From Paracoccaceae bacterium (GTDB lineage: Bacteria; Pseudomonadota; Alphaproteobacteria; Rhodobacterales; Rhodobacteraceae), in contig JAKITO010000020.1 in the NCBI GenBank assembly GCA_021648025.1, positions 1 to 52,893 of the forward strand: a stretch of DNA of 52,893 bases, in the 5' to 3' direction. The notes beneath the pieces are model-generated. The model did no database searches, was not told the origin of the DNA, and saw only the letters and a program-made list of their open reading frames with translations. A program made the position numbers and the translations under genes. Of this stretch, positions 1-52,893 are shown piece by piece (the first letter of the stretch is position 1; each line of letters begins with the position of its first letter).

Positions 1-697
1 AAAGGCTGGTCGGGTTGCGATAAATCTCTAACGGCGTGCCGACCTGTTCGATGGTGCCGTGGTTCATCACCACAATCCGGTCGGCCATCGACAGGGCCTC
101 TTCCTGATCGTGGGTCACCATCACCGTAGTGATGCCCAGCTTGCGCTGCAATTCCTTGACCTCGTGGCGCAGGAACACCCGCACCTTGGCGTCGAGCGCC
201 GATAGGGGTTCATCCAGCAGCAACAGCCCCGGGTCGGTGGCAATTGCCCGGGCCAGGGCGATGCGCTGCTGCTGGCCACCGGAAAGCTGGGCCGGGTATT
301 TGTCGCCCTGATCCGGCAAGCCGACCAGTTCCAGCAATTCAGTCACCCGCGCGGCAATGTCCGGTTTTGACCGGCCCATGTTTTCCAGGCCATAGGCAAT
401 ATTCCGGGTAATGGTCAGGTTCGGGAACAGGGCATAAGACTGAAACACGATGCCAAAATCCCGCTCGGAGGGGGGCAGGCTGGATATGTCCTGCCCGGCC
501 TGTTCAACCCGCCCCGAGGTTTGCAGATCAAGCCCGGCAATCGCCCGCAAAAGCGTGGTTTTGCCGCAACCGGACGGGCCCAGAAAACAGACAAATTCGC
601 CTTCTTCAATGCTCAGGGAAATGTCCTGTAGGGCAACAAAGTCGCCAAAATTTTTCCACAGGTTTTCGATGCGCAGATAGGGACCGCTTTGAGTCAT
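1..697 (-). CDS. ABC transporter ATP-binding protein, PhnT/PotA-like (C-terminus cut by window edge)
   Basis: ATPase that would energise import by the adjacent binding protein. About 232 residues are visible from ATG at 697. They include Walker A (GPSGCGKTT), the signature LSGGQQQR, Walker B (LLLLDEP) and the H-loop (MVTHDQEEA). The fold is the iron/spermidine/2-aminoethylphosphonate (PhnT-type) class. The gene runs off the left edge, so its C-terminal regulatory domain and any permease are not seen. It lies 72 bases after the binding-protein gene on the same strand, separated by a hairpin. The substrate is inferred only from the neighbour's family. The ATPase call is sure; the phosphonate assignment is tentative. 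Confidence 0.9.
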
Positions 698-730
698 GCT
701 TGCTTTCAAGTGGTTGATAAAGGTGCAAAA

Positions 731-752
731 GGGGCGACCGTGCGGTCACCCC
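731..752. other. Intercistronic hairpin between binding-protein and ATPase genes
   Basis: Inverted repeat GGGGcGACCG / CGGTCaCCCC with one mismatch and a very short centre. It lies just downstream of the binding-protein stop (minus strand). No T-run follows, so a processing or mRNA-stabilising hairpin fits better than a terminator. Similar hairpins follow three other binding-protein genes in the window. Confidence 0.45.
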
Positions 753-769
753 AATGCGTTCCGAATATG

Positions 770-1786
770 TTATTTCGGATCGGACTTGCCGTCATAGCGA
801 CTGGCCCATTCCGCCAGAATCGCCGCGCGGTTGTTGGCGGCATACTCAAAGTCATTCTTGATCATGGCCTCCAGAAGACCTTCGGGAAAATGCTCGACCG
901 GTTTGGCCACGCCGGGATAGGCAACCACGCCATAGCCGCTGTTATACATCTCGTTGGCTTTTTTGGTGACGGTCCAGTCGATCAGGGTCTGGGCATCACC
1001 CATATTCGCGGTGCCTGCGATAATTGCCGAGGCTTCCATTTCCCAGCCAACCCCTTCGCTTGGCACAATAATATCAATTGGCGCACCGGCGGCTTTGGAC
1101 TTGGCCCCGCGAAAGGCAAAGGAAATTCCGACGATGGTTTCACCCGATGCGGCCAGTTTGCACGGGGCCGAGCCAGAGTGGGTATAGCGCGCGATATTGC
1201 TGTGTAGCGCGTCCATGAATTCCCAGCCGCCGTCTTCACCGAATATCTGCAACCAACTGGACACGTCCAGAAACCCGGTGCCGGACGAATTCGGGTTCGG
1301 CATGATCACATGACCGGCATAAACCGGATCAGTCAGGTCTTGCCAGCTGGTGGGCGCGGGCACGCCGTTCTTTTCGCCCTCAACCGTGTTATAGCAAACG
1401 GCCGCGACCCAGGCATCGATTCCGGTCCAATATGGCGGGTTCGAAGTGTCGACAAATTTCGGATCAAGATTTTCAACGCCGACGGGGGCATAAGCCTCTA
1501 ACATGCCCTCGCCTTTGAACAGCAAAAGTGACGTACCCGCCAGCCCCCAGATCACGTCAGCCTGTGGATTGTCCTTTTCTGCCAACAGCTTGGCAGTAAC
1601 GATGCCAGTGCTATCACGCACCCAGTTGATGGTGATATCCGGGTGATCCGCATTAAAGGCGGCGGCGTATTTCTTAAGGTCTTCGGCCTCGATGGCAGTA
1701 TAAACCGTCAGCTCCCCACCCATGGCGTTGGTGGCAAGGCCAAGGCCCATGGCGCCGACCATGGTCAGTTTGGCAAGCATTTTCAT
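770..1786 (-). CDS. ABC transporter periplasmic binding protein, 2-aminoethylphosphonate/iron(III) family (PhnS-like)
   Basis: Periplasmic solute-binding protein (family 1, FbpA/PhnS-like), about 338 residues. It has a signal peptide (MKMLAKLTMVGAMGLGLATN) and mature sequence starting near GELTVYTAIE. ATG 1786 is preferred because GGGGA sits six bases upstream; an in-frame codon at 1813 has no such support. Conserved stretches (NPNSSGTGFLD, the YTHSGSAPCKLAASGE block) match the family that TIGRFAM-type models call putative 2-aminoethylphosphonate binders. The second copy in the window (44295) shares these blocks. The ligand is not provable from sequence: phosphonate, iron or another small phosphorylated compound are all possible. 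Confidence 0.85.
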   Translation of the reverse strand: MKMLAKLTMVGAMGLGLATNAMGGELTVYTAIEAEDLKKYAAAFNADHPDITINWVRDSTGIVTAKLLAEKDNPQADVIWGLAGTSLLLFKGEGMLEAYAPVGVENLDPKFVDTSNPPYWTGIDAWVAAVCYNTVEGEKNGVPAPTSWQDLTDPVYAGHVIMPNPNSSGTGFLDVSSWLQIFGEDGGWEFMDALHSNIARYTHSGSAPCKLAASGETIVGISFAFRGAKSKAAGAPIDIIVPSEGVGWEMEASAIIAGTANMGDAQTLIDWTVTKKANEMYNSGYGVVAYPGVAKPVEHFPEGLLEAMIKNDFEYAANNRAAILAEWASRYDGKSDPK

Positions 1787-1861
1787 TTGCAGTCCCCATA
1801 TTTCACTATTCACGTCTATCGACTGGATTGGGTCGTGAATGCAAATAAAATCAGCCCGGGG

Positions 1862-2566
1862 TCAGTGGCCAAAATAGGCTTCGGTCAGTTTCGGGTCGTC
1901 CCGCAGGCTCTCGACCGTGCCTTCGATCTTGATTGCCCCCGCTTCCAGAACATAAAGCCGCTCGGCCAGAGTCATGGCGAAATTGGCGTTCTGTTCAGTG
2001 ATCACAATTGTGGTGCCAAATTCATCCCGCAGGCGGCGCAGGACCTCGGCAATCTCAAGGCAAACCTTGGGGGCCAGACCAATGGTGGGTTCATCCACCA
2101 AGAGCAACTTTGGACTGGTCATCAGGGCGCGCCCCAATGAAACCATCTGCCGTTCGCCGCCTGATTGGGTCATGGTTTCCTGATTCTCACGTTCTTCCAG
2201 ACGCGGGAACAGCTTGTGCACCATGTCCAGATTGCGTTCGATATCATCGCGCGCGGTATAGGCCCCGACCAACAGGTTGTCGCGGACCGTCATATACGGG
2301 AAAAGGTTAAACCGCTCAGTGGCATAGCCAACCCCAAGCCGGACAATTGCCGGGCTGCCCAGACCGGTCAGCACATTGTCGCCCAGCTTGATCACCCCGG
2401 TGGTTTTGGTCAGGCCCATGATACTGTCAAGCAGGGTGGATTTGCCTGCGCCATTGGCCCCGACAATGGCAATGATTTCGCCTTGTTCCACCGAGATATT
2501 CACCTCGTGCAGCGCCTGAGCCTTGCCATAAAATGCCGACAGGTTTTCGACCGTCAAAAACCCCAT
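1862..2566 (-). CDS. livF: Branched-chain-amino-acid-type ABC transporter ATPase LivF
   Basis: Second ATPase of a HAAT (branched-chain amino acid/amide/urea type) importer, 234 residues, the usual LivF length. Walker A is GANGAGKST, the signature SGGERQM, and Walker B LLLVDEP followed by TIGLAPKV. The start ATG at 2566 shares one base with the stop of livG (TAATG), so translation is coupled. It closes the livJ-livH-livM-livG-livF unit read on the minus strand. The upstream livJ promoter carries the same operator-like element as the microcompartment operon, so the importer probably delivers that system's substrate. The exact ligand is unknown. Confidence 0.92.
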   Translation of the reverse strand: MGFLTVENLSAFYGKAQALHEVNISVEQGEIIAIVGANGAGKSTLLDSIMGLTKTTGVIKLGDNVLTGLGSPAIVRLGVGYATERFNLFPYMTVRDNLLVGAYTARDDIERNLDMVHKLFPRLEERENQETMTQSGGERQMVSLGRALMTSPKLLLVDEPTIGLAPKVCLEIAEVLRRLRDEFGTTIVITEQNANFAMTLAERLYVLEAGAIKIEGTVESLRDDPKLTEAYFGH

Positions 2567-3297
2567 TATGCCACCCCCAGATAGGATGATCGAACGTCCG
2601 GGTCACTGATCACGTCGGCGTAATCGCCTTCAGCGATTTTACTGCCATAGTTGATGGCGATGGCGCTATCAATCAGTGGCTCCAGCGCCTTGAGGTCGTG
2701 CGATACGATCAGAAACGTCATCCCGTCGCGGCGCATCTGCTGGATCAATTCGCCAATCTGGGCAATTTCACCTTTGGTCAGCCCGGCAAACACTTCGTCC
2801 AAAAGCATCACCGAGGGATCGGTGGCCATGGTGCGGGCCATCTCAAGCTTACGCAGATCTCCCATCGAAAGTTCATCGGGGCGGCGGTTCAGGTCATTCT
2901 CGGAAAACCCAACACTAAGTGCCAATTCAATCTCACGCTCGCGGTCCGGCCCTTGGGTGATCATTTTCCAGATGCTGTCAGGCATCAGCCCGACGCGGAT
3001 ATTTTCCACCACGCTCATCTCGCCAAATGGCCGCGGCACCTGATAGGTGCGGCTGACCCCGCGTTTGATCCGTGCAGGCGTGCTCAGCCCGCCGATATCT
3101 TCGCCATAAAGGCGGATGGTGCCGGAATTCTGGCGCAGCTCGCCCATGATAAGCGAGAATATTGTCGTTTTGCCCGCACCATTCGGGCCGATCAGGCCAA
3201 CCGACTGGCCCTGTTCGACATGGAACGATATGTCATCCGTTGCGGTCAGCCCGCCAAAGCGTTTGACCAGATTGGTGATTTCCAGAGGATGGCTCAT
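2566..3297 (-). CDS. livG: Branched-chain-amino-acid-type ABC transporter ATPase LivG
   Basis: First ATPase of the HAAT importer, about 243 residues. Walker A is GPNGAGKTT, the signature LSMGDLRKLE and Walker B MLLDEVFAGL. It has the LivG-specific early block RTYQVPRPFGEMSVVENI. ATG 3297 is chosen because it forms an ATGA overlap with the livM stop and has GGGGAAAA upstream; a longer in-frame start at 3327 would lie inside livM. A partner of livF in a heteromeric ATPase. The signature is LSMGD rather than LSGGQ, as is often seen in LivG-like proteins. Confidence 0.92.
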   Translation of the reverse strand: MSHPLEITNLVKRFGGLTATDDISFHVEQGQSVGLIGPNGAGKTTIFSLIMGELRQNSGTIRLYGEDIGGLSTPARIKRGVSRTYQVPRPFGEMSVVENIRVGLMPDSIWKMITQGPDREREIELALSVGFSENDLNRRPDELSMGDLRKLEMARTMATDPSVMLLDEVFAGLTKGEIAQIGELIQQMRRDGMTFLIVSHDLKALEPLIDSAIAINYGSKIAEGDYADVISDPDVRSSYLGVA

Positions 3298-4241
3298 GCG
3301 CTTTTCCCCGATCGCAATCGTTCCCATGCCTGCATGACCACCGCGTAGATGCCTTTGGGTTGGTAAATGTAGATGATCAAAGCAATGCCGCCATAGATAA
3401 AATACCGTTCTGCGCCAGGTAGAAACGGGCGCAGGTATTCCAAAAGATAGGTCAGGAAAAACGCGCCCACCATTGGCCCGATGATGGTGGACGACCCGCC
3501 AATCAGCGCCGCCACAATGATGGTAAAGACAAAGTTGATGTCAAACAGTGCACGCGGCGCGATCGACCCAAGATAATGCACATAAAACGCGCCCCCCAGC
3601 CCGGCAACAAAGGCCCCGGTAAGGAACGCAAACAGTTTGAGCCGTGTGGTGCTGAGGCCAGATCCCTGCACTGAATCCTCGTTCATGCCAATCGCGCTAA
3701 GCGCTGTGCCGACCCGGGTTCGCATCAGCAGCCACATGGATATTGCCACCGCCAGCATCAGCGACAGTGACATGTAATAGCCGTTTACCGCGCCGCGTGT
3801 CAGTGTCTCGATGCCCGACATGCCACGGGTGCCGCCGGTCAGGTCGGGGCGGATCACCTGCACCAATTGATAGATCAACTCCATGAACGCCAGTGTCACC
3901 AGGGCGAAATAACTGCCCCTGATACGCAAGGCCGGCAGGATGAACAGCGTGCTGCCGATCATGGTGACGACCACGGCGATGGGGATTGAGATTTCAATCG
4001 CCACATCAAAGCGTTTGGTCAGGATTGCCGTGGTGTAAGCGCCGATGCCAATCAGGAACGGGTGGCCAAAGCTGATGTATCCGGTGCGCCCCGACAGGAC
4101 ATCCCAGGAGATTGCGAAGATCGCCAGAAAGTTGGCGAATATGAATGTTCGCAGTGTGCCTTTGCTGACCAGATCGGGCATGGCATACATCAGGATGATG
4201 AAACCGGCCCACAGGGCAAAATGGTACCAACGCAGACCCAC
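3294..4241 (-). CDS. livM: Branched-chain-amino-acid-type ABC transporter permease LivM
   Basis: Inner-membrane permease, about 315 residues with eight to ten hydrophobic segments and the LivM landmark SGRTGYISFGHPFLIGIGAY. The GTG at 4241 is preferred: it follows the livH stop by one base and has AGGAG about eight bases upstream. The alternative TTG at 4262 would overlap livH by 20 bases. It pairs with LivH to form the channel. A hydrophilic C-terminus (WERLRSGKSA) ends in an ATGA overlap with livG. Confidence 0.88.
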   Translation of the reverse strand: MGLRWYHFALWAGFIILMYAMPDLVSKGTLRTFIFANFLAIFAISWDVLSGRTGYISFGHPFLIGIGAYTTAILTKRFDVAIEISIPIAVVVTMIGSTLFILPALRIRGSYFALVTLAFMELIYQLVQVIRPDLTGGTRGMSGIETLTRGAVNGYYMSLSLMLAVAISMWLLMRTRVGTALSAIGMNEDSVQGSGLSTTRLKLFAFLTGAFVAGLGGAFYVHYLGSIAPRALFDINFVFTIIVAALIGGSSTIIGPMVGAFFLTYLLEYLRPFLPGAERYFIYGGIALIIYIYQPKGIYAVVMQAWERLRSGKSA

Positions 4242-4242
4242 C

Positions 4243-5094
4243 TCAGATCTCCTCTCGACCAAAAAGCCCTTGCGGACGGATCACCAGAACACCGATGATC
4301 AACACCATGGTAAACACCCCGCGCAATTCAGGCGCGATCAGCGCGGTGACGATGATTTCCATAAAGCCGATGATATGCGCGACAATCAAAGTGCCGACGA
4401 TCGACCCGATCCCGCCCACAATCACAATTGCCACCGAGATGATCAGGGGCGCCACCCACATGCTGGGCGTCAATTGGGTATAGCTGGCGAAAAACACCCC
4501 CGCCAGCGCGCCCAACCCGCCGGATATGCCCCAGGTGATCATGTTTATCCGGTCCGAATCAATGCCCGAGACGGCTGCCCCCTTGGCGTCCATCGACACC
4601 GCCTGCATGGCCCGCCCGGTGTGGGTTTTGTTGATAAAGAAATACAGGCTGATCAGGATTGCCCAACTGGCAACTGCCGCCAAAAGGTTGGAAAAGGGTA
4701 TGGTGGCACCAGCCACCCGTTCGACCCCTGGCACAATCGGCAGCAGGATTTTGGAACTGTCGCCAAACACCAGAATGACCCCGGATTGCAGGACCACCGC
4801 CAGGATCAGCGTGGCGATCGGGATGGTCACATGATCGCCCTTGAGCGGCTTTACGATCATCCTGTACTTGGCCAGGCCCATGGCCGCACCGACAATCACC
4901 GCCAGCAACACGCCGACCAGTTTTGGCATGCCCAGCATCTGGGAAAAATAGAAATAGACATAGCCGCCAATCAGCAGATAGGTGCCGTAGGCCAGATTGA
5001 GAATGCGCCCGATGCTGAAAATTAGCGTGAACCCCATGGCAATCAGCGCATAAAGCCCGCTAAGCAAAAGCCCCTGAATAATAATTTGCGTCAT
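4243..5094 (-). CDS. livH: Branched-chain-amino-acid-type ABC transporter permease LivH
   Basis: Inner-membrane permease of 283 residues. It begins MTQIIIQGLLLSGLYALIAM, the characteristic first helix of LivH proteins, followed by the GLNLAYGT-like block GRILNLAYGTYLLIGGY. About eight hydrophobic segments are visible. It is first of four tightly packed genes (livH-M-G-F) that follow livJ after a 149-base gap containing a strong hairpin, suggesting livJ is made in excess over the membrane complex. Confidence 0.9.
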   Translation of the reverse strand: MTQIIIQGLLLSGLYALIAMGFTLIFSIGRILNLAYGTYLLIGGYVYFYFSQMLGMPKLVGVLLAVIVGAAMGLAKYRMIVKPLKGDHVTIPIATLILAVVLQSGVILVFGDSSKILLPIVPGVERVAGATIPFSNLLAAVASWAILISLYFFINKTHTGRAMQAVSMDAKGAAVSGIDSDRINMITWGISGGLGALAGVFFASYTQLTPSMWVAPLIISVAIVIVGGIGSIVGTLIVAHIIGFMEIIVTALIAPELRGVFTMVLIIGVLVIRPQGLFGREEI

Positions 5095-5208
5095 CCGCGT
5101 CTGCCTGCCCCGTGCCGCGCGTTCAAATTCTGGCCATTTTGGCCCGAGAAACCGCGGAATTTTCTTGAATTACCTGCAATCGGCCGGGTGCCATGGTGCC
5201 CGACCAGA

Positions 5209-5235
5209 CGGCGGCGCGATCCTGTCGCGCCGCCG
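5209..5235. other. Strong hairpin downstream of livJ
   Basis: A perfect 11-base-pair inverted repeat (CGGCGGCGCGA / TCGCGCCGCCG) with the five-base loop TCCTG, starting nine bases past the livJ stop on the minus strand. There is no clear U-tract after it. It most likely protects the livJ message or partly terminates before livH. Confidence 0.6.
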
Positions 5236-5243
5236 GGGTTGGT

Positions 5244-6527
5244 TTATTTCTTGACCCAACTGGGCAGAACGAACTCACCTGTTTTGAACTTGTCAGGATA
5301 GACAACGGCGTTGGTGCCATCCTCGTACCACTGGATCACCACCATTGATGGCGCGCCGTCGTCATACGGCTCGGTGATGTCAAAGCGAACGTTGTGCGGA
5401 TAGGTCCGGCCGGTGCGCGGCTCAATTTCGTCATTGCCCCACCAGCCCCAGCGCAGCCACATCTCGCCGTCTTTCTTAAAGACCGAGTCCTGCTTTTCCA
5501 TCGCCGGAACCCAGGCATCAAGTTCAAACCCACCGGCCTCTTCAGCAGCGGCCATCGCCTGTTTCAGCCCGTGATAAGCGTTATAGCCGTTGAAATGCGG
5601 CACCGAAGGCCGGGTGTCATACCGTGCCTGATACCGTTCCAGGAACGCGGCATTGACCGGGTCAAGTGCAAAACCGATCGAAGGCACCGGCGACAGGGTG
5701 GAAATGCCACCACCGGCACCGCCCGTGTCTTCCCAGAATTCCTGCCCCAGGGCCGCCACGTTGACGCCGGTCATGCCCATCGGCACTTGCAGCTTTACAT
5801 ATTGGCTGGAAACCACCTGAGAGTTGACGGATGAAACCAGATAGATGAAATCCGCGCCCGAGGCTTCGGCCTTGGCAAAGAGCGGTGCAAAGTCGTTGGT
5901 GGTGATGTCATATGAAATGATATCAACCACTTCGATGCCCGCATTCGGTGCCAGCGCCTCGGTGACCAGACCGGTCAGGGCACCGCCAAAGGCCGTGTCT
6001 TCGGCCAGGATGATCACGGAATCCCAGCCCATCTTTTCTTTCAGAACGTCTTTGCCAAAGTCGATGTACAATGTGGCCAACGCCTCGTCCGAGGCGATGT
6101 TCATGAAATAGGGCCGCATGGAATCATAATCTTCGACAATCATGTCGATGATGCCCACATACGATGTCCAGGTGTCCAACGTCGGGATCTGGAATTCCTG
6201 CATTCTTGGCATCCACCCCAAGCTTACATCGTCAATCGAGCCGGAAATGATGAAATCAACTTCTTCGGTCTCGGCCAGGAATTCATAGGCTTTTACGCCT
6301 TCGGTCACGTCCTCGCCGGTGTCGGCCTTGACCAGAACGATCTGCTGACCAAGAACGCCGCCACTTGCGTTCAATTCGTCAATCGCCATCTCGGCACCGC
6401 GCAGGGTGCTAAGGCCAGTGTCGGACGAAAGCGAGCCGATAAAGCCCACCTTGATCTCGGCAGATGCGGCCGTGGCCATCAGGGCCATGGCCCCCAAAAG
6501 CGCCGCGCTGTTTCTTAGAACTGTCAT
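5244..6527 (-). CDS. HAAT-family periplasmic substrate-binding protein (LivJ-like)
   Basis: Type I periplasmic binding protein (Peripla_BP_6), about 427 residues. The signal peptide is MTVLRNSAALLGAMALMATA ending ASA-E; mature IKVGFIGSLSSDTG is the normal family start. ATG 6527 is chosen for its GGGGGAAAAA ribosome site and signal peptide. It has an extended, Trp-rich C-terminal region (WLRWGWWGNDEIEPRTGRTY) typical of amide- or urea-type binders rather than true leucine binders. Its promoter contains the TGTATACAGTA element 44 bases upstream of the start, shared with the microcompartment genes, so I infer it captures their substrate. The ligand is not identifiable by eye. Confidence 0.88.
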   Translation of the reverse strand: MTVLRNSAALLGAMALMATAASAEIKVGFIGSLSSDTGLSTLRGAEMAIDELNASGGVLGQQIVLVKADTGEDVTEGVKAYEFLAETEEVDFIISGSIDDVSLGWMPRMQEFQIPTLDTWTSYVGIIDMIVEDYDSMRPYFMNIASDEALATLYIDFGKDVLKEKMGWDSVIILAEDTAFGGALTGLVTEALAPNAGIEVVDIISYDITTNDFAPLFAKAEASGADFIYLVSSVNSQVVSSQYVKLQVPMGMTGVNVAALGQEFWEDTGGAGGGISTLSPVPSIGFALDPVNAAFLERYQARYDTRPSVPHFNGYNAYHGLKQAMAAAEEAGGFELDAWVPAMEKQDSVFKKDGEMWLRWGWWGNDEIEPRTGRTYPHNVRFDITEPYDDGAPSMVVIQWYEDGTNAVVYPDKFKTGEFVLPSWVKK

Positions 6528-6570
6528 TTTTTCCCCCTGTTTTGTTGGATAGATGTTTTTTTTCGTATCC

Positions 6571-6581
6571 TGTATACAGTA
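6571..6581. promoter_or_regulatory. Predicted GntR operator, site A (livJ promoter)
   Basis: The sequence TGTATACAGTA, inside the wider CGTATCCTGTATACAGTACA, centred on the palindrome CTGTATACAG. The same 11 bases occur at 13450 and 18795, each time in a promoter gap of this locus. AT-rich palindromes with a central TATA/GTAC-like step are typical for FadR-subfamily GntR regulators, and such a gene lies at 18921. Binding is inferred. Confidence 0.7.
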
Positions 6582-6671
6582 CACGAAGGCAATATTCTGT
6601 CAACAAGCCTGGCACTTTGGGTTCTTTGAATGCCCGGGGAATCCCATTCGCCGGTTGTGCGGCATCAGTGT

Positions 6672-7085
6672 TCAGTCAAATTCGATCACGCCAAGCGGGT
6701 CGTGAATGATTGCATCGACCGATATTTCGACCATCATTCCGGGGGTTGTCAACCCGGCTTCGACCGCGGTTGTGACTGGTAAAATACCGTCGAACACTTC
6801 GCCATGGGCTTTGACAAACCCGGCCGCTGCGGCCTTCATATCGGAAAGAAAAACGGTTGTTCGCACTACGTGGCGCATGTCCGCGCCCACCTCTTTCAAC
6901 GCATTTTCAATCCGCTGTAGCGCAAATATTGTCTGCGCATACGCATCATTGGGGGCGTGCAGCTTGCCGCTTGGTTCTATCGCCGTAGTGCCCGCAACAA
7001 ACACAAACGGGCCAACCCGCTTGGCCCGCGAATATGATCCGATCTCTTCAAAGCGGCCACCGGATTGGACAATCCGCAGGGTCAT
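6672..7085 (-). CDS. RidA/YjgF family protein (enamine/imine deaminase), last gene of the microcompartment operon
   Basis: A 137-residue RidA-superfamily protein. Family features are the early FVFVAGTTAIEPSG segment, HVVRTTVFLSDM, and the C-terminal PGMMVEISVDAII. RidA proteins form trimers and hydrolyse reactive enamines or imines, releasing ammonia and a keto acid; some members act in amine or nitro-compound catabolism. The canonical catalytic Arg of the RidA subfamily (in the IxxxxxRxT-type strand) is not obvious at the C-terminal position, so it may belong to an Rid2-7 group. Its start overlaps the stop of the dehydrogenase gene (ATGA). Position in the operon suggests clearing an imine formed during amine oxidation. 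Confidence 0.88.
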   Translation of the reverse strand: MTLRIVQSGGRFEEIGSYSRAKRVGPFVFVAGTTAIEPSGKLHAPNDAYAQTIFALQRIENALKEVGADMRHVVRTTVFLSDMKAAAAGFVKAHGEVFDGILPVTTAVEAGLTTPGMMVEISVDAIIHDPLGVIEFD

Positions 7086-8269
7086 TTCAGACCTACCCGG
7101 ATGCGAATCGCATCGGCGGCAGCATGCAGTGCGGCGTGTTCGGTATCGGCAAGGGATAGTTGTTCAACCTTGACCAACCCGCTTTGGCCCAGATGGGCCG
7201 GGACGCCCAGAACCACGCCGTTGACGCCAAATTCGCCTTCCAGCATGACCGATACAGGCACAGGCCCAGTGCGCGCACCGCGAATATGATCCAGCAGTTC
7301 GACCGTGGAATGCGCCGGAGCAATTGTCGCCGATCCGGTCTTGCGCAGGGCCACAACCTGCCCGCCACCAGTGATGGCATCCCTCACGCAGGCTTCAATC
7401 TGCGCCTGGGTCAGGAAAACATCCAATGGTCGCCCCTTTATGCGTGCATGCGACGGAATTGGCGCCATTTCATCACCGTGACTGCCCAGAGTAAACGCCG
7501 TAACATCGCCGGGATCAACCCCGGCTGCCTGCGCCAAGGCATTGCGAAACCGCGAAGAATCCAGCGTCCCTGCCATGCCCAGAACCCGCTCGCGGGGAAA
7601 CCCTGTGGCGCGCAACATCTCGACGGTCATTTCGTCCAGCGGGTTGGTCACGACGATGACGATCGCGCCGGGGGCCTGAGATTTGATCGCCTCGGCGGTG
7701 GAATGGATCACCCGTTTGTTGGTCTCGATCAGGTCGGCCCGGGTCATCCCCGGACTGCGCGCGCGCCCTGCCGTGACGACGATAACCTCGGCCCCTGACA
7801 CCATGTTCAGTGACGTACTCCCGCTTACTCTCGCGCGGGTTCGGGTGATGCCACTGGCATGGTTGAGGTCCAGCGCCGTTGCTTCGGCCACGCCGGGTGC
7901 GATATCAATCAGGGCGATTTCATCCGCCATATCGGCGTTGGCGGCAAGGTGGGCAATGTTGCTGCCAACGCCGCCCGCACCGACCAACGCGATTTTGCTG
8001 AAGCGTCTGGCATTGAGAGAAGTTCGTTTCCCGGGGGCCACCCATTTAGCAGAGCGGCGGTAAAGGGCGCGCCGCATGGAAGTGGCGCCATCGCTGCGCA
8101 CGGGCGCTGGCGTTTCCAACGGCCCGTCAAGCAGTTTGATGCCGATCCGCGCCGCCGCTTCGCGGGCTAAGGCCGTGACGATATCACCGGGCAGAACTTC
8201 GAATACAAGGCGTCCGCGTTGACGCGTGTCCTCGATCAGTTCCGACCCTATGACGCGCGATCCGGCCAC
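7082..8269 (-). CDS. LDH-like malate dehydrogenase with microcompartment-type N-terminal extension
   Basis: A 395-residue protein with two parts. Residues about 91-395 are a lactate/malate dehydrogenase: Rossmann motif GAGGVGSN (97-104), GRARSPGMTR (168-177) with Arg at the malate-specific position 171, Asn209 in NPLDEMT, the LDSSRFR Asp237/Arg240 pair, and GSHGDEM with catalytic His264. All catalytic residues look intact, and the Arg favours oxaloacetate/malate. Residues about 20-50 (core LPGDIVTALARE) resemble the N-terminal LTPSARE-type segment of microcompartment proteins such as EutT. An Arg-rich linker (66-84) joins the two. GTG at 8269 follows the BMC-T stop directly. Inferred role: NADH reoxidation inside the shell, in place of an alcohol dehydrogenase. 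Confidence 0.82.
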   Translation of the reverse strand: MAGSRVIGSELIEDTRQRGRLVFEVLPGDIVTALAREAAARIGIKLLDGPLETPAPVRSDGATSMRRALYRRSAKWVAPGKRTSLNARRFSKIALVGAGGVGSNIAHLAANADMADEIALIDIAPGVAEATALDLNHASGITRTRARVSGSTSLNMVSGAEVIVVTAGRARSPGMTRADLIETNKRVIHSTAEAIKSQAPGAIVIVVTNPLDEMTVEMLRATGFPRERVLGMAGTLDSSRFRNALAQAAGVDPGDVTAFTLGSHGDEMAPIPSHARIKGRPLDVFLTQAQIEACVRDAITGGGQVVALRKTGSATIAPAHSTVELLDHIRGARTGPVPVSVMLEGEFGVNGVVLGVPAHLGQSGLVKVEQLSLADTEHAALHAAADAIRIRVGLK

Positions 8270-8899
8270 CTAGGCGGCCTTTCCGTCTATTGCTTCTACC
8301 GCGGCCACCGCGGCCTCCATTCCGGCCTTGACCGAATCTTCCGAGCCGGAAATGAACAACCGGCCATACCGGCCCACGGCGCGGACTTCGACGATGTCGA
8401 TATCGGATGCCTTTTCGGCCTCATTCGCGGCGATGGAAATATAGGCGGCAGGCGCGCATTCGATGATGCCAAGCGTCTGGCCCGGCACCAACAACGCGCC
8501 CTTGCGCCATTTGTTCAGTAATTGCGCCTGATAGGGTTCCACCGATGTGATGATCTGGGTGGTGCCGATATGTGGCTTGAGCCGGTCGGCCATGGTCGCG
8601 CCAAGCTCGGCCAGAATGGCATCGCGGGCGGCGGACACTTCGGCGTTTGAACGCGACCGCAGGATGAAAAACCCGAACTCGCGTTCCACCAATTGCGTCG
8701 TCGCCTCGACCGAACTGGCCTTTAGCGCCCGGTCAATCAGGGTGAAAACCCCGTTGCCGGGGGCAAATTCGCCGATCAGCACGGTGTCACCCGAAAGTGG
8801 CACCGAGCCTTGCACGGTTGCACCGTTATAGGCGGCAAACTTGGGTTGCAGATTGTCGATCTGCATCAGGGCGCGAATGGTTATGTCGCTGCTCATCAT
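8270..8899 (-). CDS. Bacterial microcompartment shell protein, tandem-domain trimer (BMC-T)
   Basis: Shell protein of 209 residues containing two BMC domains. The second is clear: LGIIECAPAAYISIAANEAEKAS, with the NEA-KAS helix, followed by IVEVRAVGRYGRLFISGS. The first (about residues 6-98) is more divergent (GDTVLIGEFAPGNGVFTLID...). BMC-T proteins form pseudo-hexamers, often with gated larger pores. ATG 8899 follows the aldehyde dehydrogenase stop (TAAATG) with GGGAG upstream. It is the only BMC-T in the window; with one BMC-H and one BMC-P it makes a minimal three-component shell. Confidence 0.88.
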   Translation of the reverse strand: MMSSDITIRALMQIDNLQPKFAAYNGATVQGSVPLSGDTVLIGEFAPGNGVFTLIDRALKASSVEATTQLVEREFGFFILRSRSNAEVSAARDAILAELGATMADRLKPHIGTTQIITSVEPYQAQLLNKWRKGALLVPGQTLGIIECAPAAYISIAANEAEKASDIDIVEVRAVGRYGRLFISGSEDSVKAGMEAAVAAVEAIDGKAA

Positions 8900-10279
8900 T
8901 TAACTCCCGTATTCTTTGTAAATGTCGCGCCAGGGTCGGCTTTGATACGCCACCCGTTTGATATTGATCAGATGCAGGGCGGTGACATTGTCCGAGGTGA
9001 TCGACCCCGACCATGTGCCGGTGCCCAGCATGAAACTGGGTTCAAGATCGGTGGAATAGCCCATGCCACCCAGGATTCCCGGCGTATTGACCAGAACCCG
9101 GCCCGTAGGCACGGCGGCAAATTGCGCGACGATTGCCGGGTCGTCCGAGTGGATCACCGAGGAATGGCCCCAGCCTTCGAATTTGGCGATATTGTGCGCA
9201 ATTTCAATGCCCTCATCGCTGGTTCGCGCCTCATAAAACGCCAGTACCGGATTCAGCTTTTCTGCCGACAGGGGCCGGTGCCAACCTATTTCGGTTTCCT
9301 CGGAAACCAGACACCGGGTCCGGGGCGGGATCGAGAAACCGGCGGCGTCGGCCAAAACCTGCGGCGATTGGCCGACCCGCTCGGGGTTCATGGCCTGTTT
9401 GCCGTTGAAAATCACACCCGCCAAACGATCAGCCTCGGCAGGCGTGCAGAAATACGCGCCCTTCAGTTTCAACTCGTGGCGCAGATCACGGGCAATTTCA
9501 CGGTCGGCGATGATCGCCTGTTCCGAAACACAGGCCGTGCCATAGTCAAACGCTTTGGACATGACGATCATTTCGGCCACTTCGCCGATGTCGCCCTTTT
9601 TGGACTTGTGAACATAACACGGCACATTGCCGGCCCCCACGGCCAGCGTCGGTTTGCCCGAAGAATACGCCGCCTTGACCATCGCCGGGCCACCCGTGGC
9701 CATCACCACCGAAGTACGCCGGTGGCGCATCAATTCTGCCGTGCCTTGGATTGTCACCTCTTCCAGACATTGGATCAGCCCCTTGGGCGCGCCCATCTGT
9801 TCGGCCACATCCGCCATGATCCGCACGGTTTCAATGCCACAGCGAACGCCGCGCGGGTGGGGCGCGCAAACGATGGCATTGCCGGCCTTAACCGCCGACA
9901 GAACCTTGAAGATGATGGTCGAGGTCGGGTTGGTCACCGGGACCAGTGCCGCCACCACGCCCATCGGTTCGCCAAAGGCGGCGATTTTGGTGGTCTCGTC
10001 GCTCCATAACATGCCCAATGTGGTCACATCGCGCAGGTAATCCGCCACTGAAAGCGCGTTGAACAGGTTCTTGACCCGCTTGTCTTCGGCATTGCCGTAT
10101 CCGGTTTCTTCCACCGCCAATTGCCCCAGCCGCAAGGCCTCAGGCTCAATCGCGCGGGCCATGGCATCGACAATGGCGTCGACTTGTTTGGGGTCAGTAC
10201 CCAGAAAGGCGCGGTATGCGTCAAACGCAGTTTCGGCGCAGCGACGGGCGGCGGCGATTGATTTCAGGTCTGCGTCCAC
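8900..10279 (-). CDS. CoA-acylating aldehyde dehydrogenase, EutE/PduP family
   Basis: Converts an aldehyde, NAD+ and CoA to acyl-CoA and NADH; it is the core enzyme of metabolosome-type microcompartments. It is 459 residues. The catalytic Cys is about residue 250 in FDYGTACVSEQA, the acylating-class form of the motif; NPTSTIIFKVLSAVKAGNA (117-135) is the conserved cofactor region. GTG at 10279 has GGAGGG upstream and overlaps the opine-dehydrogenase-like gene by 16 bases. The protein begins at the catalytic fold and ends WRDIYKEYGS. I see no clear amphipathic encapsulation peptide at either end, unlike typical PduP. The aldehyde is unknown. Confidence 0.93.
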   Translation of the reverse strand: MDADLKSIAAARRCAETAFDAYRAFLGTDPKQVDAIVDAMARAIEPEALRLGQLAVEETGYGNAEDKRVKNLFNALSVADYLRDVTTLGMLWSDETTKIAAFGEPMGVVAALVPVTNPTSTIIFKVLSAVKAGNAIVCAPHPRGVRCGIETVRIMADVAEQMGAPKGLIQCLEEVTIQGTAELMRHRRTSVVMATGGPAMVKAAYSSGKPTLAVGAGNVPCYVHKSKKGDIGEVAEMIVMSKAFDYGTACVSEQAIIADREIARDLRHELKLKGAYFCTPAEADRLAGVIFNGKQAMNPERVGQSPQVLADAAGFSIPPRTRCLVSEETEIGWHRPLSAEKLNPVLAFYEARTSDEGIEIAHNIAKFEGWGHSSVIHSDDPAIVAQFAAVPTGRVLVNTPGILGGMGYSTDLEPSFMLGTGTWSGSITSDNVTALHLINIKRVAYQSRPWRDIYKEYGS

Positions 10280-11484
10280 ACCCGTGTCCCTCCTGCAATT
10301 GTGTCCATCACCCGGCGGGCGCTGTCAATGTCGCTGGCCTCAATGCCGATTGTGTCCAGCCGCCGGCCTGCGGCGGCGACATCCGCGCCCAGAATGCTGG
10401 AGGCCAGTGTGACCATCGACTGTGTCACCGGCACGTCAATTCCGGCCAGCTTGGCGGCGGAAATCAACGGCACAAACGAACCGATCACCCCATCGCGCAT
10501 CAGGATATTCGCAGCCTTGCGGTCGGGAATACCCCGCGCGCCAGCGCCGCGCAGCGCGCCCGCCTGGGTCCGCACCCAGCTATCTGTATCCGGCAGGTTT
10601 CGCAGGCCAAAGGCCTGCGCCACCAAACGCCGCTCCTGCGCCAGCCGCTCAATCACCGCCCGGTGCTGTGGCCCAATGAGCGACGCGAATGTTTCATTTT
10701 CATCCAATGGAACTCCACCCATCGGCACCGGCGCGCCAGCGCCCTCCAACCCCGGACCACCCAGCAACAAAGCAGGTAGTTCCACCAAGGCCGAGCCATC
10801 GGCAAAGCCGCTTTCCAGCACCGATGCCTGTTCCACAAGATCAGGTAAATACCGCGCCAGCCCACGCAACACATCCGAGCGCCCGCGAGGCAAGGTCGCG
10901 GCAGCGACCGGGCCAACAGCGGAAAGCGTCAGCGTAGCGCCAGTTTCAGAAATCCAATAAGGCAGCCCCTGTGCCTCAACCAAAGTGATATCCGCCTTGC
11001 AGCCGCCGATGCGCAGCATCCAGGCCGCTTCCAGCGCACCCAAAGACCGCCCCGGGGCCAGAACCAACACCTGACCATCACGCAGATGATCCGCCAGAAC
11101 CATCGCATAGGTGCGCATTTTATGCACCGGACCGGTCAGGAAAATCACATCGGCCTTGGCAACGGCCCCGTCCAATTCGGCGGTCGTGCGAATTGATGGC
11201 GCAGAATCCGGGCCGGCATCGCGGTCCACCGCATAGGTGCCAACCGGCCCGTCACCGCGAATGGTCACGCCGCTTGAGGCACGCAACATCTGCACCTCGG
11301 CGCCGTAGGCCGAGAACAACGTCACATCCGCGTCCGCCGCCAGGCACAACGCCGCCAAAAGCCGCCCTTCGACCCCGCCACCAAGCACCGCAACACGGGA
11401 CAAGTCAGGCGTGTTCACCGCCACTCTTGCCGCGCCGCTTGCTTTAGCAACCGCCTCTGTGAAATCCTCAAATCCGCCAGCCAT
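10264..11484 (-). CDS. NAD(P)-dependent opine dehydrogenase-like protein in a microcompartment operon
   Basis: A 406-residue protein of the octopine/nopaline dehydrogenase superfamily, divergent. The Rossmann motif is VAVLGGGVEG (31-40). The mid-region LVEAQGLPYWISETGA resembles the family's EtqtLPYxxR segment, and the C-terminal GSFVPLISAAKLAGIDVPVT resembles the helical-domain block that closes over the keto acid. Residues 4-21 (FEDFTEAVAKASGAARV) form a possible amphipathic helix followed by a short linker (NTPDLS), as encapsulation peptides do. ATG 11484 has AAGGAG upstream. Opine dehydrogenases reductively couple an amino acid with a keto acid, or the reverse. Here it could cleave or form an N-substituted amino acid, or recycle NADH. 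Function is inferred. Confidence 0.7.
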   Translation of the reverse strand: MAGGFEDFTEAVAKASGAARVAVNTPDLSRVAVLGGGVEGRLLAALCLAADADVTLFSAYGAEVQMLRASSGVTIRGDGPVGTYAVDRDAGPDSAPSIRTTAELDGAVAKADVIFLTGPVHKMRTYAMVLADHLRDGQVLVLAPGRSLGALEAAWMLRIGGCKADITLVEAQGLPYWISETGATLTLSAVGPVAAATLPRGRSDVLRGLARYLPDLVEQASVLESGFADGSALVELPALLLGGPGLEGAGAPVPMGGVPLDENETFASLIGPQHRAVIERLAQERRLVAQAFGLRNLPDTDSWVRTQAGALRGAGARGIPDRKAANILMRDGVIGSFVPLISAAKLAGIDVPVTQSMVTLASSILGADVAAAGRRLDTIGIEASDIDSARRVMDTIAGGTRVWTQT

Positions 11485-11503
11485 GGACCCGCTCCTTTAA
11501 AAC

Positions 11504-11818
11504 CTAGCCTGCCGACCCGGCCCCAAGTGCTTCAATAATGCCTTCAAGTTCATCATGCGGGCGGGCGATGACGTGAACCGACACCACATCGCCGATCTTG
11601 TTGGCCGCCGTAGCACCTGCGTCTGTTGCCGCCTTGACGGCCCCGACTTCGCCGCGCACCAATGTGGTGACCAGACCGCCACCGGCCTTGGTCTGTCCGA
11701 CGATTGTCACGCTGGCCGCTTTGACCATTGCATCCGCCGCCTCGATCGAGGCCACAAGACCACGGGTTTCGATCATTCCAAGGGCCGTCTGGCCCGCTGC
11801 TGGTTTTGCCATTTTCAT
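11504..11818 (-). CDS. Bacterial microcompartment hexameric shell protein (BMC-H)
   Basis: Single-domain shell protein (Pfam BMC, PduA/EutM/CcmK type), 104 residues. It has the canonical opening [20 protein letters not shown], and the pore loop KAGGG at residues 44-48 followed by [20 protein letters not shown]. Hexamers tile the facets; the Gly-rich loop lines the central pore through which substrate enters. ATG 11818 has AAAGGAA upstream. It sits between BMC-P and the opine-dehydrogenase-like gene in the same operon. Confidence 0.96.
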
Positions 11819-11833
11819 GTTCCTTTTCAGAAG

Positions 11834-12109
11834 TTACTTGTTCTTTGAGAGTGTTATGTGTTCGACAATCGCAACGATGCTTGCATCAATCGGCACCCCC
11901 GCCAGCCCGGCGGGCAATCGCGCGCCGGACCCGTGTACAATCATCACCGTATCGCCAACCCCGGCACCACAGGTGTCAGCGGCAACCAACGATGGTTCCA
12001 GCACCTTGCCAGCCCCGTCAACAATGTCGCACAACAACAGCTTATGACCGGTAAGTTGGGCGTCCTTGGCCGTGGCTGTAACTGTGCCAATGACCCGTGC
12101 GACCCGCAT
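11834..12109 (-). CDS. Bacterial microcompartment pentameric vertex protein (BMC-P, EutN/CcmL family)
   Basis: Shell vertex protein of 91 residues, the normal EutN/CcmL length. Family features: MRVARVIGTVTATAKDAQLTG, HKLLLCDIVD, the conserved AADTCGAGVGDTVMIVHGS core (usually D-GAGxGe-V) and the terminal IDASIVAIVEHI strand. Pentamers cap the icosahedral corners. Its ATG shares a base with the stop of the glutamine-synthetase-like gene (TGATG), so ligase and shell are translationally coupled. That is strong evidence that glutamylation chemistry belongs to this compartment. Confidence 0.95.
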   Translation of the reverse strand: MRVARVIGTVTATAKDAQLTGHKLLLCDIVDGAGKVLEPSLVAADTCGAGVGDTVMIVHGSGARLPAGLAGVPIDASIVAIVEHITLSKNK

Positions 12110-13404
12110 CAGAAATTATCCCGATAGCGGTCAATTTCCACCTGCGTCACCTGCTGGGAAAAGAACTCCAACTCGCGTTCGCTTTGTTGACAGGCCAGTT
12201 CCCACATGTCGTCGCCCATCACATTCTTGAGCCAGTCTGACCCGCGCGCCAGTGCAATTGCATCGCGCAGATCCGTGGGAATTGGGGCGGCATCTTCGGC
12301 CTCATAGGCGTTGCCGGTGGTTATTTCAGAAGGTTCGATGCCCTGTTCGATGCCATCCAACCCGGCGGCAATGTCACTTGCCAGCAGGAAATACGGATTG
12401 CAATCGGCCCCTGCATCGCGCTTTTCCACCCGCACGGCGCTGTCGGACCCTTCGATCACCCGCAGGCCAACGGTGCGATTGTCCAACCCCCAGGTCGTGT
12501 TGATCGGACAAAAGGTATACGGCTGACGGCGACGATAGCCGTTGACCGTGGCACTGCCGCAAATCGACGCTTCGGCCATGCGCTTTTGCATGCCGCCAAC
12601 AAAATGACGGCCCGTATCGCTCAGCTTGCCGTTGTTGGAAAATACGTTCTTGCCGTCTTTCCAAAGCGAATAATGGCAATGAAACCCGCTGCCGGATTCC
12701 TCATGAAACGGCTTGGCCATAAAGGTCGCCTTGTATCCGTGCGCGCCCGCCAGTTGCTTGGCCAGTGAGCGGAACATAACCACCCGGTCGGCCGACAGCA
12801 AACCTTCGTCGTAACGTATATTCACCTCGACCTGACCGGCCGCGTATTCGGGGTTGGACTGTTCGATCGGAATGCCACATTCGTTGATCTGGGTGCGGAT
12901 CGGGCCAAGTACATGCTCAAGCTCTGCTGCCCGCTCAAGCCCATAAACCTGAATACCGGAATCCTTCGGCTTGCCGGTTTCGGGATCAAGCAGGTAAAAC
13001 TCCAGTTCGGCCCCGACCTGCACCTCGAATCCCATGTCGGCGGCGCGCTTCACCTGACGCTCCAGTACCGGGCGCGGGTCAATCGGCACTTGTTTGTGAT
13101 CCATTCCCTCGGCGCGGGCAAAACACATGGCGACACCCGGCTCCCACGGCAGGGAGACCGGTTTGGTCATCGGGAACATATGCATATCGGGATAGCCGTT
13201 GCCGAAATTGACATAAGGCGTGTCCCAGACATCGCAGGTCATATCAATGGCAAACAGGGCCAGCGAATAGGCATTGCCGTTATTGCAAATATTCTCCCAG
13301 TGGCTGGCCGGAATACGCTTGCCGCGCATGATGCCGTTCAGGTCCCCAAGGCCCAGAATTACCGTATGCGTACCCTCGGGTAACGTGAAATCAGTTGACG
13401 TCAA
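12109..13404 (-). CDS. Glutamine synthetase-like gamma-glutamyl-amine ligase (GMAS/PuuA-type), first gene of the BMC operon
   Basis: ATP-dependent ligase of the GlnA superfamily, 431 residues, likely joining glutamate's gamma-carboxyl to an amine rather than making glutamine. Metal/ATP site residues are visible: GAELEFYL (Glu133, Glu135), NPEYAAGQVEVN, and FHEESGSGFHCHYSLW. The DGSS ammonia-pocket loop of true glutamine synthetase is replaced by NFGNGYPDMHM, as in gamma-glutamylmethylamide and polyamine synthetases. TTG at 13404 is chosen: GGGAGG lies seven bases upstream and covers the alternative TTG at 13419. Its promoter carries operator site B and is shared with a divergent flavoprotein. 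The amine substrate is unknown. Confidence 0.85.
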   Translation of the reverse strand: MTSTDFTLPEGTHTVILGLGDLNGIMRGKRIPASHWENICNNGNAYSLALFAIDMTCDVWDTPYVNFGNGYPDMHMFPMTKPVSLPWEPGVAMCFARAEGMDHKQVPIDPRPVLERQVKRAADMGFEVQVGAELEFYLLDPETGKPKDSGIQVYGLERAAELEHVLGPIRTQINECGIPIEQSNPEYAAGQVEVNIRYDEGLLSADRVVMFRSLAKQLAGAHGYKATFMAKPFHEESGSGFHCHYSLWKDGKNVFSNNGKLSDTGRHFVGGMQKRMAEASICGSATVNGYRRRQPYTFCPINTTWGLDNRTVGLRVIEGSDSAVRVEKRDAGADCNPYFLLASDIAAGLDGIEQGIEPSEITTGNAYEAEDAAPIPTDLRDAIALARGSDWLKNVMGDDMWELACQQSERELEFFSQQVTQVEIDRYRDNF

Positions 13405-13449
13405 GATGCAACCTCCCAATTGCTTATGGTCTTGCGTTTAGTTGTATTC

Positions 13450-13460
13450 TGTATACAGTA
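13450..13460. promoter_or_regulatory. Predicted GntR operator, site B (BMC operon / flavoprotein divergent promoter)
   Basis: TGTATACAGTA identical to sites A and C, in the wider TATTCTGTATACAGTATTC. A further half-site AATACAG follows at about 13468. It lies 46 bases upstream of the ligase start and about 59 bases upstream of the flavoprotein start, so one regulator could control both directions. Confidence 0.72.
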
Positions 13461-13518
13461 TTCAAAAATACAGTCAACAGCGCCAGAACAACACTAAACA
13501 ACAAGGACGATTTTGATC

Positions 13519-14658
13519 ATGGCACCCAGCAACATCATTGTCGTGGGCGGTGGTATTGCCGGTACGATGACGGCGCTTGAACTTCAGCGCAAGGGTGAAC
13601 AAGTCACGCTGATTGACCGGTGGGAGCCGGGGCATTCACGCGCCTCATCGACCGATTACAACCGGGTGATCCGGGCGATTTCTGGGCGCGATGAATTTTA
13701 TACCCGCTGGGCCCGTGAAAGCCGGTTGCGGTGGTTGGAATTGCAGGCCGAAAGCGGCCAGAACCTGATGTACGAATGTGGTGCCTTGATTCTGGCAAGC
13801 GAGGGTCACTGTGATTGGGAAGACGCCACCAGTCAGACGTTCGATACTGTTGGCGTGCCCTATTTCAAATACTCGCAATCGGAAATTCAGCAGCGTTTTC
13901 CGCAGTTTCGCGTGCCCGACATCGCCTATGCATTGTTCGAACCCGAGGCGGGCATGCTGATGGCGCACCGCTGTGTCCTGACCTGCATCGACCTGTTCAA
14001 ACGCGCGGGCGGGGTGGTGAAACGCGGACGTGTCACCACCGACGGGTCCGAACGCCCGATGCTTGATGGCAAACCGCTTGAGGCGGATGTGATCATCATC
14101 GCCACGGGGCCGTGGATGTCCGAAATGTTCCCGCGCACCATCAAACCGATCACTACGGTGATTGGCGTCAATGTGATCTATACCTCGACCCCGGATGGGT
14201 CGGATGCTTTTGACATGGAAAACATGCCCTGCTGGATTGATCACGGCAAAAGTTCGTTTGGCCTGCCATCCTCTGAGGGTTCGGGCGTCAAGGCGGCGGT
14301 GGTGATCCCCGACAAGATCGACCTTGATAACGACGAACGCCTGATCCGGCGCGAATGTCTCAGCCGCACCCGCAGCTATATCCAGCACCGGTTTCCGGGG
14401 TTGGTGGGCGAAAAGGTGGTGGATTCAAAATTCAACCAGATCATCCTGACGCCAGACACGCATTTCATCGTCGACTGGCATCCCGAGCATGACAATGTTC
14501 TGTTCGCGGGGGGCTGCTCGGGGCATCTGTTCAAACATGCGCCCGTATTCGGCAGCTTTGTGGCCGGGGTCGCGGTTGGGGATTATGGTACGGCTGACCG
14601 GTTCAAGGTTGCCGGGCGGCGCAAGCTTAGCCCAAAAGAAAGCCCCTCAGGACGATAA
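13519..14658 (+). CDS. FAD-dependent amine oxidoreductase, monomeric sarcosine oxidase/DAO family
   Basis: Flavoprotein of 379 residues that would oxidise a secondary or glutamyl amine, releasing an aldehyde. The FAD dinucleotide motif is VVGGGIAGTMTALEL (8-22) with an acidic LID at the strand end. The C-terminal block LTPDTHFIVDWHPEHDNVLFAG, then GCSGHLFKHAPVFG, matches the sarcosine oxidase/N-methyltryptophan oxidase/PIPOX layout. The Cys that carries covalent FAD five residues before TPD is replaced (Asn about 306), so FAD is probably non-covalent. ATG 13519 has AAGGA upstream. It is divergent from the microcompartment operon with operator B between, and it overlaps the 3' end of the DUF6455 gene by 12 bases. 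Confidence 0.87.
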   Translation: MAPSNIIVVGGGIAGTMTALELQRKGEQVTLIDRWEPGHSRASSTDYNRVIRAISGRDEFYTRWARESRLRWLELQAESGQNLMYECGALILASEGHCDWEDATSQTFDTVGVPYFKYSQSEIQQRFPQFRVPDIAYALFEPEAGMLMAHRCVLTCIDLFKRAGGVVKRGRVTTDGSERPMLDGKPLEADVIIIATGPWMSEMFPRTIKPITTVIGVNVIYTSTPDGSDAFDMENMPCWIDHGKSSFGLPSSEGSGVKAAVVIPDKIDLDNDERLIRRECLSRTRSYIQHRFPGLVGEKVVDSKFNQIILTPDTHFIVDWHPEHDNVLFAGGCSGHLFKHAPVFGSFVAGVAVGDYGTADRFKVAGRRKLSPKESPSGR

Positions 14659-14988
14659 TTCAGCGTATTGGGCCGCATTCGGGCAGTCATAAGGATCAAA
14701 CTCGCCTTCATGTCCGGCCAGAAATGCCTTGCATTCCTTGGTCTTTTCACAGGTTGTACAGGCCCAGACAATCTCTAAGGCGCGCCAGCGGGTGGCGTCG
14801 ATGACTTTGCCGGTAACGCCGAAATGCGCAGCCATCGCCTCCATCTGGTTGCGCACCCCGGGGCGGGCATTGGCAAATGTTGCAATGTCTTCGCGCGTAA
14901 CCGCCAGATCGGCGCACAGCCGGTCAAGTTCCTGCGGTGTCAGTATCCGCCTGCGAGCCCTGTCAAACAGCCCTAGTAATCCAGTCAT
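14647..14988 (-). CDS. Small Cys-motif protein, DUF6455-like
   Basis: A 113-residue protein. The C-terminal half carries four Cys in the pattern CTTCEKTKEC ... YDCPNAAQY, which suggests a metal or redox site. I recognise it as DUF6455-like, a family common in Rhodobacterales and of unknown function. ATG 14988 is preceded by GGAGG. It follows the class I amidotransferase after 59 bases and is probably the last gene of the glxBCD-like operon. No function is assigned. Confidence 0.75.
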   Translation of the reverse strand: MTGLLGLFDRARRRILTPQELDRLCADLAVTREDIATFANARPGVRNQMEAMAAHFGVTGKVIDATRWRALEIVWACTTCEKTKECKAFLAGHEGEFDPYDCPNAAQYAELSS

Positions 14989-15047
14989 GCGGTTTCCCTC
15001 CTGATACCCACGCTAAAGTCCGAAGGATTGCACGACTTTGAGGCAGA

Positions 15048-15740
15048 TCAAGTTACTGGCGCGCTGCGCAGTAATTTGGCCACCTCTTTCGCCATCAGAT
15101 CAACCGGTACGTCGCCAGAGGCAACTGACGCCAGCCGGTCTTTGGTCTCGGCGGGGGTTTGGGCAATGCCTTGGTTTTTGGTGATCGCATGGGTGAGAAA
15201 CGCAGCCGTGAATTCCGGGTGGAATTGCACCGACATGGCCGGGAAATCATAGGTCAGAACGCCAAGCGGACAATAATCAGCCCTGCCCAGAACCCTGGCG
15301 CCGGGTGGTGCTTTGGTCACCTGATCGCGGTGCCAGACATGGGCATCAACAACTTGTCCATCCACTTCAAAGCGCCGCACCCCAACCACTTCGCCCAATT
15401 CCGCCAATTCGGCCTTGCCGCCATAAACCTCGGCCATGAATTGATGCGCAAAACAGATGCCGAAAACCGGGGTTTTCCGCGCTTTTGTTTCCAGCAACAG
15501 GGCGCGCACCGGGGCCATCCAGGGCGCGGCGTCGTAAACGCCCTTTTCCGAGCCGCTTAGTACAAAGCCATCAAAGGTGCCGACCTGGGGCACCGGCACG
15601 CCAGCGGTCACCTCAATTATCGTCAATTCATCCCCCGGCATTGCCGGGGCCAGCCAATCACGGATTGCACCGCCCACAAGGGCGCCGCCCCCGATTTCCT
15701 CGGGCAGGTCAGTCAGGTTCAGAATGGCAATCCTTACCAT
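15048..15740 (-). CDS. Class I glutamine amidotransferase domain protein
   Basis: GATase class I protein, 230 residues. The catalytic triad is visible: Cys96 in FGICFAHQ, His174 and Glu176 in QFHPEF. Relatives hydrolyse glutamine or act as gamma-glutamyl hydrolases (PuuD-like proteins remove gamma-glutamyl groups, though PuuD itself is a distinct subtype). In this setting it could release glutamate from a gamma-glutamylated intermediate, but that is inference. Its start overlaps the glxD-like stop by seven bases, so it is co-translated with the glutamate-synthase-like set. Confidence 0.85.
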   Translation of the reverse strand: MVRIAILNLTDLPEEIGGGALVGGAIRDWLAPAMPGDELTIIEVTAGVPVPQVGTFDGFVLSGSEKGVYDAAPWMAPVRALLLETKARKTPVFGICFAHQFMAEVYGGKAELAELGEVVGVRRFEVDGQVVDAHVWHRDQVTKAPPGARVLGRADYCPLGVLTYDFPAMSVQFHPEFTAAFLTHAITKNQGIAQTPAETKDRLASVASGDVPVDLMAKEVAKLLRSAPVT

Positions 15741-17155
15741 TCGTAGACTTTGTCGATCCCGGCCATCTTGACGCCGGTAAAGGCCGACGCCTGAAACGAC
15801 AGGGCGCGCAGGTCTTCAACCTCAAGATTGTGCACCGAAGACTTGCCGCAGGCCTTGGCCAATGCGGTCATCTCCATGGTCATCGCCGTCAGATACCGCG
15901 CCACCCGTTCGGCGCCGGCAGCGGGGTTCATGCGCTTTTCAAGCTCAGGATCCTGCGTCGCGATCCCCACCGGACAACGCCCGGTATGGCAATGGTGGCA
16001 CGCGCCCGGTGATGTTCCAAGCGCCTCATAATCCTCAAGATATTGCGGTGAATTGCACCCCGCCGCAATCATCGCGCCATTGCCGATCATCACCGCATCC
16101 GCACCAAGCGCGATGCACTTGGCCGCGTCCACACCGGTGCGGATACCACCCGCCACCACCAATGACACCTTGCCCGACATGCCGCAGTCGTCCAACGCCT
16201 CGCGGCCCGCGCGAATTGCACTCATGGTGGGCACGCCGGTATGGTTCAAAAGCATCTCGGGCGACGCCCCGGTGCCGCCTTCGGCCCCGTCCAGCACAAT
16301 CACATCCGCACCCGCCTTGGCCGCCACGGCCACGTCGAACCGGGGCCGGGTCGCACCCATCTTGATGAAGATCGGCACCTGGTAATCAGTGGCAATGCGC
16401 AGTTCTTCGATCTTAACCGCCAGATCATCCGCCCCCAGGAAATCCGGGTGGCGGATGGTTGATCGTTGATCAACCCCTTCCGGAAGGGTCCGCATCTTGG
16501 ACACCCTCGGGCTGACCTTCATGCCCAAAAGCAAGCCGCCGGTTCCGGGCTTGGCCCCCTGACCCACGACAATCTCGATCCCGTCGGCGCGGCGCAGATG
16601 GTCCAAATCAACGCCGTAGCGCGCCGGCGACATCTGATACACCAAAATCCGCGAGGCTTCGCGTTCTTCCTCAAGCATCCCACCTTCGCCGGTGCAGGTC
16701 ATGGTGCCCACTTTGGATGCGCCGTATCCCAGCGATGCCTTGGCCGGGGCCGACAAGGCACCAAACGACATCGAGGCGATATAGATCGGTATTTTCAGCT
16801 TGATCGGCTTTTCCACCAGGCCGCGCCCGCCGCCCAGAATGGTCGTGGTATCACAGGTTTCACGGTACCCTTCCAACGGCAGCCGCGTCATGGTGGCCGG
16901 CACAAAGGTCAGATCATCAAAGGTCGGCAATTGCTGGTTGAACGAGTTATAGCCGCGCACCTGATAGCGGCCCAATTGCGCCAATGCGTGGACCTCGGCA
17001 ATCGAATCCGGATCCCAGCGGGCCGACCCGCCTTTGGTATACGACGATGGCACACCGGCGGGGCGACCTTCAATGGCGGCTTCGCCAAATTTGATCTCGT
17101 CCTCGCTGGCCATCTCAAACGGGTATTCATAAGGTTTGTTCAGATCATGAGCCAT
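15734..17155 (-). CDS. FMN-binding glutamate synthase-like large domain protein (GlxD/MgsC-like)
   Basis: Stand-alone FMN/Fe-S synthase domain of glutamate synthase, 473 residues. Features are IASMSFGALSAPAK, GEGGMLEEER, GQGAKPGTGG, the FMN-phosphate region VIVLDGAEGGTGASP and VAGGIRTGVDAAKCIALGAD, and the Cys cluster CHHCHTGRCPVGIATQD. With a separate amidotransferase and GXGXG subunit it forms the architecture of N-methylglutamate synthase (MgsABC) and GlxBCD. MgsABC makes N-methylglutamate from methylamine and glutamate. Here the amine may differ. It overlaps the upstream gene by 16 bases. Confidence 0.9.
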   Translation of the reverse strand: MAHDLNKPYEYPFEMASEDEIKFGEAAIEGRPAGVPSSYTKGGSARWDPDSIAEVHALAQLGRYQVRGYNSFNQQLPTFDDLTFVPATMTRLPLEGYRETCDTTTILGGGRGLVEKPIKLKIPIYIASMSFGALSAPAKASLGYGASKVGTMTCTGEGGMLEEEREASRILVYQMSPARYGVDLDHLRRADGIEIVVGQGAKPGTGGLLLGMKVSPRVSKMRTLPEGVDQRSTIRHPDFLGADDLAVKIEELRIATDYQVPIFIKMGATRPRFDVAVAAKAGADVIVLDGAEGGTGASPEMLLNHTGVPTMSAIRAGREALDDCGMSGKVSLVVAGGIRTGVDAAKCIALGADAVMIGNGAMIAAGCNSPQYLEDYEALGTSPGACHHCHTGRCPVGIATQDPELEKRMNPAAGAERVARYLTAMTMEMTALAKACGKSSVHNLEVEDLRALSFQASAFTGVKMAGIDKVYEW

Positions 17156-17832
17156 GCGTTTGCATCCCTGCTTTCAAAATACCAAAGTCGCTGACCCGAG
17201 ATCATCTTGCGCCAGTCGCGCGATGTATCCACCAGCCCCAAAGGCGCCAAAATCGCGTCCACCTCGGCCACTTCTTCGGCGCTCGGCTCCACCGTGTTCA
17301 CGTCGACACCAACACTTTCAACCGGACCTGCGACCCAGACTTCACCTTCCCACAAGGCATCAGCACAGCTTTCGCCGGCCCCGCCCAGGGCAATGATCCG
17401 CCCGGAATGCGCCATGAAACCGGACTGATAGCCGATCTTGCCTTCGACCACGATATTGCCACCCTTCATTGCGGCACCAACCCGCGGGCCGGCATCACCT
17501 TTGATGTGGATGGTCCCGCCCATCATTGCCGCACCGCACGACATGCCGCAATAGCCGCCGACGGTGATCATGCCATCCGACATGCCTTCGCCCAGCGCCC
17601 AGCCGGCGTTGCGTTCGATGTTGATGGTGGCACCCGTGTTCAAGCCGCCACAGAAATAACCAACCGAACCCTCAAAATGCAGGTCGGCACCCGGCGGCAG
17701 GCCAATCCCAAGGTTATGGCGTGACAGGGTGTTGGTCACCCGCATCCTGTCGCCCGCCTTGGCCGCTGCCTGCATATCCTGATTGATCTCGCGGATATGA
17801 CGCTGGCTGACGTCGATAATGACTTCGCTCAT
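17140..17832 (-). CDS. Glutamate synthase GXGXG-domain subunit (GlxC/MgsB-like)
   Basis: A beta-helix GXGXG protein of 230 residues, matching the C-terminal domain of glutamate synthase. Repeating turns are visible: GSVGYFCGGLNTGATINIERN, GGYCGMSCGAAMMGGTIHIKGD, AGPRVGAAMKGGNIVVEGKIGY. It acts structurally, linking amidotransferase and FMN domains. It forms an ATGA overlap with the amidotransferase gene and a 16-base overlap with the FMN subunit, so the three are produced together. Confidence 0.9.
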   Translation of the reverse strand: MSEVIIDVSQRHIREINQDMQAAAKAGDRMRVTNTLSRHNLGIGLPPGADLHFEGSVGYFCGGLNTGATINIERNAGWALGEGMSDGMITVGGYCGMSCGAAMMGGTIHIKGDAGPRVGAAMKGGNIVVEGKIGYQSGFMAHSGRIIALGGAGESCADALWEGEVWVAGPVESVGVDVNTVEPSAEEVAEVDAILAPLGLVDTSRDWRKMISGQRLWYFESRDANAWLMI

Positions 17833-18773
17833 GCGGCAAGACTCCGGTTACCGACGCCCCAGATGCCCATCAGGCTGGGACCGTCGTGATTGATTACATC
17901 TTCTTCGCCGGCAAACACACGGCGCACTGCCTGTTCTTCGGTCGCTACTGCCAGATCGCCATTCTTGTCGATCACCACCAGTGGTTTCATCGCGAACCGG
18001 TCCTTGGCAAAGCCGATGCCGTCGGGGCGGGCAATCATATAGGTGAACACACCGTCAATCGAGGTGATGGATTTGCGCAAGGCCTGGCTCATGCTTAGCC
18101 CCGCCTTGATCTGATCCGAAACCCAGACCGCAATCAGTTCGGAATCGTTTCCGGTCAGAAAACGATAGCCCCGCCGCTCAAGTTTTTCGCGCCAGGTGAA
18201 ATAATCGGTGATCTGGCCGTTATGCACAATCGCCACGTCCGAAAACGGCCGGGCCCAGAACGGGTGGCTGGCATTGGGCAACACGGAACTTTCCGTGGCC
18301 AGCCGCGCATGGCCAAGCCCGTGGGTGCCGATCATGTCGCGCACCCCGTGTTTGTCGGCCACATCCGTAGCACTGCCAATGTCTTTGATAATCTCCAACG
18401 ACCGCCCGCAGGACTGGATTTCGATCCGGTCGGTCAGGGTATCGGCGTCTTTTACCCAGGCCGTCAGGTCGGTTGGGTCGCTGATTTCCATGCGAAAACA
18501 ATAATGTGCGTTTTGATCTGTGGTGATCTGCGGCTCACTCAGGAAATCCGAACCATGGTCGCGCATCACATGGGTAAAACTGGCCAGATCACCGTCCATC
18601 GACGATTTGTCAAACCCCATGCCGCGTAAGGTATAGCCGGTTTCGCGGGGCACCGTGTAGATCGCAAAGCCGGTACTGTCGGCCCCGCGATGCCTTTGCG
18701 CATCCATCAATTCGACCAGATCGTGCCCGACCTTGCCCGGCGCATTCAGAATCCGACCAGCGATTCCACACAT
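17829..18773 (-). CDS. Class II glutamine amidotransferase subunit (GlxB/MgsA-like)
   Basis: Ntn-type glutamine amidotransferase of 314 residues. Cys2 after the initiator Met (MCGIAGRIL) is the nucleophile exposed on Met removal; QRHRGADSTGFAIYT and VAIVHNGQITDYF are the conserved substrate loops. It releases ammonia from glutamine for the partner synthase, or in MgsA-type complexes supports amine exchange. It is the first gene of the operon, with AGGAG before ATG 18773 and operator site C 22 bases upstream, divergent from the GntR gene. Confidence 0.92.
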   Translation of the reverse strand: MCGIAGRILNAPGKVGHDLVELMDAQRHRGADSTGFAIYTVPRETGYTLRGMGFDKSSMDGDLASFTHVMRDHGSDFLSEPQITTDQNAHYCFRMEISDPTDLTAWVKDADTLTDRIEIQSCGRSLEIIKDIGSATDVADKHGVRDMIGTHGLGHARLATESSVLPNASHPFWARPFSDVAIVHNGQITDYFTWREKLERRGYRFLTGNDSELIAVWVSDQIKAGLSMSQALRKSITSIDGVFTYMIARPDGIGFAKDRFAMKPLVVIDKNGDLAVATEEQAVRRVFAGEEDVINHDGPSLMGIWGVGNRSLAA

Positions 18774-18794
18774 GAGATTCTCCTAGAAAGTGTG

Positions 18795-18805
18795 TGTATA
18801 CAGTA
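18795..18805. promoter_or_regulatory. Predicted GntR operator, site C (glxB / gntR divergent promoter)
   Basis: TGTATACAGTA identical to sites A and B, extended as TGTATACAGTATAC, with a further CGTATTCAG half-site at about 18809. It is 22 bases upstream of the glxB-like ATG, where a bound repressor would block transcription. It supports autoregulation by the adjacent GntR protein. Confidence 0.72.
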
Positions 18806-18859
18806 TACCGTATTCAGCAATGATCAAGGCAATTCTTGATAACCGGCTTTATTGTACTC

Positions 18860-18870
18860 TGGATTCAGGA
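18860..18870. promoter_or_regulatory. Possible degenerate GntR operator, site D (gntR leader)
   Basis: TGGATTCAGGA matches the 11-base element at 8 of 11 positions and is followed directly by a second half-site GGATACAG. It lies about 50 bases upstream of the gntR start. Weaker than sites A-C; it could be an autoregulatory site. Confidence 0.4.
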
Positions 18871-18920
18871 TACAGAAGACTCAGCAAATTCATGCACAAA
18901 TTCATGCCAAGAGGCCCGCA

Positions 18921-19583
18921 ATGCCACTTAAAAGCATCCAACCCGCCCGCCGCCGCCTGGCTGACGAGGTGTACGAACAGTTGATCGAGGCGATCATGCG
19001 ACGCGAAATCGGGCCGGACGACCATCTGGTTCAGGAAAAACTGGCGGCGGAATTACAGATCAGCCGCACACCCGTCCGTGAGGCGCTGATGCGTCTGGAA
19101 CAGGACGGTGTGCTGGAAGTGTCCAGTCGCGGCAGTTTTCGGCTTTACCAGATGAACGACGGGGAAATTCGCGAATTATACCAGGCGCGCGCGGCGATCG
19201 AAGGGCAATCGGCGCGGATACTTGCCGATAATCCCAAGCCTGAAGTTATGACCGAATTGCGCGAATGCGTGCAACGCGAAGAGAACGTGAGCGACAGTTC
19301 GGCCAAAGGCTATTTCGAGGCCAACCGCAATATTCACCGCAAATTTGTCGAACTGGCAGGCAATCGGTTCCTGTTGGAAATGTTCGACATGATCTGGGGC
19401 AAGGCGATGGCGTTTCACCTGTTTGCGGCGATTGAAAACGTCGACCTGTCCAAATCTCTGGGGGCGCATACGGAGTTGGTTGATGCTGTCGCCTCGGGCG
19501 ATAAGGGTGAGGCGCTGGAAGTGTTCACAAGGCACATTCAGAACGGGTTCAATTTGCAGATCGAAGGGTTGCGCGCCGGATGA
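18921..19583 (+). CDS. GntR/FadR-subfamily (FCD domain) transcriptional regulator
   Basis: DNA-binding regulator of 220 residues. The N-terminal winged helix-turn-helix spans about residues 12-65 (EKLAAELQISRTPVREALMRLEQDGVLE). The C-terminal helical FCD domain has the likely metal-binding residues Asn/His of NRNIHRKF, His of GAHTELVDAV and His of FTRHIQNG, so it probably binds a small carboxylate at a metal. ATG 18921 is chosen over an upstream in-frame start at 18852 because the latter lies in the operator region and encodes a non-family N-terminus. It probably regulates the livJ, BMC, flavoprotein and glxB promoters through the shared TGTATACAGTA element. Confidence 0.92.
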   Translation: MPLKSIQPARRRLADEVYEQLIEAIMRREIGPDDHLVQEKLAAELQISRTPVREALMRLEQDGVLEVSSRGSFRLYQMNDGEIRELYQARAAIEGQSARILADNPKPEVMTELRECVQREENVSDSSAKGYFEANRNIHRKFVELAGNRFLLEMFDMIWGKAMAFHLFAAIENVDLSKSLGAHTELVDAVASGDKGEALEVFTRHIQNGFNLQIEGLRAG

Positions 19584-19996
19584 ATACGCCAGTCACACCC
19601 GACTATGCGCAAAAAGTTCTGACCGAGTTCTTTGCACAATGGGTGCAGGCGCTGGACCTGACGGTCCTGTCCATCGACGCGGGCCATGTACTGGTGCGTA
19701 TGCCCTTGGGCAAGCATCTGGCGCGGGTCGGCGGCATTGTGTCCGGTCAGGCGCTGGCCGCACTGGCAGATACTTCGATGGTGCTGGCGGCCATCGGCAA
19801 TTGCGGCGAGGCGCGCGCCTTTGCCACCACCGACCTGCACACGCAATTTCTGCGTCCCGGTGTTGGCACGGCAATCCTGTGCCGTGCGCGGGTGGTGCGG
19901 GCCGGCAAGGCGCTGGTGTTCACCCAGGCCGACATGACGCAAGAGGACGATGCCAAACTTGTCGCCACCGCCACCGCGACGTTTTTTGCGCCCTAG
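19580..19996 (+). CDS. PaaI-type hotdog-fold thioesterase
   Basis: Hotdog thioesterase, 138 residues. It shows GGIVSGQALAALADTSMVLA (the family helix carrying the catalytic acidic residue) and TTDLHTQFLRPGVG. It would hydrolyse acyl-CoA to the free acid and CoA. The ATG overlaps the gntR stop (ATGA), so it is co-transcribed with the regulator. Because the microcompartment lacks a visible phosphotransacylase, a thioesterase could help return CoA; this is inference and it may simply protect against dead-end thioesters. Confidence 0.85.
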   Translation: MNTPVTPDYAQKVLTEFFAQWVQALDLTVLSIDAGHVLVRMPLGKHLARVGGIVSGQALAALADTSMVLAAIGNCGEARAFATTDLHTQFLRPGVGTAILCRARVVRAGKALVFTQADMTQEDDAKLVATATATFFAP

Positions 19997-20186
19997 CGTC
20001 TGGACCTGTCAACAATGGGTAGGGCGGGGCGAAACCACTTCCGGTTCTGATCACCCTTGACAGATTGCGCACTTAGATGTGAGGTTCGGGGCGCGATGGC
20101 CAGAATCCCTCGCAATGACGACCACGCGCCCAGAATGAATGTGGGAGCAGCGGGGATTAATGGTTGAAGGACCAAAGGTCTTCGGT

Positions 20187-20780
20187 ATGAAATTTCTTGT
20201 GGTCTATGCCCACCCCGTTCCCTCCAGTTTTACCGCCGCCGTGCTTGATACAGTCAAGCGGGCATTGAAGGGCGCGGGCCATGATATCCGGGTGACGGAC
20301 CTGTATGCGGAACAGTTTCAGCCGGTTTTGTCGCGCGCGGATCGCGAGGCATACCTGGAAAACACGCCGCAATTGATCGAACAGGTTCAGGACCATGTGG
20401 ACAATCTGAAATGGGCCGATGGCTTGGTTTTTGTCTTTCCGACCTGGTATTTTGGCCCGCCTGCCATCCTCAAAGGTTGGTTCGAACGGGTCTGGCTGCC
20501 GGGCGTCACCTTTGAGGTGGCCAAACGCAAGGGCGACACCACATCATCGTGCATCCGCCACATCAAACGGCTGGCGGTCATCACCTCGTCCGGTTCCCCC
20601 GCTTGGTGGATGTTCGTGGTCGGCAACCCGTGCAAGCGGTTCTTTTTGCGCTGCATGCGCGCCCTGTTCGATTTTCGCTGCAAAACCGTCTGGATGCAGC
20701 TTTACGACATGAACATTGTGGACGACGCCGCGCGCAAGAAATTCCTTGCCAAGGTCGAACGCAAGATGGCAAAGCTATGA
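20187..20780 (+). CDS. Flavodoxin-fold NAD(P)H oxidoreductase (quinone reductase family)
   Basis: A protein of 197 residues of the Flavodoxin_2 family (KefF/MdaB/NQO type). The opening MKFLVVYAHPVPSSFTAAVL is typical, followed by YAEQFQP and the FMN/FAD loop FVFPTWYFGPPAILKGWFERV. It reduces quinones or similar acceptors with NAD(P)H. ATG 20187 is chosen at the family start; the longer in-frame start at 20139 adds non-family residues. It is separated from the thioesterase gene by 190 bases that show no gene or strong motif, so any link to the microcompartment is unclear. Confidence 0.85.
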   Translation: MKFLVVYAHPVPSSFTAAVLDTVKRALKGAGHDIRVTDLYAEQFQPVLSRADREAYLENTPQLIEQVQDHVDNLKWADGLVFVFPTWYFGPPAILKGWFERVWLPGVTFEVAKRKGDTTSSCIRHIKRLAVITSSGSPAWWMFVVGNPCKRFFLRCMRALFDFRCKTVWMQLYDMNIVDDAARKKFLAKVERKMAKL

Positions 20781-20788
20781 GTGCGCCA

Positions 20789-21175
20789 CTAGACTTTGGC
20801 GGCTATCGCCTCGATTTCCACGGTGAATTCCTCGCGGGTAAACCCGTTGACAATCATCAGGGTCGACGCCGGCGGGGTGATGGCAAACCGGGCGTCGCGC
20901 GCCGCCATGTAGGGCACCATATGTTCGCGACTTGTCACATAGGCGTTGATACGCACCACGTCCGCCATGGTCATATCGGCATCGGCCAGGATTTTTGCGA
21001 TGTTGTCAAAACACAGATCGGCCTGGTCGCGGGTGTTGTCGGGGATCACGTCGTCAGGCGTGACTGCCAGTTGCCCGGAACAGAACACCAGCCGCGCATT
21101 TGCCGGAACTTCGACCGCATGGGCGTATTTGGCAAACGGGCGGCGGATGGTTGTGGGGGTATGATGTGTAAGCAT
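20789..21175 (-). CDS. RidA/YjgF family protein (second copy)
   Basis: A 128-residue RidA-superfamily protein (LVFCSGQLAVTPDDVIPD, VVRINAYVTSREHMVPY, TLMIVNGFTREEFTVEIEAIA). The C-terminal segment has Glu/Arg in the FTREEFTVEIE strand. It is convergent with the flavodoxin-like gene and divergent from the NMT1-type binding protein. It is distinct in sequence from the RidA at 6672, so it may serve the downstream heterocycle-type operon or general imine removal. Confidence 0.87.
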   Translation of the reverse strand: MLTHHTPTTIRRPFAKYAHAVEVPANARLVFCSGQLAVTPDDVIPDNTRDQADLCFDNIAKILADADMTMADVVRINAYVTSREHMVPYMAARDARFAITPPASTLMIVNGFTREEFTVEIEAIAAKV

Positions 21176-21333
21176 GTGGCGTCCTTGACCTTGTTTTACC
21201 GTGCGATTCTATCTTGCCGGAACCGTCCATAACAGTAACATCAAACAAACAGGCAGAAGTCATCAAAAGGGAAGGGATATTCCCGAACCATCTTGAAACA
21301 GTGAACTGACAAACAAACCCTGGGAGAGAACTC

Positions 21334-22341
21334 ATGAAACTCAAGACAATCACATATGGAATTGCAGCACTGCTGGCTGGAACCGCGGCGCATGCCCAAG
21401 AAGCCGTCACATTCGGTACCAACTGGGTCGCACAGCCCGAACACGGCGGATTTTATCAGGCTGTGGCCGACGGCACCTATGCCGCCTGCGGTCTGGATGT
21501 GACGATTGTGCCGGGTGGGCCGAACGTCAACAACCGCGCACTTCTGCTGGCCGGCAAAATTGACTTTCTGATGGATGGCAACCTGTTGCAGCCGTTCAAT
21601 TCGGTCAGGGAAGACATCCCCATGGTGGTGGTTGCCAGCGTCTTTCAGAAAGAACCGCAAGTGATCATGACCCATCCGGGGCAGGGGCTGGACACCTGGG
21701 AAAGCCTGAAAGGCGCGGATACGCTGTTGATTGGTAACGGCGGCTATCAGTCATTTTTCCGCTGGATGGTCAGCCTTGGGTTTCGTGATGAACAGCGCAA
21801 GCCCTATACCTATAACTCGGCGCCTTTTCTGGCCGACAAGAAAAGCGGCCAGCAGGGTTATGTGACGTCTGAACCATATGCCATCCAGAAAGAAGCCGGG
21901 TTTGAACCAAACGTGTTCTTGCTGGCGGATTACGGCTTTGATACCTATTCGACGCTGATTGCCACCATGCAAAAGACGATCGACACACGCCCCGAGGTGG
22001 TCCAGTGCTTTGTTGACGGGTCAATCCTGGGCTGGACCAATTACATGTACGGTGACCAGAGTGCCGCAAACAAACTGATCCAGACCGACAACCCTGATAT
22101 GGGTGATGCCAATATCGAATTTGCCATGGAGCAGTTGACCAAATACGGCATCGTTGATTCCGGTGACAGCCTGACCATGGGCATTGGCGCCATGACGGTC
22201 GAGCGGATAGAAAGCTTCTACAACAAGATGGTGGATGCCGGCGTCATTGATGGCGGGCTTGATCTGGATGCGGTTTATGACCTGAGCTTTGTTAACAAGG
22301 GTGTGGGTCTGGACGTCAAAAAGGCACTGATGGGAAACTGA
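21334..22341 (+). CDS. ABC transporter substrate-binding protein, NMT1/THI5-like
   Basis: Periplasmic binding protein of 335 residues. Signal peptide MKLKTITYGIAALLAGTAAHA; mature protein starts QEAVTFGTNWVAQPEHGGFYQAVADG, the NMT1/THI5 pattern. Family ligands include hydroxymethylpyrimidine, riboflavin, taurine and sulfonates. GGGAG precedes the ATG. It begins a long plus-strand operon whose hydrolases (creatininase-like, cytosine-deaminase-like) suggest a nitrogen heterocycle as ligand. I looked for a TPP riboswitch in the 158-base leader and saw none. Confidence 0.88.
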   Translation: MKLKTITYGIAALLAGTAAHAQEAVTFGTNWVAQPEHGGFYQAVADGTYAACGLDVTIVPGGPNVNNRALLLAGKIDFLMDGNLLQPFNSVREDIPMVVVASVFQKEPQVIMTHPGQGLDTWESLKGADTLLIGNGGYQSFFRWMVSLGFRDEQRKPYTYNSAPFLADKKSGQQGYVTSEPYAIQKEAGFEPNVFLLADYGFDTYSTLIATMQKTIDTRPEVVQCFVDGSILGWTNYMYGDQSAANKLIQTDNPDMGDANIEFAMEQLTKYGIVDSGDSLTMGIGAMTVERIESFYNKMVDAGVIDGGLDLDAVYDLSFVNKGVGLDVKKALMGN

Positions 22342-22359
22342 CCGGAAACTGAATGCGTG

Positions 22360-22384
22360 GCGTCCCGGCCCCGGTCCGGGGCGC
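22360..22384. other. Intercistronic hairpin after the NMT1-type binding-protein gene
   Basis: Inverted repeat GCGTCCCGG / CCGGGGCGC with a 7-base loop (one T-G pair), starting 19 bases after the binding-protein stop and before the ATPase gene. No T-run follows on the plus strand. Likely mRNA stabiliser or partial terminator giving excess binding protein. Confidence 0.5.
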
Positions 22385-22449
22385 GTGGCATCGCGGATAG
22401 GGCAAGGTGCGTGGGTGTTTCACCTGCGCCTGTGGAAATGAGGAAATGA

Positions 22450-23238
22450 ATGAGCGATCAAACACTCCTGTCGCTAACCCAGGTCGGCAAAACCTTTTCC
22501 AATGGCACTGTGGCGCTGCAAGGCATGTCTATGGACATCGCCCAGGGGTCATTTGTCAGCCTGCTGGGTCCGTCCGGTTGTGGCAAATCCACCGCATTGA
22601 AGATCATTGCCGGGCTTGGCAACATGACCACCGGAACCCTGAACTGGCCCAACGCCAAGGTTGACAGGATGGGCCGGCCTGATCACGAAATATCGTTTGT
22701 GTTTCAGGAACCCACCTTGATGTTATGGGCCACCGTGTTTGACAATGTCTGGCTGCCGCTGCGCCTTAAGGGCATCAAGAAAAAGGCGGCGTTGACAGCT
22801 GTCAACGAGGCGCTGGAAATGGTGGGGCTGGCGGCATTTTCCGGGTCTTATCCGCGCGAACTTTCGGGTGGCATGAAAATGCGGGTGTCGATTGCGCGGG
22901 CACTGGTGACACGGCCCAAGCTGTTGCTGATGGATGAACCGTTTGCGGCGCTGGACGAGATTACCCGGTCAAAACTGAACGACGACCTGCTGACCCTTTG
23001 GCAGCAATTGAACTGGACGGTAATATTCGTCACCCATTCGGTGTTCGAGAGCGCCTATCTGTCCAACCGCATCGTTGTCATGGCCTCGCGTCCGGGCCGG
23101 GTGGTTGCCGATATCAACGTTGACGCCCCTTACCCAAGACGTGGCGATGATTTCCGCAATTCCGCCGAATACAACGCCTATTGCAGCCAGACTTCGTTAG
23201 CGCTGCATGCGGCCATGCAAGCAGGGGATCATTTGTGA
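22450..23238 (+). CDS. ABC transporter ATP-binding protein, SsuB/TauB/ThiZ-like
   Basis: ATPase of 262 residues. Walker A is GPSGCGKST, the Q-loop FVFQEPTLMLWATVFDNV, the signature ELSGGMKMRVSIARAL (GGMKMR instead of GGQQQR, usual in this family) and Walker B LLLMDEPFAALDE. It partners the next permease and the NMT1-type binding protein. Its stop overlaps the permease start (TGATG). Confidence 0.93.
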   Translation: MSDQTLLSLTQVGKTFSNGTVALQGMSMDIAQGSFVSLLGPSGCGKSTALKIIAGLGNMTTGTLNWPNAKVDRMGRPDHEISFVFQEPTLMLWATVFDNVWLPLRLKGIKKKAALTAVNEALEMVGLAAFSGSYPRELSGGMKMRVSIARALVTRPKLLLMDEPFAALDEITRSKLNDDLLTLWQQLNWTVIFVTHSVFESAYLSNRIVVMASRPGRVVADINVDAPYPRRGDDFRNSAEYNAYCSQTSLALHAAMQAGDHL

Positions 23239-24116
23239 TGGTCGAACCAGTGACACCAGCGCCAGCGCCGGCGCCAGCACCGGCGCCAATCATTCTTGAT
23301 CCGGTGGAAATGCGCAAAGCCCGCCAGGCCCGCAACGAACGCATTGGCGCCTGGGTGCTGCCCATTATCGTGGTGGTTCTAAGCATTCTGGCCTGGGACA
23401 GGTTTGTGGTCGTCAACGATATTCCGCATTATATCATCCCGCGCCCCGGTCGGGTTCTGCAAGCGCTGGTTGAGAGCTGGGATATCCTGATGGCGTCGCT
23501 GGGGGCCACGCTGATCCTGACGTTTTCGGCGCTGAGCATTGCCATTGTCGGCGGTGTTGGCCTGGCGATCCTGTTTGCCCAGTCGAAATGGATAGAAATG
23601 TCGTTTTACCCCTATGCGGTGATCCTTCAGGTGACGCCGATCATCGCCGTGGCGCCGTTGATTTTCATCTGGGTAGATTCAACCTTTGTCGGCCTGCTGA
23701 TCTGCGCCTGGATCGTGGCGTTTTTCCCGATCCTGTCCAATACCACACTGGGCCTGCAATCAGCCGATCACAATCTGGTCGACATGATGAAGCTTTATGG
23801 CGCAACCCGCTGGCAGACCCTGCGGTTTTTGCGCCTGCCGTCGGCCCTGCCATATTTTCTGGGCGGGCTGAAAATCGCCGGGGGGCTGTCGCTGATCGGT
23901 GCCATCGTGGCGGAATTCGTGGCCGGAACCGGCGGTGCCGGGTCGGGGCTGGCGTTTCGGATCCTCGAGGCAAGTTACCGTTTGAACATCCCGCGCATGT
24001 TCGCCGCCATCCTGCTGATCTCGTTCACCGGCATCCTGATCTTCATGTTCATGACGTTCCTTAGCTGGCTGTTCCTGCACAAATGGCACGAAAGCGCCAT
24101 CAAGCGCGAAAGCTGA
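23238..24116 (+). CDS. ABC transporter permease, SsuC/TauC/ThiX-like, with Pro-Ala N-terminal repeat
   Basis: Inner-membrane permease of 292 residues with six hydrophobic segments and the EAA-type loop DMMKLYGATRWQTLRFLRLPS. The ATG at 23238 overlaps the ATPase stop. The N-terminal cytoplasmic tail has an unusual alternating Pro-Ala tract (about residues 6-16), encoded by a near-perfect 6-base repeat at about 23257-23288. That tract could vary in length by slippage and probably acts as a flexible spacer. The rest of the protein is ordinary for the family. Confidence 0.92.
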   Translation: MVEPVTPAPAPAPAPAPIILDPVEMRKARQARNERIGAWVLPIIVVVLSILAWDRFVVVNDIPHYIIPRPGRVLQALVESWDILMASLGATLILTFSALSIAIVGGVGLAILFAQSKWIEMSFYPYAVILQVTPIIAVAPLIFIWVDSTFVGLLICAWIVAFFPILSNTTLGLQSADHNLVDMMKLYGATRWQTLRFLRLPSALPYFLGGLKIAGGLSLIGAIVAEFVAGTGGAGSGLAFRILEASYRLNIPRMFAAILLISFTGILIFMFMTFLSWLFLHKWHESAIKRES

Positions 24117-24121
24117 ACGGG

Positions 24122-25984
24122 ATGGGGGATCACGGGATCATGCGGCTGGTCGAAGGGACGCCCAACCCCACCGGCAATATCGACCAATTGTTCCTGTTGC
24201 AGGGTGAAGGCATCACCGCACCCGTGACCCGGATTGACGGTGCTGACCTTCTGCCTGAGCGGGCTGCAAAAGGCCATCTGCGGATCTTTCATTTCAACGA
24301 TCTGCACAATCACCTGACCGACCCTTCCGGCCCCACCAAAGGCACCCGGCGGTTTTCGCAAATGGTCAAACGGGTGCGGGATGCGCGGGCATTGGGCGAC
24401 CCTGTGCTGTTCCTGTCAATCGGCGATGATCACACCGGCACCATGCTGGACGAACTGGTTGGCTGGAACCAAGACGCCTTTACCCTTGATCCCAGCTATC
24501 GCGCCTATTCGGCTGGCGGCATTGACGCTACGGTTTTGGGAAATCACGAATTCGATCGCGGCTCGGCCTTGCTGGCGCGCGGTATCCGGGCGGACGCGCA
24601 GTTTCCAGTTCTCAGCGCCAATGTACACGGCTCGCAACACTTGCAGCCGGGGCAGGATTATTTTCCTGGCGCAATTGCCATTGTTCAGGGTCTGCGTGTT
24701 GGGTTGATCGGCCTGACCACCCATGTGGAAACCCGGGTCGGCCAGGTCAGTGATCCGACACTGGCCGTGGCAAGCCCGGTCAAAGTATTGGAAAACACCC
24801 TGCCCGCATTGGTGCCGTTGGTTGATGTGGTGCTGATCATGTCCCATTGCGGGTATGGCGATGGTGCGCATAAAAGCGGCAAGGCGGCAGCGATCCGTGA
24901 CATCGGCGAGGCCGATTTTTCGCTGGCCCGGGCGGCGGGCGCGATCACCAAAACCCCGGTGCTGGTTCTGGGCGCACACACCCATACGCGGCTGAACGAG
25001 GATGGGTTGGGGGCGGCCAATATCCAAAACGGCGTGCCGATCTTTCAAGCCGAATGCAACGGGCAGTTTCTGGGCGAAATTGAGATGCGCGTTGAATCCG
25101 ATGGTTGGAAGATCGAAAAGACCTGCCTGCATAAGGTGAAGCCACGTAACAATGCGGTCGGCGCGTCCCATACTTATGCCGGGCATTATGAACAGGACGC
25201 GGATGTTGACCTGACATTTGAAAGGGACGTAATCGCCCCCATTCTTGCCAAAGTCGAAACCGCATTGATGGTGACGGTTGCCAAGGTCACAACCCGCGCG
25301 CTTACCTTTCAGGCGGCTGTTCTTGAACGTTATTCAAGCGAATCCGCGCTGGTGAATTTTATCTGCGACGCCATTGTCACCCGCCTGAAATCCCTGGGCC
25401 ACGTTGTCGATTTTGCCTTGATGAACGGCGCGACCATTCAGGCAGGGATCGAACCCGGCACCCTTAGCGCTGGCGATTGGTTCAATACCATGCCCTACGC
25501 GGATGAAGTTTTCATCACCCGGGTAACCAGTAATCAACTGGCGGGCATGCTGCAATCCAACGCCAAACGCCTGCTGCGCAGGGACGAGTTTGCCCAGACC
25601 GATCACACCGGATTTCTGGCGCGCGGGTTCCTGCACACCTCGCGCGAAATCCGCTATCGGATCAATCCTGGTGCCACGGCCGCGCAGGCCAAGGCATTGG
25701 ACATCACTTTTGATCGCGCCCCTCTGACCGGGCAAACTTTTAACGTGGTCATGTCGACTTATCTGGCGCTGGGCGGGTTTGGCGAACGCTGGAACGGCCT
25801 GCCAATCAGCGGCGGCGTGCCGGGCGACTTGGCCGGGTATGATCTGCGCGCGATGCCATCGCACAACATATCGCTGGTGTTTCGCGACGAAGTCGGGGCA
25901 CAAATGCGCAGCCTGGGCACCCTGAATGACACCAACGCAGATGCCCGCGACGGGCGATTGCAGATTATCGGGCCAGACACATGA
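24122..25984 (+). CDS. 5'-nucleotidase-type metallophosphoesterase (UshA superfamily), no signal peptide
   Basis: A protein of about 620 residues. N-terminal metallophosphatase domain: FHFNDLHNHL, GDDHTG in place of the usual GD, GNHEFDRG, MSHCGYGD and GAHTHT. C-terminal 5'-nucleotidase substrate domain: VDFALMNGATIQAGIEPG and TYLALGGFGE. Relatives release phosphate from nucleotides or other phosphomonoesters. I see no signal peptide with any start (24122 after the permease stop, or 24140 with a better GGGGGA spacing), so it is probably cytoplasmic, unlike most UshA proteins. It is coupled to creatininase by an ATGA overlap. Confidence 0.85.
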   Translation: MGDHGIMRLVEGTPNPTGNIDQLFLLQGEGITAPVTRIDGADLLPERAAKGHLRIFHFNDLHNHLTDPSGPTKGTRRFSQMVKRVRDARALGDPVLFLSIGDDHTGTMLDELVGWNQDAFTLDPSYRAYSAGGIDATVLGNHEFDRGSALLARGIRADAQFPVLSANVHGSQHLQPGQDYFPGAIAIVQGLRVGLIGLTTHVETRVGQVSDPTLAVASPVKVLENTLPALVPLVDVVLIMSHCGYGDGAHKSGKAAAIRDIGEADFSLARAAGAITKTPVLVLGAHTHTRLNEDGLGAANIQNGVPIFQAECNGQFLGEIEMRVESDGWKIEKTCLHKVKPRNNAVGASHTYAGHYEQDADVDLTFERDVIAPILAKVETALMVTVAKVTTRALTFQAAVLERYSSESALVNFICDAIVTRLKSLGHVVDFALMNGATIQAGIEPGTLSAGDWFNTMPYADEVFITRVTSNQLAGMLQSNAKRLLRRDEFAQTDHTGFLARGFLHTSREIRYRINPGATAAQAKALDITFDRAPLTGQTFNVVMSTYLALGGFGERWNGLPISGGVPGDLAGYDLRAMPSHNISLVFRDEVGAQMRSLGTLNDTNADARDGRLQIIGPDT

Positions 25985-26784
25985 CAACAGATATTTCACA
26001 CCTCTTTTGGGCCAATCACACCAGCCTGTCTTTACGCGAAATGGCCGCGCGCGATCCGGTCGCCGTGCTGCCCATCGGGGCCACCGAACAGCATGGGCCG
26101 CATCTACCCTTGTCGGTCGATACCGACATCAACCGGGGGCTGGTTCTGGCGACGGCGGGTATTCTGGCACAAGGTAAGGTGCCGGTTCTGTTCCTGCCGA
26201 CCATGCCGATCGGCAAAAGCACCGAACATCTGGATTTCCCCGGCTCGCTGTCGTTTTCCACCCAAACGCTGATTTCCATGTGGATGGAGATCGGCGAATG
26301 TGTGGTCAATTCCGGCATCCGCCGTCTGGTGTTTTTCAACAGCCACGGCGGGCAATTGGCGCCGATGGACATCGTGGCGCGCGACCTACGGGTGAAACAC
26401 GACCTGTTGACGTTCTCTTGCAACTGGTTCGGCCTGGGCCTGCCCAAGGGGCTGATATCCGACCATGAAAACACCTATGGCATCCACGCGGGCCAGCTTG
26501 AAACCTCGATGATGCTGCATTTGCACGGCGATAAATGCCGGATGGACAAGGCGCAGGACTTCAAATCGCGGATCGAACACCTGAACGCCACAACCCGCCA
26601 CTTGGGGCTTGGGCCGGGGGGCAAGATCGGCTGGAAAACCGGTGACCTGAACGTTGATGGTGCCTGCGGCAACGCCGCCGCCGGGACGGCGGAAACCGGG
26701 CAAAAGGCGATTGATTTTGTCGCGGCTGAATTCGCGCAGATGCTGGGCGAAGTGCAGGCCTTTGACATGGGAGAAAGGGGTTGA
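25981..26784 (+). CDS. Creatininase family amidohydrolase
   Basis: Creatininase-fold metallohydrolase, 267 residues. Metal residues are visible in GATEQHGPHLPLSVDTDIN (Glu36, His38, Asp47), FNSHGGQ, and the second-half Glu in GIHAGQLETSMM. Members open cyclic amides (creatinine), act on formamidopyrimidines (ArfB type) or in mycofactocin maturation. In this operon, with an importer, a deaminase-like protein and a 5'-nucleotidase-like protein, ring opening of an imported heterocycle is the best guess. The start forms an ATGA overlap with the previous gene. Confidence 0.88.
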   Translation: MTTDISHLFWANHTSLSLREMAARDPVAVLPIGATEQHGPHLPLSVDTDINRGLVLATAGILAQGKVPVLFLPTMPIGKSTEHLDFPGSLSFSTQTLISMWMEIGECVVNSGIRRLVFFNSHGGQLAPMDIVARDLRVKHDLLTFSCNWFGLGLPKGLISDHENTYGIHAGQLETSMMLHLHGDKCRMDKAQDFKSRIEHLNATTRHLGLGPGGKIGWKTGDLNVDGACGNAAAGTAETGQKAIDFVAAEFAQMLGEVQAFDMGERG

Positions 26785-26785
26785 G

Positions 26786-28081
26786 ATGACGCATTTCTGG
26801 CTTCCTCCACCGCAAGACCCTGATAAATATGTGCTGGGAAACGTGCATATTCCCAGTGACTTATGCGCCTTGAAGCCCGGTCCTGACGGATGGTGCAACG
26901 CTGATGTGGTCATCGAAAACGGCATGATTGGTGCGGTGATGTCGGCCGGTAATGCGCCGTCCGAACTGCCCTTCACCGACGCAGGGAAATCCATCCTTCT
27001 GTCGGGTCTGGTCGATTGCCACACGCATCTGGACAAGGCGCACGTCGCGGCGTTTGAAACATTTACCCCCGGCGATCTGGCTTCGGCGATCGAGGCGATG
27101 ACCCGGCAAAAACTAACCTGGACCCGCCAGTCTTTGGCGATGCGGGTTGAATTTTCGCTCAAATCTGCCTGGGGCTACGGCGTGCGCGCGATGCGCAGCC
27201 ATGTTGATGGCTCTCCTGGTGCGCCTGGTTTTGTGATGGAGGTGATGGCTGAGGCAAAACAACGCTGGCAGGGCCGGATTGATCTGCAATTGTCATCACT
27301 GGCCAACATCAACTATTTTGAGGACGACCAGTTTCGCGACGAGGTTTTCGCGCAAGCCCAAACCCAAGGCCGCCTTGGTGCTTTCCTGATGGACCAGCCA
27401 GATCTGCTGCAACGGTTGATCCCGTTGTTTGAACAAGCCCATGCCAATGGTCTGGATCTTGATTTCCACGTTGATGAAGGGCTTGATCCGGCTTTGAAGG
27501 GCCTGGAAACCGTGGCCTATGCCGCCTTGCAAACCGGGTTCACAGGCACCGTCCTGTGTGGCCATTGCGTGGCCTTGTCAAGCTATGACCGCGACCGGCG
27601 CGAGCGGGTTATCGACCTGGCACTTGAGGCCGGGTTGCACTTTGTCGCCCTGCCCAGCAGCAATCTTTACCTGCAATCACGCACCCCCGACAACGTCCCC
27701 ACCTTGCGCGGTATGGGCCCGGTGGCGCGGCTGGCTGCGCGCGGTGCACCAGTGTCTTTGGGGGCTGATAACGTTCGCGACGGGTTCTGCGCGTTTGGCG
27801 ATTTTGACCCTATGGCGGTGCTGAACCTTGGCGCGCAGGTCGGCCATTTGCACGAACCGGCGCGTGATTGGGCCGGGTTGATCACCACCAATCCTGCGCG
27901 CTCTATGAGGTTGAAATGGAACGGAAAAATAGAAACGGGTGCGCCTGCCGACCTGGTATTGTTCGCGGCGCGTAACAGTGGTGAGATGAACCTGCGGGGC
28001 GTGTCCGAACGCATTGTTATCCGGCGTGGTGAATGGCTGAAAACCGGACCACCGGCATTTTCGGAACTGATGGAGCAATAG
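26786..28081 (+). CDS. Cytosine deaminase-like amidohydrolase
   Basis: Amidohydrolase-superfamily enzyme, 431 residues, CodA-like. Metal and catalytic residues are visible: CHTHLDKA, HVDEGLD, LCGHCVAL and GADNVRDGF. It would hydrolyse a C-N bond in a ring (deaminase or cyclic amidase). ATG 26786 starts two bases after the creatininase stop; a longer in-frame start inside creatininase is rejected. Seen together with the creatininase-like enzyme it suggests two successive hydrolytic steps. Confidence 0.87.
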   Translation: MTHFWLPPPQDPDKYVLGNVHIPSDLCALKPGPDGWCNADVVIENGMIGAVMSAGNAPSELPFTDAGKSILLSGLVDCHTHLDKAHVAAFETFTPGDLASAIEAMTRQKLTWTRQSLAMRVEFSLKSAWGYGVRAMRSHVDGSPGAPGFVMEVMAEAKQRWQGRIDLQLSSLANINYFEDDQFRDEVFAQAQTQGRLGAFLMDQPDLLQRLIPLFEQAHANGLDLDFHVDEGLDPALKGLETVAYAALQTGFTGTVLCGHCVALSSYDRDRRERVIDLALEAGLHFVALPSSNLYLQSRTPDNVPTLRGMGPVARLAARGAPVSLGADNVRDGFCAFGDFDPMAVLNLGAQVGHLHEPARDWAGLITTNPARSMRLKWNGKIETGAPADLVLFAARNSGEMNLRGVSERIVIRRGEWLKTGPPAFSELMEQ

Positions 28082-28088
28082 GAAAAAC

Positions 28089-29450
28089 ATGGATCAGGCA
28101 AAGATTGATTGGGACGGATTTCGAGGCGATATCGAAGGAATTGAGATTGAGGACAGCCCGCAAACCGTGCGGCTGAAATCACGGGATTATTTCTGGTATT
28201 CGCCTATTCTGAATGAACAACTGCGCAAATGTTGGGCGCATCTGGTGGTCTGTCCCAAGTCAGAGGCCGAAGTGATCCGCGTGGCTTCGGCCTGCGCCAA
28301 ATGGCGCGTGCCGGTCACGCCGCGTGGTGGTGGGACCGGCAATTACGGGCAGGCGGTGCCACTGGTGGGCGGCATCATTCTGGATATGACCGGTCTGTAC
28401 AAAGTTCTGGAGGTGGGTGACGGTTTTGTACGTTGTGAAACCGGCCTGCTGATCTCGGATCTGGACCGGGCGGTGCAGGACACGGGACAGGAGTTGCTGA
28501 TGTGGCCGTCCACCCGTTCGCAGGCAACCATCGGTGGGTTCATTTCGGGCGGCTCGGGTGGTATTGGCTCGGTTCGTCACGGGGTGTTGCGCGATGATGG
28601 CAACGTGCGCATGTTGCGGATTGTGACGTTGGAAGAGACCCCGCGCATTATCACGCTGAAGGGGCCGGAAATTCAAAAGGTGCACCACGCCTATGGCACC
28701 AATGGCATCATCGTCGAGTTGGAACTGGCGTTGCGCCCGGCCGTCGACTGGCATCACGCGATTGCGCTGTTTGAGGACTATACCGATGCCGTGCGCTTTG
28801 GCGAGGCGCTGTGCCGTGAAGACTATGACATCTATCTGATTTCGGTGGTGGATAAACGGTTTTCACCGTTTTACCGCACGTTGAACGATGTGTTCCCCGA
28901 GACCAGACACGCGGTGTTTTCCATGGTCGGCCCGAAAACGATTGACGCCTTTAAGGCAGACGCTGTCGCGCACCGGGGTGCGGTTTCACTGATGATGAGC
29001 GATAACGAACTTGAGGCAGCGGGGCTGCCGCCGGTTTATGAATGTTCGTATAACCACACCACATTGCAGGCGCTGAAATCGGATCGCAGCTGGACCTATT
29101 TGCAGGTGGCTTATCCACAGCCCTATGACCCAAAGATCGATGCGGTGATGCGCGAGGAATTTGGTGACGATATCCTGCGCCATCATGAATTTGCCCGCGA
29201 ACGTGGCGCGTATCAGCTGTTTGCCATCCCGTTATTGAAATTCACCACAAAAGAGCGGCTTTATGAAGTGGCCGACCGGTATGAAGCGCTTGGCTGTACG
29301 GTGTTTGATGCGCATGTCTATACGATCGCTGAGGGCGGCATGAAGGTTGTCGATGAGGTGCAGATGGCCTTTAAGGCAGAGGCTGATCCGCATGGGCTGA
29401 TGAACCCGGGAAAAACCAGTCAGGCCGAGGCAGAGATGGTGTTGGGCTGA
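28089..29450 (+). CDS. FAD-binding oxidase/dehydrogenase, GlcD/vanillyl-alcohol oxidase family
   Basis: FAD-linked oxidoreductase (FAD_binding_4 and C-terminal FAD-oxidase domains), 453 residues. The FAD pyrophosphate motif is VTPRGGGTGNYGQAVPLVGG; FISGGSGGIGSVRHGVLRDDGNVRML follows. The C-terminal HVYTIAEGG and PHGLMNPGK are the family's usual end motifs. It oxidises a 2-hydroxy acid or related alcohol. GGAAAA precedes the ATG. It is the fourth enzyme of the operon. Confidence 0.9.
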   Translation: MDQAKIDWDGFRGDIEGIEIEDSPQTVRLKSRDYFWYSPILNEQLRKCWAHLVVCPKSEAEVIRVASACAKWRVPVTPRGGGTGNYGQAVPLVGGIILDMTGLYKVLEVGDGFVRCETGLLISDLDRAVQDTGQELLMWPSTRSQATIGGFISGGSGGIGSVRHGVLRDDGNVRMLRIVTLEETPRIITLKGPEIQKVHHAYGTNGIIVELELALRPAVDWHHAIALFEDYTDAVRFGEALCREDYDIYLISVVDKRFSPFYRTLNDVFPETRHAVFSMVGPKTIDAFKADAVAHRGAVSLMMSDNELEAAGLPPVYECSYNHTTLQALKSDRSWTYLQVAYPQPYDPKIDAVMREEFGDDILRHHEFARERGAYQLFAIPLLKFTTKERLYEVADRYEALGCTVFDAHVYTIAEGGMKVVDEVQMAFKAEADPHGLMNPGKTSQAEAEMVLG

Positions 29451-29520
29451 CCCATGCCGCGGCTGTGGTGAGGGCGGTGACCAGGGTGATGACAAAGAGC
29501 AAATGGGAAAGGGAAAAGTC

Positions 29521-30312
29521 ATGAGTGATGCACACAACGCGGACCTGATCGCGCGGATTGTCGACGACATAGCCAATCACGCGGTGTTTGAACCTTACGC
29601 CGATCTGATCCCGGAAAACGTTGATGCTGCCTATTTCATTCAGGACCGTGTGGTTGAAATGTTAGAGGCGCGCGGTGTTCGCGAAGCCCCGTGTGGCTAT
29701 AAGCTGGCGCTTAATTCGCAACATCTGATGGCGCATTTTGGCCGAACCGAACCCTGCTATGGGCGGATGTTTTCGGATCAGAAATGGCAATCCGGGGCAT
29801 CCTTGTCGGCAAATGATTATCGCGGGCTGCTGATCGAGGCCGAAATCATGGCCGTTATGGCCACAGACATGCCACGATTGGATGGCGGCCATACAAGGGC
29901 CACCGCCGAAGCCGCGATTGAGCGGTATTTCCCGGCGGTTGAACTGGTGGATACGCGTGGTCTTGAGTTGCCAAAAGCGCGCGTACCCTCGGTGGTGGCG
30001 CAAAATATCACCACCGAAGGGCTGGTTCATGGCGGGCCGGGGTTGACCCCGGATGAATTGGACGTGGAAACATTGCCGGTTAGCCTGTCGTTTGACGGTC
30101 AGGTGGTGGCCAAGACCAAAGGCACCCCTCCGCAGCATCCCGGGGATGCCATTGCCTGGCTTGCCAATCAACTGACGGCGCGGGGTGGGATGCTCAAAGC
30201 CGGGGATATTGTTATCTGTGGCACCCATGTTCCACCGCCGCCTTTGGGGGGCGCGTCCCATGTTCTGTTGGACATGGGGCCATTGGGGCAGGTGGAATTC
30301 ACAGTATGCTGA
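29521..30312 (+). CDS. 2-keto-4-pentenoate hydratase / fumarylacetoacetate hydrolase family (MhpD-like)
   Basis: FAH-superfamily protein of 263 residues, hydratase or decarboxylase type. It shows GYKLALNSQHLMAHFGRTEPCYGRMF, the metal-ligand segment LIEAEIMAVMATDMP, the substrate-loop region VELVDTRGLELPK and the final GDIVICGTHVPPPPLG. It would add water to, or decarboxylate, an unsaturated 2-keto acid. ATG 29521 is chosen with GGGAAAAG upstream; an in-frame ATG at 29503 is less likely. Confidence 0.87.
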   Translation: MSDAHNADLIARIVDDIANHAVFEPYADLIPENVDAAYFIQDRVVEMLEARGVREAPCGYKLALNSQHLMAHFGRTEPCYGRMFSDQKWQSGASLSANDYRGLLIEAEIMAVMATDMPRLDGGHTRATAEAAIERYFPAVELVDTRGLELPKARVPSVVAQNITTEGLVHGGPGLTPDELDVETLPVSLSFDGQVVAKTKGTPPQHPGDAIAWLANQLTARGGMLKAGDIVICGTHVPPPPLGGASHVLLDMGPLGQVEFTVC

Positions 30313-30327
30313 TCAGGAGTTAAAGCC

Positions 30328-32049
30328 ATGTCAGATACATCAAACCGTCCGCCTTTGCGGTCGCGGATCACCACTGACGGGCTGGACCGCACCCCGCATC
30401 GCGGGTTCATGCGCGGCATGGGACTGGACGATGCGGCGATTGCCCGGCCGTTTGTGGGGATTGTCACCACGGCCAATGAAACCTCGCCCTGCAATGCCAA
30501 TCTGGGCGAACAGGCGCGCCACGCCTATGCCGGGGTGCAAGAGGCCGGGGGCACGCCAAGGTCGTTCACCACCATTTCGGTGTCAGACGGTATTTCGATG
30601 AACCATCAGGGTATGAAATGTTCGTTGATTTCGCGCGAGGTGATTGCCGATTCGATCGAACTGGTGATGCGCGGTCACGCCTATGACGCGCTGATCGGCT
30701 ACGGCGGCTGTGACAAGAACCTGCCGGCCATCATGATGGCGATGGTGCGCCTGAACGTGCCGTCGGTGTTCCTGCACGGGGGCAGTACGTTGGTGGGCCA
30801 GTGGCGGGGCAAACCGATGACGTTGATTGATACCTATGAGGGCGTGGGTGCGGTGCAGGCCGGTGAGATGTCTGAGGAAGAACTGGCCGGAATGGAACGC
30901 GCCGCCATGCCCACCATCGGCGCCTGCCCGGGGCAATTCACCGCCAATACCATGGCGATGGTGTCGGAAACCCTTGGCATTGCTTTGCCCGGGTCCGCCA
31001 CGGCCCCGGCGGTTTATGTCGAGCGCGAGGCGCTGGGCCGGTTGGCCGGGCATACAGTCATGGAGATCCTGGCGAACGGCGGGCCGTTGCCGCGCGATCT
31101 GATCACCCGCAAAAGCCTTGAAAACGCCTGTGCGATGGTGTCGGCCACGGGCGGGTCCACCAATGCCGCCCTGCATATTCCGGCGATTGCCCATGAGGCG
31201 GGGATCAGGTTCACCCTTGAAGATGTGGCCGAGGTGTTTGCCCGCACGCCGCTGATTGCCAATATGCAGCCGGGTGGCAAATATTATGCCGAAGATGTGC
31301 ATCGCCTGGGGGGCATCAAGGTGATTTTGAAAACCCTGCTGGCGGGGGAGTATCTGCATGGTGATACGCCAACCATCACCGGTCTGACCCTTGCCGAGAC
31401 CGCCGCCGACGCAGGCGCGCCGGACGGAGATATCATCCACGACGCAAGGGATCCGATTTCACCGGATGGCGGGGTTGTGGTTCTAAAGGGAAACCTTGCC
31501 CCGGATGGCGCGTTGATCAAGGTGGCCGGGTTGAAAAAGCTGGTGCACGCAGGGCCGGCGCGGGTGTTTGACAGCGAAGAGGCCTGCATGGCGGCCATCC
31601 GCGCGCAGGACTATCATGAGGGCGACGTGATCATCATCCGCAACGAAGGCCCCAAAGGCGGGCCGGGCATGCGCGAGATGCTGGGGCCAACGGCGGTGAT
31701 TTACGGGCAGGGGATGGGCGAAAAGGTGGCGTTGGTCACCGATGGTCGGTTTTCCGGTGCTACGCGGGGCATGTGCGTCGGCTATGTCTCGCCCGAGGCG
31801 GGGGCGGGCGGGCCTTTGGCGCTGGTGGTGGATGGCGATGTGGTTCGGGTGGATGCGTCGGCAAGGACTATGGATTTGCTGGTGGATGATGCTGAGATGG
31901 CCCGTCGGCGCGAATCGCTTAAACCGCCCAAGCGTAAGCGACCCCTGGCCGGGGTATTACAGAAATATGCTGATCAGGTGGGATCGGCGCATTTGGGTGC
32001 GGTGACACATGCAGGCAACGTAACCTGGGACAGGGATGATGAAATATGA
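30328..32049 (+). CDS. IlvD/Edd-family dehydratase
   Basis: Iron-sulfur dehydratase of 573 residues, full family length. The three cluster Cys are Cys55 (SPCNANLG), Cys128 (GGCDKNLP) and Cys200 (GACPGQF). Family members dehydrate 2,3-dihydroxy acids, either in branched-chain amino acid synthesis or sugar-acid catabolism. Flanking catabolic enzymes favour a sugar-acid or dihydroxy-acid dehydratase rather than the biosynthetic IlvD, so I give no symbol. GGAG is placed before ATG 30328; the stop overlaps the next gene (ATGA). Confidence 0.92.
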
Positions 32050-32921
32050 GTGATTTGCCGACAATTGGCTATATCGGTGTTGGCCTGATGGGTGAGCCGA
32101 TGGTCAACCGCCTGCTGGACGCAGGGTTTACCGTCAACGTCTGGAACCGCACCCGCGCCAAGCTGGACGGTGTGGTGGCGCGCGGGGCGGTGGTGGCGGA
32201 CACACCGCACCAGTTGGCCGAGCGGTCGGATTATGTGTTCATGTGTTTGATGGACGCCAGGGCGATTGAGGCGGTGATTTTTGGCGAGGGCGGCATGGCG
32301 GGGTCGCGCCACCCTCGGGTGCTGGTTGATTTTGGGACGATTCACCCGGATCAATGCCGCGACTTTGCCCGCCGATTGAAGGATGCAAATGCCATGTCCT
32401 GGATCGACGCGCCCATATCAGGCGGGGTACCGGGGGCCGAGGCGGGCACCTTGGCGATCATGGCGGGCGGGGTCGAGGCGGATATAGACGCGCTGCGCCC
32501 GGTTATTGCCCATCTGGCGGCACGGTTCACCTTTATGGGGGCGCAAGGTGCGGGGCTTTTGACCAAGCTGTGCAATCAGATCATCACCGGCTGCACCATG
32601 TCGATTGTCGCAGAAGCGGTGAATTTTGCCGAGAAATCCGGCGTTGATGCCCATGCTTTGACCGAGGCGTTAAAGGGTGGGTTTGCCGATTCCACCCCGC
32701 TTCAGTTATTTGCGCCACGCATGGCGTCGCGGGATTTCGACAACCCGATGGGGGCGACCGATACGATGATCAAGGACCTTGTGTCGGTTATCGATGTGGC
32801 AGGGCAGACCGGCGCAATGACGCCGATGACGCAGCAATCGTTGGAAATATTGCAAAGCTCGTCTGAGGATGGCGACGGGCAGAAAGACATTTCGGCGATC
32901 ATCAAGGTGTTCAGCCGTTGA
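32046..32921 (+). CDS. NAD(P)-dependent beta-hydroxyacid dehydrogenase (3-hydroxyisobutyrate / tartronate semialdehyde type)
   Basis: Hydroxyacid dehydrogenase of 291 residues. The Rossmann motif is [22 protein letters not shown], followed by NVWNRT. The substrate signature [24 protein letters not shown] and the catalytic Lys in [10 protein letters not shown] match the 3-hydroxyisobutyrate dehydrogenase family. It is the last gene of the operon, followed by a GC hairpin that would end transcription. Specificity cannot be read from sequence; 2-hydroxymethylglutarate, tartronate semialdehyde and similar compounds are candidates. Confidence 0.91.
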
Positions 32922-32928
32922 CGATATG

Positions 32929-32953
32929 GCGCCCCGGATTTGGTTCGGGGCGC
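32929..32953. terminator. Bidirectional terminator-like hairpin between convergent operons
   Basis: A perfect 8-base-pair inverted repeat GCGCCCCG / CGGGGCGC with a 9-base loop, in the 42-base gap between two convergent genes. No clear T-run, so termination may be inefficient or protein-assisted. Confidence 0.6.
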
Positions 32954-32963
32954 GTTGGCAAAG

Positions 32964-34274
32964 TCAGCGAAACGACCGCGCCGTTTCGGGCAACCAAAGG
33001 GCAATGTCGGGGATCATGAATACCGCGATGATCAGCAGGATTTGCGCCAGAACAAACGGCATCACCCCGGCATAGATCGACGACAGGCTGACATGCGGGG
33101 CCATGCCTTTGATCACAAACACATTCATGCCAATCGGCGGGGTGATCAGGCCCAGTTCGACCACCATTACCACGATTATCCCGAACCAGACCGGATCAAA
33201 CCCAAGGCCGGTAACAATTGGAAAGAAGATCGGCACGGTCAGCAGGATCATCGCCAATGCGTCCAGAAATGCGCCCATCACCAGATACATCAGCAGGATA
33301 ATGGCCATGATTGCCGTGGGTGACATTTCCAATCCGCCGACAAAGCCCGAAAGCGCGCTGGCGATACCGGAGAATACCATCAGGTTGTTCAGGGTCAGCG
33401 CCCCGATCAGGATGGCGAAGATCATCGCCGAGGTTTGCACTGTTTCCAGCAGCGCCTCTTTGGTGTTTTGCACCGTCAGACGGCCGCGCATGGCCGAGAT
33501 GATGAAGGCAAAGGTGGCCCCGACGCCGGCCGCTTCGGTGGGGGTGAAGACGCCAAAATAGATGCCGCCGATTACCAGAACGAACAGCAGGATGATGGCC
33601 CAGGTCTTGCTCAGCGCTTTCAGCTTTTCGCGGGTTGATTTTGGCTCTCCGGCGCTGCCCAGATGTGGCCAGATCCAGGTGGTAATCGAGATCACCAGCA
33701 TAAAGCCGATGACCGTCAAAACACCGGGGATCATCCCGGCAATGAACAGGTCGCCAATCGAGGTTTCGGTCAGGATGCCATACAGCACCAGCACCACGGA
33801 CGGCGGGATCAGAATGCCGATGATACCGCCAGCCGCGACAGACCCGGTGGCGAGGCTATCGGCGTATTTGTATTTCTCCATCTCGGGCAAGGCCACCTGA
33901 GACATGGTGGCGGCGGTTGCCACGGACGACCCGCATATGGCGGCAAACGCGCCGCACGCGCCAATGGTGGCCAAGGCCAGCCCGCCGCGAAACGCGCCGA
34001 ACCAGGCGTTGAAGGCTTCGTATAATTCGCGACTGAGGCCGGATCGCGAGGCGACCGAACCCATCAGCACAAACAACGGTACAATCGACAGATCATAGGT
34101 GACGGTGGTTTCGTAAACGGTGGTCCCAAACAGCGACAGGGCCGGCGACCAGCCGATAATCATCCCCATGCCGCCAAGCCCGGCAAGCCCCATGGCAAAG
34201 CCGATTGGCACGGTCAGGGCCAGCAGGATGAACAGAAAGACAAAGCAAAGGGTGCCTATGGTAATCGGATCCAT
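32964..34274 (-). CDS. TRAP transporter large membrane subunit (DctM)
   Basis: TRAP transporter large permease of 436 residues with about 12 hydrophobic segments. Typical blocks: VPIGFAMGLAGLGGMG, SSVATAATMSQVALPEMEKYKY, and GGIIGILIPPSVVLVLYG. ATG 34274 is chosen at MDPITIG; the longer frame runs back into the small-subunit gene. It catalyses sodium-driven uptake of an organic acid delivered by DctP. The probable substrate is the aromatic or related acid degraded by the divergent Rieske cluster. Confidence 0.93.
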   Translation of the reverse strand: MDPITIGTLCFVFLFILLALTVPIGFAMGLAGLGGMGMIIGWSPALSLFGTTVYETTVTYDLSIVPLFVLMGSVASRSGLSRELYEAFNAWFGAFRGGLALATIGACGAFAAICGSSVATAATMSQVALPEMEKYKYADSLATGSVAAGGIIGILIPPSVVLVLYGILTETSIGDLFIAGMIPGVLTVIGFMLVISITTWIWPHLGSAGEPKSTREKLKALSKTWAIILLFVLVIGGIYFGVFTPTEAAGVGATFAFIISAMRGRLTVQNTKEALLETVQTSAMIFAILIGALTLNNLMVFSGIASALSGFVGGLEMSPTAIMAIILLMYLVMGAFLDALAMILLTVPIFFPIVTGLGFDPVWFGIIVVMVVELGLITPPIGMNVFVIKGMAPHVSLSSIYAGVMPFVLAQILLIIAVFMIPDIALWLPETARSFR

Positions 34275-34287
34275 GTCGTGTCTTCTT

Positions 34288-34758
34288 TCAGATTTTGGTT
34301 GCAGGGTGCAGCAACAGCCAGATGGCAAACAATGTGGTGATCCCCGAGGCCACAGCCATGACAAACACCACCGGTGCGACCGGCAGGAACAGGATTTGCG
34401 TGGCCAGCCCGTCGGACCAGAAATTCATCGCCCGGTCCCAAAGGCGCCAGGTGATCAGGCCAAAGAACAGAACGGCAATCAGAGCGGAAAACCCGGCCAG
34501 CCATAGCCTTGTGACACGCGGCACCATGCCGACAATCAGGTCAACCGCGATATGGCCACGGTTCAAGGTGGTCAGGCCAAGACCGAAGAAGATCATCAAG
34601 CCCATGCCAAGTTCGACCAGTTCGACCGTGTATACCAATGGCGCGTCAAAGAAATAGCGCCCGACCACGTCCGAGAATGTAATCAACATCAGCCCCAAAA
34701 GGCAGATTGATGCCGCTGCTGCCATCCAGTTGGATGTGCGTTTGATCATGGTTTTCAT
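34288..34758 (-). CDS. TRAP transporter small membrane subunit (DctQ)
   Basis: TRAP small permease of 156 residues with four hydrophobic segments and the family sequence TFSDVVGRYFFDAPLVYTVELVEL. ATG 34758 (MKTMIKRTSN) has GGGGGA four bases upstream; a longer in-frame start at 34809 overlaps the intercistronic hairpin. It links DctP docking to the DctM channel. Confidence 0.9.
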   Translation of the reverse strand: MKTMIKRTSNWMAAAASICLLGLMLITFSDVVGRYFFDAPLVYTVELVELGMGLMIFFGLGLTTLNRGHIAVDLIVGMVPRVTRLWLAGFSALIAVLFFGLITWRLWDRAMNFWSDGLATQILFLPVAPVVFVMAVASGITTLFAIWLLLHPATKI

Positions 34759-34775
34759 GGGGTCCCCCAAAGTTA

Positions 34776-34806
34776 GGCCGGGGCAATATTGCAAAACGCC
34801 CCGGCC
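34776..34806. other. Intercistronic hairpin between dctP and dctQ
   Basis: A perfect 9-base-pair inverted repeat GGCCGGGGC / GCCCCGGCC with a 13-base loop, just downstream of the dctP stop on the minus strand. It probably stabilises the upstream dctP message relative to the membrane subunits. Confidence 0.55.
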
Positions 34807-34828
34807 CATGTCGTGTTTGAAATCTGCG

Positions 34829-35860
34829 CTACTGGTCTGAGTATTTCGCCATTGTCGCCTTCAGATCGTCCAGCAAAGCCGCACCGTCAAGTCCGGCAGC
34901 GTCGGCTTTTTCGATCCATGCGGTATTCATGAACTCGATCTTTTCGGCCCACCGGGCCAGTTCGGCGTCTGGAAGACGATTGATTGTGCCATTGCTTTCA
35001 AGTGCAAACGCTTTGCCAACTGCATCGGCCCGGTCCCAGCCTGCGCCAAGGATGCCGGCACCCTTGATACCGCCCAGATCGGTCAGAACCTTCTTGTGCG
35101 CATCCGACAGCCCATCCCATTTCGCGCGATTCATGATGATCGCAAACGGCGTGGTGTACAGGCCACCGGGGATTTCCAGATGGTAGTCCAGCAATTCACC
35201 CAAGCGAAAGCCTTTGACCGATTCAAACGGGAACAGCGCGCCGTCGGCCACACCTTTCTGGATCGCCTCATAGGCCGCAGGGGCCGGCATCGCCACCGGC
35301 ACGGCACCCAGGGCTTCGGCCATGCGAACGCCGCCGCCACCAACCCGCAGTTTCACACCCATCAGGTCTTCAAGCGTATTGATCGGCTTTTTGGTATGCA
35401 CCGCACCGGGGCCGTGCACCATCAGGGTGATTACCTTGACGTCCTTGAATTCGGTGTCAAAACCGATGTTACGGTCATACCAGTCATAGGCCGCTTGCGA
35501 CCCGGCCTCGGCGTTGGCCGACAGGAACGGCAATTCCGCACCGCGCAGAATTTCGAACGGACCCGGGGTATAGGCCATCACATGATAGGCCAGATCGGCG
35601 GCGCCATCGCGCACCACGTCATACTGCCCCGGAGGCTTGGCAATCGGTGCCGGGTCCAGCTTGATCTTGAGCGTTCCGCCCGAGGCCTTTTCGATCTCGG
35701 CAAACCATATCAGCAGCGTGTCAGCCACCAGATGGTGCTTGGGTGGCAGCCAGGTGGACATGCGCAATGTCACGTCCTGGGCAAACGCCATTCCGGCGCT
35801 AAGGCCAAAGGTCAGCCCGAGCGCCAAAGCCCCGGTCTTCATTAGGTTTCTACGTTTCAT
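34829..35860 (-). CDS. TRAP transporter periplasmic binding protein (DctP)
   Basis: Extracytoplasmic binding protein of the TRAP type, 343 residues, with signal peptide MKRRNLMKTGALALGLTFGL ending near AFA-Q. Family blocks: LRMSTWLPPKHHLVADTLL, the ligand-carboxylate region GVKLRVGGGG, and AAYEAIQKGVADGALFPFES. The conserved Arg of LRVGG binds substrate carboxylate in most members, so an organic acid ligand is expected. It is the first gene of the dctPQM unit. Confidence 0.92.
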   Translation of the reverse strand: MKRRNLMKTGALALGLTFGLSAGMAFAQDVTLRMSTWLPPKHHLVADTLLIWFAEIEKASGGTLKIKLDPAPIAKPPGQYDVVRDGAADLAYHVMAYTPGPFEILRGAELPFLSANAEAGSQAAYDWYDRNIGFDTEFKDVKVITLMVHGPGAVHTKKPINTLEDLMGVKLRVGGGGVRMAEALGAVPVAMPAPAAYEAIQKGVADGALFPFESVKGFRLGELLDYHLEIPGGLYTTPFAIIMNRAKWDGLSDAHKKVLTDLGGIKGAGILGAGWDRADAVGKAFALESNGTINRLPDAELARWAEKIEFMNTAWIEKADAAGLDGAALLDDLKATMAKYSDQ

Positions 35861-35925
35861 GTGAACTCCCTTTCACGTTGGTTTTTATATTTGTCGCCAT
35901 TTTCACGCGGCGATGGTTGGTTTCA

Positions 35926-35945
35926 AATCTTCAGGTTTGAAGATT
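35926..35945. other. AT-rich inverted repeat at the marR stop codon
   Basis: A perfect 8-base-pair inverted repeat AATCTTCA / TGAAGATT with loop GGTT, overlapping the marR stop. It could be a weak terminator or a regulator site upstream of dctP. The short AT-rich stem and absence of a T-run make either uncertain. Confidence 0.35.
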
Positions 35946-36386
35946 GCATAGCTTGTTAAGCACGCGCTTTAGCATAGTCATTTCCGAATCGGTAAGGTTT
36001 TCCAACACTTTCGATTCGTGCGCCTTGGCCGAGACCATCAAAGGCGCGACAAGGTCTTGCCCCTTTGCGGTGACAAATATCGCCATCTTGCGGCGATCCC
36101 CGGCGACAGGTTGTTTGTTCACCAACCCATCATCGACCATCTGGTCAATGATCTTGGTCAGACGGGATTGTTCGTAAAGCACCAGTTTCGACAGGCTGGT
36201 CAGCATCAGGCCGGGCTGGTCAACCACACAGGCCAAAACCCGCCAGACATGGATTTTGGTGCCACTTGCCTTGACCTTGCGATGAAACTCATCCGACAAC
36301 ACCTGACTGGCCGAGGCCAGTTGATACAACAGATAATCATCCACAAAAGTGGTCGGCTTGTCAGCAGAGGCAGTCATCAACGTCAT
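35931..36386 (-). CDS. MarR family transcriptional regulator
   Basis: Winged-helix MarR regulator of 151 residues. The recognition helix region is LTSLSKLVLYEQSRLTKIIDQMVDDGLV and the wing DRRKMAIFVTAKGQDL. ATG 36386 is preferred over a TTG at 36431 because the latter adds a non-family leader. It lies between the TRAP genes (same strand) and the divergent Rieske oxygenase operon. By the usual MarR logic it represses one or both until an aromatic ligand binds. Confidence 0.9.
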   Translation of the reverse strand: MTLMTASADKPTTFVDDYLLYQLASASQVLSDEFHRKVKASGTKIHVWRVLACVVDQPGLMLTSLSKLVLYEQSRLTKIIDQMVDDGLVNKQPVAGDRRKMAIFVTAKGQDLVAPLMVSAKAHESKVLENLTDSEMTMLKRVLNKLCNLQT

Positions 36387-36555
36387 GGTGGCAAAACAAG
36401 CAGATGTGCGTTGACGAGTCAATTCCTTCAACCCTGAAAATATGCGATTTCATATTAGTTTTCTGGATACCCTGTTCAAAATGCTTGTGTTGACAGATGA
36501 AAGTTTAAAGTTAAAAGTATGAAAAAGAATATAGTATTGCTGCCAGGGCCATTGA

Positions 36556-37521
36556 ATGCTGAAACTGACCGTAACAGATATCCGCGACGCGGCCCCCGGG
36601 GTCAGACAGATATGCCTGGCGGACAAGGGTGCGCTGTTGCCCGGCTTTGATGCCGGTGCGCATATCAGGATCGACGTGCCGGACGTGGGGCCGCGGGAAT
36701 ATTCGCTGATCAATCTGGACCCGAAGCGGGCGACACAAGACGGGGTGACGTCCTACGATCTTGGCGTGCGGCTTGAAGATGACAGTACTGGCGGGTCGGT
36801 TTTCATGCACGCCCTGACGCCCGGAGCCGAGGTGATGTGCGCCCCCCCCAGGAACGATTTCCCATTGGCAGAAAGCCCTAATCCCCTGCTGATTGCCGGG
36901 GGAATTGGCATTACGCCAATTGCGACAATGGCGGCGTATCTGGCCGGGCAGGAATTGCCGTTTGATCTGCATTACAGCGGGCGTGAACAAGGATCACTGG
37001 CGTTCCTGGACGCCCTGAAAAAGTTCACGGGGCAAAAATTCGCGGCAAACCACCTGACAACGCATTACGACAACACCGATACTGCGCTTGATTTAGGGGC
37101 GTTGTTGCGAACGATATCGCCTGCGCGCGACATCTATGTCTGCGGTCCGGGGGGCATGATCGAAGCCACCAAGGCGGCCGCCGCGCAGGCGGGCTTTGAC
37201 GCCGGAAGAGTCCATTTCGAACTGTTCGCCCGTGCCACCCCCAAAACCGGGGACGTGGCGTTTGAAGTCGAGATTGCCTCAACCGGCGATGTCCACACCA
37301 TCCCTGCCGACCAAAGCATCATCGAAGCACTTGAGGCGGCCGGGCTTGATCTGATGTATGACTGCCAACGTGGCGATTGTGGAATTTGTCAGACCGATGT
37401 TGTGTCTGGCATTCCTGACCACCGCGATGTGGTTTTGTCAGATGATGAAAAATCTGCCGGAGAGGTGATGCAAATCTGCGTTTCCCGGGCCAAATCGGAA
37501 CGCCTTGTTCTGGATATTTAA
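36556..37521 (+). CDS. Phthalate dioxygenase reductase-type electron transfer protein (PDR/VanB family)
   Basis: Class IA reductase of 321 residues. FMN-binding PREYSLINLD, NAD-binding LLIAGGIGITPIATMAAYL, and a C-terminal plant-type 2Fe-2S domain with CQRGDCGICQ and the final Cys in MQICVSRA. It passes electrons from NADH to the Rieske oxygenase encoded next. It is the first gene of the operon; the leader (36387-36555) contains the direct repeat AAGTTTAAAGTTAAAAGT, a possible MarR site. Confidence 0.92.
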   Translation: MLKLTVTDIRDAAPGVRQICLADKGALLPGFDAGAHIRIDVPDVGPREYSLINLDPKRATQDGVTSYDLGVRLEDDSTGGSVFMHALTPGAEVMCAPPRNDFPLAESPNPLLIAGGIGITPIATMAAYLAGQELPFDLHYSGREQGSLAFLDALKKFTGQKFAANHLTTHYDNTDTALDLGALLRTISPARDIYVCGPGGMIEATKAAAAQAGFDAGRVHFELFARATPKTGDVAFEVEIASTGDVHTIPADQSIIEALEAAGLDLMYDCQRGDCGICQTDVVSGIPDHRDVVLSDDEKSAGEVMQICVSRAKSERLVLDI

Positions 37522-37536
37522 CGAAAGGTCACACGC

Positions 37537-38859
37537 ATGAACGACCAAATCGCGCGAATTCGCGCCCTGCAACGCCCCGGCGAAGTACACCGCGATGCCT
37601 ACGTTGCCCCCGACGTGTTTGATATGGAAATGAAACACCTGTTCCGCAATGCCTGGGTCTATGTGGGCCACGCCAGCCAGATCCCCGGCAAAGGCGATTA
37701 TTACGCCACCCAAGTGGCCGATCAGCCGGTTTTGATGGTGCGCCATACGGATAACTCGGTGCGGGTTTTGTACAACCGTTGTCCGCACAAGGGCACGCAG
37801 GTGGTGATTGACACGCAAGGCAACACTGGCAAATTCTTTCGCTGTCCCTATCACGCCTGGTCGTTCAAAACCGATGGCTCGCTGTTGGCGGTGCCGTTGA
37901 AAAAGGGCTATCAGGACACCGAGTTCAAATCGTCCTGTGCCGCCAAAGGCATGACCCCGGTGCCCCACGTCAGGGAATACCGGGAATTCATCTTTGCCAG
38001 GATCAACGACCAGGGCCCTTCGTTCGAAGACTTCTTTGGCGACAGCCTGTCGTCTCTGGACAACATGATCGACCGGTCCCCGGCGGGGCGGTTAGAGGTG
38101 GTCGGTTCACCGCTGCGCTATGCGCACAATTGCAACTGGAAGATGCTGGTCGAAAACCAGACCGATACCTGCCATCCGATGGTGGCCCATGAAAGCAGCG
38201 CAGGCACGGTCAAAGACATCTGGGAACGTCAGGAGGAAGGCACCAAAAAGCCGATGGTGGTGGAACTGGCCCTGCCGTTCATGTCGTCATACGAGTTCTT
38301 TGAAGGCATGGGCATCCGCATCTGGGACAACGGCCACGGCCATACCGGCGTGCATCATTCGATCCATTCGGACTATTCGGACATCCCCGGCTATAATGAT
38401 CAGATGCAGGCGGCTTATGGCAAGGATCGCGCCGCTGAGATCCTGAATGAAAACCGCCACAACACGGTTTATTTCCCCAATCTGATGATCAAAGGCCCGA
38501 TCCAGACCTTGCGCCTGTTCAAACCGATTGCCGCCGACAAAACCCTGGTTGAAAGTTGGATTTTCCGGCTGGTGGATGCGCCTGACAAGCTGTTGGAACG
38601 TACGGCGATGTATAACCGGATCATCAATGCGCCGACCTCAATCGTTGGCCATGACGATCTGGAAATGTACGAACGCGCGCAATCCGGGCTGGCCAGTGAC
38701 GGTATGGAATGGGTCAATATTCAGCGGCTTTATGAAGAAGGCGAAGGCGACGAACCTGAGCAGATTTATAATGGCACCACCGAGGCGCAGATGCGCAATC
38801 AGTTCCGTGCCTGGGAAAAATTCATGCTGATGAGCATGGAAAAGGAGGGCACATCATGA
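37537..38859 (+). CDS. Aromatic ring-hydroxylating dioxygenase alpha subunit
   Basis: Rieske non-heme iron oxygenase large subunit of 440 residues. The Rieske ligands are Cys82/His84 (CPHKG) and Cys103/His106 (CPYHAW). The mononuclear iron ligands are His213 and His218 in TDTCHPMVAHE, with the bridging Asp210. It hydroxylates or demethylates an aromatic acid. The beta subunit overlaps its stop (ATGA). Substrate unknown; the acyl-CoA ligase and aldolase-like genes downstream suggest a phenylpropanoid or other side-chain acid. Confidence 0.93.
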   Translation: MNDQIARIRALQRPGEVHRDAYVAPDVFDMEMKHLFRNAWVYVGHASQIPGKGDYYATQVADQPVLMVRHTDNSVRVLYNRCPHKGTQVVIDTQGNTGKFFRCPYHAWSFKTDGSLLAVPLKKGYQDTEFKSSCAAKGMTPVPHVREYREFIFARINDQGPSFEDFFGDSLSSLDNMIDRSPAGRLEVVGSPLRYAHNCNWKMLVENQTDTCHPMVAHESSAGTVKDIWERQEEGTKKPMVVELALPFMSSYEFFEGMGIRIWDNGHGHTGVHHSIHSDYSDIPGYNDQMQAAYGKDRAAEILNENRHNTVYFPNLMIKGPIQTLRLFKPIAADKTLVESWIFRLVDAPDKLLERTAMYNRIINAPTSIVGHDDLEMYERAQSGLASDGMEWVNIQRLYEEGEGDEPEQIYNGTTEAQMRNQFRAWEKFMLMSMEKEGTS

Positions 38860-39335
38860 CCCCAACAGCGCAGGATTTGATAGATTTTGTCTATGCCGAG
38901 GCGCGTTTGATTGATGAACGCCGCTTTCCCGAATGGTTGGCGCTGTTTGCCGATGACGGTATGTATTGGATGCCGTTGGAGTGGAACCAACAGGATCAAT
39001 GGCTGACGACATCGCTGATGCACGAGGATAAGTTGATGTTGCAGGTGCGGGTTGAACGGTTGGAAGGCGAACGGACGTTTTCCCAGAAACCCAAAAGCCG
39101 CTGTCAGCATTTGTTGCAACTGCCGCAGGTGGACGAGATTGACCATGAAAACGGGGTGTATCGCACCTATACGCCGTTCCATTACGCCGAAACCCGGTTT
39201 GATGAACAACTGATACTGGCGGGATGGGCACGCCATCAGCTTTGCGTCGTGGATGGGGCTTTGAAGATCAGAATGAAACGGGTTGATCTGGTCAATTGCG
39301 ACGCACCCTTTCGTAATATCCAGTTGTTCGTCTGA
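38856..39335 (+). CDS. Aromatic ring-hydroxylating dioxygenase beta subunit
   Basis: Small subunit (SnoaL/NTF2-like fold) of 159 residues. Family features: DFVYAEARLIDERRFPEWL, ALFADDGMYWMPL and the C-terminal KRVDLVNCDAPFRNIQLFV. It has a structural role with the alpha subunit. Its stop overlaps the ligase start (TGATG). Confidence 0.9.
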   Translation: MTPTAQDLIDFVYAEARLIDERRFPEWLALFADDGMYWMPLEWNQQDQWLTTSLMHEDKLMLQVRVERLEGERTFSQKPKSRCQHLLQLPQVDEIDHENGVYRTYTPFHYAETRFDEQLILAGWARHQLCVVDGALKIRMKRVDLVNCDAPFRNIQLFV

Positions 39336-40972
39336 TGGTGCCAGCGGTGACAGCCTGCCTGCCCAGCCCATTTGCGCATGAAACCATCGCCGGGTTTTTC
39401 GCCAAAACAGCGGCGACATACCCAGAGCGGGCGTTTTTGCATACCCTGAGCCGTACGGCAGAGGTTTATGGAATTGACGCCGGATCAATCACCTATGCGC
39501 AAATGTCGGCGCGTGTGGAGCAGCGCACCAATGCCTATGCCCGCGCTGGTTATGGCCCCGGTCACCGCATTGGCCTGCTGGTCGAAAACCGACCTGTATT
39601 CTTTGAGCACTGGCTGGCGCTCAACCGCCTGGGCGCGTCACTGGTGCCGGTCAACCCCGACCTTCAGGCCAGCGAGCTGCGCTATCTGGTTGAACATTCC
39701 GAACTGGCGCTGGCCGTGGCCATCCCTTCGCGTCAGGCGGATATGATCAAGGCGGGGGCACCCGCGGTCATTGGCCCGGACGATCCCATCCCAAAGGCAA
39801 TTTCAATCATAACCGAAACTCTGGAAACCGACCGCCGCGAAGCGGCCTTGTTGTACACATCCGGCACCACCGGCCTGCCCAAAGGCTGCGTGCTGACCAA
39901 CCAGTACTTTCTGACCTGTGCCGCCTGGTATCGCGACGTCGGTGGTGCCTGTGCGATCAGCGAAGCGGGCGAGCGGATGATCACGCCGCTGCCATTGTTC
40001 CACATGAACGCCATGGCCTGTTCTGCCATGGGCATGATCGCCGTCGGCGGCTGCCTCAGTGTGATTGACCGTTTCCACCCCTCGTCCTGGTGGGACGACA
40101 TCCGCGAAGCGGATGCCACCGTGATGCATTACCTTGGGGTAATGCCCGCCATGCTGATGAACGCAGCACCTGGGCCAGCCGACCAGAACCACAGTTTGCG
40201 TTTTGGCTTTGGTGCCGGGGTCGAAAAACCCTTGCACGGGGCCTTCGAGGCACGCTTTGGGGTGCCGCTGGTTGAGGCATGGGCGATGACTGAGACCGGC
40301 AATGGGGCGGTGATTGCCGCCGCTCACGGGGCCCGACATGTGGGCAGCTCCTGTTTCGGAACACCTGCCCCAGAGGTCGAGGTTCGTCTGGCCGGTGGCG
40401 ATGGCGAACAGGTGGCGCAAGGCAGGCCGGGTGAGTTGCTGGTCCGGCGCGCCGGTGATGACCCACATTTCGGGTTCTTTGACCGCTATCTGAAGAACCC
40501 CGGGGAAACGGCCAAAGCCTGGGAGGGTGGCTGGTTTCACACCGGTGACATTGCCCGCCAGAACCCGGACGGAAGTTACGTCTTTGTCGATCGCAAAAAG
40601 AATGTGATCCGCCGGTCCGGTGAAAACATCGCCGCGATTGAGGTCGAAGGCGTGTTGAACCGCCACGCCAATATCGCCGCCTGCGCCGTCACCGCGACGC
40701 CCGACGCGCTGCGCGGGGATGAGGTGTTTGCCTGTATCAAACTGACCGGTCCGGTCGATGACCCCGGGCAGGTGGCGACTGATATCATGCGCTATTGTCT
40801 GGACCAACTGGCCTATTACAAGGCCCCGGGCTATATTGCATTTGTGCCTGAATTGCCCTTGACCTCGACCAATAAAATCCAACGTGGAGCGATGAAACCC
40901 ATGGTGGCGAAACTGCGTGACGCCCCCGGGACGATCAACACCACCCATCTGAAAAAGCGAAAGACGCCTTAG
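39335..40972 (+). CDS. AMP-dependent acyl-CoA ligase (ANL superfamily, CaiC-like)
   Basis: Adenylate-forming ligase of 545 residues. The P-loop is LLYTSGTTGLPKGC; the A5 block is EAWAMTETGNG; the hinge region is HTGDIARQNPDGSYVFVDRKKNVIRRSGENI; the C-terminal catalytic Lys lies in STNKIQRGAM. It activates a carboxylic acid as its CoA thioester. In context it primes the acid for cleavage by the following thiolase-like protein. Confidence 0.92.
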   Translation: MVPAVTACLPSPFAHETIAGFFAKTAATYPERAFLHTLSRTAEVYGIDAGSITYAQMSARVEQRTNAYARAGYGPGHRIGLLVENRPVFFEHWLALNRLGASLVPVNPDLQASELRYLVEHSELALAVAIPSRQADMIKAGAPAVIGPDDPIPKAISIITETLETDRREAALLYTSGTTGLPKGCVLTNQYFLTCAAWYRDVGGACAISEAGERMITPLPLFHMNAMACSAMGMIAVGGCLSVIDRFHPSSWWDDIREADATVMHYLGVMPAMLMNAAPGPADQNHSLRFGFGAGVEKPLHGAFEARFGVPLVEAWAMTETGNGAVIAAAHGARHVGSSCFGTPAPEVEVRLAGGDGEQVAQGRPGELLVRRAGDDPHFGFFDRYLKNPGETAKAWEGGWFHTGDIARQNPDGSYVFVDRKKNVIRRSGENIAAIEVEGVLNRHANIAACAVTATPDALRGDEVFACIKLTGPVDDPGQVATDIMRYCLDQLAYYKAPGYIAFVPELPLTSTNKIQRGAMKPMVAKLRDAPGTINTTHLKKRKTP

Positions 40973-40973
40973 A

Positions 40974-42158
40974 ATGGGTCGCTGGGATAACAAGCGCCAG
41001 CCCTACGATAGCGTCGTCGCTGCCGTACCTGTTTCCGTGCCGTATCAACGGTTTACCCCTGATCCGGCGCATTGGTGGCTGGCCCGTGCGCTGGGCGATC
41101 TGCTGCGCGGCGCCGGGCTGCACCCGGCTGATATCGACGGTTTCACCGTCTCATCATTCACCCTTTTCCCCGATACTGCCGTTGGTTTGACGCAACATCT
41201 GGGGCTAACGCCCCGGTGGCTGGATCATATCCCCATGGGGGGCGCCTCCGGCGTGGTGGCACTGCGGCGCGCTGCGCGCGCGGTGCAAGCGGGGGATGCG
41301 TCTGTGGTGGCTTGTGTGGCGGGGGACGCCAACCATGTGGACAGTTTTCGCAACATGCTGTCCAGCTTTTCCCGCTTTGCACAGGATGCGTCTTATCCCT
41401 ATGGGGCGGGGGGGCCAAACGCGTCGTTCGCGTTGCTCACTGATTATTATATGCGAAAATATGGCGCCACACGCGCGGATTTTGGCCGTATTGCCGTGGC
41501 GCAGAGGGCAAACGCTCGGCGCTACGCGCCTGCTTTGATGCAGGAGGCACTGAGTTTGCAGCAGTATCTTGATGCCCGTCCCATTTCCGATCCGATTCAT
41601 CTGTTTGATTGCGTGATGCCTTGCGCCGGGGCCGAGGCGTTTTTGGTGATGCGCGCGGATATTGCCGCCGAACTGGGTCTGAAGACGGTAAAAATCCTGT
41701 CGACCATTGAACGCCACAATGCTTTCCCTGACGACCCCGTTCAGGACCGTGGTGGCTGGGCGATGGACAAGGATGAGCTTTGGGATATGGCCGGGATCAA
41801 CCCGGATCAGGTGGATTTCCTGCAAACCTATGATGATTACCCGGTGATTTCGATGATGCAATTCGAAGACCTTGGTTTTTGCGCCAAAGGCGAAGGCCCG
41901 GCGTTCGTGCGCGGTCATGATCTGGAGATATCAGGGTCTTTCCCGCATAACACTTCTGGCGGGCAATTGTCAGTCGGGCAGGCCGGGGCGGCAGGCGGGT
42001 TCCTTGGGCTGGTCGAGGCGATAAGGCAATTAACCGGGACAGCCAGCGACACCCAGGTCAAGGGTGCGAAATACGGTGTGGTGTCGGGCTTTGGCATGAT
42101 CAACTATGATCGCGGCGTGTGCAGTGCGGCGGCGGTTTTGGCGAAGGGTTCGCAATGA
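40974..42158 (+). CDS. Thiolase-fold protein lacking the catalytic Cys (SCP-x/Ltp2-like, possible retro-aldolase)
   Basis: Thiolase-superfamily protein of 394 residues, SCP-x/Ltp group. The nucleophile position is IPMGGASGVVAL (Gly in place of Cys), and the C-terminal GHP motif is SVGQAGAAGG (Gln for His), so it cannot be a normal thiolase. Ltp2 proteins of steroid catabolism have the same losses and act as retro-aldolases with a DUF35 partner. The Tyr-containing segment QTYDDYPVISMMQFEDLGF resembles the Ltp active-site region, and a DUF35 protein follows with ATGA overlap. Retro-aldol cleavage of a CoA thioester is a reasonable inference. Confidence 0.82.
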   Translation: MGRWDNKRQPYDSVVAAVPVSVPYQRFTPDPAHWWLARALGDLLRGAGLHPADIDGFTVSSFTLFPDTAVGLTQHLGLTPRWLDHIPMGGASGVVALRRAARAVQAGDASVVACVAGDANHVDSFRNMLSSFSRFAQDASYPYGAGGPNASFALLTDYYMRKYGATRADFGRIAVAQRANARRYAPALMQEALSLQQYLDARPISDPIHLFDCVMPCAGAEAFLVMRADIAAELGLKTVKILSTIERHNAFPDDPVQDRGGWAMDKDELWDMAGINPDQVDFLQTYDDYPVISMMQFEDLGFCAKGEGPAFVRGHDLEISGSFPHNTSGGQLSVGQAGAAGGFLGLVEAIRQLTGTASDTQVKGAKYGVVSGFGMINYDRGVCSAAAVLAKGSQ

Positions 42159-43408
42159 CCAAGCCAATCCTCAAACCCGGGCGCAAGAATCCGCAGATAC
42201 GCACGGTTCACCCCACCTTGCCGCCTGCATACCGGTCCCGCAAGGCGCTGGGGTTTACGGTGGCCGCCGCCGAGGGGCGGTTTTGCCTGCAACGCTGTGA
42301 CGATTGCGGCAAGCTGACGTACCCCGCGCGCGAGGCCTGCCCCGCCTGCCTGTCGATGAACCTGCGCTGGCAGGATGTCGATCCCGCCGGGCAGTTGATT
42401 GCCGAAACCACCATTCGCACCAGCACCAACAGCTATTTCCGGGAACGTACCCCCTGGCGCACCGGGACGGTGATGTTGGACGCAGGCGTTAGCGTGCTGG
42501 CGCATATCCACGGCGATGTGACCCCCCAGGGGCGGGTGCGGATGATTGCGCGTACTGACAAGTCCGGCAAAGGTGTGATGATGGCGCTGCCCGAAAAAGA
42601 GGTTGAGAATATGGCGGATGACAAGCAGTTGCGCGAACTGACCTGTGACCCCAAGCACCGGCGGGTGTTGATCACTGATGGGCGCTCAGACGTGGGGCAG
42701 GCGATGGCCAGGGCCATGGTCAACGCCGGGGCGGAAATCGTGTTTGTTGGTCTGGCCGAGGAATGGCGCGGGTTTCCGGGGCAGGCGGCAATGACTGAAA
42801 TCGCCAACGTCGAGATCGTACCGCTGGACGTGACCAACACCACGTCGGTACAGGAATGCGCCGGCGAGATTGGCGGCAAGGTCGATATCCTGATCAACAC
42901 CGCGCAACACACCCGCCCCGGCGGCATCATGGGACGGCGCGATGTGGTGACGTCACGCGATGAGATGGAAGTGAATTATTTTGGCCTGATGCGCCTGATG
43001 CAAGGGTTTGGTCCGGGCATGAAGGCGCGCGGCGCGGACGGCGTCAATTCCGCCTGCGCCTGGGTCAATTTGCTGAGCGTCTATGCCCTGTCGAACAAGC
43101 CGGATTTCGGGTCAACGTCGGCGTCGCAGGCTGCGGCGCTTTCATTGGCGCAATGTTTCCGGGCCGAAATGGCCGGAAGTGGGGTGAAGGTGGTGAATGC
43201 CTATCATGGCCCACTGGAGGACGAATGGCATCAGCCGTTGCCGCCCCCCAAAGTGTCGCCCAACCGGTTGGCACGCGAGGTGACGGGCGCGTTGCAACAG
43301 GGGTTGGAGGATATCGCCATTGGCGAGGTGGCGGTGGATGTGCGGGGCCGTTGGCAAGAGGACGCAGGTGTGTTGGAAAAAGAACTGACCCAGATTGAGG
43401 GGATGTAA
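42155..43408 (+). CDS. Fusion of DUF35 zinc-ribbon/OB-fold and degenerate short-chain dehydrogenase
   Basis: A 417-residue protein. Residues about 30-150 are DUF35: zinc ribbon CDDCGKLTYPAREACPAC then an OB-fold (VMLDAGVSVLAHIHGD). Residues about 165-400 are an SDR domain: the nucleotide loop is ITDGRSDVGQ rather than TGxxxGIG, and NTAQHTRPG replaces NNAG. The catalytic YxxxK is replaced by STSASQ in GSTSASQAAALS. The SDR is therefore probably not an active dehydrogenase. ATG 42155 overlaps the thiolase stop; a longer upstream frame is rejected. It likely forms the partner of the thiolase-like protein. Confidence 0.85.
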   Translation: MTKPILKPGRKNPQIRTVHPTLPPAYRSRKALGFTVAAAEGRFCLQRCDDCGKLTYPAREACPACLSMNLRWQDVDPAGQLIAETTIRTSTNSYFRERTPWRTGTVMLDAGVSVLAHIHGDVTPQGRVRMIARTDKSGKGVMMALPEKEVENMADDKQLRELTCDPKHRRVLITDGRSDVGQAMARAMVNAGAEIVFVGLAEEWRGFPGQAAMTEIANVEIVPLDVTNTTSVQECAGEIGGKVDILINTAQHTRPGGIMGRRDVVTSRDEMEVNYFGLMRLMQGFGPGMKARGADGVNSACAWVNLLSVYALSNKPDFGSTSASQAAALSLAQCFRAEMAGSGVKVVNAYHGPLEDEWHQPLPPPKVSPNRLAREVTGALQQGLEDIAIGEVAVDVRGRWQEDAGVLEKELTQIEGM

Positions 43409-44182
43409 ATGTCTGTTTTGACAGAACTGGCGGCAAGCCTTGCTTCAGGTGCGGTGAAAACCGTTGATTTGACCCATACGCTTGACCCGGATTTTCCGGT
43501 GATGATCCTGCCGCCGGAATTTGGCCAATGCGCCCGGTTCCGGGTCGAGGAAGTATCGCGGTACGATGAACGCGGCCCCGGCTGGTATTGGCGTAACTTT
43601 TCCTGTGGTGAACACACCGGCACGCATTTTGATGCGCCGATCCACTGGATTTCGGGGCGTGATTTGCCGAATGCCACAGTGGATGCCATTCCTGTGTCGG
43701 CCTTTGTCGGACCGGTCTGTGTGATTGATTGCGCAGGCGAGGCGGCAGAGGATGAGGATTATCTGCTGGAGGTTGAGACGATTGAAGCGTGGGAAGCCAT
43801 ACATGGTGAAATCCCCGCCGGGGCGTGGGTTTTGATGCGCACGGATTGGTCAAAGAGGTCGGGGGCCGAGTATCTTAACATGCGAGAGGACGGCGCGCAT
43901 TCGCCGGGGCCTAGCGCGCAGACGATCCGGTTTCTGGTCGAGACCCGTGATATTCTGGGCTTTGGCACAGAAACGGTGGGCACGGATGCAGGGCAGGGCG
44001 CGCATTTGTCGCCACCATACCCGGCGCATTACATTCTGCACGGGGCGGGAAAGCTGGGTCTGCAATGCCTGGCCAACCTTGATCAATTGCCTGCGACCGG
44101 CGCGATCCTGATCTGCCCGCCGTTGAAGATAAAACACGGATCGGGCAGCCCTTTGCGGGTGATGGCGCTGGTTGAGGAATAG
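43409..44182 (+). CDS. Cyclase/kynurenine formamidase family metal-dependent hydrolase
   Basis: Cyclase-family hydrolase of 257 residues. The metal motif HTGTHFDAPIHW (HxGTHxDxPxH) is intact, along with IDCAGEA, LMRTDW and GTDAGQG. It would hydrolyse an amide or lactone-like bond, as in kynurenine formamidase or isatin hydrolase. It ends the Rieske operon. Confidence 0.9.
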   Translation: MSVLTELAASLASGAVKTVDLTHTLDPDFPVMILPPEFGQCARFRVEEVSRYDERGPGWYWRNFSCGEHTGTHFDAPIHWISGRDLPNATVDAIPVSAFVGPVCVIDCAGEAAEDEDYLLEVETIEAWEAIHGEIPAGAWVLMRTDWSKRSGAEYLNMREDGAHSPGPSAQTIRFLVETRDILGFGTETVGTDAGQGAHLSPPYPAHYILHGAGKLGLQCLANLDQLPATGAILICPPLKIKHGSGSPLRVMALVEE

Positions 44183-44294
44183 CCGGTCCCTGAGGGGTAC
44201 GGGCCTGGGTTTCACAATTGGCGTTAAAACCGTTGAACAGTTGAAATGGTTGCCCTAACATCGCTTGCATAATAAATAAATGGGAGGAAAACAC

Positions 44295-45323
44295 ATGAAA
44301 AGATTTTCACTTGCGGTCGTCAGTGCACTGACTGCGCTGGCGACCACTGCTTCAACCGGGGCGGCCGCCGAGAAAGTAACGCTTTATTGCAGTGCCCAAG
44401 AGGACTGGTGCCAGGTCATGGCGCGCGGGTTTGAGGACGAAACCGGCATCAAGGTCAACATGACCCGCAAATCTTCGGGCGAGACATTTGCCCAGCTCAA
44501 GGCCGAATCCGCCAACCCCAAAGGTGATGTCTGGTGGGGCGGAACCGGTGACCCGCATCTTCAGGCGGCTGAAGAAGGGTTGACCGAACCTTATGTATCT
44601 TCGATGCGGAGCGAGTTGAACGATTGGGCCATTTCCCAGGCCACATCGGCGAACGACAAGACCATTGGCATCTATTCCGGCGCGCTGGGCTATGGCTATA
44701 ACAAGGATTTGCTGGCGGCAGCCGGGCTGCCCGAGCCAAAGTGCTGGGCCGATCTGACCAAGCCGGAGTTCAAGGGGCATGTACAGATGGCCAACCCCAA
44801 TTCATCCGGCACCGCCTATACCACATTGGCGACGATCGTTCAGTTGTTCGGCGAGGAAAAGGGCTTTGATTTCATGAAAGCCCTGCATGTGAACATCAAT
44901 CAATACACCAAATCCGGGTCCGCACCGATCAAGGCGGCGGCACGGGGCGAGACCACAGTTGGCATCGTGTTCATGCATGATGCGGTGAAACAGGCGGTCA
45001 AAGGCTTTCCGATCACGGTCGTCGCACCCTGCGAAGGCACCGGCTATGAGATTGGTTCGATGTCGATTGTCAAAGGGTCGCGCAATCTTGAGAATGCCCA
45101 GAAGTTCTATGATTGGGCTTTGACGGCTGATGTGCAGACCATGGCGCTTCAGGTGAATGCGTTTCAGGTGCCGTCCAACAAGGGTGCGGAAACCTCGCCT
45201 TCGGCCCCTGATCTGGCGTCGATCAAGCTGATTGACTATGACTTCACGCTGTATGGGTCATCTGCCGAGCGTCGGCGCCTGCTGAAAAAGTGGGATGAGG
45301 ACGTTTCGGTATTGCCGCAGTAA
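44295..45323 (+). CDS. ABC transporter periplasmic binding protein, iron(III)/2-aminoethylphosphonate family
   Basis: Solute-binding protein of 342 residues. Signal peptide MKRFSLAVVSALTALATTAS; mature sequence begins AEKVTLYCSAQEDWCQ. It shares NPNSSGTAY and the NINQYTKSGSAP block with the protein at 770-1786. ATG 44295 is chosen since GGGAGG lies just upstream and overlaps the alternative ATG 44280. It heads a complete binding protein-permease-ATPase operon. The ligand may be phosphonate, glycerophosphodiester or ferric iron. Confidence 0.87.
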   Translation: MKRFSLAVVSALTALATTASTGAAAEKVTLYCSAQEDWCQVMARGFEDETGIKVNMTRKSSGETFAQLKAESANPKGDVWWGGTGDPHLQAAEEGLTEPYVSSMRSELNDWAISQATSANDKTIGIYSGALGYGYNKDLLAAAGLPEPKCWADLTKPEFKGHVQMANPNSSGTAYTTLATIVQLFGEEKGFDFMKALHVNINQYTKSGSAPIKAAARGETTVGIVFMHDAVKQAVKGFPITVVAPCEGTGYEIGSMSIVKGSRNLENAQKFYDWALTADVQTMALQVNAFQVPSNKGAETSPSAPDLASIKLIDYDFTLYGSSAERRRLLKKWDEDVSVLPQ

Positions 45324-45351
45324 AGCCGCAGTACAGTCACTGTAAACAGAC

Positions 45352-47577
45352 GTGCGTATCGCCACATCTGAACAAACGGCCCATCCGACGCTGATCTTCT
45401 GGATCGTCGTCGGGTGGGTCGGTTTTCTGGTCCTGCCCTGGTACGGGGTCGAGGACGGGTTATTTGCGTTCGAATGGTTGTTTGACGGCTATCCCTGGGG
45501 CACTGATTATGCCCCGGCAGCCTTTTTGATTGCGCAGGGCGAAAAGCTATGGCTGGCGCCGCTTTTGTTGCCGCTGATTGCGGTGTTGTTCAGCCTGGGG
45601 CGGATGAAATCCGATCCGTTATTTGCAAAAATTCTGATTTTCAGCGGGGCTGCCGGGTTTAGCTGGTTGCTTTTGCAAGGGTTCGGCATCGGGTTGCGCG
45701 GTTGGCAATTCGACTGGCTGGAAGGGCTGTTCGGGCCGTTGGGTGACCGGCAATTCGGTATGGGTTATGGGGCGATGTTGCTGGCCAGCACGTTTTTGTT
45801 TCTGTTTGCCCAGGGTATCGCCGCGCGCGGGGCAATAAATGGCGATGTGTTTGTGGTCAGCGCCATCGGCCTTGTCATCGTCATTGTGGCGATATTTGTG
45901 TTCTTTCCGATTGCCAAAATGCTGGTGGCGGCGTTTGTCACCGAAGAGGGAAGCTATTCATTCTCGGTCTTTGCCGCGAAATTCTTTGATGACCGGATCT
46001 GGGGCCTGTCCTGCCTAACCGGTGGGCCACGCTGCGGTGTGGCGTGGAATTCGTTGTTTTTGGCGGTAACGGTCGGATTTCTTTCGACCGCCCTTGGCCT
46101 TGTGTTCGCGTTGATGGTCACAAGGTCCAACTTTCGTTTCAAACGTAACCTGCGCGCACTGACCGTGTTGCCAATCATCACGCCGCCCTTTGTCATTGGT
46201 TTGGCACTGATCCTGATGTTCGGCCAATCAGGGGCCGTGACCAAGTTTGTCGCCGACCTGCTGGATATCCAGCCCACGCGCTGGCTTTATGGTCTTCCTG
46301 GCCTGCTGATCGCGCAGACGCTGGCGTTTACGCCGATTGCTTTCCTTGTGTTGATCGGCGTGGTCGAAGGTGTGTCGCCGTCGATGGAGGAAGCGGCACA
46401 AACCCTGCGCGCCGGACGTTGGGAGGTGTTTCGCACCGTTTCATTGCCGCTGATGCGTCCCGGTCTGGCCAATGCGTTTCTGCTGGGTTTCATCGAAAGC
46501 ATGGCGGATTTTGGCAATCCACTGGTTCTGGGCGGTAATTACGATGTGCTGTCCACTGATATCTTCTTTGCCATTGTCGGCGCGCAATACGACCAGGGCC
46601 GCGCTGCGGTGCTGGCGATTGTATTGCTGACCTTCACGTTGGGCGCATTTTTTGCCCAGCGGTTCTGGCTTGGCAATAAATCCTATACCTCGGTATCCGG
46701 CAAGGGTGATGCAGGTGTGCATCCTCTGATGCCCCGCCGTCTGGCCTATCCGGTTTATGTACTGGCCGCGGTCTGGGCCTCGTTTACCGTGATCATCTAT
46801 CTGATGATCGTCTATGGATCATTTGTGGAACTTTGGGGCGTCAACAATACTTTGACCTTCAATCACTACGTCACCGCCTTCAGCTTTTCGCTGGTCGAGG
46901 ACGGCATACGTTGGACCGGTTCTGCCTGGGACAGTTTCTGGACCACTCTGAAAATTGCGGCTATTGCCGCACCGTTGACGGCCTCACTGGGGCTGGTCAC
47001 CGCATATTTGCTGACCCGTCAGACATTTGTCGGCAAAAATGCCTTTGAATTTGGCACCATGCTGAGTTTTGCCATCCCCGGAACGGTGATCGGAGTGAGT
47101 TATATCCTTGCCTTCAACGTACCACCGTTAGAGTTGACCGGAACCGGGATCATTCTGGTAATCAGCTTTATCTTTCGCAACATGCCGGTGGGTGTGCGGG
47201 CCGGAATCGCGTCGATGAGCCAATTGGACAAAAGCCTTGATGAGGCGTCTTTGACGCTTGGCGCCAATTCATGGCAAACCTTTCAACGGGTGATTTTGCC
47301 GCTGCTGCGCCCCGCTATTCTGGCGGCACTGGTTTATAGTTTTGTGCGCGCGATGACGGCGATTTCGGCGGTGATCTTTCTGGTCAGTGCACAATACAAC
47401 ATGGCCACGGCCTATATCATCGGGCGGGTCGAGAACAATGATTACGGGCTGGCGATTGCCTATTCCACCACGTTGATTGTGGTGATGCTGACGGCGGTTG
47501 GGTTGCTGCAATTCCTGGTTGGGCGGACCAAGATCGGACGCCGAACAAGGGGTCTCCCGGGGGGGGGGCGCAAATGA
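45352..47577 (+). CDS. ABC transporter permease, double-length (PhnU/FbpB-like)
   Basis: A 741-residue permease carrying two binding-protein-dependent transport domains in one chain, with at least 12 hydrophobic segments. EAA loops are visible in each half: EEAAQTLRAGRWEVFRTVSLPLMRPGL and DEASLTLGANSWQTFQRVILPLLRPAI. The Fbp/PhnU class often has this fused form. GTG 45352 is the likely start, with a weak ribosome site (AAACAGA). Confidence 0.9.
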   Translation: MRIATSEQTAHPTLIFWIVVGWVGFLVLPWYGVEDGLFAFEWLFDGYPWGTDYAPAAFLIAQGEKLWLAPLLLPLIAVLFSLGRMKSDPLFAKILIFSGAAGFSWLLLQGFGIGLRGWQFDWLEGLFGPLGDRQFGMGYGAMLLASTFLFLFAQGIAARGAINGDVFVVSAIGLVIVIVAIFVFFPIAKMLVAAFVTEEGSYSFSVFAAKFFDDRIWGLSCLTGGPRCGVAWNSLFLAVTVGFLSTALGLVFALMVTRSNFRFKRNLRALTVLPIITPPFVIGLALILMFGQSGAVTKFVADLLDIQPTRWLYGLPGLLIAQTLAFTPIAFLVLIGVVEGVSPSMEEAAQTLRAGRWEVFRTVSLPLMRPGLANAFLLGFIESMADFGNPLVLGGNYDVLSTDIFFAIVGAQYDQGRAAVLAIVLLTFTLGAFFAQRFWLGNKSYTSVSGKGDAGVHPLMPRRLAYPVYVLAAVWASFTVIIYLMIVYGSFVELWGVNNTLTFNHYVTAFSFSLVEDGIRWTGSAWDSFWTTLKIAAIAAPLTASLGLVTAYLLTRQTFVGKNAFEFGTMLSFAIPGTVIGVSYILAFNVPPLELTGTGIILVISFIFRNMPVGVRAGIASMSQLDKSLDEASLTLGANSWQTFQRVILPLLRPAILAALVYSFVRAMTAISAVIFLVSAQYNMATAYIIGRVENNDYGLAIAYSTTLIVVMLTAVGLLQFLVGRTKIGRRTRGLPGGGRK

Positions 47578-47590
47578 GGTGGATATAGAC

Positions 47591-48673
47591 ATGGGCAAAA
47601 TGGCCAAAAATTCCAAAGCGGCCTCGGTCAGGTTTGAAAATGTGACCAAGGTTTACGGCAAGACGGTGACAGCCGTTGACAATATCTCGATTCAAATCGA
47701 CCCGGGCAAGCTGGTGACATTGCTGGGGCCATCGGGCTGTGGCAAGACCACGACGTTGCGGATGATTGCCGGGTTGGAAATGGCCACCAAGGGCCGCATT
47801 CTGATCGGTGACACCGATGTGACCACCTTGCCGGCCACCGACCGGGATGTTTCGATGGTGTTTCAATCCTATGCGTTGTTTCCGCATATGACCGTGCTGG
47901 AAAATGTCTCGTACGGGTTGAAATATTCGGGCTTTGCCAAGGAAGAAACCCGTGCCCGCGCGCTTGAAGGGCTGCAACTGGTCGGGCTGAAAGGCTATGA
48001 CGACCGGTTGCCCAGTGAATTGTCGGGCGGGCAACAACAACGCGTCGCGGTGGCGCGGGCGTTGGTATTGGAGCCGCAGGTGTTGCTGTTTGACGAACCT
48101 TTGTCGAACCTGGATGCCAAACTGCGCCGCCAGGTGCGACAGGACATTCGCGATATCCAGCAAAACCAGGGGCTGACGGTGGTTTATGTGACCCACGATC
48201 AGGAAGAGGCATTGGCGGTATCGGACCGGATCATCGTCATGCGCAACGCCGGGATTGCCCAAGAGGGCAGCCCGCGGGATTTGTACGAAGCGCCGGTTGA
48301 CCATTTTGTGGCGGATTTCATTGGCGAGGCAAACCTGATCCCTTGCATGATCGAGAGCGTGGTGGATCAGATCGCAACCGTATCGGTCGGCGGTCTGAGC
48401 CAACAGTTGGCGGCGCGGGATTTGCCGACCGGGCCTGCATTGATCGCAGTACGCCCCAGCCGGGTGCGTCTGACGGGCCAGGCGGGTAAGAATACGATTG
48501 CCGCAAAGATCAGCAAGGCGACCTATGTGGGTAACCATATGGAATACCTGGTCGAGGCCGAGTTTGGCGAGGTGTTTGCCATATCCGATGACGTGGCAAA
48601 TCCGTTTTTGGCCGGTCAGGATATTGGCCTGGGGTTTGCCGGATCAGGGCCGGTATTGCTGCCGGGCGAGTAG
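47591..48673 (+). CDS. ABC transporter ATP-binding protein (PhnT/FbpC/PotA-like)
   Basis: ATPase of 360 residues. Walker [10 protein letters not shown], signature [15 protein letters not shown], Walker B VLLFDEPLSNLDAKLRRQ, and a C-terminal TOBE-like domain (VRPSRVRLTGQAGKNTIAAKI). ATG 47591 lies 13 bases past the permease stop; an earlier in-frame start at 47498 would overlap the permease. It is full length, unlike the partial copy at 1-697. Confidence 0.92.
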   Translation: MGKMAKNSKAASVRFENVTKVYGKTVTAVDNISIQIDPGKLVTLLGPSGCGKTTTLRMIAGLEMATKGRILIGDTDVTTLPATDRDVSMVFQSYALFPHMTVLENVSYGLKYSGFAKEETRARALEGLQLVGLKGYDDRLPSELSGGQQQRVAVARALVLEPQVLLFDEPLSNLDAKLRRQVRQDIRDIQQNQGLTVVYVTHDQEEALAVSDRIIVMRNAGIAQEGSPRDLYEAPVDHFVADFIGEANLIPCMIESVVDQIATVSVGGLSQQLAARDLPTGPALIAVRPSRVRLTGQAGKNTIAAKISKATYVGNHMEYLVEAEFGEVFAISDDVANPFLAGQDIGLGFAGSGPVLLPGE

Positions 48674-48687
48674 AGTGAGGCCGTAAA

Positions 48688-48707
48688 GGTGCGTGAAATC
48701 ACGCACC
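48688..48707. terminator. Intergenic palindrome / terminator-like hairpin between convergent genes
   Basis: A perfect 8-base-pair inverted repeat GGTGCGTG / CACGCACC with loop AAAT, followed by CTACGGGTG. It lies in the 56-base gap between the ATPase and the convergent phosphodiesterase. From memory, very similar palindromes recur in intergenic regions of Rhodobacteraceae, so it may be a REP-like element as well as a terminator. Confidence 0.55.
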
Positions 48708-48729
48708 CTACGGGTGATATTGAGGTTGG

Positions 48730-49524
48730 TCAGAAGTCAAACGGACCAACCGGGTTGCGGGCGTACATGGTATGGGTGATCAGACCCCGGTCTTTTGACC
48801 ATAACAAAAGCTGAAAGCCGGGCGCTTCCAGAACAAACTGTGACGGTTTTTCCATTGTCAGGTCGGGGGCCAGTTGCATGCCCATGCTTGGGGCGGTGCT
48901 GACAATGGTGCCGTTCCACCGGGTATGAGCGGGCAGATGGATGTGGCCGCAGAAAATGCCCAGGATATTTGCGTGCGCGCCGATGACTTCGCCCATACGC
49001 TCGGCGCCTTCGAACCCATCCAGATCGCTTTCGGCTACGCCCATTCTGGTCGGCGGGTGATGCATGAATATCGCCGTTGGCGCGTCCGGCGCTTCGTCCA
49101 GGCGGGCCTTGAGCCAGTCCAGCCGGACGTCACAGGCATGCCCGCCGCTCCCACCCGTCATCACGCTGTCGATGGCGACCAGACGCAGGCCGTCGACTTT
49201 GATCACATAGTTCAGAAACCCATCGCGACGTTCCGGGATGGCCAGCCCGCCAAACACCGACCAAAGGTGCGCACGATCATCGTGGTTGCCGGGCAGAACA
49301 TGGTAGGGGGCGCGCAAAGATTGCAAGATTCTGGCGGCGTTCTCGGTCTCGGCGCGGGTGCCATCATGGGTGATATCGCCGGTTATCATCACCAGATCAA
49401 CCAATGGCACCAGCGCATTGACCCGTTCGATGCACAGCGCCAGGTTCTCGGCCATCGGTGCCACGCCAAGGGTTTTCTGCCCCTCGGGCGCAAGGTGAAG
49501 ATCGCTGATCTGAACAATAAGCAT
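48730..49524 (-). CDS. Metallophosphoesterase, GpdQ/CpdA-like cyclic or glycerophospho-diesterase
   Basis: Calcineurin-like phosphodiesterase of 264 residues. All five motifs are present: ISDLHL, MITGDITHDG, LPGNHDDR, FMHHPP, and GHIHLPAH. Closest relatives by layout are GpdQ glycerophosphodiesterases and CpdA cAMP phosphodiesterase. Convergent placement beside a phosphonate/phosphodiester-type ABC importer favours a glycerophosphodiester or phosphonate-ester substrate. It is cytoplasmic (no signal peptide). Confidence 0.88.
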   Translation of the reverse strand: MLIVQISDLHLAPEGQKTLGVAPMAENLALCIERVNALVPLVDLVMITGDITHDGTRAETENAARILQSLRAPYHVLPGNHDDRAHLWSVFGGLAIPERRDGFLNYVIKVDGLRLVAIDSVMTGGSGGHACDVRLDWLKARLDEAPDAPTAIFMHHPPTRMGVAESDLDGFEGAERMGEVIGAHANILGIFCGHIHLPAHTRWNGTIVSTAPSMGMQLAPDLTMEKPSQFVLEAPGFQLLLWSKDRGLITHTMYARNPVGPFDF

Positions 49525-49554
49525 TTGGTTTCCCCATCTCGGGCCGGAACCTGA

Positions 49555-50628
49555 TCAACCGCGCGCTGTTATCCGGTTGATATGCCCCATCTTGCGCCCG
49601 GGTTTGATGTCCTTCTTACCATAAAGGTGGATCGCGGTGTCGGCTGTGCGCGACAACTTGGCGATGCGTTCCACATCATCCCCAATCAGGTTTTCCATAG
49701 TTACATCCGCGTACCGCTGTCCGTCGCCCAATGGCCAGCCGGCAATGGCGCGGATATGTTGTTCGAACTGATCAACGGCACAGGCGGCCTGGGTCCAATG
49801 CCCGGAATTATGCACCCGTGGGGCGATTTCGTTAACGATCAACCCGCCCGGCGTGACAAACAATTCGACCCCCAGAACGCCGACATAATCCAGCGCGTTC
49901 AATATTCTGGCCGCCAACAACACGGCGTCACTGCGCAGGCTCGGGCTTATCCGGGCAGGGACCGTGGTGGTGTGCAGAATGCCATCCCTGTGGATGTTCT
50001 CGCCCGGGTCAAAACAGGCAATCTCTCCGGTTAACCCGCGCGCGGCGATCACTGAAATCTCAAGGCTAAAGTCGATGAACCCTTCCAGAATGGCAGGCGC
50101 CCCCGCCATTGCGTCCATTGCGCTGGCTGCGTCTTTGATGCGGGTCAGGCGCACCTGTCCCTTGCCATCATAGCCCATGCGCCGGGTTTTAAGGATGCCC
50201 GGCATGCCAATCTGGTCCAATGCGGTTTCAAGGCAGGCTAGATCGGTGATGTCGGCAAACGGTGCGACCTGCAGGCCAAGCCCTTGTAAAAACGTCTTTT
50301 CCACCAGCCGGTCCTGCGATACCCGCAATGCTTCGCGCCCCGGGCGGATTGGGCGCAAGGATTGCAATATGTCCAAAGCGGTGGTTGGGATGTTCTCGAA
50401 CTCAAAAGTGATCACATCGGCGGCTTGCGCGAACCGGGTCAGGGCATCATTATCATCGTAAGCGGCGCAGGTCACGGCCTCGGCCACATGACCGGCAGGC
50501 GGGTTTGGCCCCGGTTCAAAGATGTGGCTGCGAAACCCCAGCCGCGATGCCGCCACCGACAACATTCGCCCCAATTGCCCGCCACCAAGAATGCCGATCA
50601 CTGACCCCGGTGCAAGTGGTTCAGTCAT
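49555..50628 (-). CDS. purK: N5-carboxyaminoimidazole ribonucleotide synthase PurK
   Basis: ATP-grasp enzyme of purine synthesis, 357 residues. It converts AIR, bicarbonate and ATP to N5-CAIR. The opening is [33 protein letters not shown] and [12 protein letters not shown] are the ATP-binding loops; [19 protein letters not shown] is the ATP-grasp C-terminal motif. ATG 50628 is chosen at the family start and overlaps purE by 8 bases. Confidence 0.95.
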
Positions 50629-51109
50629 TGCTCGGGACCTCTGGAATAGATGCTGAAAGTGCCTGTCGCCATGCCTCCAACCGCTCGGCCAGCCCATCGT
50701 CCTGCAAGGCCAGAATGCCAGCCGCCATCAACCCGGCATTGGCCGCCCCGGCGGCACCGATGGCCATGGTTGCCACCGGAAAACCCTTGGGCATCTGGAC
50801 AATGGAATAAAGCGAGTCCAGGCCGGAAAGCGCGCGGGTTTGCACCGGCACACCAATCACCGGCAGCCGGGTTTTTGATGCCATCATGCCCGGCAGATGC
50901 GCGGCCCCGCCAGCCCCGGCAATGATCACCTGCAATCCGCGCGATACTGCCGTCTTGCCATACCCCCAAAGCCGGTCAGGCGTGCGATGGGCCGAGACGA
51001 TGCGGGTTTCATAACCCACACCCAATACATCCAGAATATCCGCCGCCTGTTTCATCGTCGACCAGTCCGACTGACTGCCCATTATGATCCCAACTGAAAT
51101 GCCCACCAT
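50621..51109 (-). CDS. purE: N5-carboxyaminoimidazole ribonucleotide mutase PurE
   Basis: Class I PurE of 162 residues; converts N5-CAIR to CAIR. Family residues: [12 protein letters not shown] (SxSD motif), [13 protein letters not shown] with the catalytic His, and [12 protein letters not shown]. It is co-translated with purK through an 8-base overlap. Confidence 0.96.
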
Positions 51110-51172
51110 ATCCAGACCCCAAGTGACTAATAAGCGTGAAGATTAAGCGCGCACTATAGCCCGGTTGACACC

Positions 51173-51397
51173 CTAGGCAATGATATCCGGGGTCAGACGG
51201 TCGGTAATCACCGCAATTTTGTCTTTCAGCTTCAGTTTCTGCTTTTTCAGCCGTTTGAGGGTCAACGGATCACCCGTGCCCTTGTCGTTCAGGGCTGATA
51301 TTGCTTCGTCCAGATCGCGATGTTCTCGCCTGAAAACCTCTAACTCGACACGCAGAACGTCGTTGGTTTTCATCGACATATCTACAGGTTCATTCAT
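51173..51397 (-). CDS. DUF465 (YdcH-like) small coiled-coil protein
   Basis: A 74-residue charged helical protein with EHRDLDEAISALNDKG and LKRLKKQKLKLKDKIAVI, the DUF465 pattern (two short helices). Function is unknown. ATG 51397 gives the longest form; in-frame ATGs at 51379 and 51373 are alternatives. Confidence 0.88.
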   Translation of the reverse strand: MNEPVDMSMKTNDVLRVELEVFRREHRDLDEAISALNDKGTGDPLTLKRLKKQKLKLKDKIAVITDRLTPDIIA

Positions 51398-51458
51398 TAC
51401 GGCGACTCGGGTGTTGTTGAGTGGTCAAGGTCAGGTTACCCGCTCAGTCCAGTTTAGC

Positions 51459-51887
51459 CTAGTCGTTATCGCTTAGGTCGGCCCCGGCCCCGGAAACACG
51501 CGAGGTTTCGGTGGCGGGCACATAGGTCAAAGCGGCCAGTTTCGCCAGTTTCACCCAATGCGTTTCACTGATGGTTTGCGGGCCGCTGGCCACGTCAGGT
51601 TGTGTGCCCATCCCGCGGGCCGCACAAAGCGCACGAAACAGACCGGCAGGCATGTGCGGCACCCTTGATCCTGGTCGGCCGCAAATTTGCGAGTCCAGCA
51701 TGGCAATATCGCCAATAAGCGACGAAAATTCGCCCCGGTTCAGAATGTCGGCAATATCGTTCAGGGCATTTTCAGCAAGTGCAAAAGGCACGCAGTCCGA
51801 CAGGTCTTCGGCGATGCCCAGTGGCACCCCGGCCCCGCGCGCGGCCTTAAGGACCATGCCTTGAATTTCATTGATCGCGCGTTTCAT
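51459..51887 (-). CDS. DUF3726-like protein
   Basis: A 142-residue protein starting MKRAINEIQGMVLKAARGAG, similar to the N-terminus of DUF3726 proteins of Rhodobacterales (NEIEatakrAaRGaG pattern). Otherwise there are no catalytic motifs I recognise. ATG 51887 is preferred; 20 further in-frame codons upstream (51947) look non-family. It overlaps the preceding small gene by 20 bases. Confidence 0.7.
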   Translation of the reverse strand: MKRAINEIQGMVLKAARGAGVPLGIAEDLSDCVPFALAENALNDIADILNRGEFSSLIGDIAMLDSQICGRPGSRVPHMPAGLFRALCAARGMGTQPDVASGPQTISETHWVKLAKLAALTYVPATETSRVSGAGADLSDND

Positions 51888-52071
51888 TCCATCCCCGAAT
51901 GCGACAGCCACCAAGCGGGGCCATGTCGGGGGCCGACAACCGGTCAAACAACCCGTCGATCAGATCGCCAAATGGTTCCAGCACCAGACTCAACACCAGT
52001 TCCTGAAAATCAGTAGAATATTGCCCGCTGGCGCGCAGCATTGCGTCAATCGGATAAGGTGCGGTCATCAT
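51868..52071 (-). CDS. Hypothetical small protein
   Basis: A 67-residue reading frame (MMTAPYPIDAML...) overlapping the DUF3726-like start and, by ATGA, the remnant frame upstream. It has mixed hydrophobic/acidic content and no motif I recognise. Tight overlaps on both sides suggest it was translated in a former operon; it could be part of a decayed larger gene. Confidence 0.45.
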   Translation of the reverse strand: MMTAPYPIDAMLRASGQYSTDFQELVLSLVLEPFGDLIDGLFDRLSAPDMAPLGGCRIRGWNETRDQ

Positions 52072-52349
52072 GTCTGGCGTCCAGGTGGCGGTGAACGCAG
52101 GCCAGTCGTGGCACAGTTGATGTATGATTGCCTGCGCCCCTGGATCGCGCCTGCTATCTGAAAGGCCGCGCGCTCCAGGGGGCTGGCCAAAATCAAACCG
52201 AATGGCCCAGTATTACGCCGGGATATGGCCCCTTTTTGCTCCGGGATTGACATGACATGCACCGAATCCACGCCACCGCTGCGCATCTGTTCAAAGATCG
52301 CAGGGGAAAAGCGGGCGTATTGCAGATCGTCGATCAACAGTGACTTCAT
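52068..52349 (-). pseudogene. Probable remnant of membrane dipeptidase (peptidase M19) N-terminus
   Basis: From ATG 52349, the first roughly 34 residues (LLIDDLQYARFSPAIFEQMR then SGGVDSVHVMS) match the start of alphaproteobacterial M19 renal-dipeptidase-like proteins (typically DGLQYSxWSRxxFEQMRAGGxDAVHVT). After that the sequence no longer resembles the family and stops after 93 residues instead of about 320. No HxD or zinc-binding motifs remain. It looks like an internally deleted pseudogene; alternatively a short paralogous protein. Confidence 0.55.
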
Positions 52350-52535
52350 GCGGTGAATGTCGGTGGTAACCGGGGGTGTGTGCAACGGAAACCTGCGGCA
52401 CGCCTGGGCGACAAGCATTACGTCCCGGTCGCAGGCACCCCTTGTTAATCCCACCACTTCCCCCCATATTTGCCCAGTAGGGTTGCCGTAATCGGGACCA
52501 TACGGACCGTCGCTTTGGCTATAAGGACGAAATTC

Positions 52536-52893
52536 GTGTCTAAACTTACCTTGGGTGCATACCCGCATATGCTTGGGTTCGAGCAGTTGGAACGCCTTTT
52601 GGAACGCTCGGCCAAGTCGGGCAACGAAGGCTATCCCCCGTATAACATTGAACAAACCTCTGACGCATCGTATCGGATAACACTGGCTGTGGCCGGGTTT
52701 GGCGAGGACGATCTGGCAATCACCGTTGAGGATCGCCAATTGGTGATCCGGGGCCGTCAAAGCGACGACAGCGAGGGGCGGGTGTTCCTGCATCGCGGCA
52801 TCGCGGCGCGTCAGTTTCAACGCATGTTTGTTCTGGCCGACGGGGTCGAAGTAGGCGAGGCGATTATGGAAAACGGGCTGTTGCATGTCGATC
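52536..52893 (+). CDS. Small heat shock protein Hsp20/IbpA family (C-terminus cut by window edge)
   Basis: Alpha-crystallin-type chaperone; 119 residues are visible from GTG 52536 (AAGGACG upstream). The alpha-crystallin domain begins YNIEQTSDASYRITLAVAGF and continues EDDLAITVEDRQLVIRGRQ, with FLHRGIAARQFQRMFVLADGV, matching IbpA proteins. It binds unfolding proteins. The gene runs off the right edge. The 186-base gap upstream (52350-52535) shows no other gene. Confidence 0.93.
   Translation, partial: MSKLTLGAYPHMLGFEQLERLLERSAKSGNEGYPPYNIEQTSDASYRITLAVAGFGEDDLAITVEDRQLVIRGRQSDDSEGRVFLHRGIAARQFQRMFVLADGVEVGEAIMENGLLHVD

What the first reader, a model, noticed from the sequence alone, without database searches (positions are those of the whole stretch)
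6672..18773. Microcompartment locus built around glutamate-amine chemistry
Seen: BMC-H, BMC-P and BMC-T shell genes in one operon with an acylating aldehyde dehydrogenase, a glutamine-synthetase-like ligase, an opine-dehydrogenase-like protein, a malate-dehydrogenase-like protein and RidA. A sarcosine-oxidase-type flavoprotein diverges from it, and an MgsABC/GlxBCD-like operon plus GntR lie next to it. Known: MgsABC and GMAS act in the N-methylglutamate pathway; acylating aldehyde dehydrogenases define metabolosomes. Inference: an amine is loaded on glutamate, oxidatively released as an aldehyde and converted to acyl-CoA inside the shell. I know of no characterised microcompartment with this set. 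It may correspond to an uncharacterised metabolosome class.
Basis: partly seen in the sequence, partly recalled or inferred. Interest (0 to 1): 0.93.

Follow-up and report, generated by a model that had tools for sequence, protein, structure and literature searches.

The report
Microcompartment fed by glutamate-loaded amines
[quoted passage not shown] the same gene set recurs in many related genomes, and our literature searches did not turn up a described organelle with it.

Summary
An eight-gene operon (6672-13419, minus strand) encodes a GS-like ligase, BMC-P, BMC-H, an opine-dehydrogenase homologue (OpDH), a CoA-acylating aldehyde dehydrogenase, a CcmP-like BMC-T, a malate-dehydrogenase homologue and a RidA-fold protein. 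A sarcosine-oxidase-type flavoprotein (DAO) diverges from it; an MgsABC operon with a GntR gene and a Liv-type ABC transporter flank it. The block is complete and colinear in 50 of 50 assessable loci.

New evidence ties the parts into one pathway. The same MgsC subtype (80-96% identical) is in 21 of 21 genomes checked, also where it lies elsewhere. One palindrome (CTGTATACAG) stands before the shell operon, the MgsABC operon and the transporter; 106 of 108 TGTATACA sites in 1.15 Mb sit at these units. Four genomes without shell genes keep the ligase but use ordinary oxidising enzymes, which points to a short alkylamine.

Best reading: an N-alkylglutamate-fed metabolosome; OpDH, with a predicted N-terminal encapsulation helix, would release the aldehyde. 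Substrate, enzyme order and encapsulation are inferred. It may already sit, without function, among the catalogue's MIC types, whose supplementary tables I could not open.

The parts
1862..6584 (-). Liv-type ABC transporter: periplasmic binding protein (5244-6584; true start probably downstream of the GTG at 6584), permeases 4243-5094 and 3294-4262, ATPases 2566-3327 and 1862-2566
   Evidence: binding protein nearby in 45 of 50 assessable loci
6570..6579 (.). palindromic operator CTGTATACAG in front of the transporter
6672..7085 (-). RidA-fold protein; no Arg at the place recalled as catalytic Arg105 of RidA
   Evidence: motif recalled
7082..8269 (-). malate/lactate dehydrogenase homologue with a conserved N-terminal extension of about 90 residues; predicted to re-oxidise NADH
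8270..8899 (-). BMC-T shell protein, closest solved chains CcmP and HO-5816 (double-stacked, gated pore by homology)
8900..10279 (-). CoA-acylating aldehyde dehydrogenase, acetaldehyde type (TIGR02518 best model, under its cut-off), without the C-terminal part of that model
10264..11484 (-). opine-dehydrogenase homologue (OpDH) with N-terminal amphipathic helix; candidate aldehyde-releasing signature enzyme
11504..11818 (-). BMC-H shell protein
11834..12109 (-). BMC-P shell vertex protein
12109..13419 (-). glutamine-synthetase-like ligase, predicted gamma-glutamyl-alkylamide synthetase; real start probably a few codons downstream of the TTG at 13419
13449..13458 (.). palindromic operator CTGTATACAG between DAO and the shell operon
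13513..14658 (+). flavoprotein of the monomeric sarcosine oxidase / N-methyltryptophan oxidase type (DAO); Arg/Arg/Lys/Lys of the MSOX active site kept, covalent-FAD Cys replaced by Asn
   Evidence: residue roles recalled
14647..14988 (-). DUF6455 protein, matches in 17 of 64 loci
15048..15740 (-). class I glutamine amidotransferase-type hydrolase (GAT1), matches in 30 of 64 loci, one of them weak (28%)
15734..17155 (-). MgsC-like FMN subunit (glutamate synthase domain)
17140..17832 (-). MgsB-like GXGXG subunit
17829..18773 (-). MgsA-like class II glutaminase subunit, Met-Cys N-terminus
18794..18803 (.). palindromic operator (GTGTATACAG, one mismatch) between GntR and MgsA
18852..19583 (+). 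GntR/FCD regulator, candidate binder of the palindrome

Best explanation
The locus encodes the shell and core enzymes of a bacterial microcompartment of the metabolosome kind, which is predicted to burn a short-chain primary alkylamine (likely C2 to C4) after loading it on glutamate. Shown: the shell genes, the acylating aldehyde dehydrogenase gene, the conserved gene block, the co-occurrence with one MgsABC subtype and the shared palindrome. Inferred, in order: the Liv-type transporter imports the substrate; the GS-like ligase makes gamma-glutamyl-alkylamide; MgsABC moves the amine to the alpha nitrogen, giving N-alkylglutamate; this carrier form enters through the gated CcmP-like BMC-T; OpDH, held in the lumen by its N-terminal helix, oxidises the N-CH2 bond with NAD+ (DAO would do the same with FAD, in the lumen or as a second entry), and the imine falls apart into aldehyde and glutamate; the aldehyde dehydrogenase makes acyl-CoA; the malate-dehydrogenase homologue re-oxidises NADH with oxaloacetate. 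The GntR regulator would sense an intermediate and control all three units.
For: Gene block complete and colinear in 50 of 50 assessable loci; DAO on the opposite strand in 59 of 59 loci that show it, in one of them (L077) about 5 kb away. MgsC adjacent in 31 of 48 loci and one MgsC of this subtype in 21 of 21 genomes searched, next paralogue at most 57%. In a sample of 292 genomes of the order OpDH is in 4 and this MgsC in the same 4 plus one; in all four the two genes are linked, so this sample alone is weak. Palindrome CTGTATACAG: 4 matches with up to one mismatch in the window against 0.18 expected, three of them before the shell operon, the MgsABC operon and the transporter; TGTATACA in 46 of 57 DAO-GS, 22 of 32 GntR-MgsA and 15 of 38 RidA-transporter gaps; 106 of 108 sites in 1,145,942 bases lie at these units. 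In 14 fetched MgsABC operons that are not adjacent to the shell genes, GTATAC stands within 80 bases upstream of MgsA in 14 of 14 and a GntR orthologue is divergent in 12 of 14. Shell-less relatives, BMC domain in 0 of 4: three keep MgsABC + ligase + RidA with a flavin amine oxidase and an ordinary aldehyde dehydrogenase, one of them with a CoA ligase; the fourth has no MgsC match at E <= 1e-60 but the same kind of transporter (71-76%) and ligase with P450, GATase, a transaminase over the AptA cut-off and a PuuC-like aldehyde dehydrogenase, which reads as oxidation of an otherwise plain alkyl chain. OpDH N-terminal helix is amphipathic (moment 0.53, 0 of 500 column shuffles as high; 44 of 62 rows used). 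DAO keeps the MSOX residues at the places recalled for carboxylate binding and O2 activation. The MDH homologue keeps the Arg pair of malate dehydrogenases.
Against: No activity, shell or growth phenotype is known here. OpDH has Glu in place of the residue recalled as catalytic His of opine dehydrogenases, so its reaction is uncertain. Two enzymes (OpDH, DAO) could make the aldehyde, and OpDH plus AldDH would both yield NADH against one NADH-consuming enzyme. The aldehyde dehydrogenase has no recognisable encapsulation extension. RidA lacks the recalled catalytic Arg. MgsABC is not next to the shell genes in 17 of 48 loci. TGTATACA itself is missing from 11 of 57, 10 of 32 and 23 of 38 of the three gaps. 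Simple amines are unusual ligands for Liv-type binding proteins (recalled). The OpDH helix is in the low-confidence part of the fold model.
Confidence: 0.6

Rival explanations
1. Same pathway, other division of labour: DAO makes the aldehyde from N-alkylglutamate with FAD, and OpDH runs in the reductive direction as a lumenal NADH re-oxidising enzyme, as octopine dehydrogenase does in invertebrate muscle (recalled).
For: DAO is as conserved as the shell genes (59 of 59), keeps the MSOX active-site residues, and three shell-less loci have a flavoprotein of the same Pfam family. NADH bookkeeping would close.
Against: DAO has no amphipathic N-terminus in the test used (482 of 500 shuffles as high) and is outside the shell operon; a malate-dehydrogenase homologue is already there for NADH. 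An aldehyde made outside the shell would defeat its purpose.
Confidence: 0.2
2. Gamma-glutamyl-amide route without N-alkylglutamate (Puu/Ipu-like, recalled): the flavoprotein oxidises the gamma-glutamylamide itself and GAT1 hydrolyses it; MgsABC only recycles nitrogen.
For: GAT1 is a class I GATase as in Puu pathways and has matches in 30 of 64 loci; one shell-less genome (L106) has ligase + P450 + GATase and no MgsC match.
Against: MgsC is in 21 of 21 shell-locus genomes searched and in three of four shell-less ones, absent only from the P450 version; GAT1 was not found in many loci; an acylating aldehyde dehydrogenase of the acetaldehyde type fits a small free aldehyde better.
Confidence: 0.08
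3. Opine catabolism: an imported opine (N-carboxyalkyl amino acid) is oxidised by OpDH; ligase and MgsABC serve nitrogen assimilation.
For: OpDH fold is closest to N-(1-D-carboxylethyl)-L-norvaline dehydrogenase 1bg6 and octopine dehydrogenase; a Liv-type transporter suits a zwitterion.
Against: Ligase (and in L106 the transporter) recur in shell-less loci where no OpDH was matched in the flanks, and G289 has no OpDH match at E <= 1e-50; an opine would give a keto acid, not a substrate of an acetaldehyde-type dehydrogenase; the recalled catalytic His is replaced by Glu.
Confidence: 0.06
4. Substrate is an amino alcohol (ethanolamine, 1-amino-2-propanol) or methylamine rather than an alkylamine.
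For: Short-chain dehydrogenase-like genes (by sequence look) lie in up to nine of the loci; a GmaS prefers methylamine (PMC7948447, passages).
Against: No EutBC-, phosphotransferase- or transaminase-type gene in the operon; formaldehyde is not a usual substrate of acylating aldehyde dehydrogenases (recalled); the P450 version implies an unfunctionalised chain.
Confidence: 0.06

Closest known systems
[quoted passage not shown] PMC8217296: parts 1-4 of 7 and passages)
   Same: Shell genes plus a pfam00171 aldehyde dehydrogenase, no phosphotransacylase in the operon, a malate/lactate-dehydrogenase-type gene as possible NADH recycler (MIC1, PVM). MIC3 loci have CcmP-like BMC-T proteins, as this locus does.
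   Different: What I read of the main texts describes no amine ligase, MgsABC, opine-dehydrogenase or RidA set. The supplementary locus tables could not be opened, so it may already be listed as one of MIC2-7.
N-methylglutamate (NMG) pathway for methylamine (recalled; GmaS paper PMC7948447, passages)
   Same: GS-like ligase, MgsABC, then oxidation of an N-alkylated glutamate by a sarcosine-oxidase-type flavoenzyme.
   Different: Ligase under the TIGR03105 cut-off (238.1 of 469.6); MgsC only 51-57% to the closest other paralogues; flavoprotein monomeric; the aldehyde would go to acyl-CoA in a shell.
EUT2 / AdhE-type acylating acetaldehyde dehydrogenases
   Same: AldDH closest to solved 5j78 acetaldehyde dehydrogenase; AdhE among the next.
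   Different: No ethanolamine ammonia-lyase in the operon; C-terminal extension missing.
RMM metabolosome of Rhodococcus and Mycobacterium
   Same: Amine-derived aldehyde proposed, GntR regulator (passage); double-stacked BMC-T.
   Different: RMM1 uses phosphotransferase, aminotransferase and short-chain dehydrogenase (passage); none in this operon.
Puu and Ipu gamma-glutamyl amine pathways (recalled); GlnA4 ethanolamine pathway of Streptomyces (PMC6529630, search listing only)
   Same: Amine activated by a GS-like gamma-glutamyl ligase.
   Different: No shell and no MgsABC in those (recalled).

Membership tests
Bacterial microcompartment | BMC-H and BMC-P genes in one locus | tested here: met
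   PF00936 90.6 bits and PF03319 88.4 bits, over cut-offs
Bacterial microcompartment | BMC-T shell protein | tested here: met
   PF00936 43.8 bits; closest solved chains CcmP and HO-5816
Bacterial microcompartment | polyhedral bodies in cells | not testable with these tools
   needs electron microscopy
Metabolosome (complete core) | pfam00171 CoA-acylating aldehyde dehydrogenase | tested here: met
   CoA-acylation by homology
Metabolosome (complete core) | phosphotransacylase in the locus | tested here: not met
   none among the proteins scanned between 1862 and 19583; rest of the genome not searched
Metabolosome (complete core) | alcohol dehydrogenase for NAD recycling | tested here: not met
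   only a malate/lactate-dehydrogenase homologue
Metabolosome | encapsulation peptide on the aldehyde dehydrogenase | tested here: not met
   459 aa, matching positions 1-454 of a 488-position model; no amphipathic N-terminus (351 of 500 shuffles as high)
MIC class of the catalogue | AldDH present, core incomplete | tested here: met
   against the definition in PMC4207490 (passage)
MIC class of the catalogue | identity with one listed type (MIC2-7) | not testable with these tools
N-methylglutamate pathway | GMAS-type ligase (TIGR03105 cut-off) | tested here: not met
   238.1 bits, cut-off 469.6
N-methylglutamate pathway | three-gene MgsABC set | tested here: met
   GATase_6, GXGXG and Glu_synthase domains in overlapping genes; activity untested
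N-methylglutamate pathway | heterotetrameric N-methylglutamate dehydrogenase | tested here: inconclusive
   not among the genes scanned between 1862 and 19583, a DAO of the monomeric type is there instead; genome not searched for it
Opine dehydrogenase | PF02317 over its cut-off | tested here: not met
   26.7 bits, cut-off 30; but the best fold match is 1bg6, TM 0.79 by target length, so kinship is likely
Opine dehydrogenase | catalytic His | tested here: not met
   Glu235, invariant in 19 sequences, in its place by profile alignment; role of the His recalled
EUT | ethanolamine ammonia-lyase EutBC | tested here: not met
   no such family in the operon or flanks scanned

The most novel reading that the evidence does not exclude
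A metabolosome that is fed not with its small volatile substrate but with a carrier-bound form: the amine rides into the shell on glutamate as N-alkylglutamate, an NAD-dependent opine-dehydrogenase relative with Glu for His acts as a new kind of signature enzyme that releases the aldehyde in the lumen, and glutamate returns as the carrier. Shell-less relatives doing the same job with oxidase plus CoA ligase would show the shell to be an exchangeable module on one amine pathway.
Probability: 0.4. Interest if true: 0.86.

Novelty: new variant of a known kind. Interest (0 to 1): 0.74.

Why it matters
Many catalogued metabolosomes have an aldehyde dehydrogenase but no evident enzyme that makes the aldehyde (PMC8217296). 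This locus offers one with a testable answer, in named isolates of genera such as Ruegeria and Sulfitobacter. If right, it links microcompartments to the turnover of short alkylamines, adds a carrier-fed mode of substrate delivery, and gives a natural pair of shelled and shell-less versions of one pathway for asking what the shell is for.

Tried and rejected
Considered and set aside: GMAS identity of the ligase (family cut-off not met); canonical RidA deaminase (recalled Arg absent); EUT, PDU or RMM membership (signature enzymes not among the scanned genes); conserved extra neighbours as a substrate clue (the largest recurring cluster, short-chain-dehydrogenase-like by sequence look, is in 9 loci). 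Literature searches for a described microcompartment with this set gave none; only part of the hits was listed (30 of 965; 15 of 26; 15 of 39); a search on glutamylated alkylamines listed 15 of 35 and was not followed further.

A tree of the ligase was tried three times. In 76 and 77 outgroup rows were partly wrong reading frames; in 80 (39 rows, the shell-locus rows thinned) they were right but on very long branches, so the root is unsure. In all three, the shell-less rows fall as two pairs inside one subclade with the shell-locus rows L054, L071 and L077 (in 76 with one wrong outgroup row as well); whether the shell was gained or lost there is open.

The window's own genome has one MgsC-like gene besides glutamate synthase, and four further GS-like matches, three at 31-34% and one at 32% over half the length. 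Of the 11 genomes of 292 with a PF03319 gene, three without OpDH were fetched (L092-L094); their loci are other BMC types.

The fold model of OpDH has mean pLDDT 74.8 with residues 1-23 under 50; the MDH model 84.8 was not searched against structures. The amphipathy test left out 18 of 62 OpDH rows without a hydrophobic residue at position 5; several of those printed show the same motif shifted by one residue. MDH was not put to that test.


Full report
What is there. The window lies in a 3.46 Mb draft genome; its nearest relative among the fetched loci is L014, titled Paracoccaceae bacterium. On the minus strand, 13419 down to 6672, eight genes follow each other with gaps of -16 to +19 bases: GS-like ligase (PF00120), BMC-P (PF03319), BMC-H (PF00936), opine-dehydrogenase homologue OpDH (PF02317, under cut-off), CoA-acylating aldehyde dehydrogenase (PF00171), BMC-T, a malate/lactate-dehydrogenase homologue and a RidA-fold protein. 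A flavoprotein of the monomeric sarcosine oxidase type (DAO) diverges from it. Then come, on the minus strand, a DUF6455 gene, a class I GATase, MgsC, MgsB and MgsA homologues, and divergent from MgsA a GntR/FCD regulator. Downstream of RidA lies a Liv-type ABC transporter.

How widespread. OpDH has 627 homologues at E <= 0.001 among the 7996 candidates scored, of which 120 were listed. A scan of genome contigs, one genome per species, with an alignment of 19 of these found 64 loci; the record titles name Rhodobacterales-type genera, Hoeflea, Nitratireductor, Ahrensia, Geminicoccaceae, Granulosicoccaceae, Arenicellales, Thiotrichaceae and Chromatiales. In the 50 loci with enough DNA, the eight-gene block is complete and colinear in 50; DAO is on the opposite strand in all 59 loci where it is found, in L077 about 5 kb from the operon; the transporter's binding protein is nearby in 45 of 50; MgsC is within reach upstream in 31 of 48. 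In a sample of 292 genomes of the window's order OpDH occurs in 4, so the locus is conserved but patchy.

MgsABC belongs to it. I searched 21 of the genomes behind the 64 loci for the window's MgsC; among them are 15 of the 17 whose assessable upstream flank has no MgsC. All 21 have one hit at 80-96% identity, and the next hit is 57% or less. In the 292-genome sample this MgsC is found in the four OpDH genomes and in one more, G289; in all four it is linked to OpDH, so that sample alone is weak, and one search is the stronger test. The window's own genome has no other MgsC-like gene apart from glutamate synthase.

One regulon. The palindrome CTGTATACAG occurs at 6570 (before the transporter), 13449 (between DAO and the shell operon) and, with one mismatch, at 18794 (between GntR and MgsA); a fourth one-mismatch site at 45340 is probably chance (0.18 matches expected). 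Across the 64 loci TGTATACA is in 46 of 57 DAO-GS gaps, 22 of 32 GntR-MgsA gaps (GTATAC in 31 of 32) and 15 of 38 RidA-transporter gaps. Of all 108 TGTATACA sites in 1,145,942 bases, 106 lie within 300 bases of a called start of these units (49 at DAO/GS, 28 at GntR/MgsA, 29 at the binding protein; ten of these up to 30 bases inside the called match); the other two are nearest DUF6455. I then fetched 14 of the MgsABC operons that are not adjacent to the shell genes: the nearest GTATAC stands 23-38 bases upstream of MgsA in 13 and 78 bases upstream in one, and a GntR orthologue (47-73%) is divergent in 12 of 14. Binding of GntR to the site is inferred.

Shell-less versions. G289 (L091) and, from a class sample of 385 genomes searched with the ligase, G504 (L104), G313 (L105) and G532 (L106) carry the ligase at 66-70% identity; none has a BMC domain (0 of 4). 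L091, L104 and L105 keep MgsABC, ligase and RidA with a flavoprotein whose best model is AmaA-like (under cut-off) and a non-acylating-type aldehyde dehydrogenase; L091 adds an AMP-forming CoA ligase. So aldehyde dehydrogenase plus CoA ligase would take the place of the acylating enzyme. L106 has the window's own kind of transporter (71-76%) and ligase, no MgsC match at E <= 1e-60, and a reductase, P450, GATase, class III transaminase over the AptA cut-off (642 of 500 bits) and a PuuC-like aldehyde dehydrogenase under its cut-off. That reads as a Puu-like route in which a P450 oxidises a chain end that carries no other group, and AptA-type enzymes act on beta-amino acids (recalled); hence my guess of n-propylamine or isobutylamine, with ethylamine not excluded. 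TGTATACA stands 29-32 bases before MgsA in L091, L104 and L105 and 83 bases before the ligase in L106. No count of how common such versions are was made beyond these samples.

The enzymes. The ligase scores 238 bits with the type III model, 217 with GlnA and 198 with gamma-glutamylputrescine synthetase, below all their cut-offs. GmaS of Rhodovulum accepts ethylamine (Km 58 uM) and propylamine (1.8 mM) besides methylamine (27 uM) (PMC7948447, passages), so alkylamine use by this fold is known. MgsA starts Met-Cys as class II glutaminases do, which would fit release of the amine from gamma-glutamylamide within the complex (inference). DAO aligns with monomeric sarcosine oxidase with Arg-x-x-Arg, the Lys of the GxGxK stretch and the Lys of the GHxFK stretch kept and the flavin-linking Cys replaced by Asn (roles recalled), which would suit an N-alkyl amino acid. 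OpDH folds like 1bg6, with an invariant Glu where that family has its His (recalled). Its first residues (MxxxFxxFxxA) form a conserved amphipathic helix with a linker: moment 0.53 against 0.26 for shuffled columns, 0 of 500 as high, in 44 of 62 rows. The same test gave 351, 287 and 482 of 500 for AldDH, ligase and DAO, and 53 of 500 for RidA. The MDH homologue keeps both loop Arg, Asp, Arg and His of malate dehydrogenases (roles recalled) and carries a conserved N-terminal extension of about 90 residues, modelled in part as a small folded unit. The BMC-T is closest to CcmP, a type predicted to pass larger metabolites (PMC8217296), as an N-alkylglutamate, malate or CoA would need.

Compared with what is known. 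By the catalogue's own definition (passage) this is a metabolosome with an incomplete core. In the main text of the 2021 catalogue (parts 1-4 of 7 read, plus term searches) the whole words amine, RidA and Alphaproteobacteria have no occurrence, and one search counted 'glutamine synthetase' zero times in both catalogues. It names MIC2-7 among the types without an obvious aldehyde-making enzyme. I could not open its supplementary locus tables, so I claim a new functional assignment, not a new locus listing. Of 26 papers holding two of microcompartment, N-methylglutamate and glutamylmethylamide, 15 were listed, and none of those held microcompartment.

Verdict. A real, conserved locus whose parts share one upstream palindrome. 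The glutamate-carried amine metabolosome is the best-supported reading (0.6); the identity of the amine, the aldehyde-making enzyme and encapsulation remain inferences that a few experiments in the named isolates can decide.

Noticed in passing
window 7082-8269, residues 1-90 of the protein: The MDH homologue has a conserved N-terminal extension (RViG.e..edar.rGr...E.lpgDIVT.lA.EtA.R.gi.L.dGPlE) that matches no Pfam family and is modelled in part as a small folded unit; perhaps a docking domain.
   Followed up: partly
L106 1858-16649: Shell-less genome with the same kind of transporter and ligase but a P450-based, Puu-like gene set and no MgsC match.
   Followed up: partly
L091 11526-15818: Next to the shell-less MgsABC operon lies a malonate module: malonyl-CoA synthase, malonyl-CoA decarboxylase and an amidase.
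   Followed up: no
L118 1427-7656: In the genome behind L069 the non-adjacent MgsABC operon sits beside a Liv-type transporter (63-77% to the window's), which that shell locus lacks in its flanks.
   Followed up: no
L024, L035, L037 (about 5.9 and 14.8 kb): Two short-chain-dehydrogenase-like genes each (by sequence look), one on the DAO side and one after RidA; may widen the substrate range.
   Followed up: no
window 20789-24116: By sequence look only, not scanned: a second RidA-like gene (20789-21175) and a separate ABC transporter of the NMT1-like kind (21334-24116).
   Followed up: no
window 45340-45349: CTGTAAACAG, one mismatch to the operator; probably chance.
   Followed up: no
L092, L093, L094: Other BMC types in genomes of the same order with different aldehyde dehydrogenases (30-37% to the window's).
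   Followed up: no
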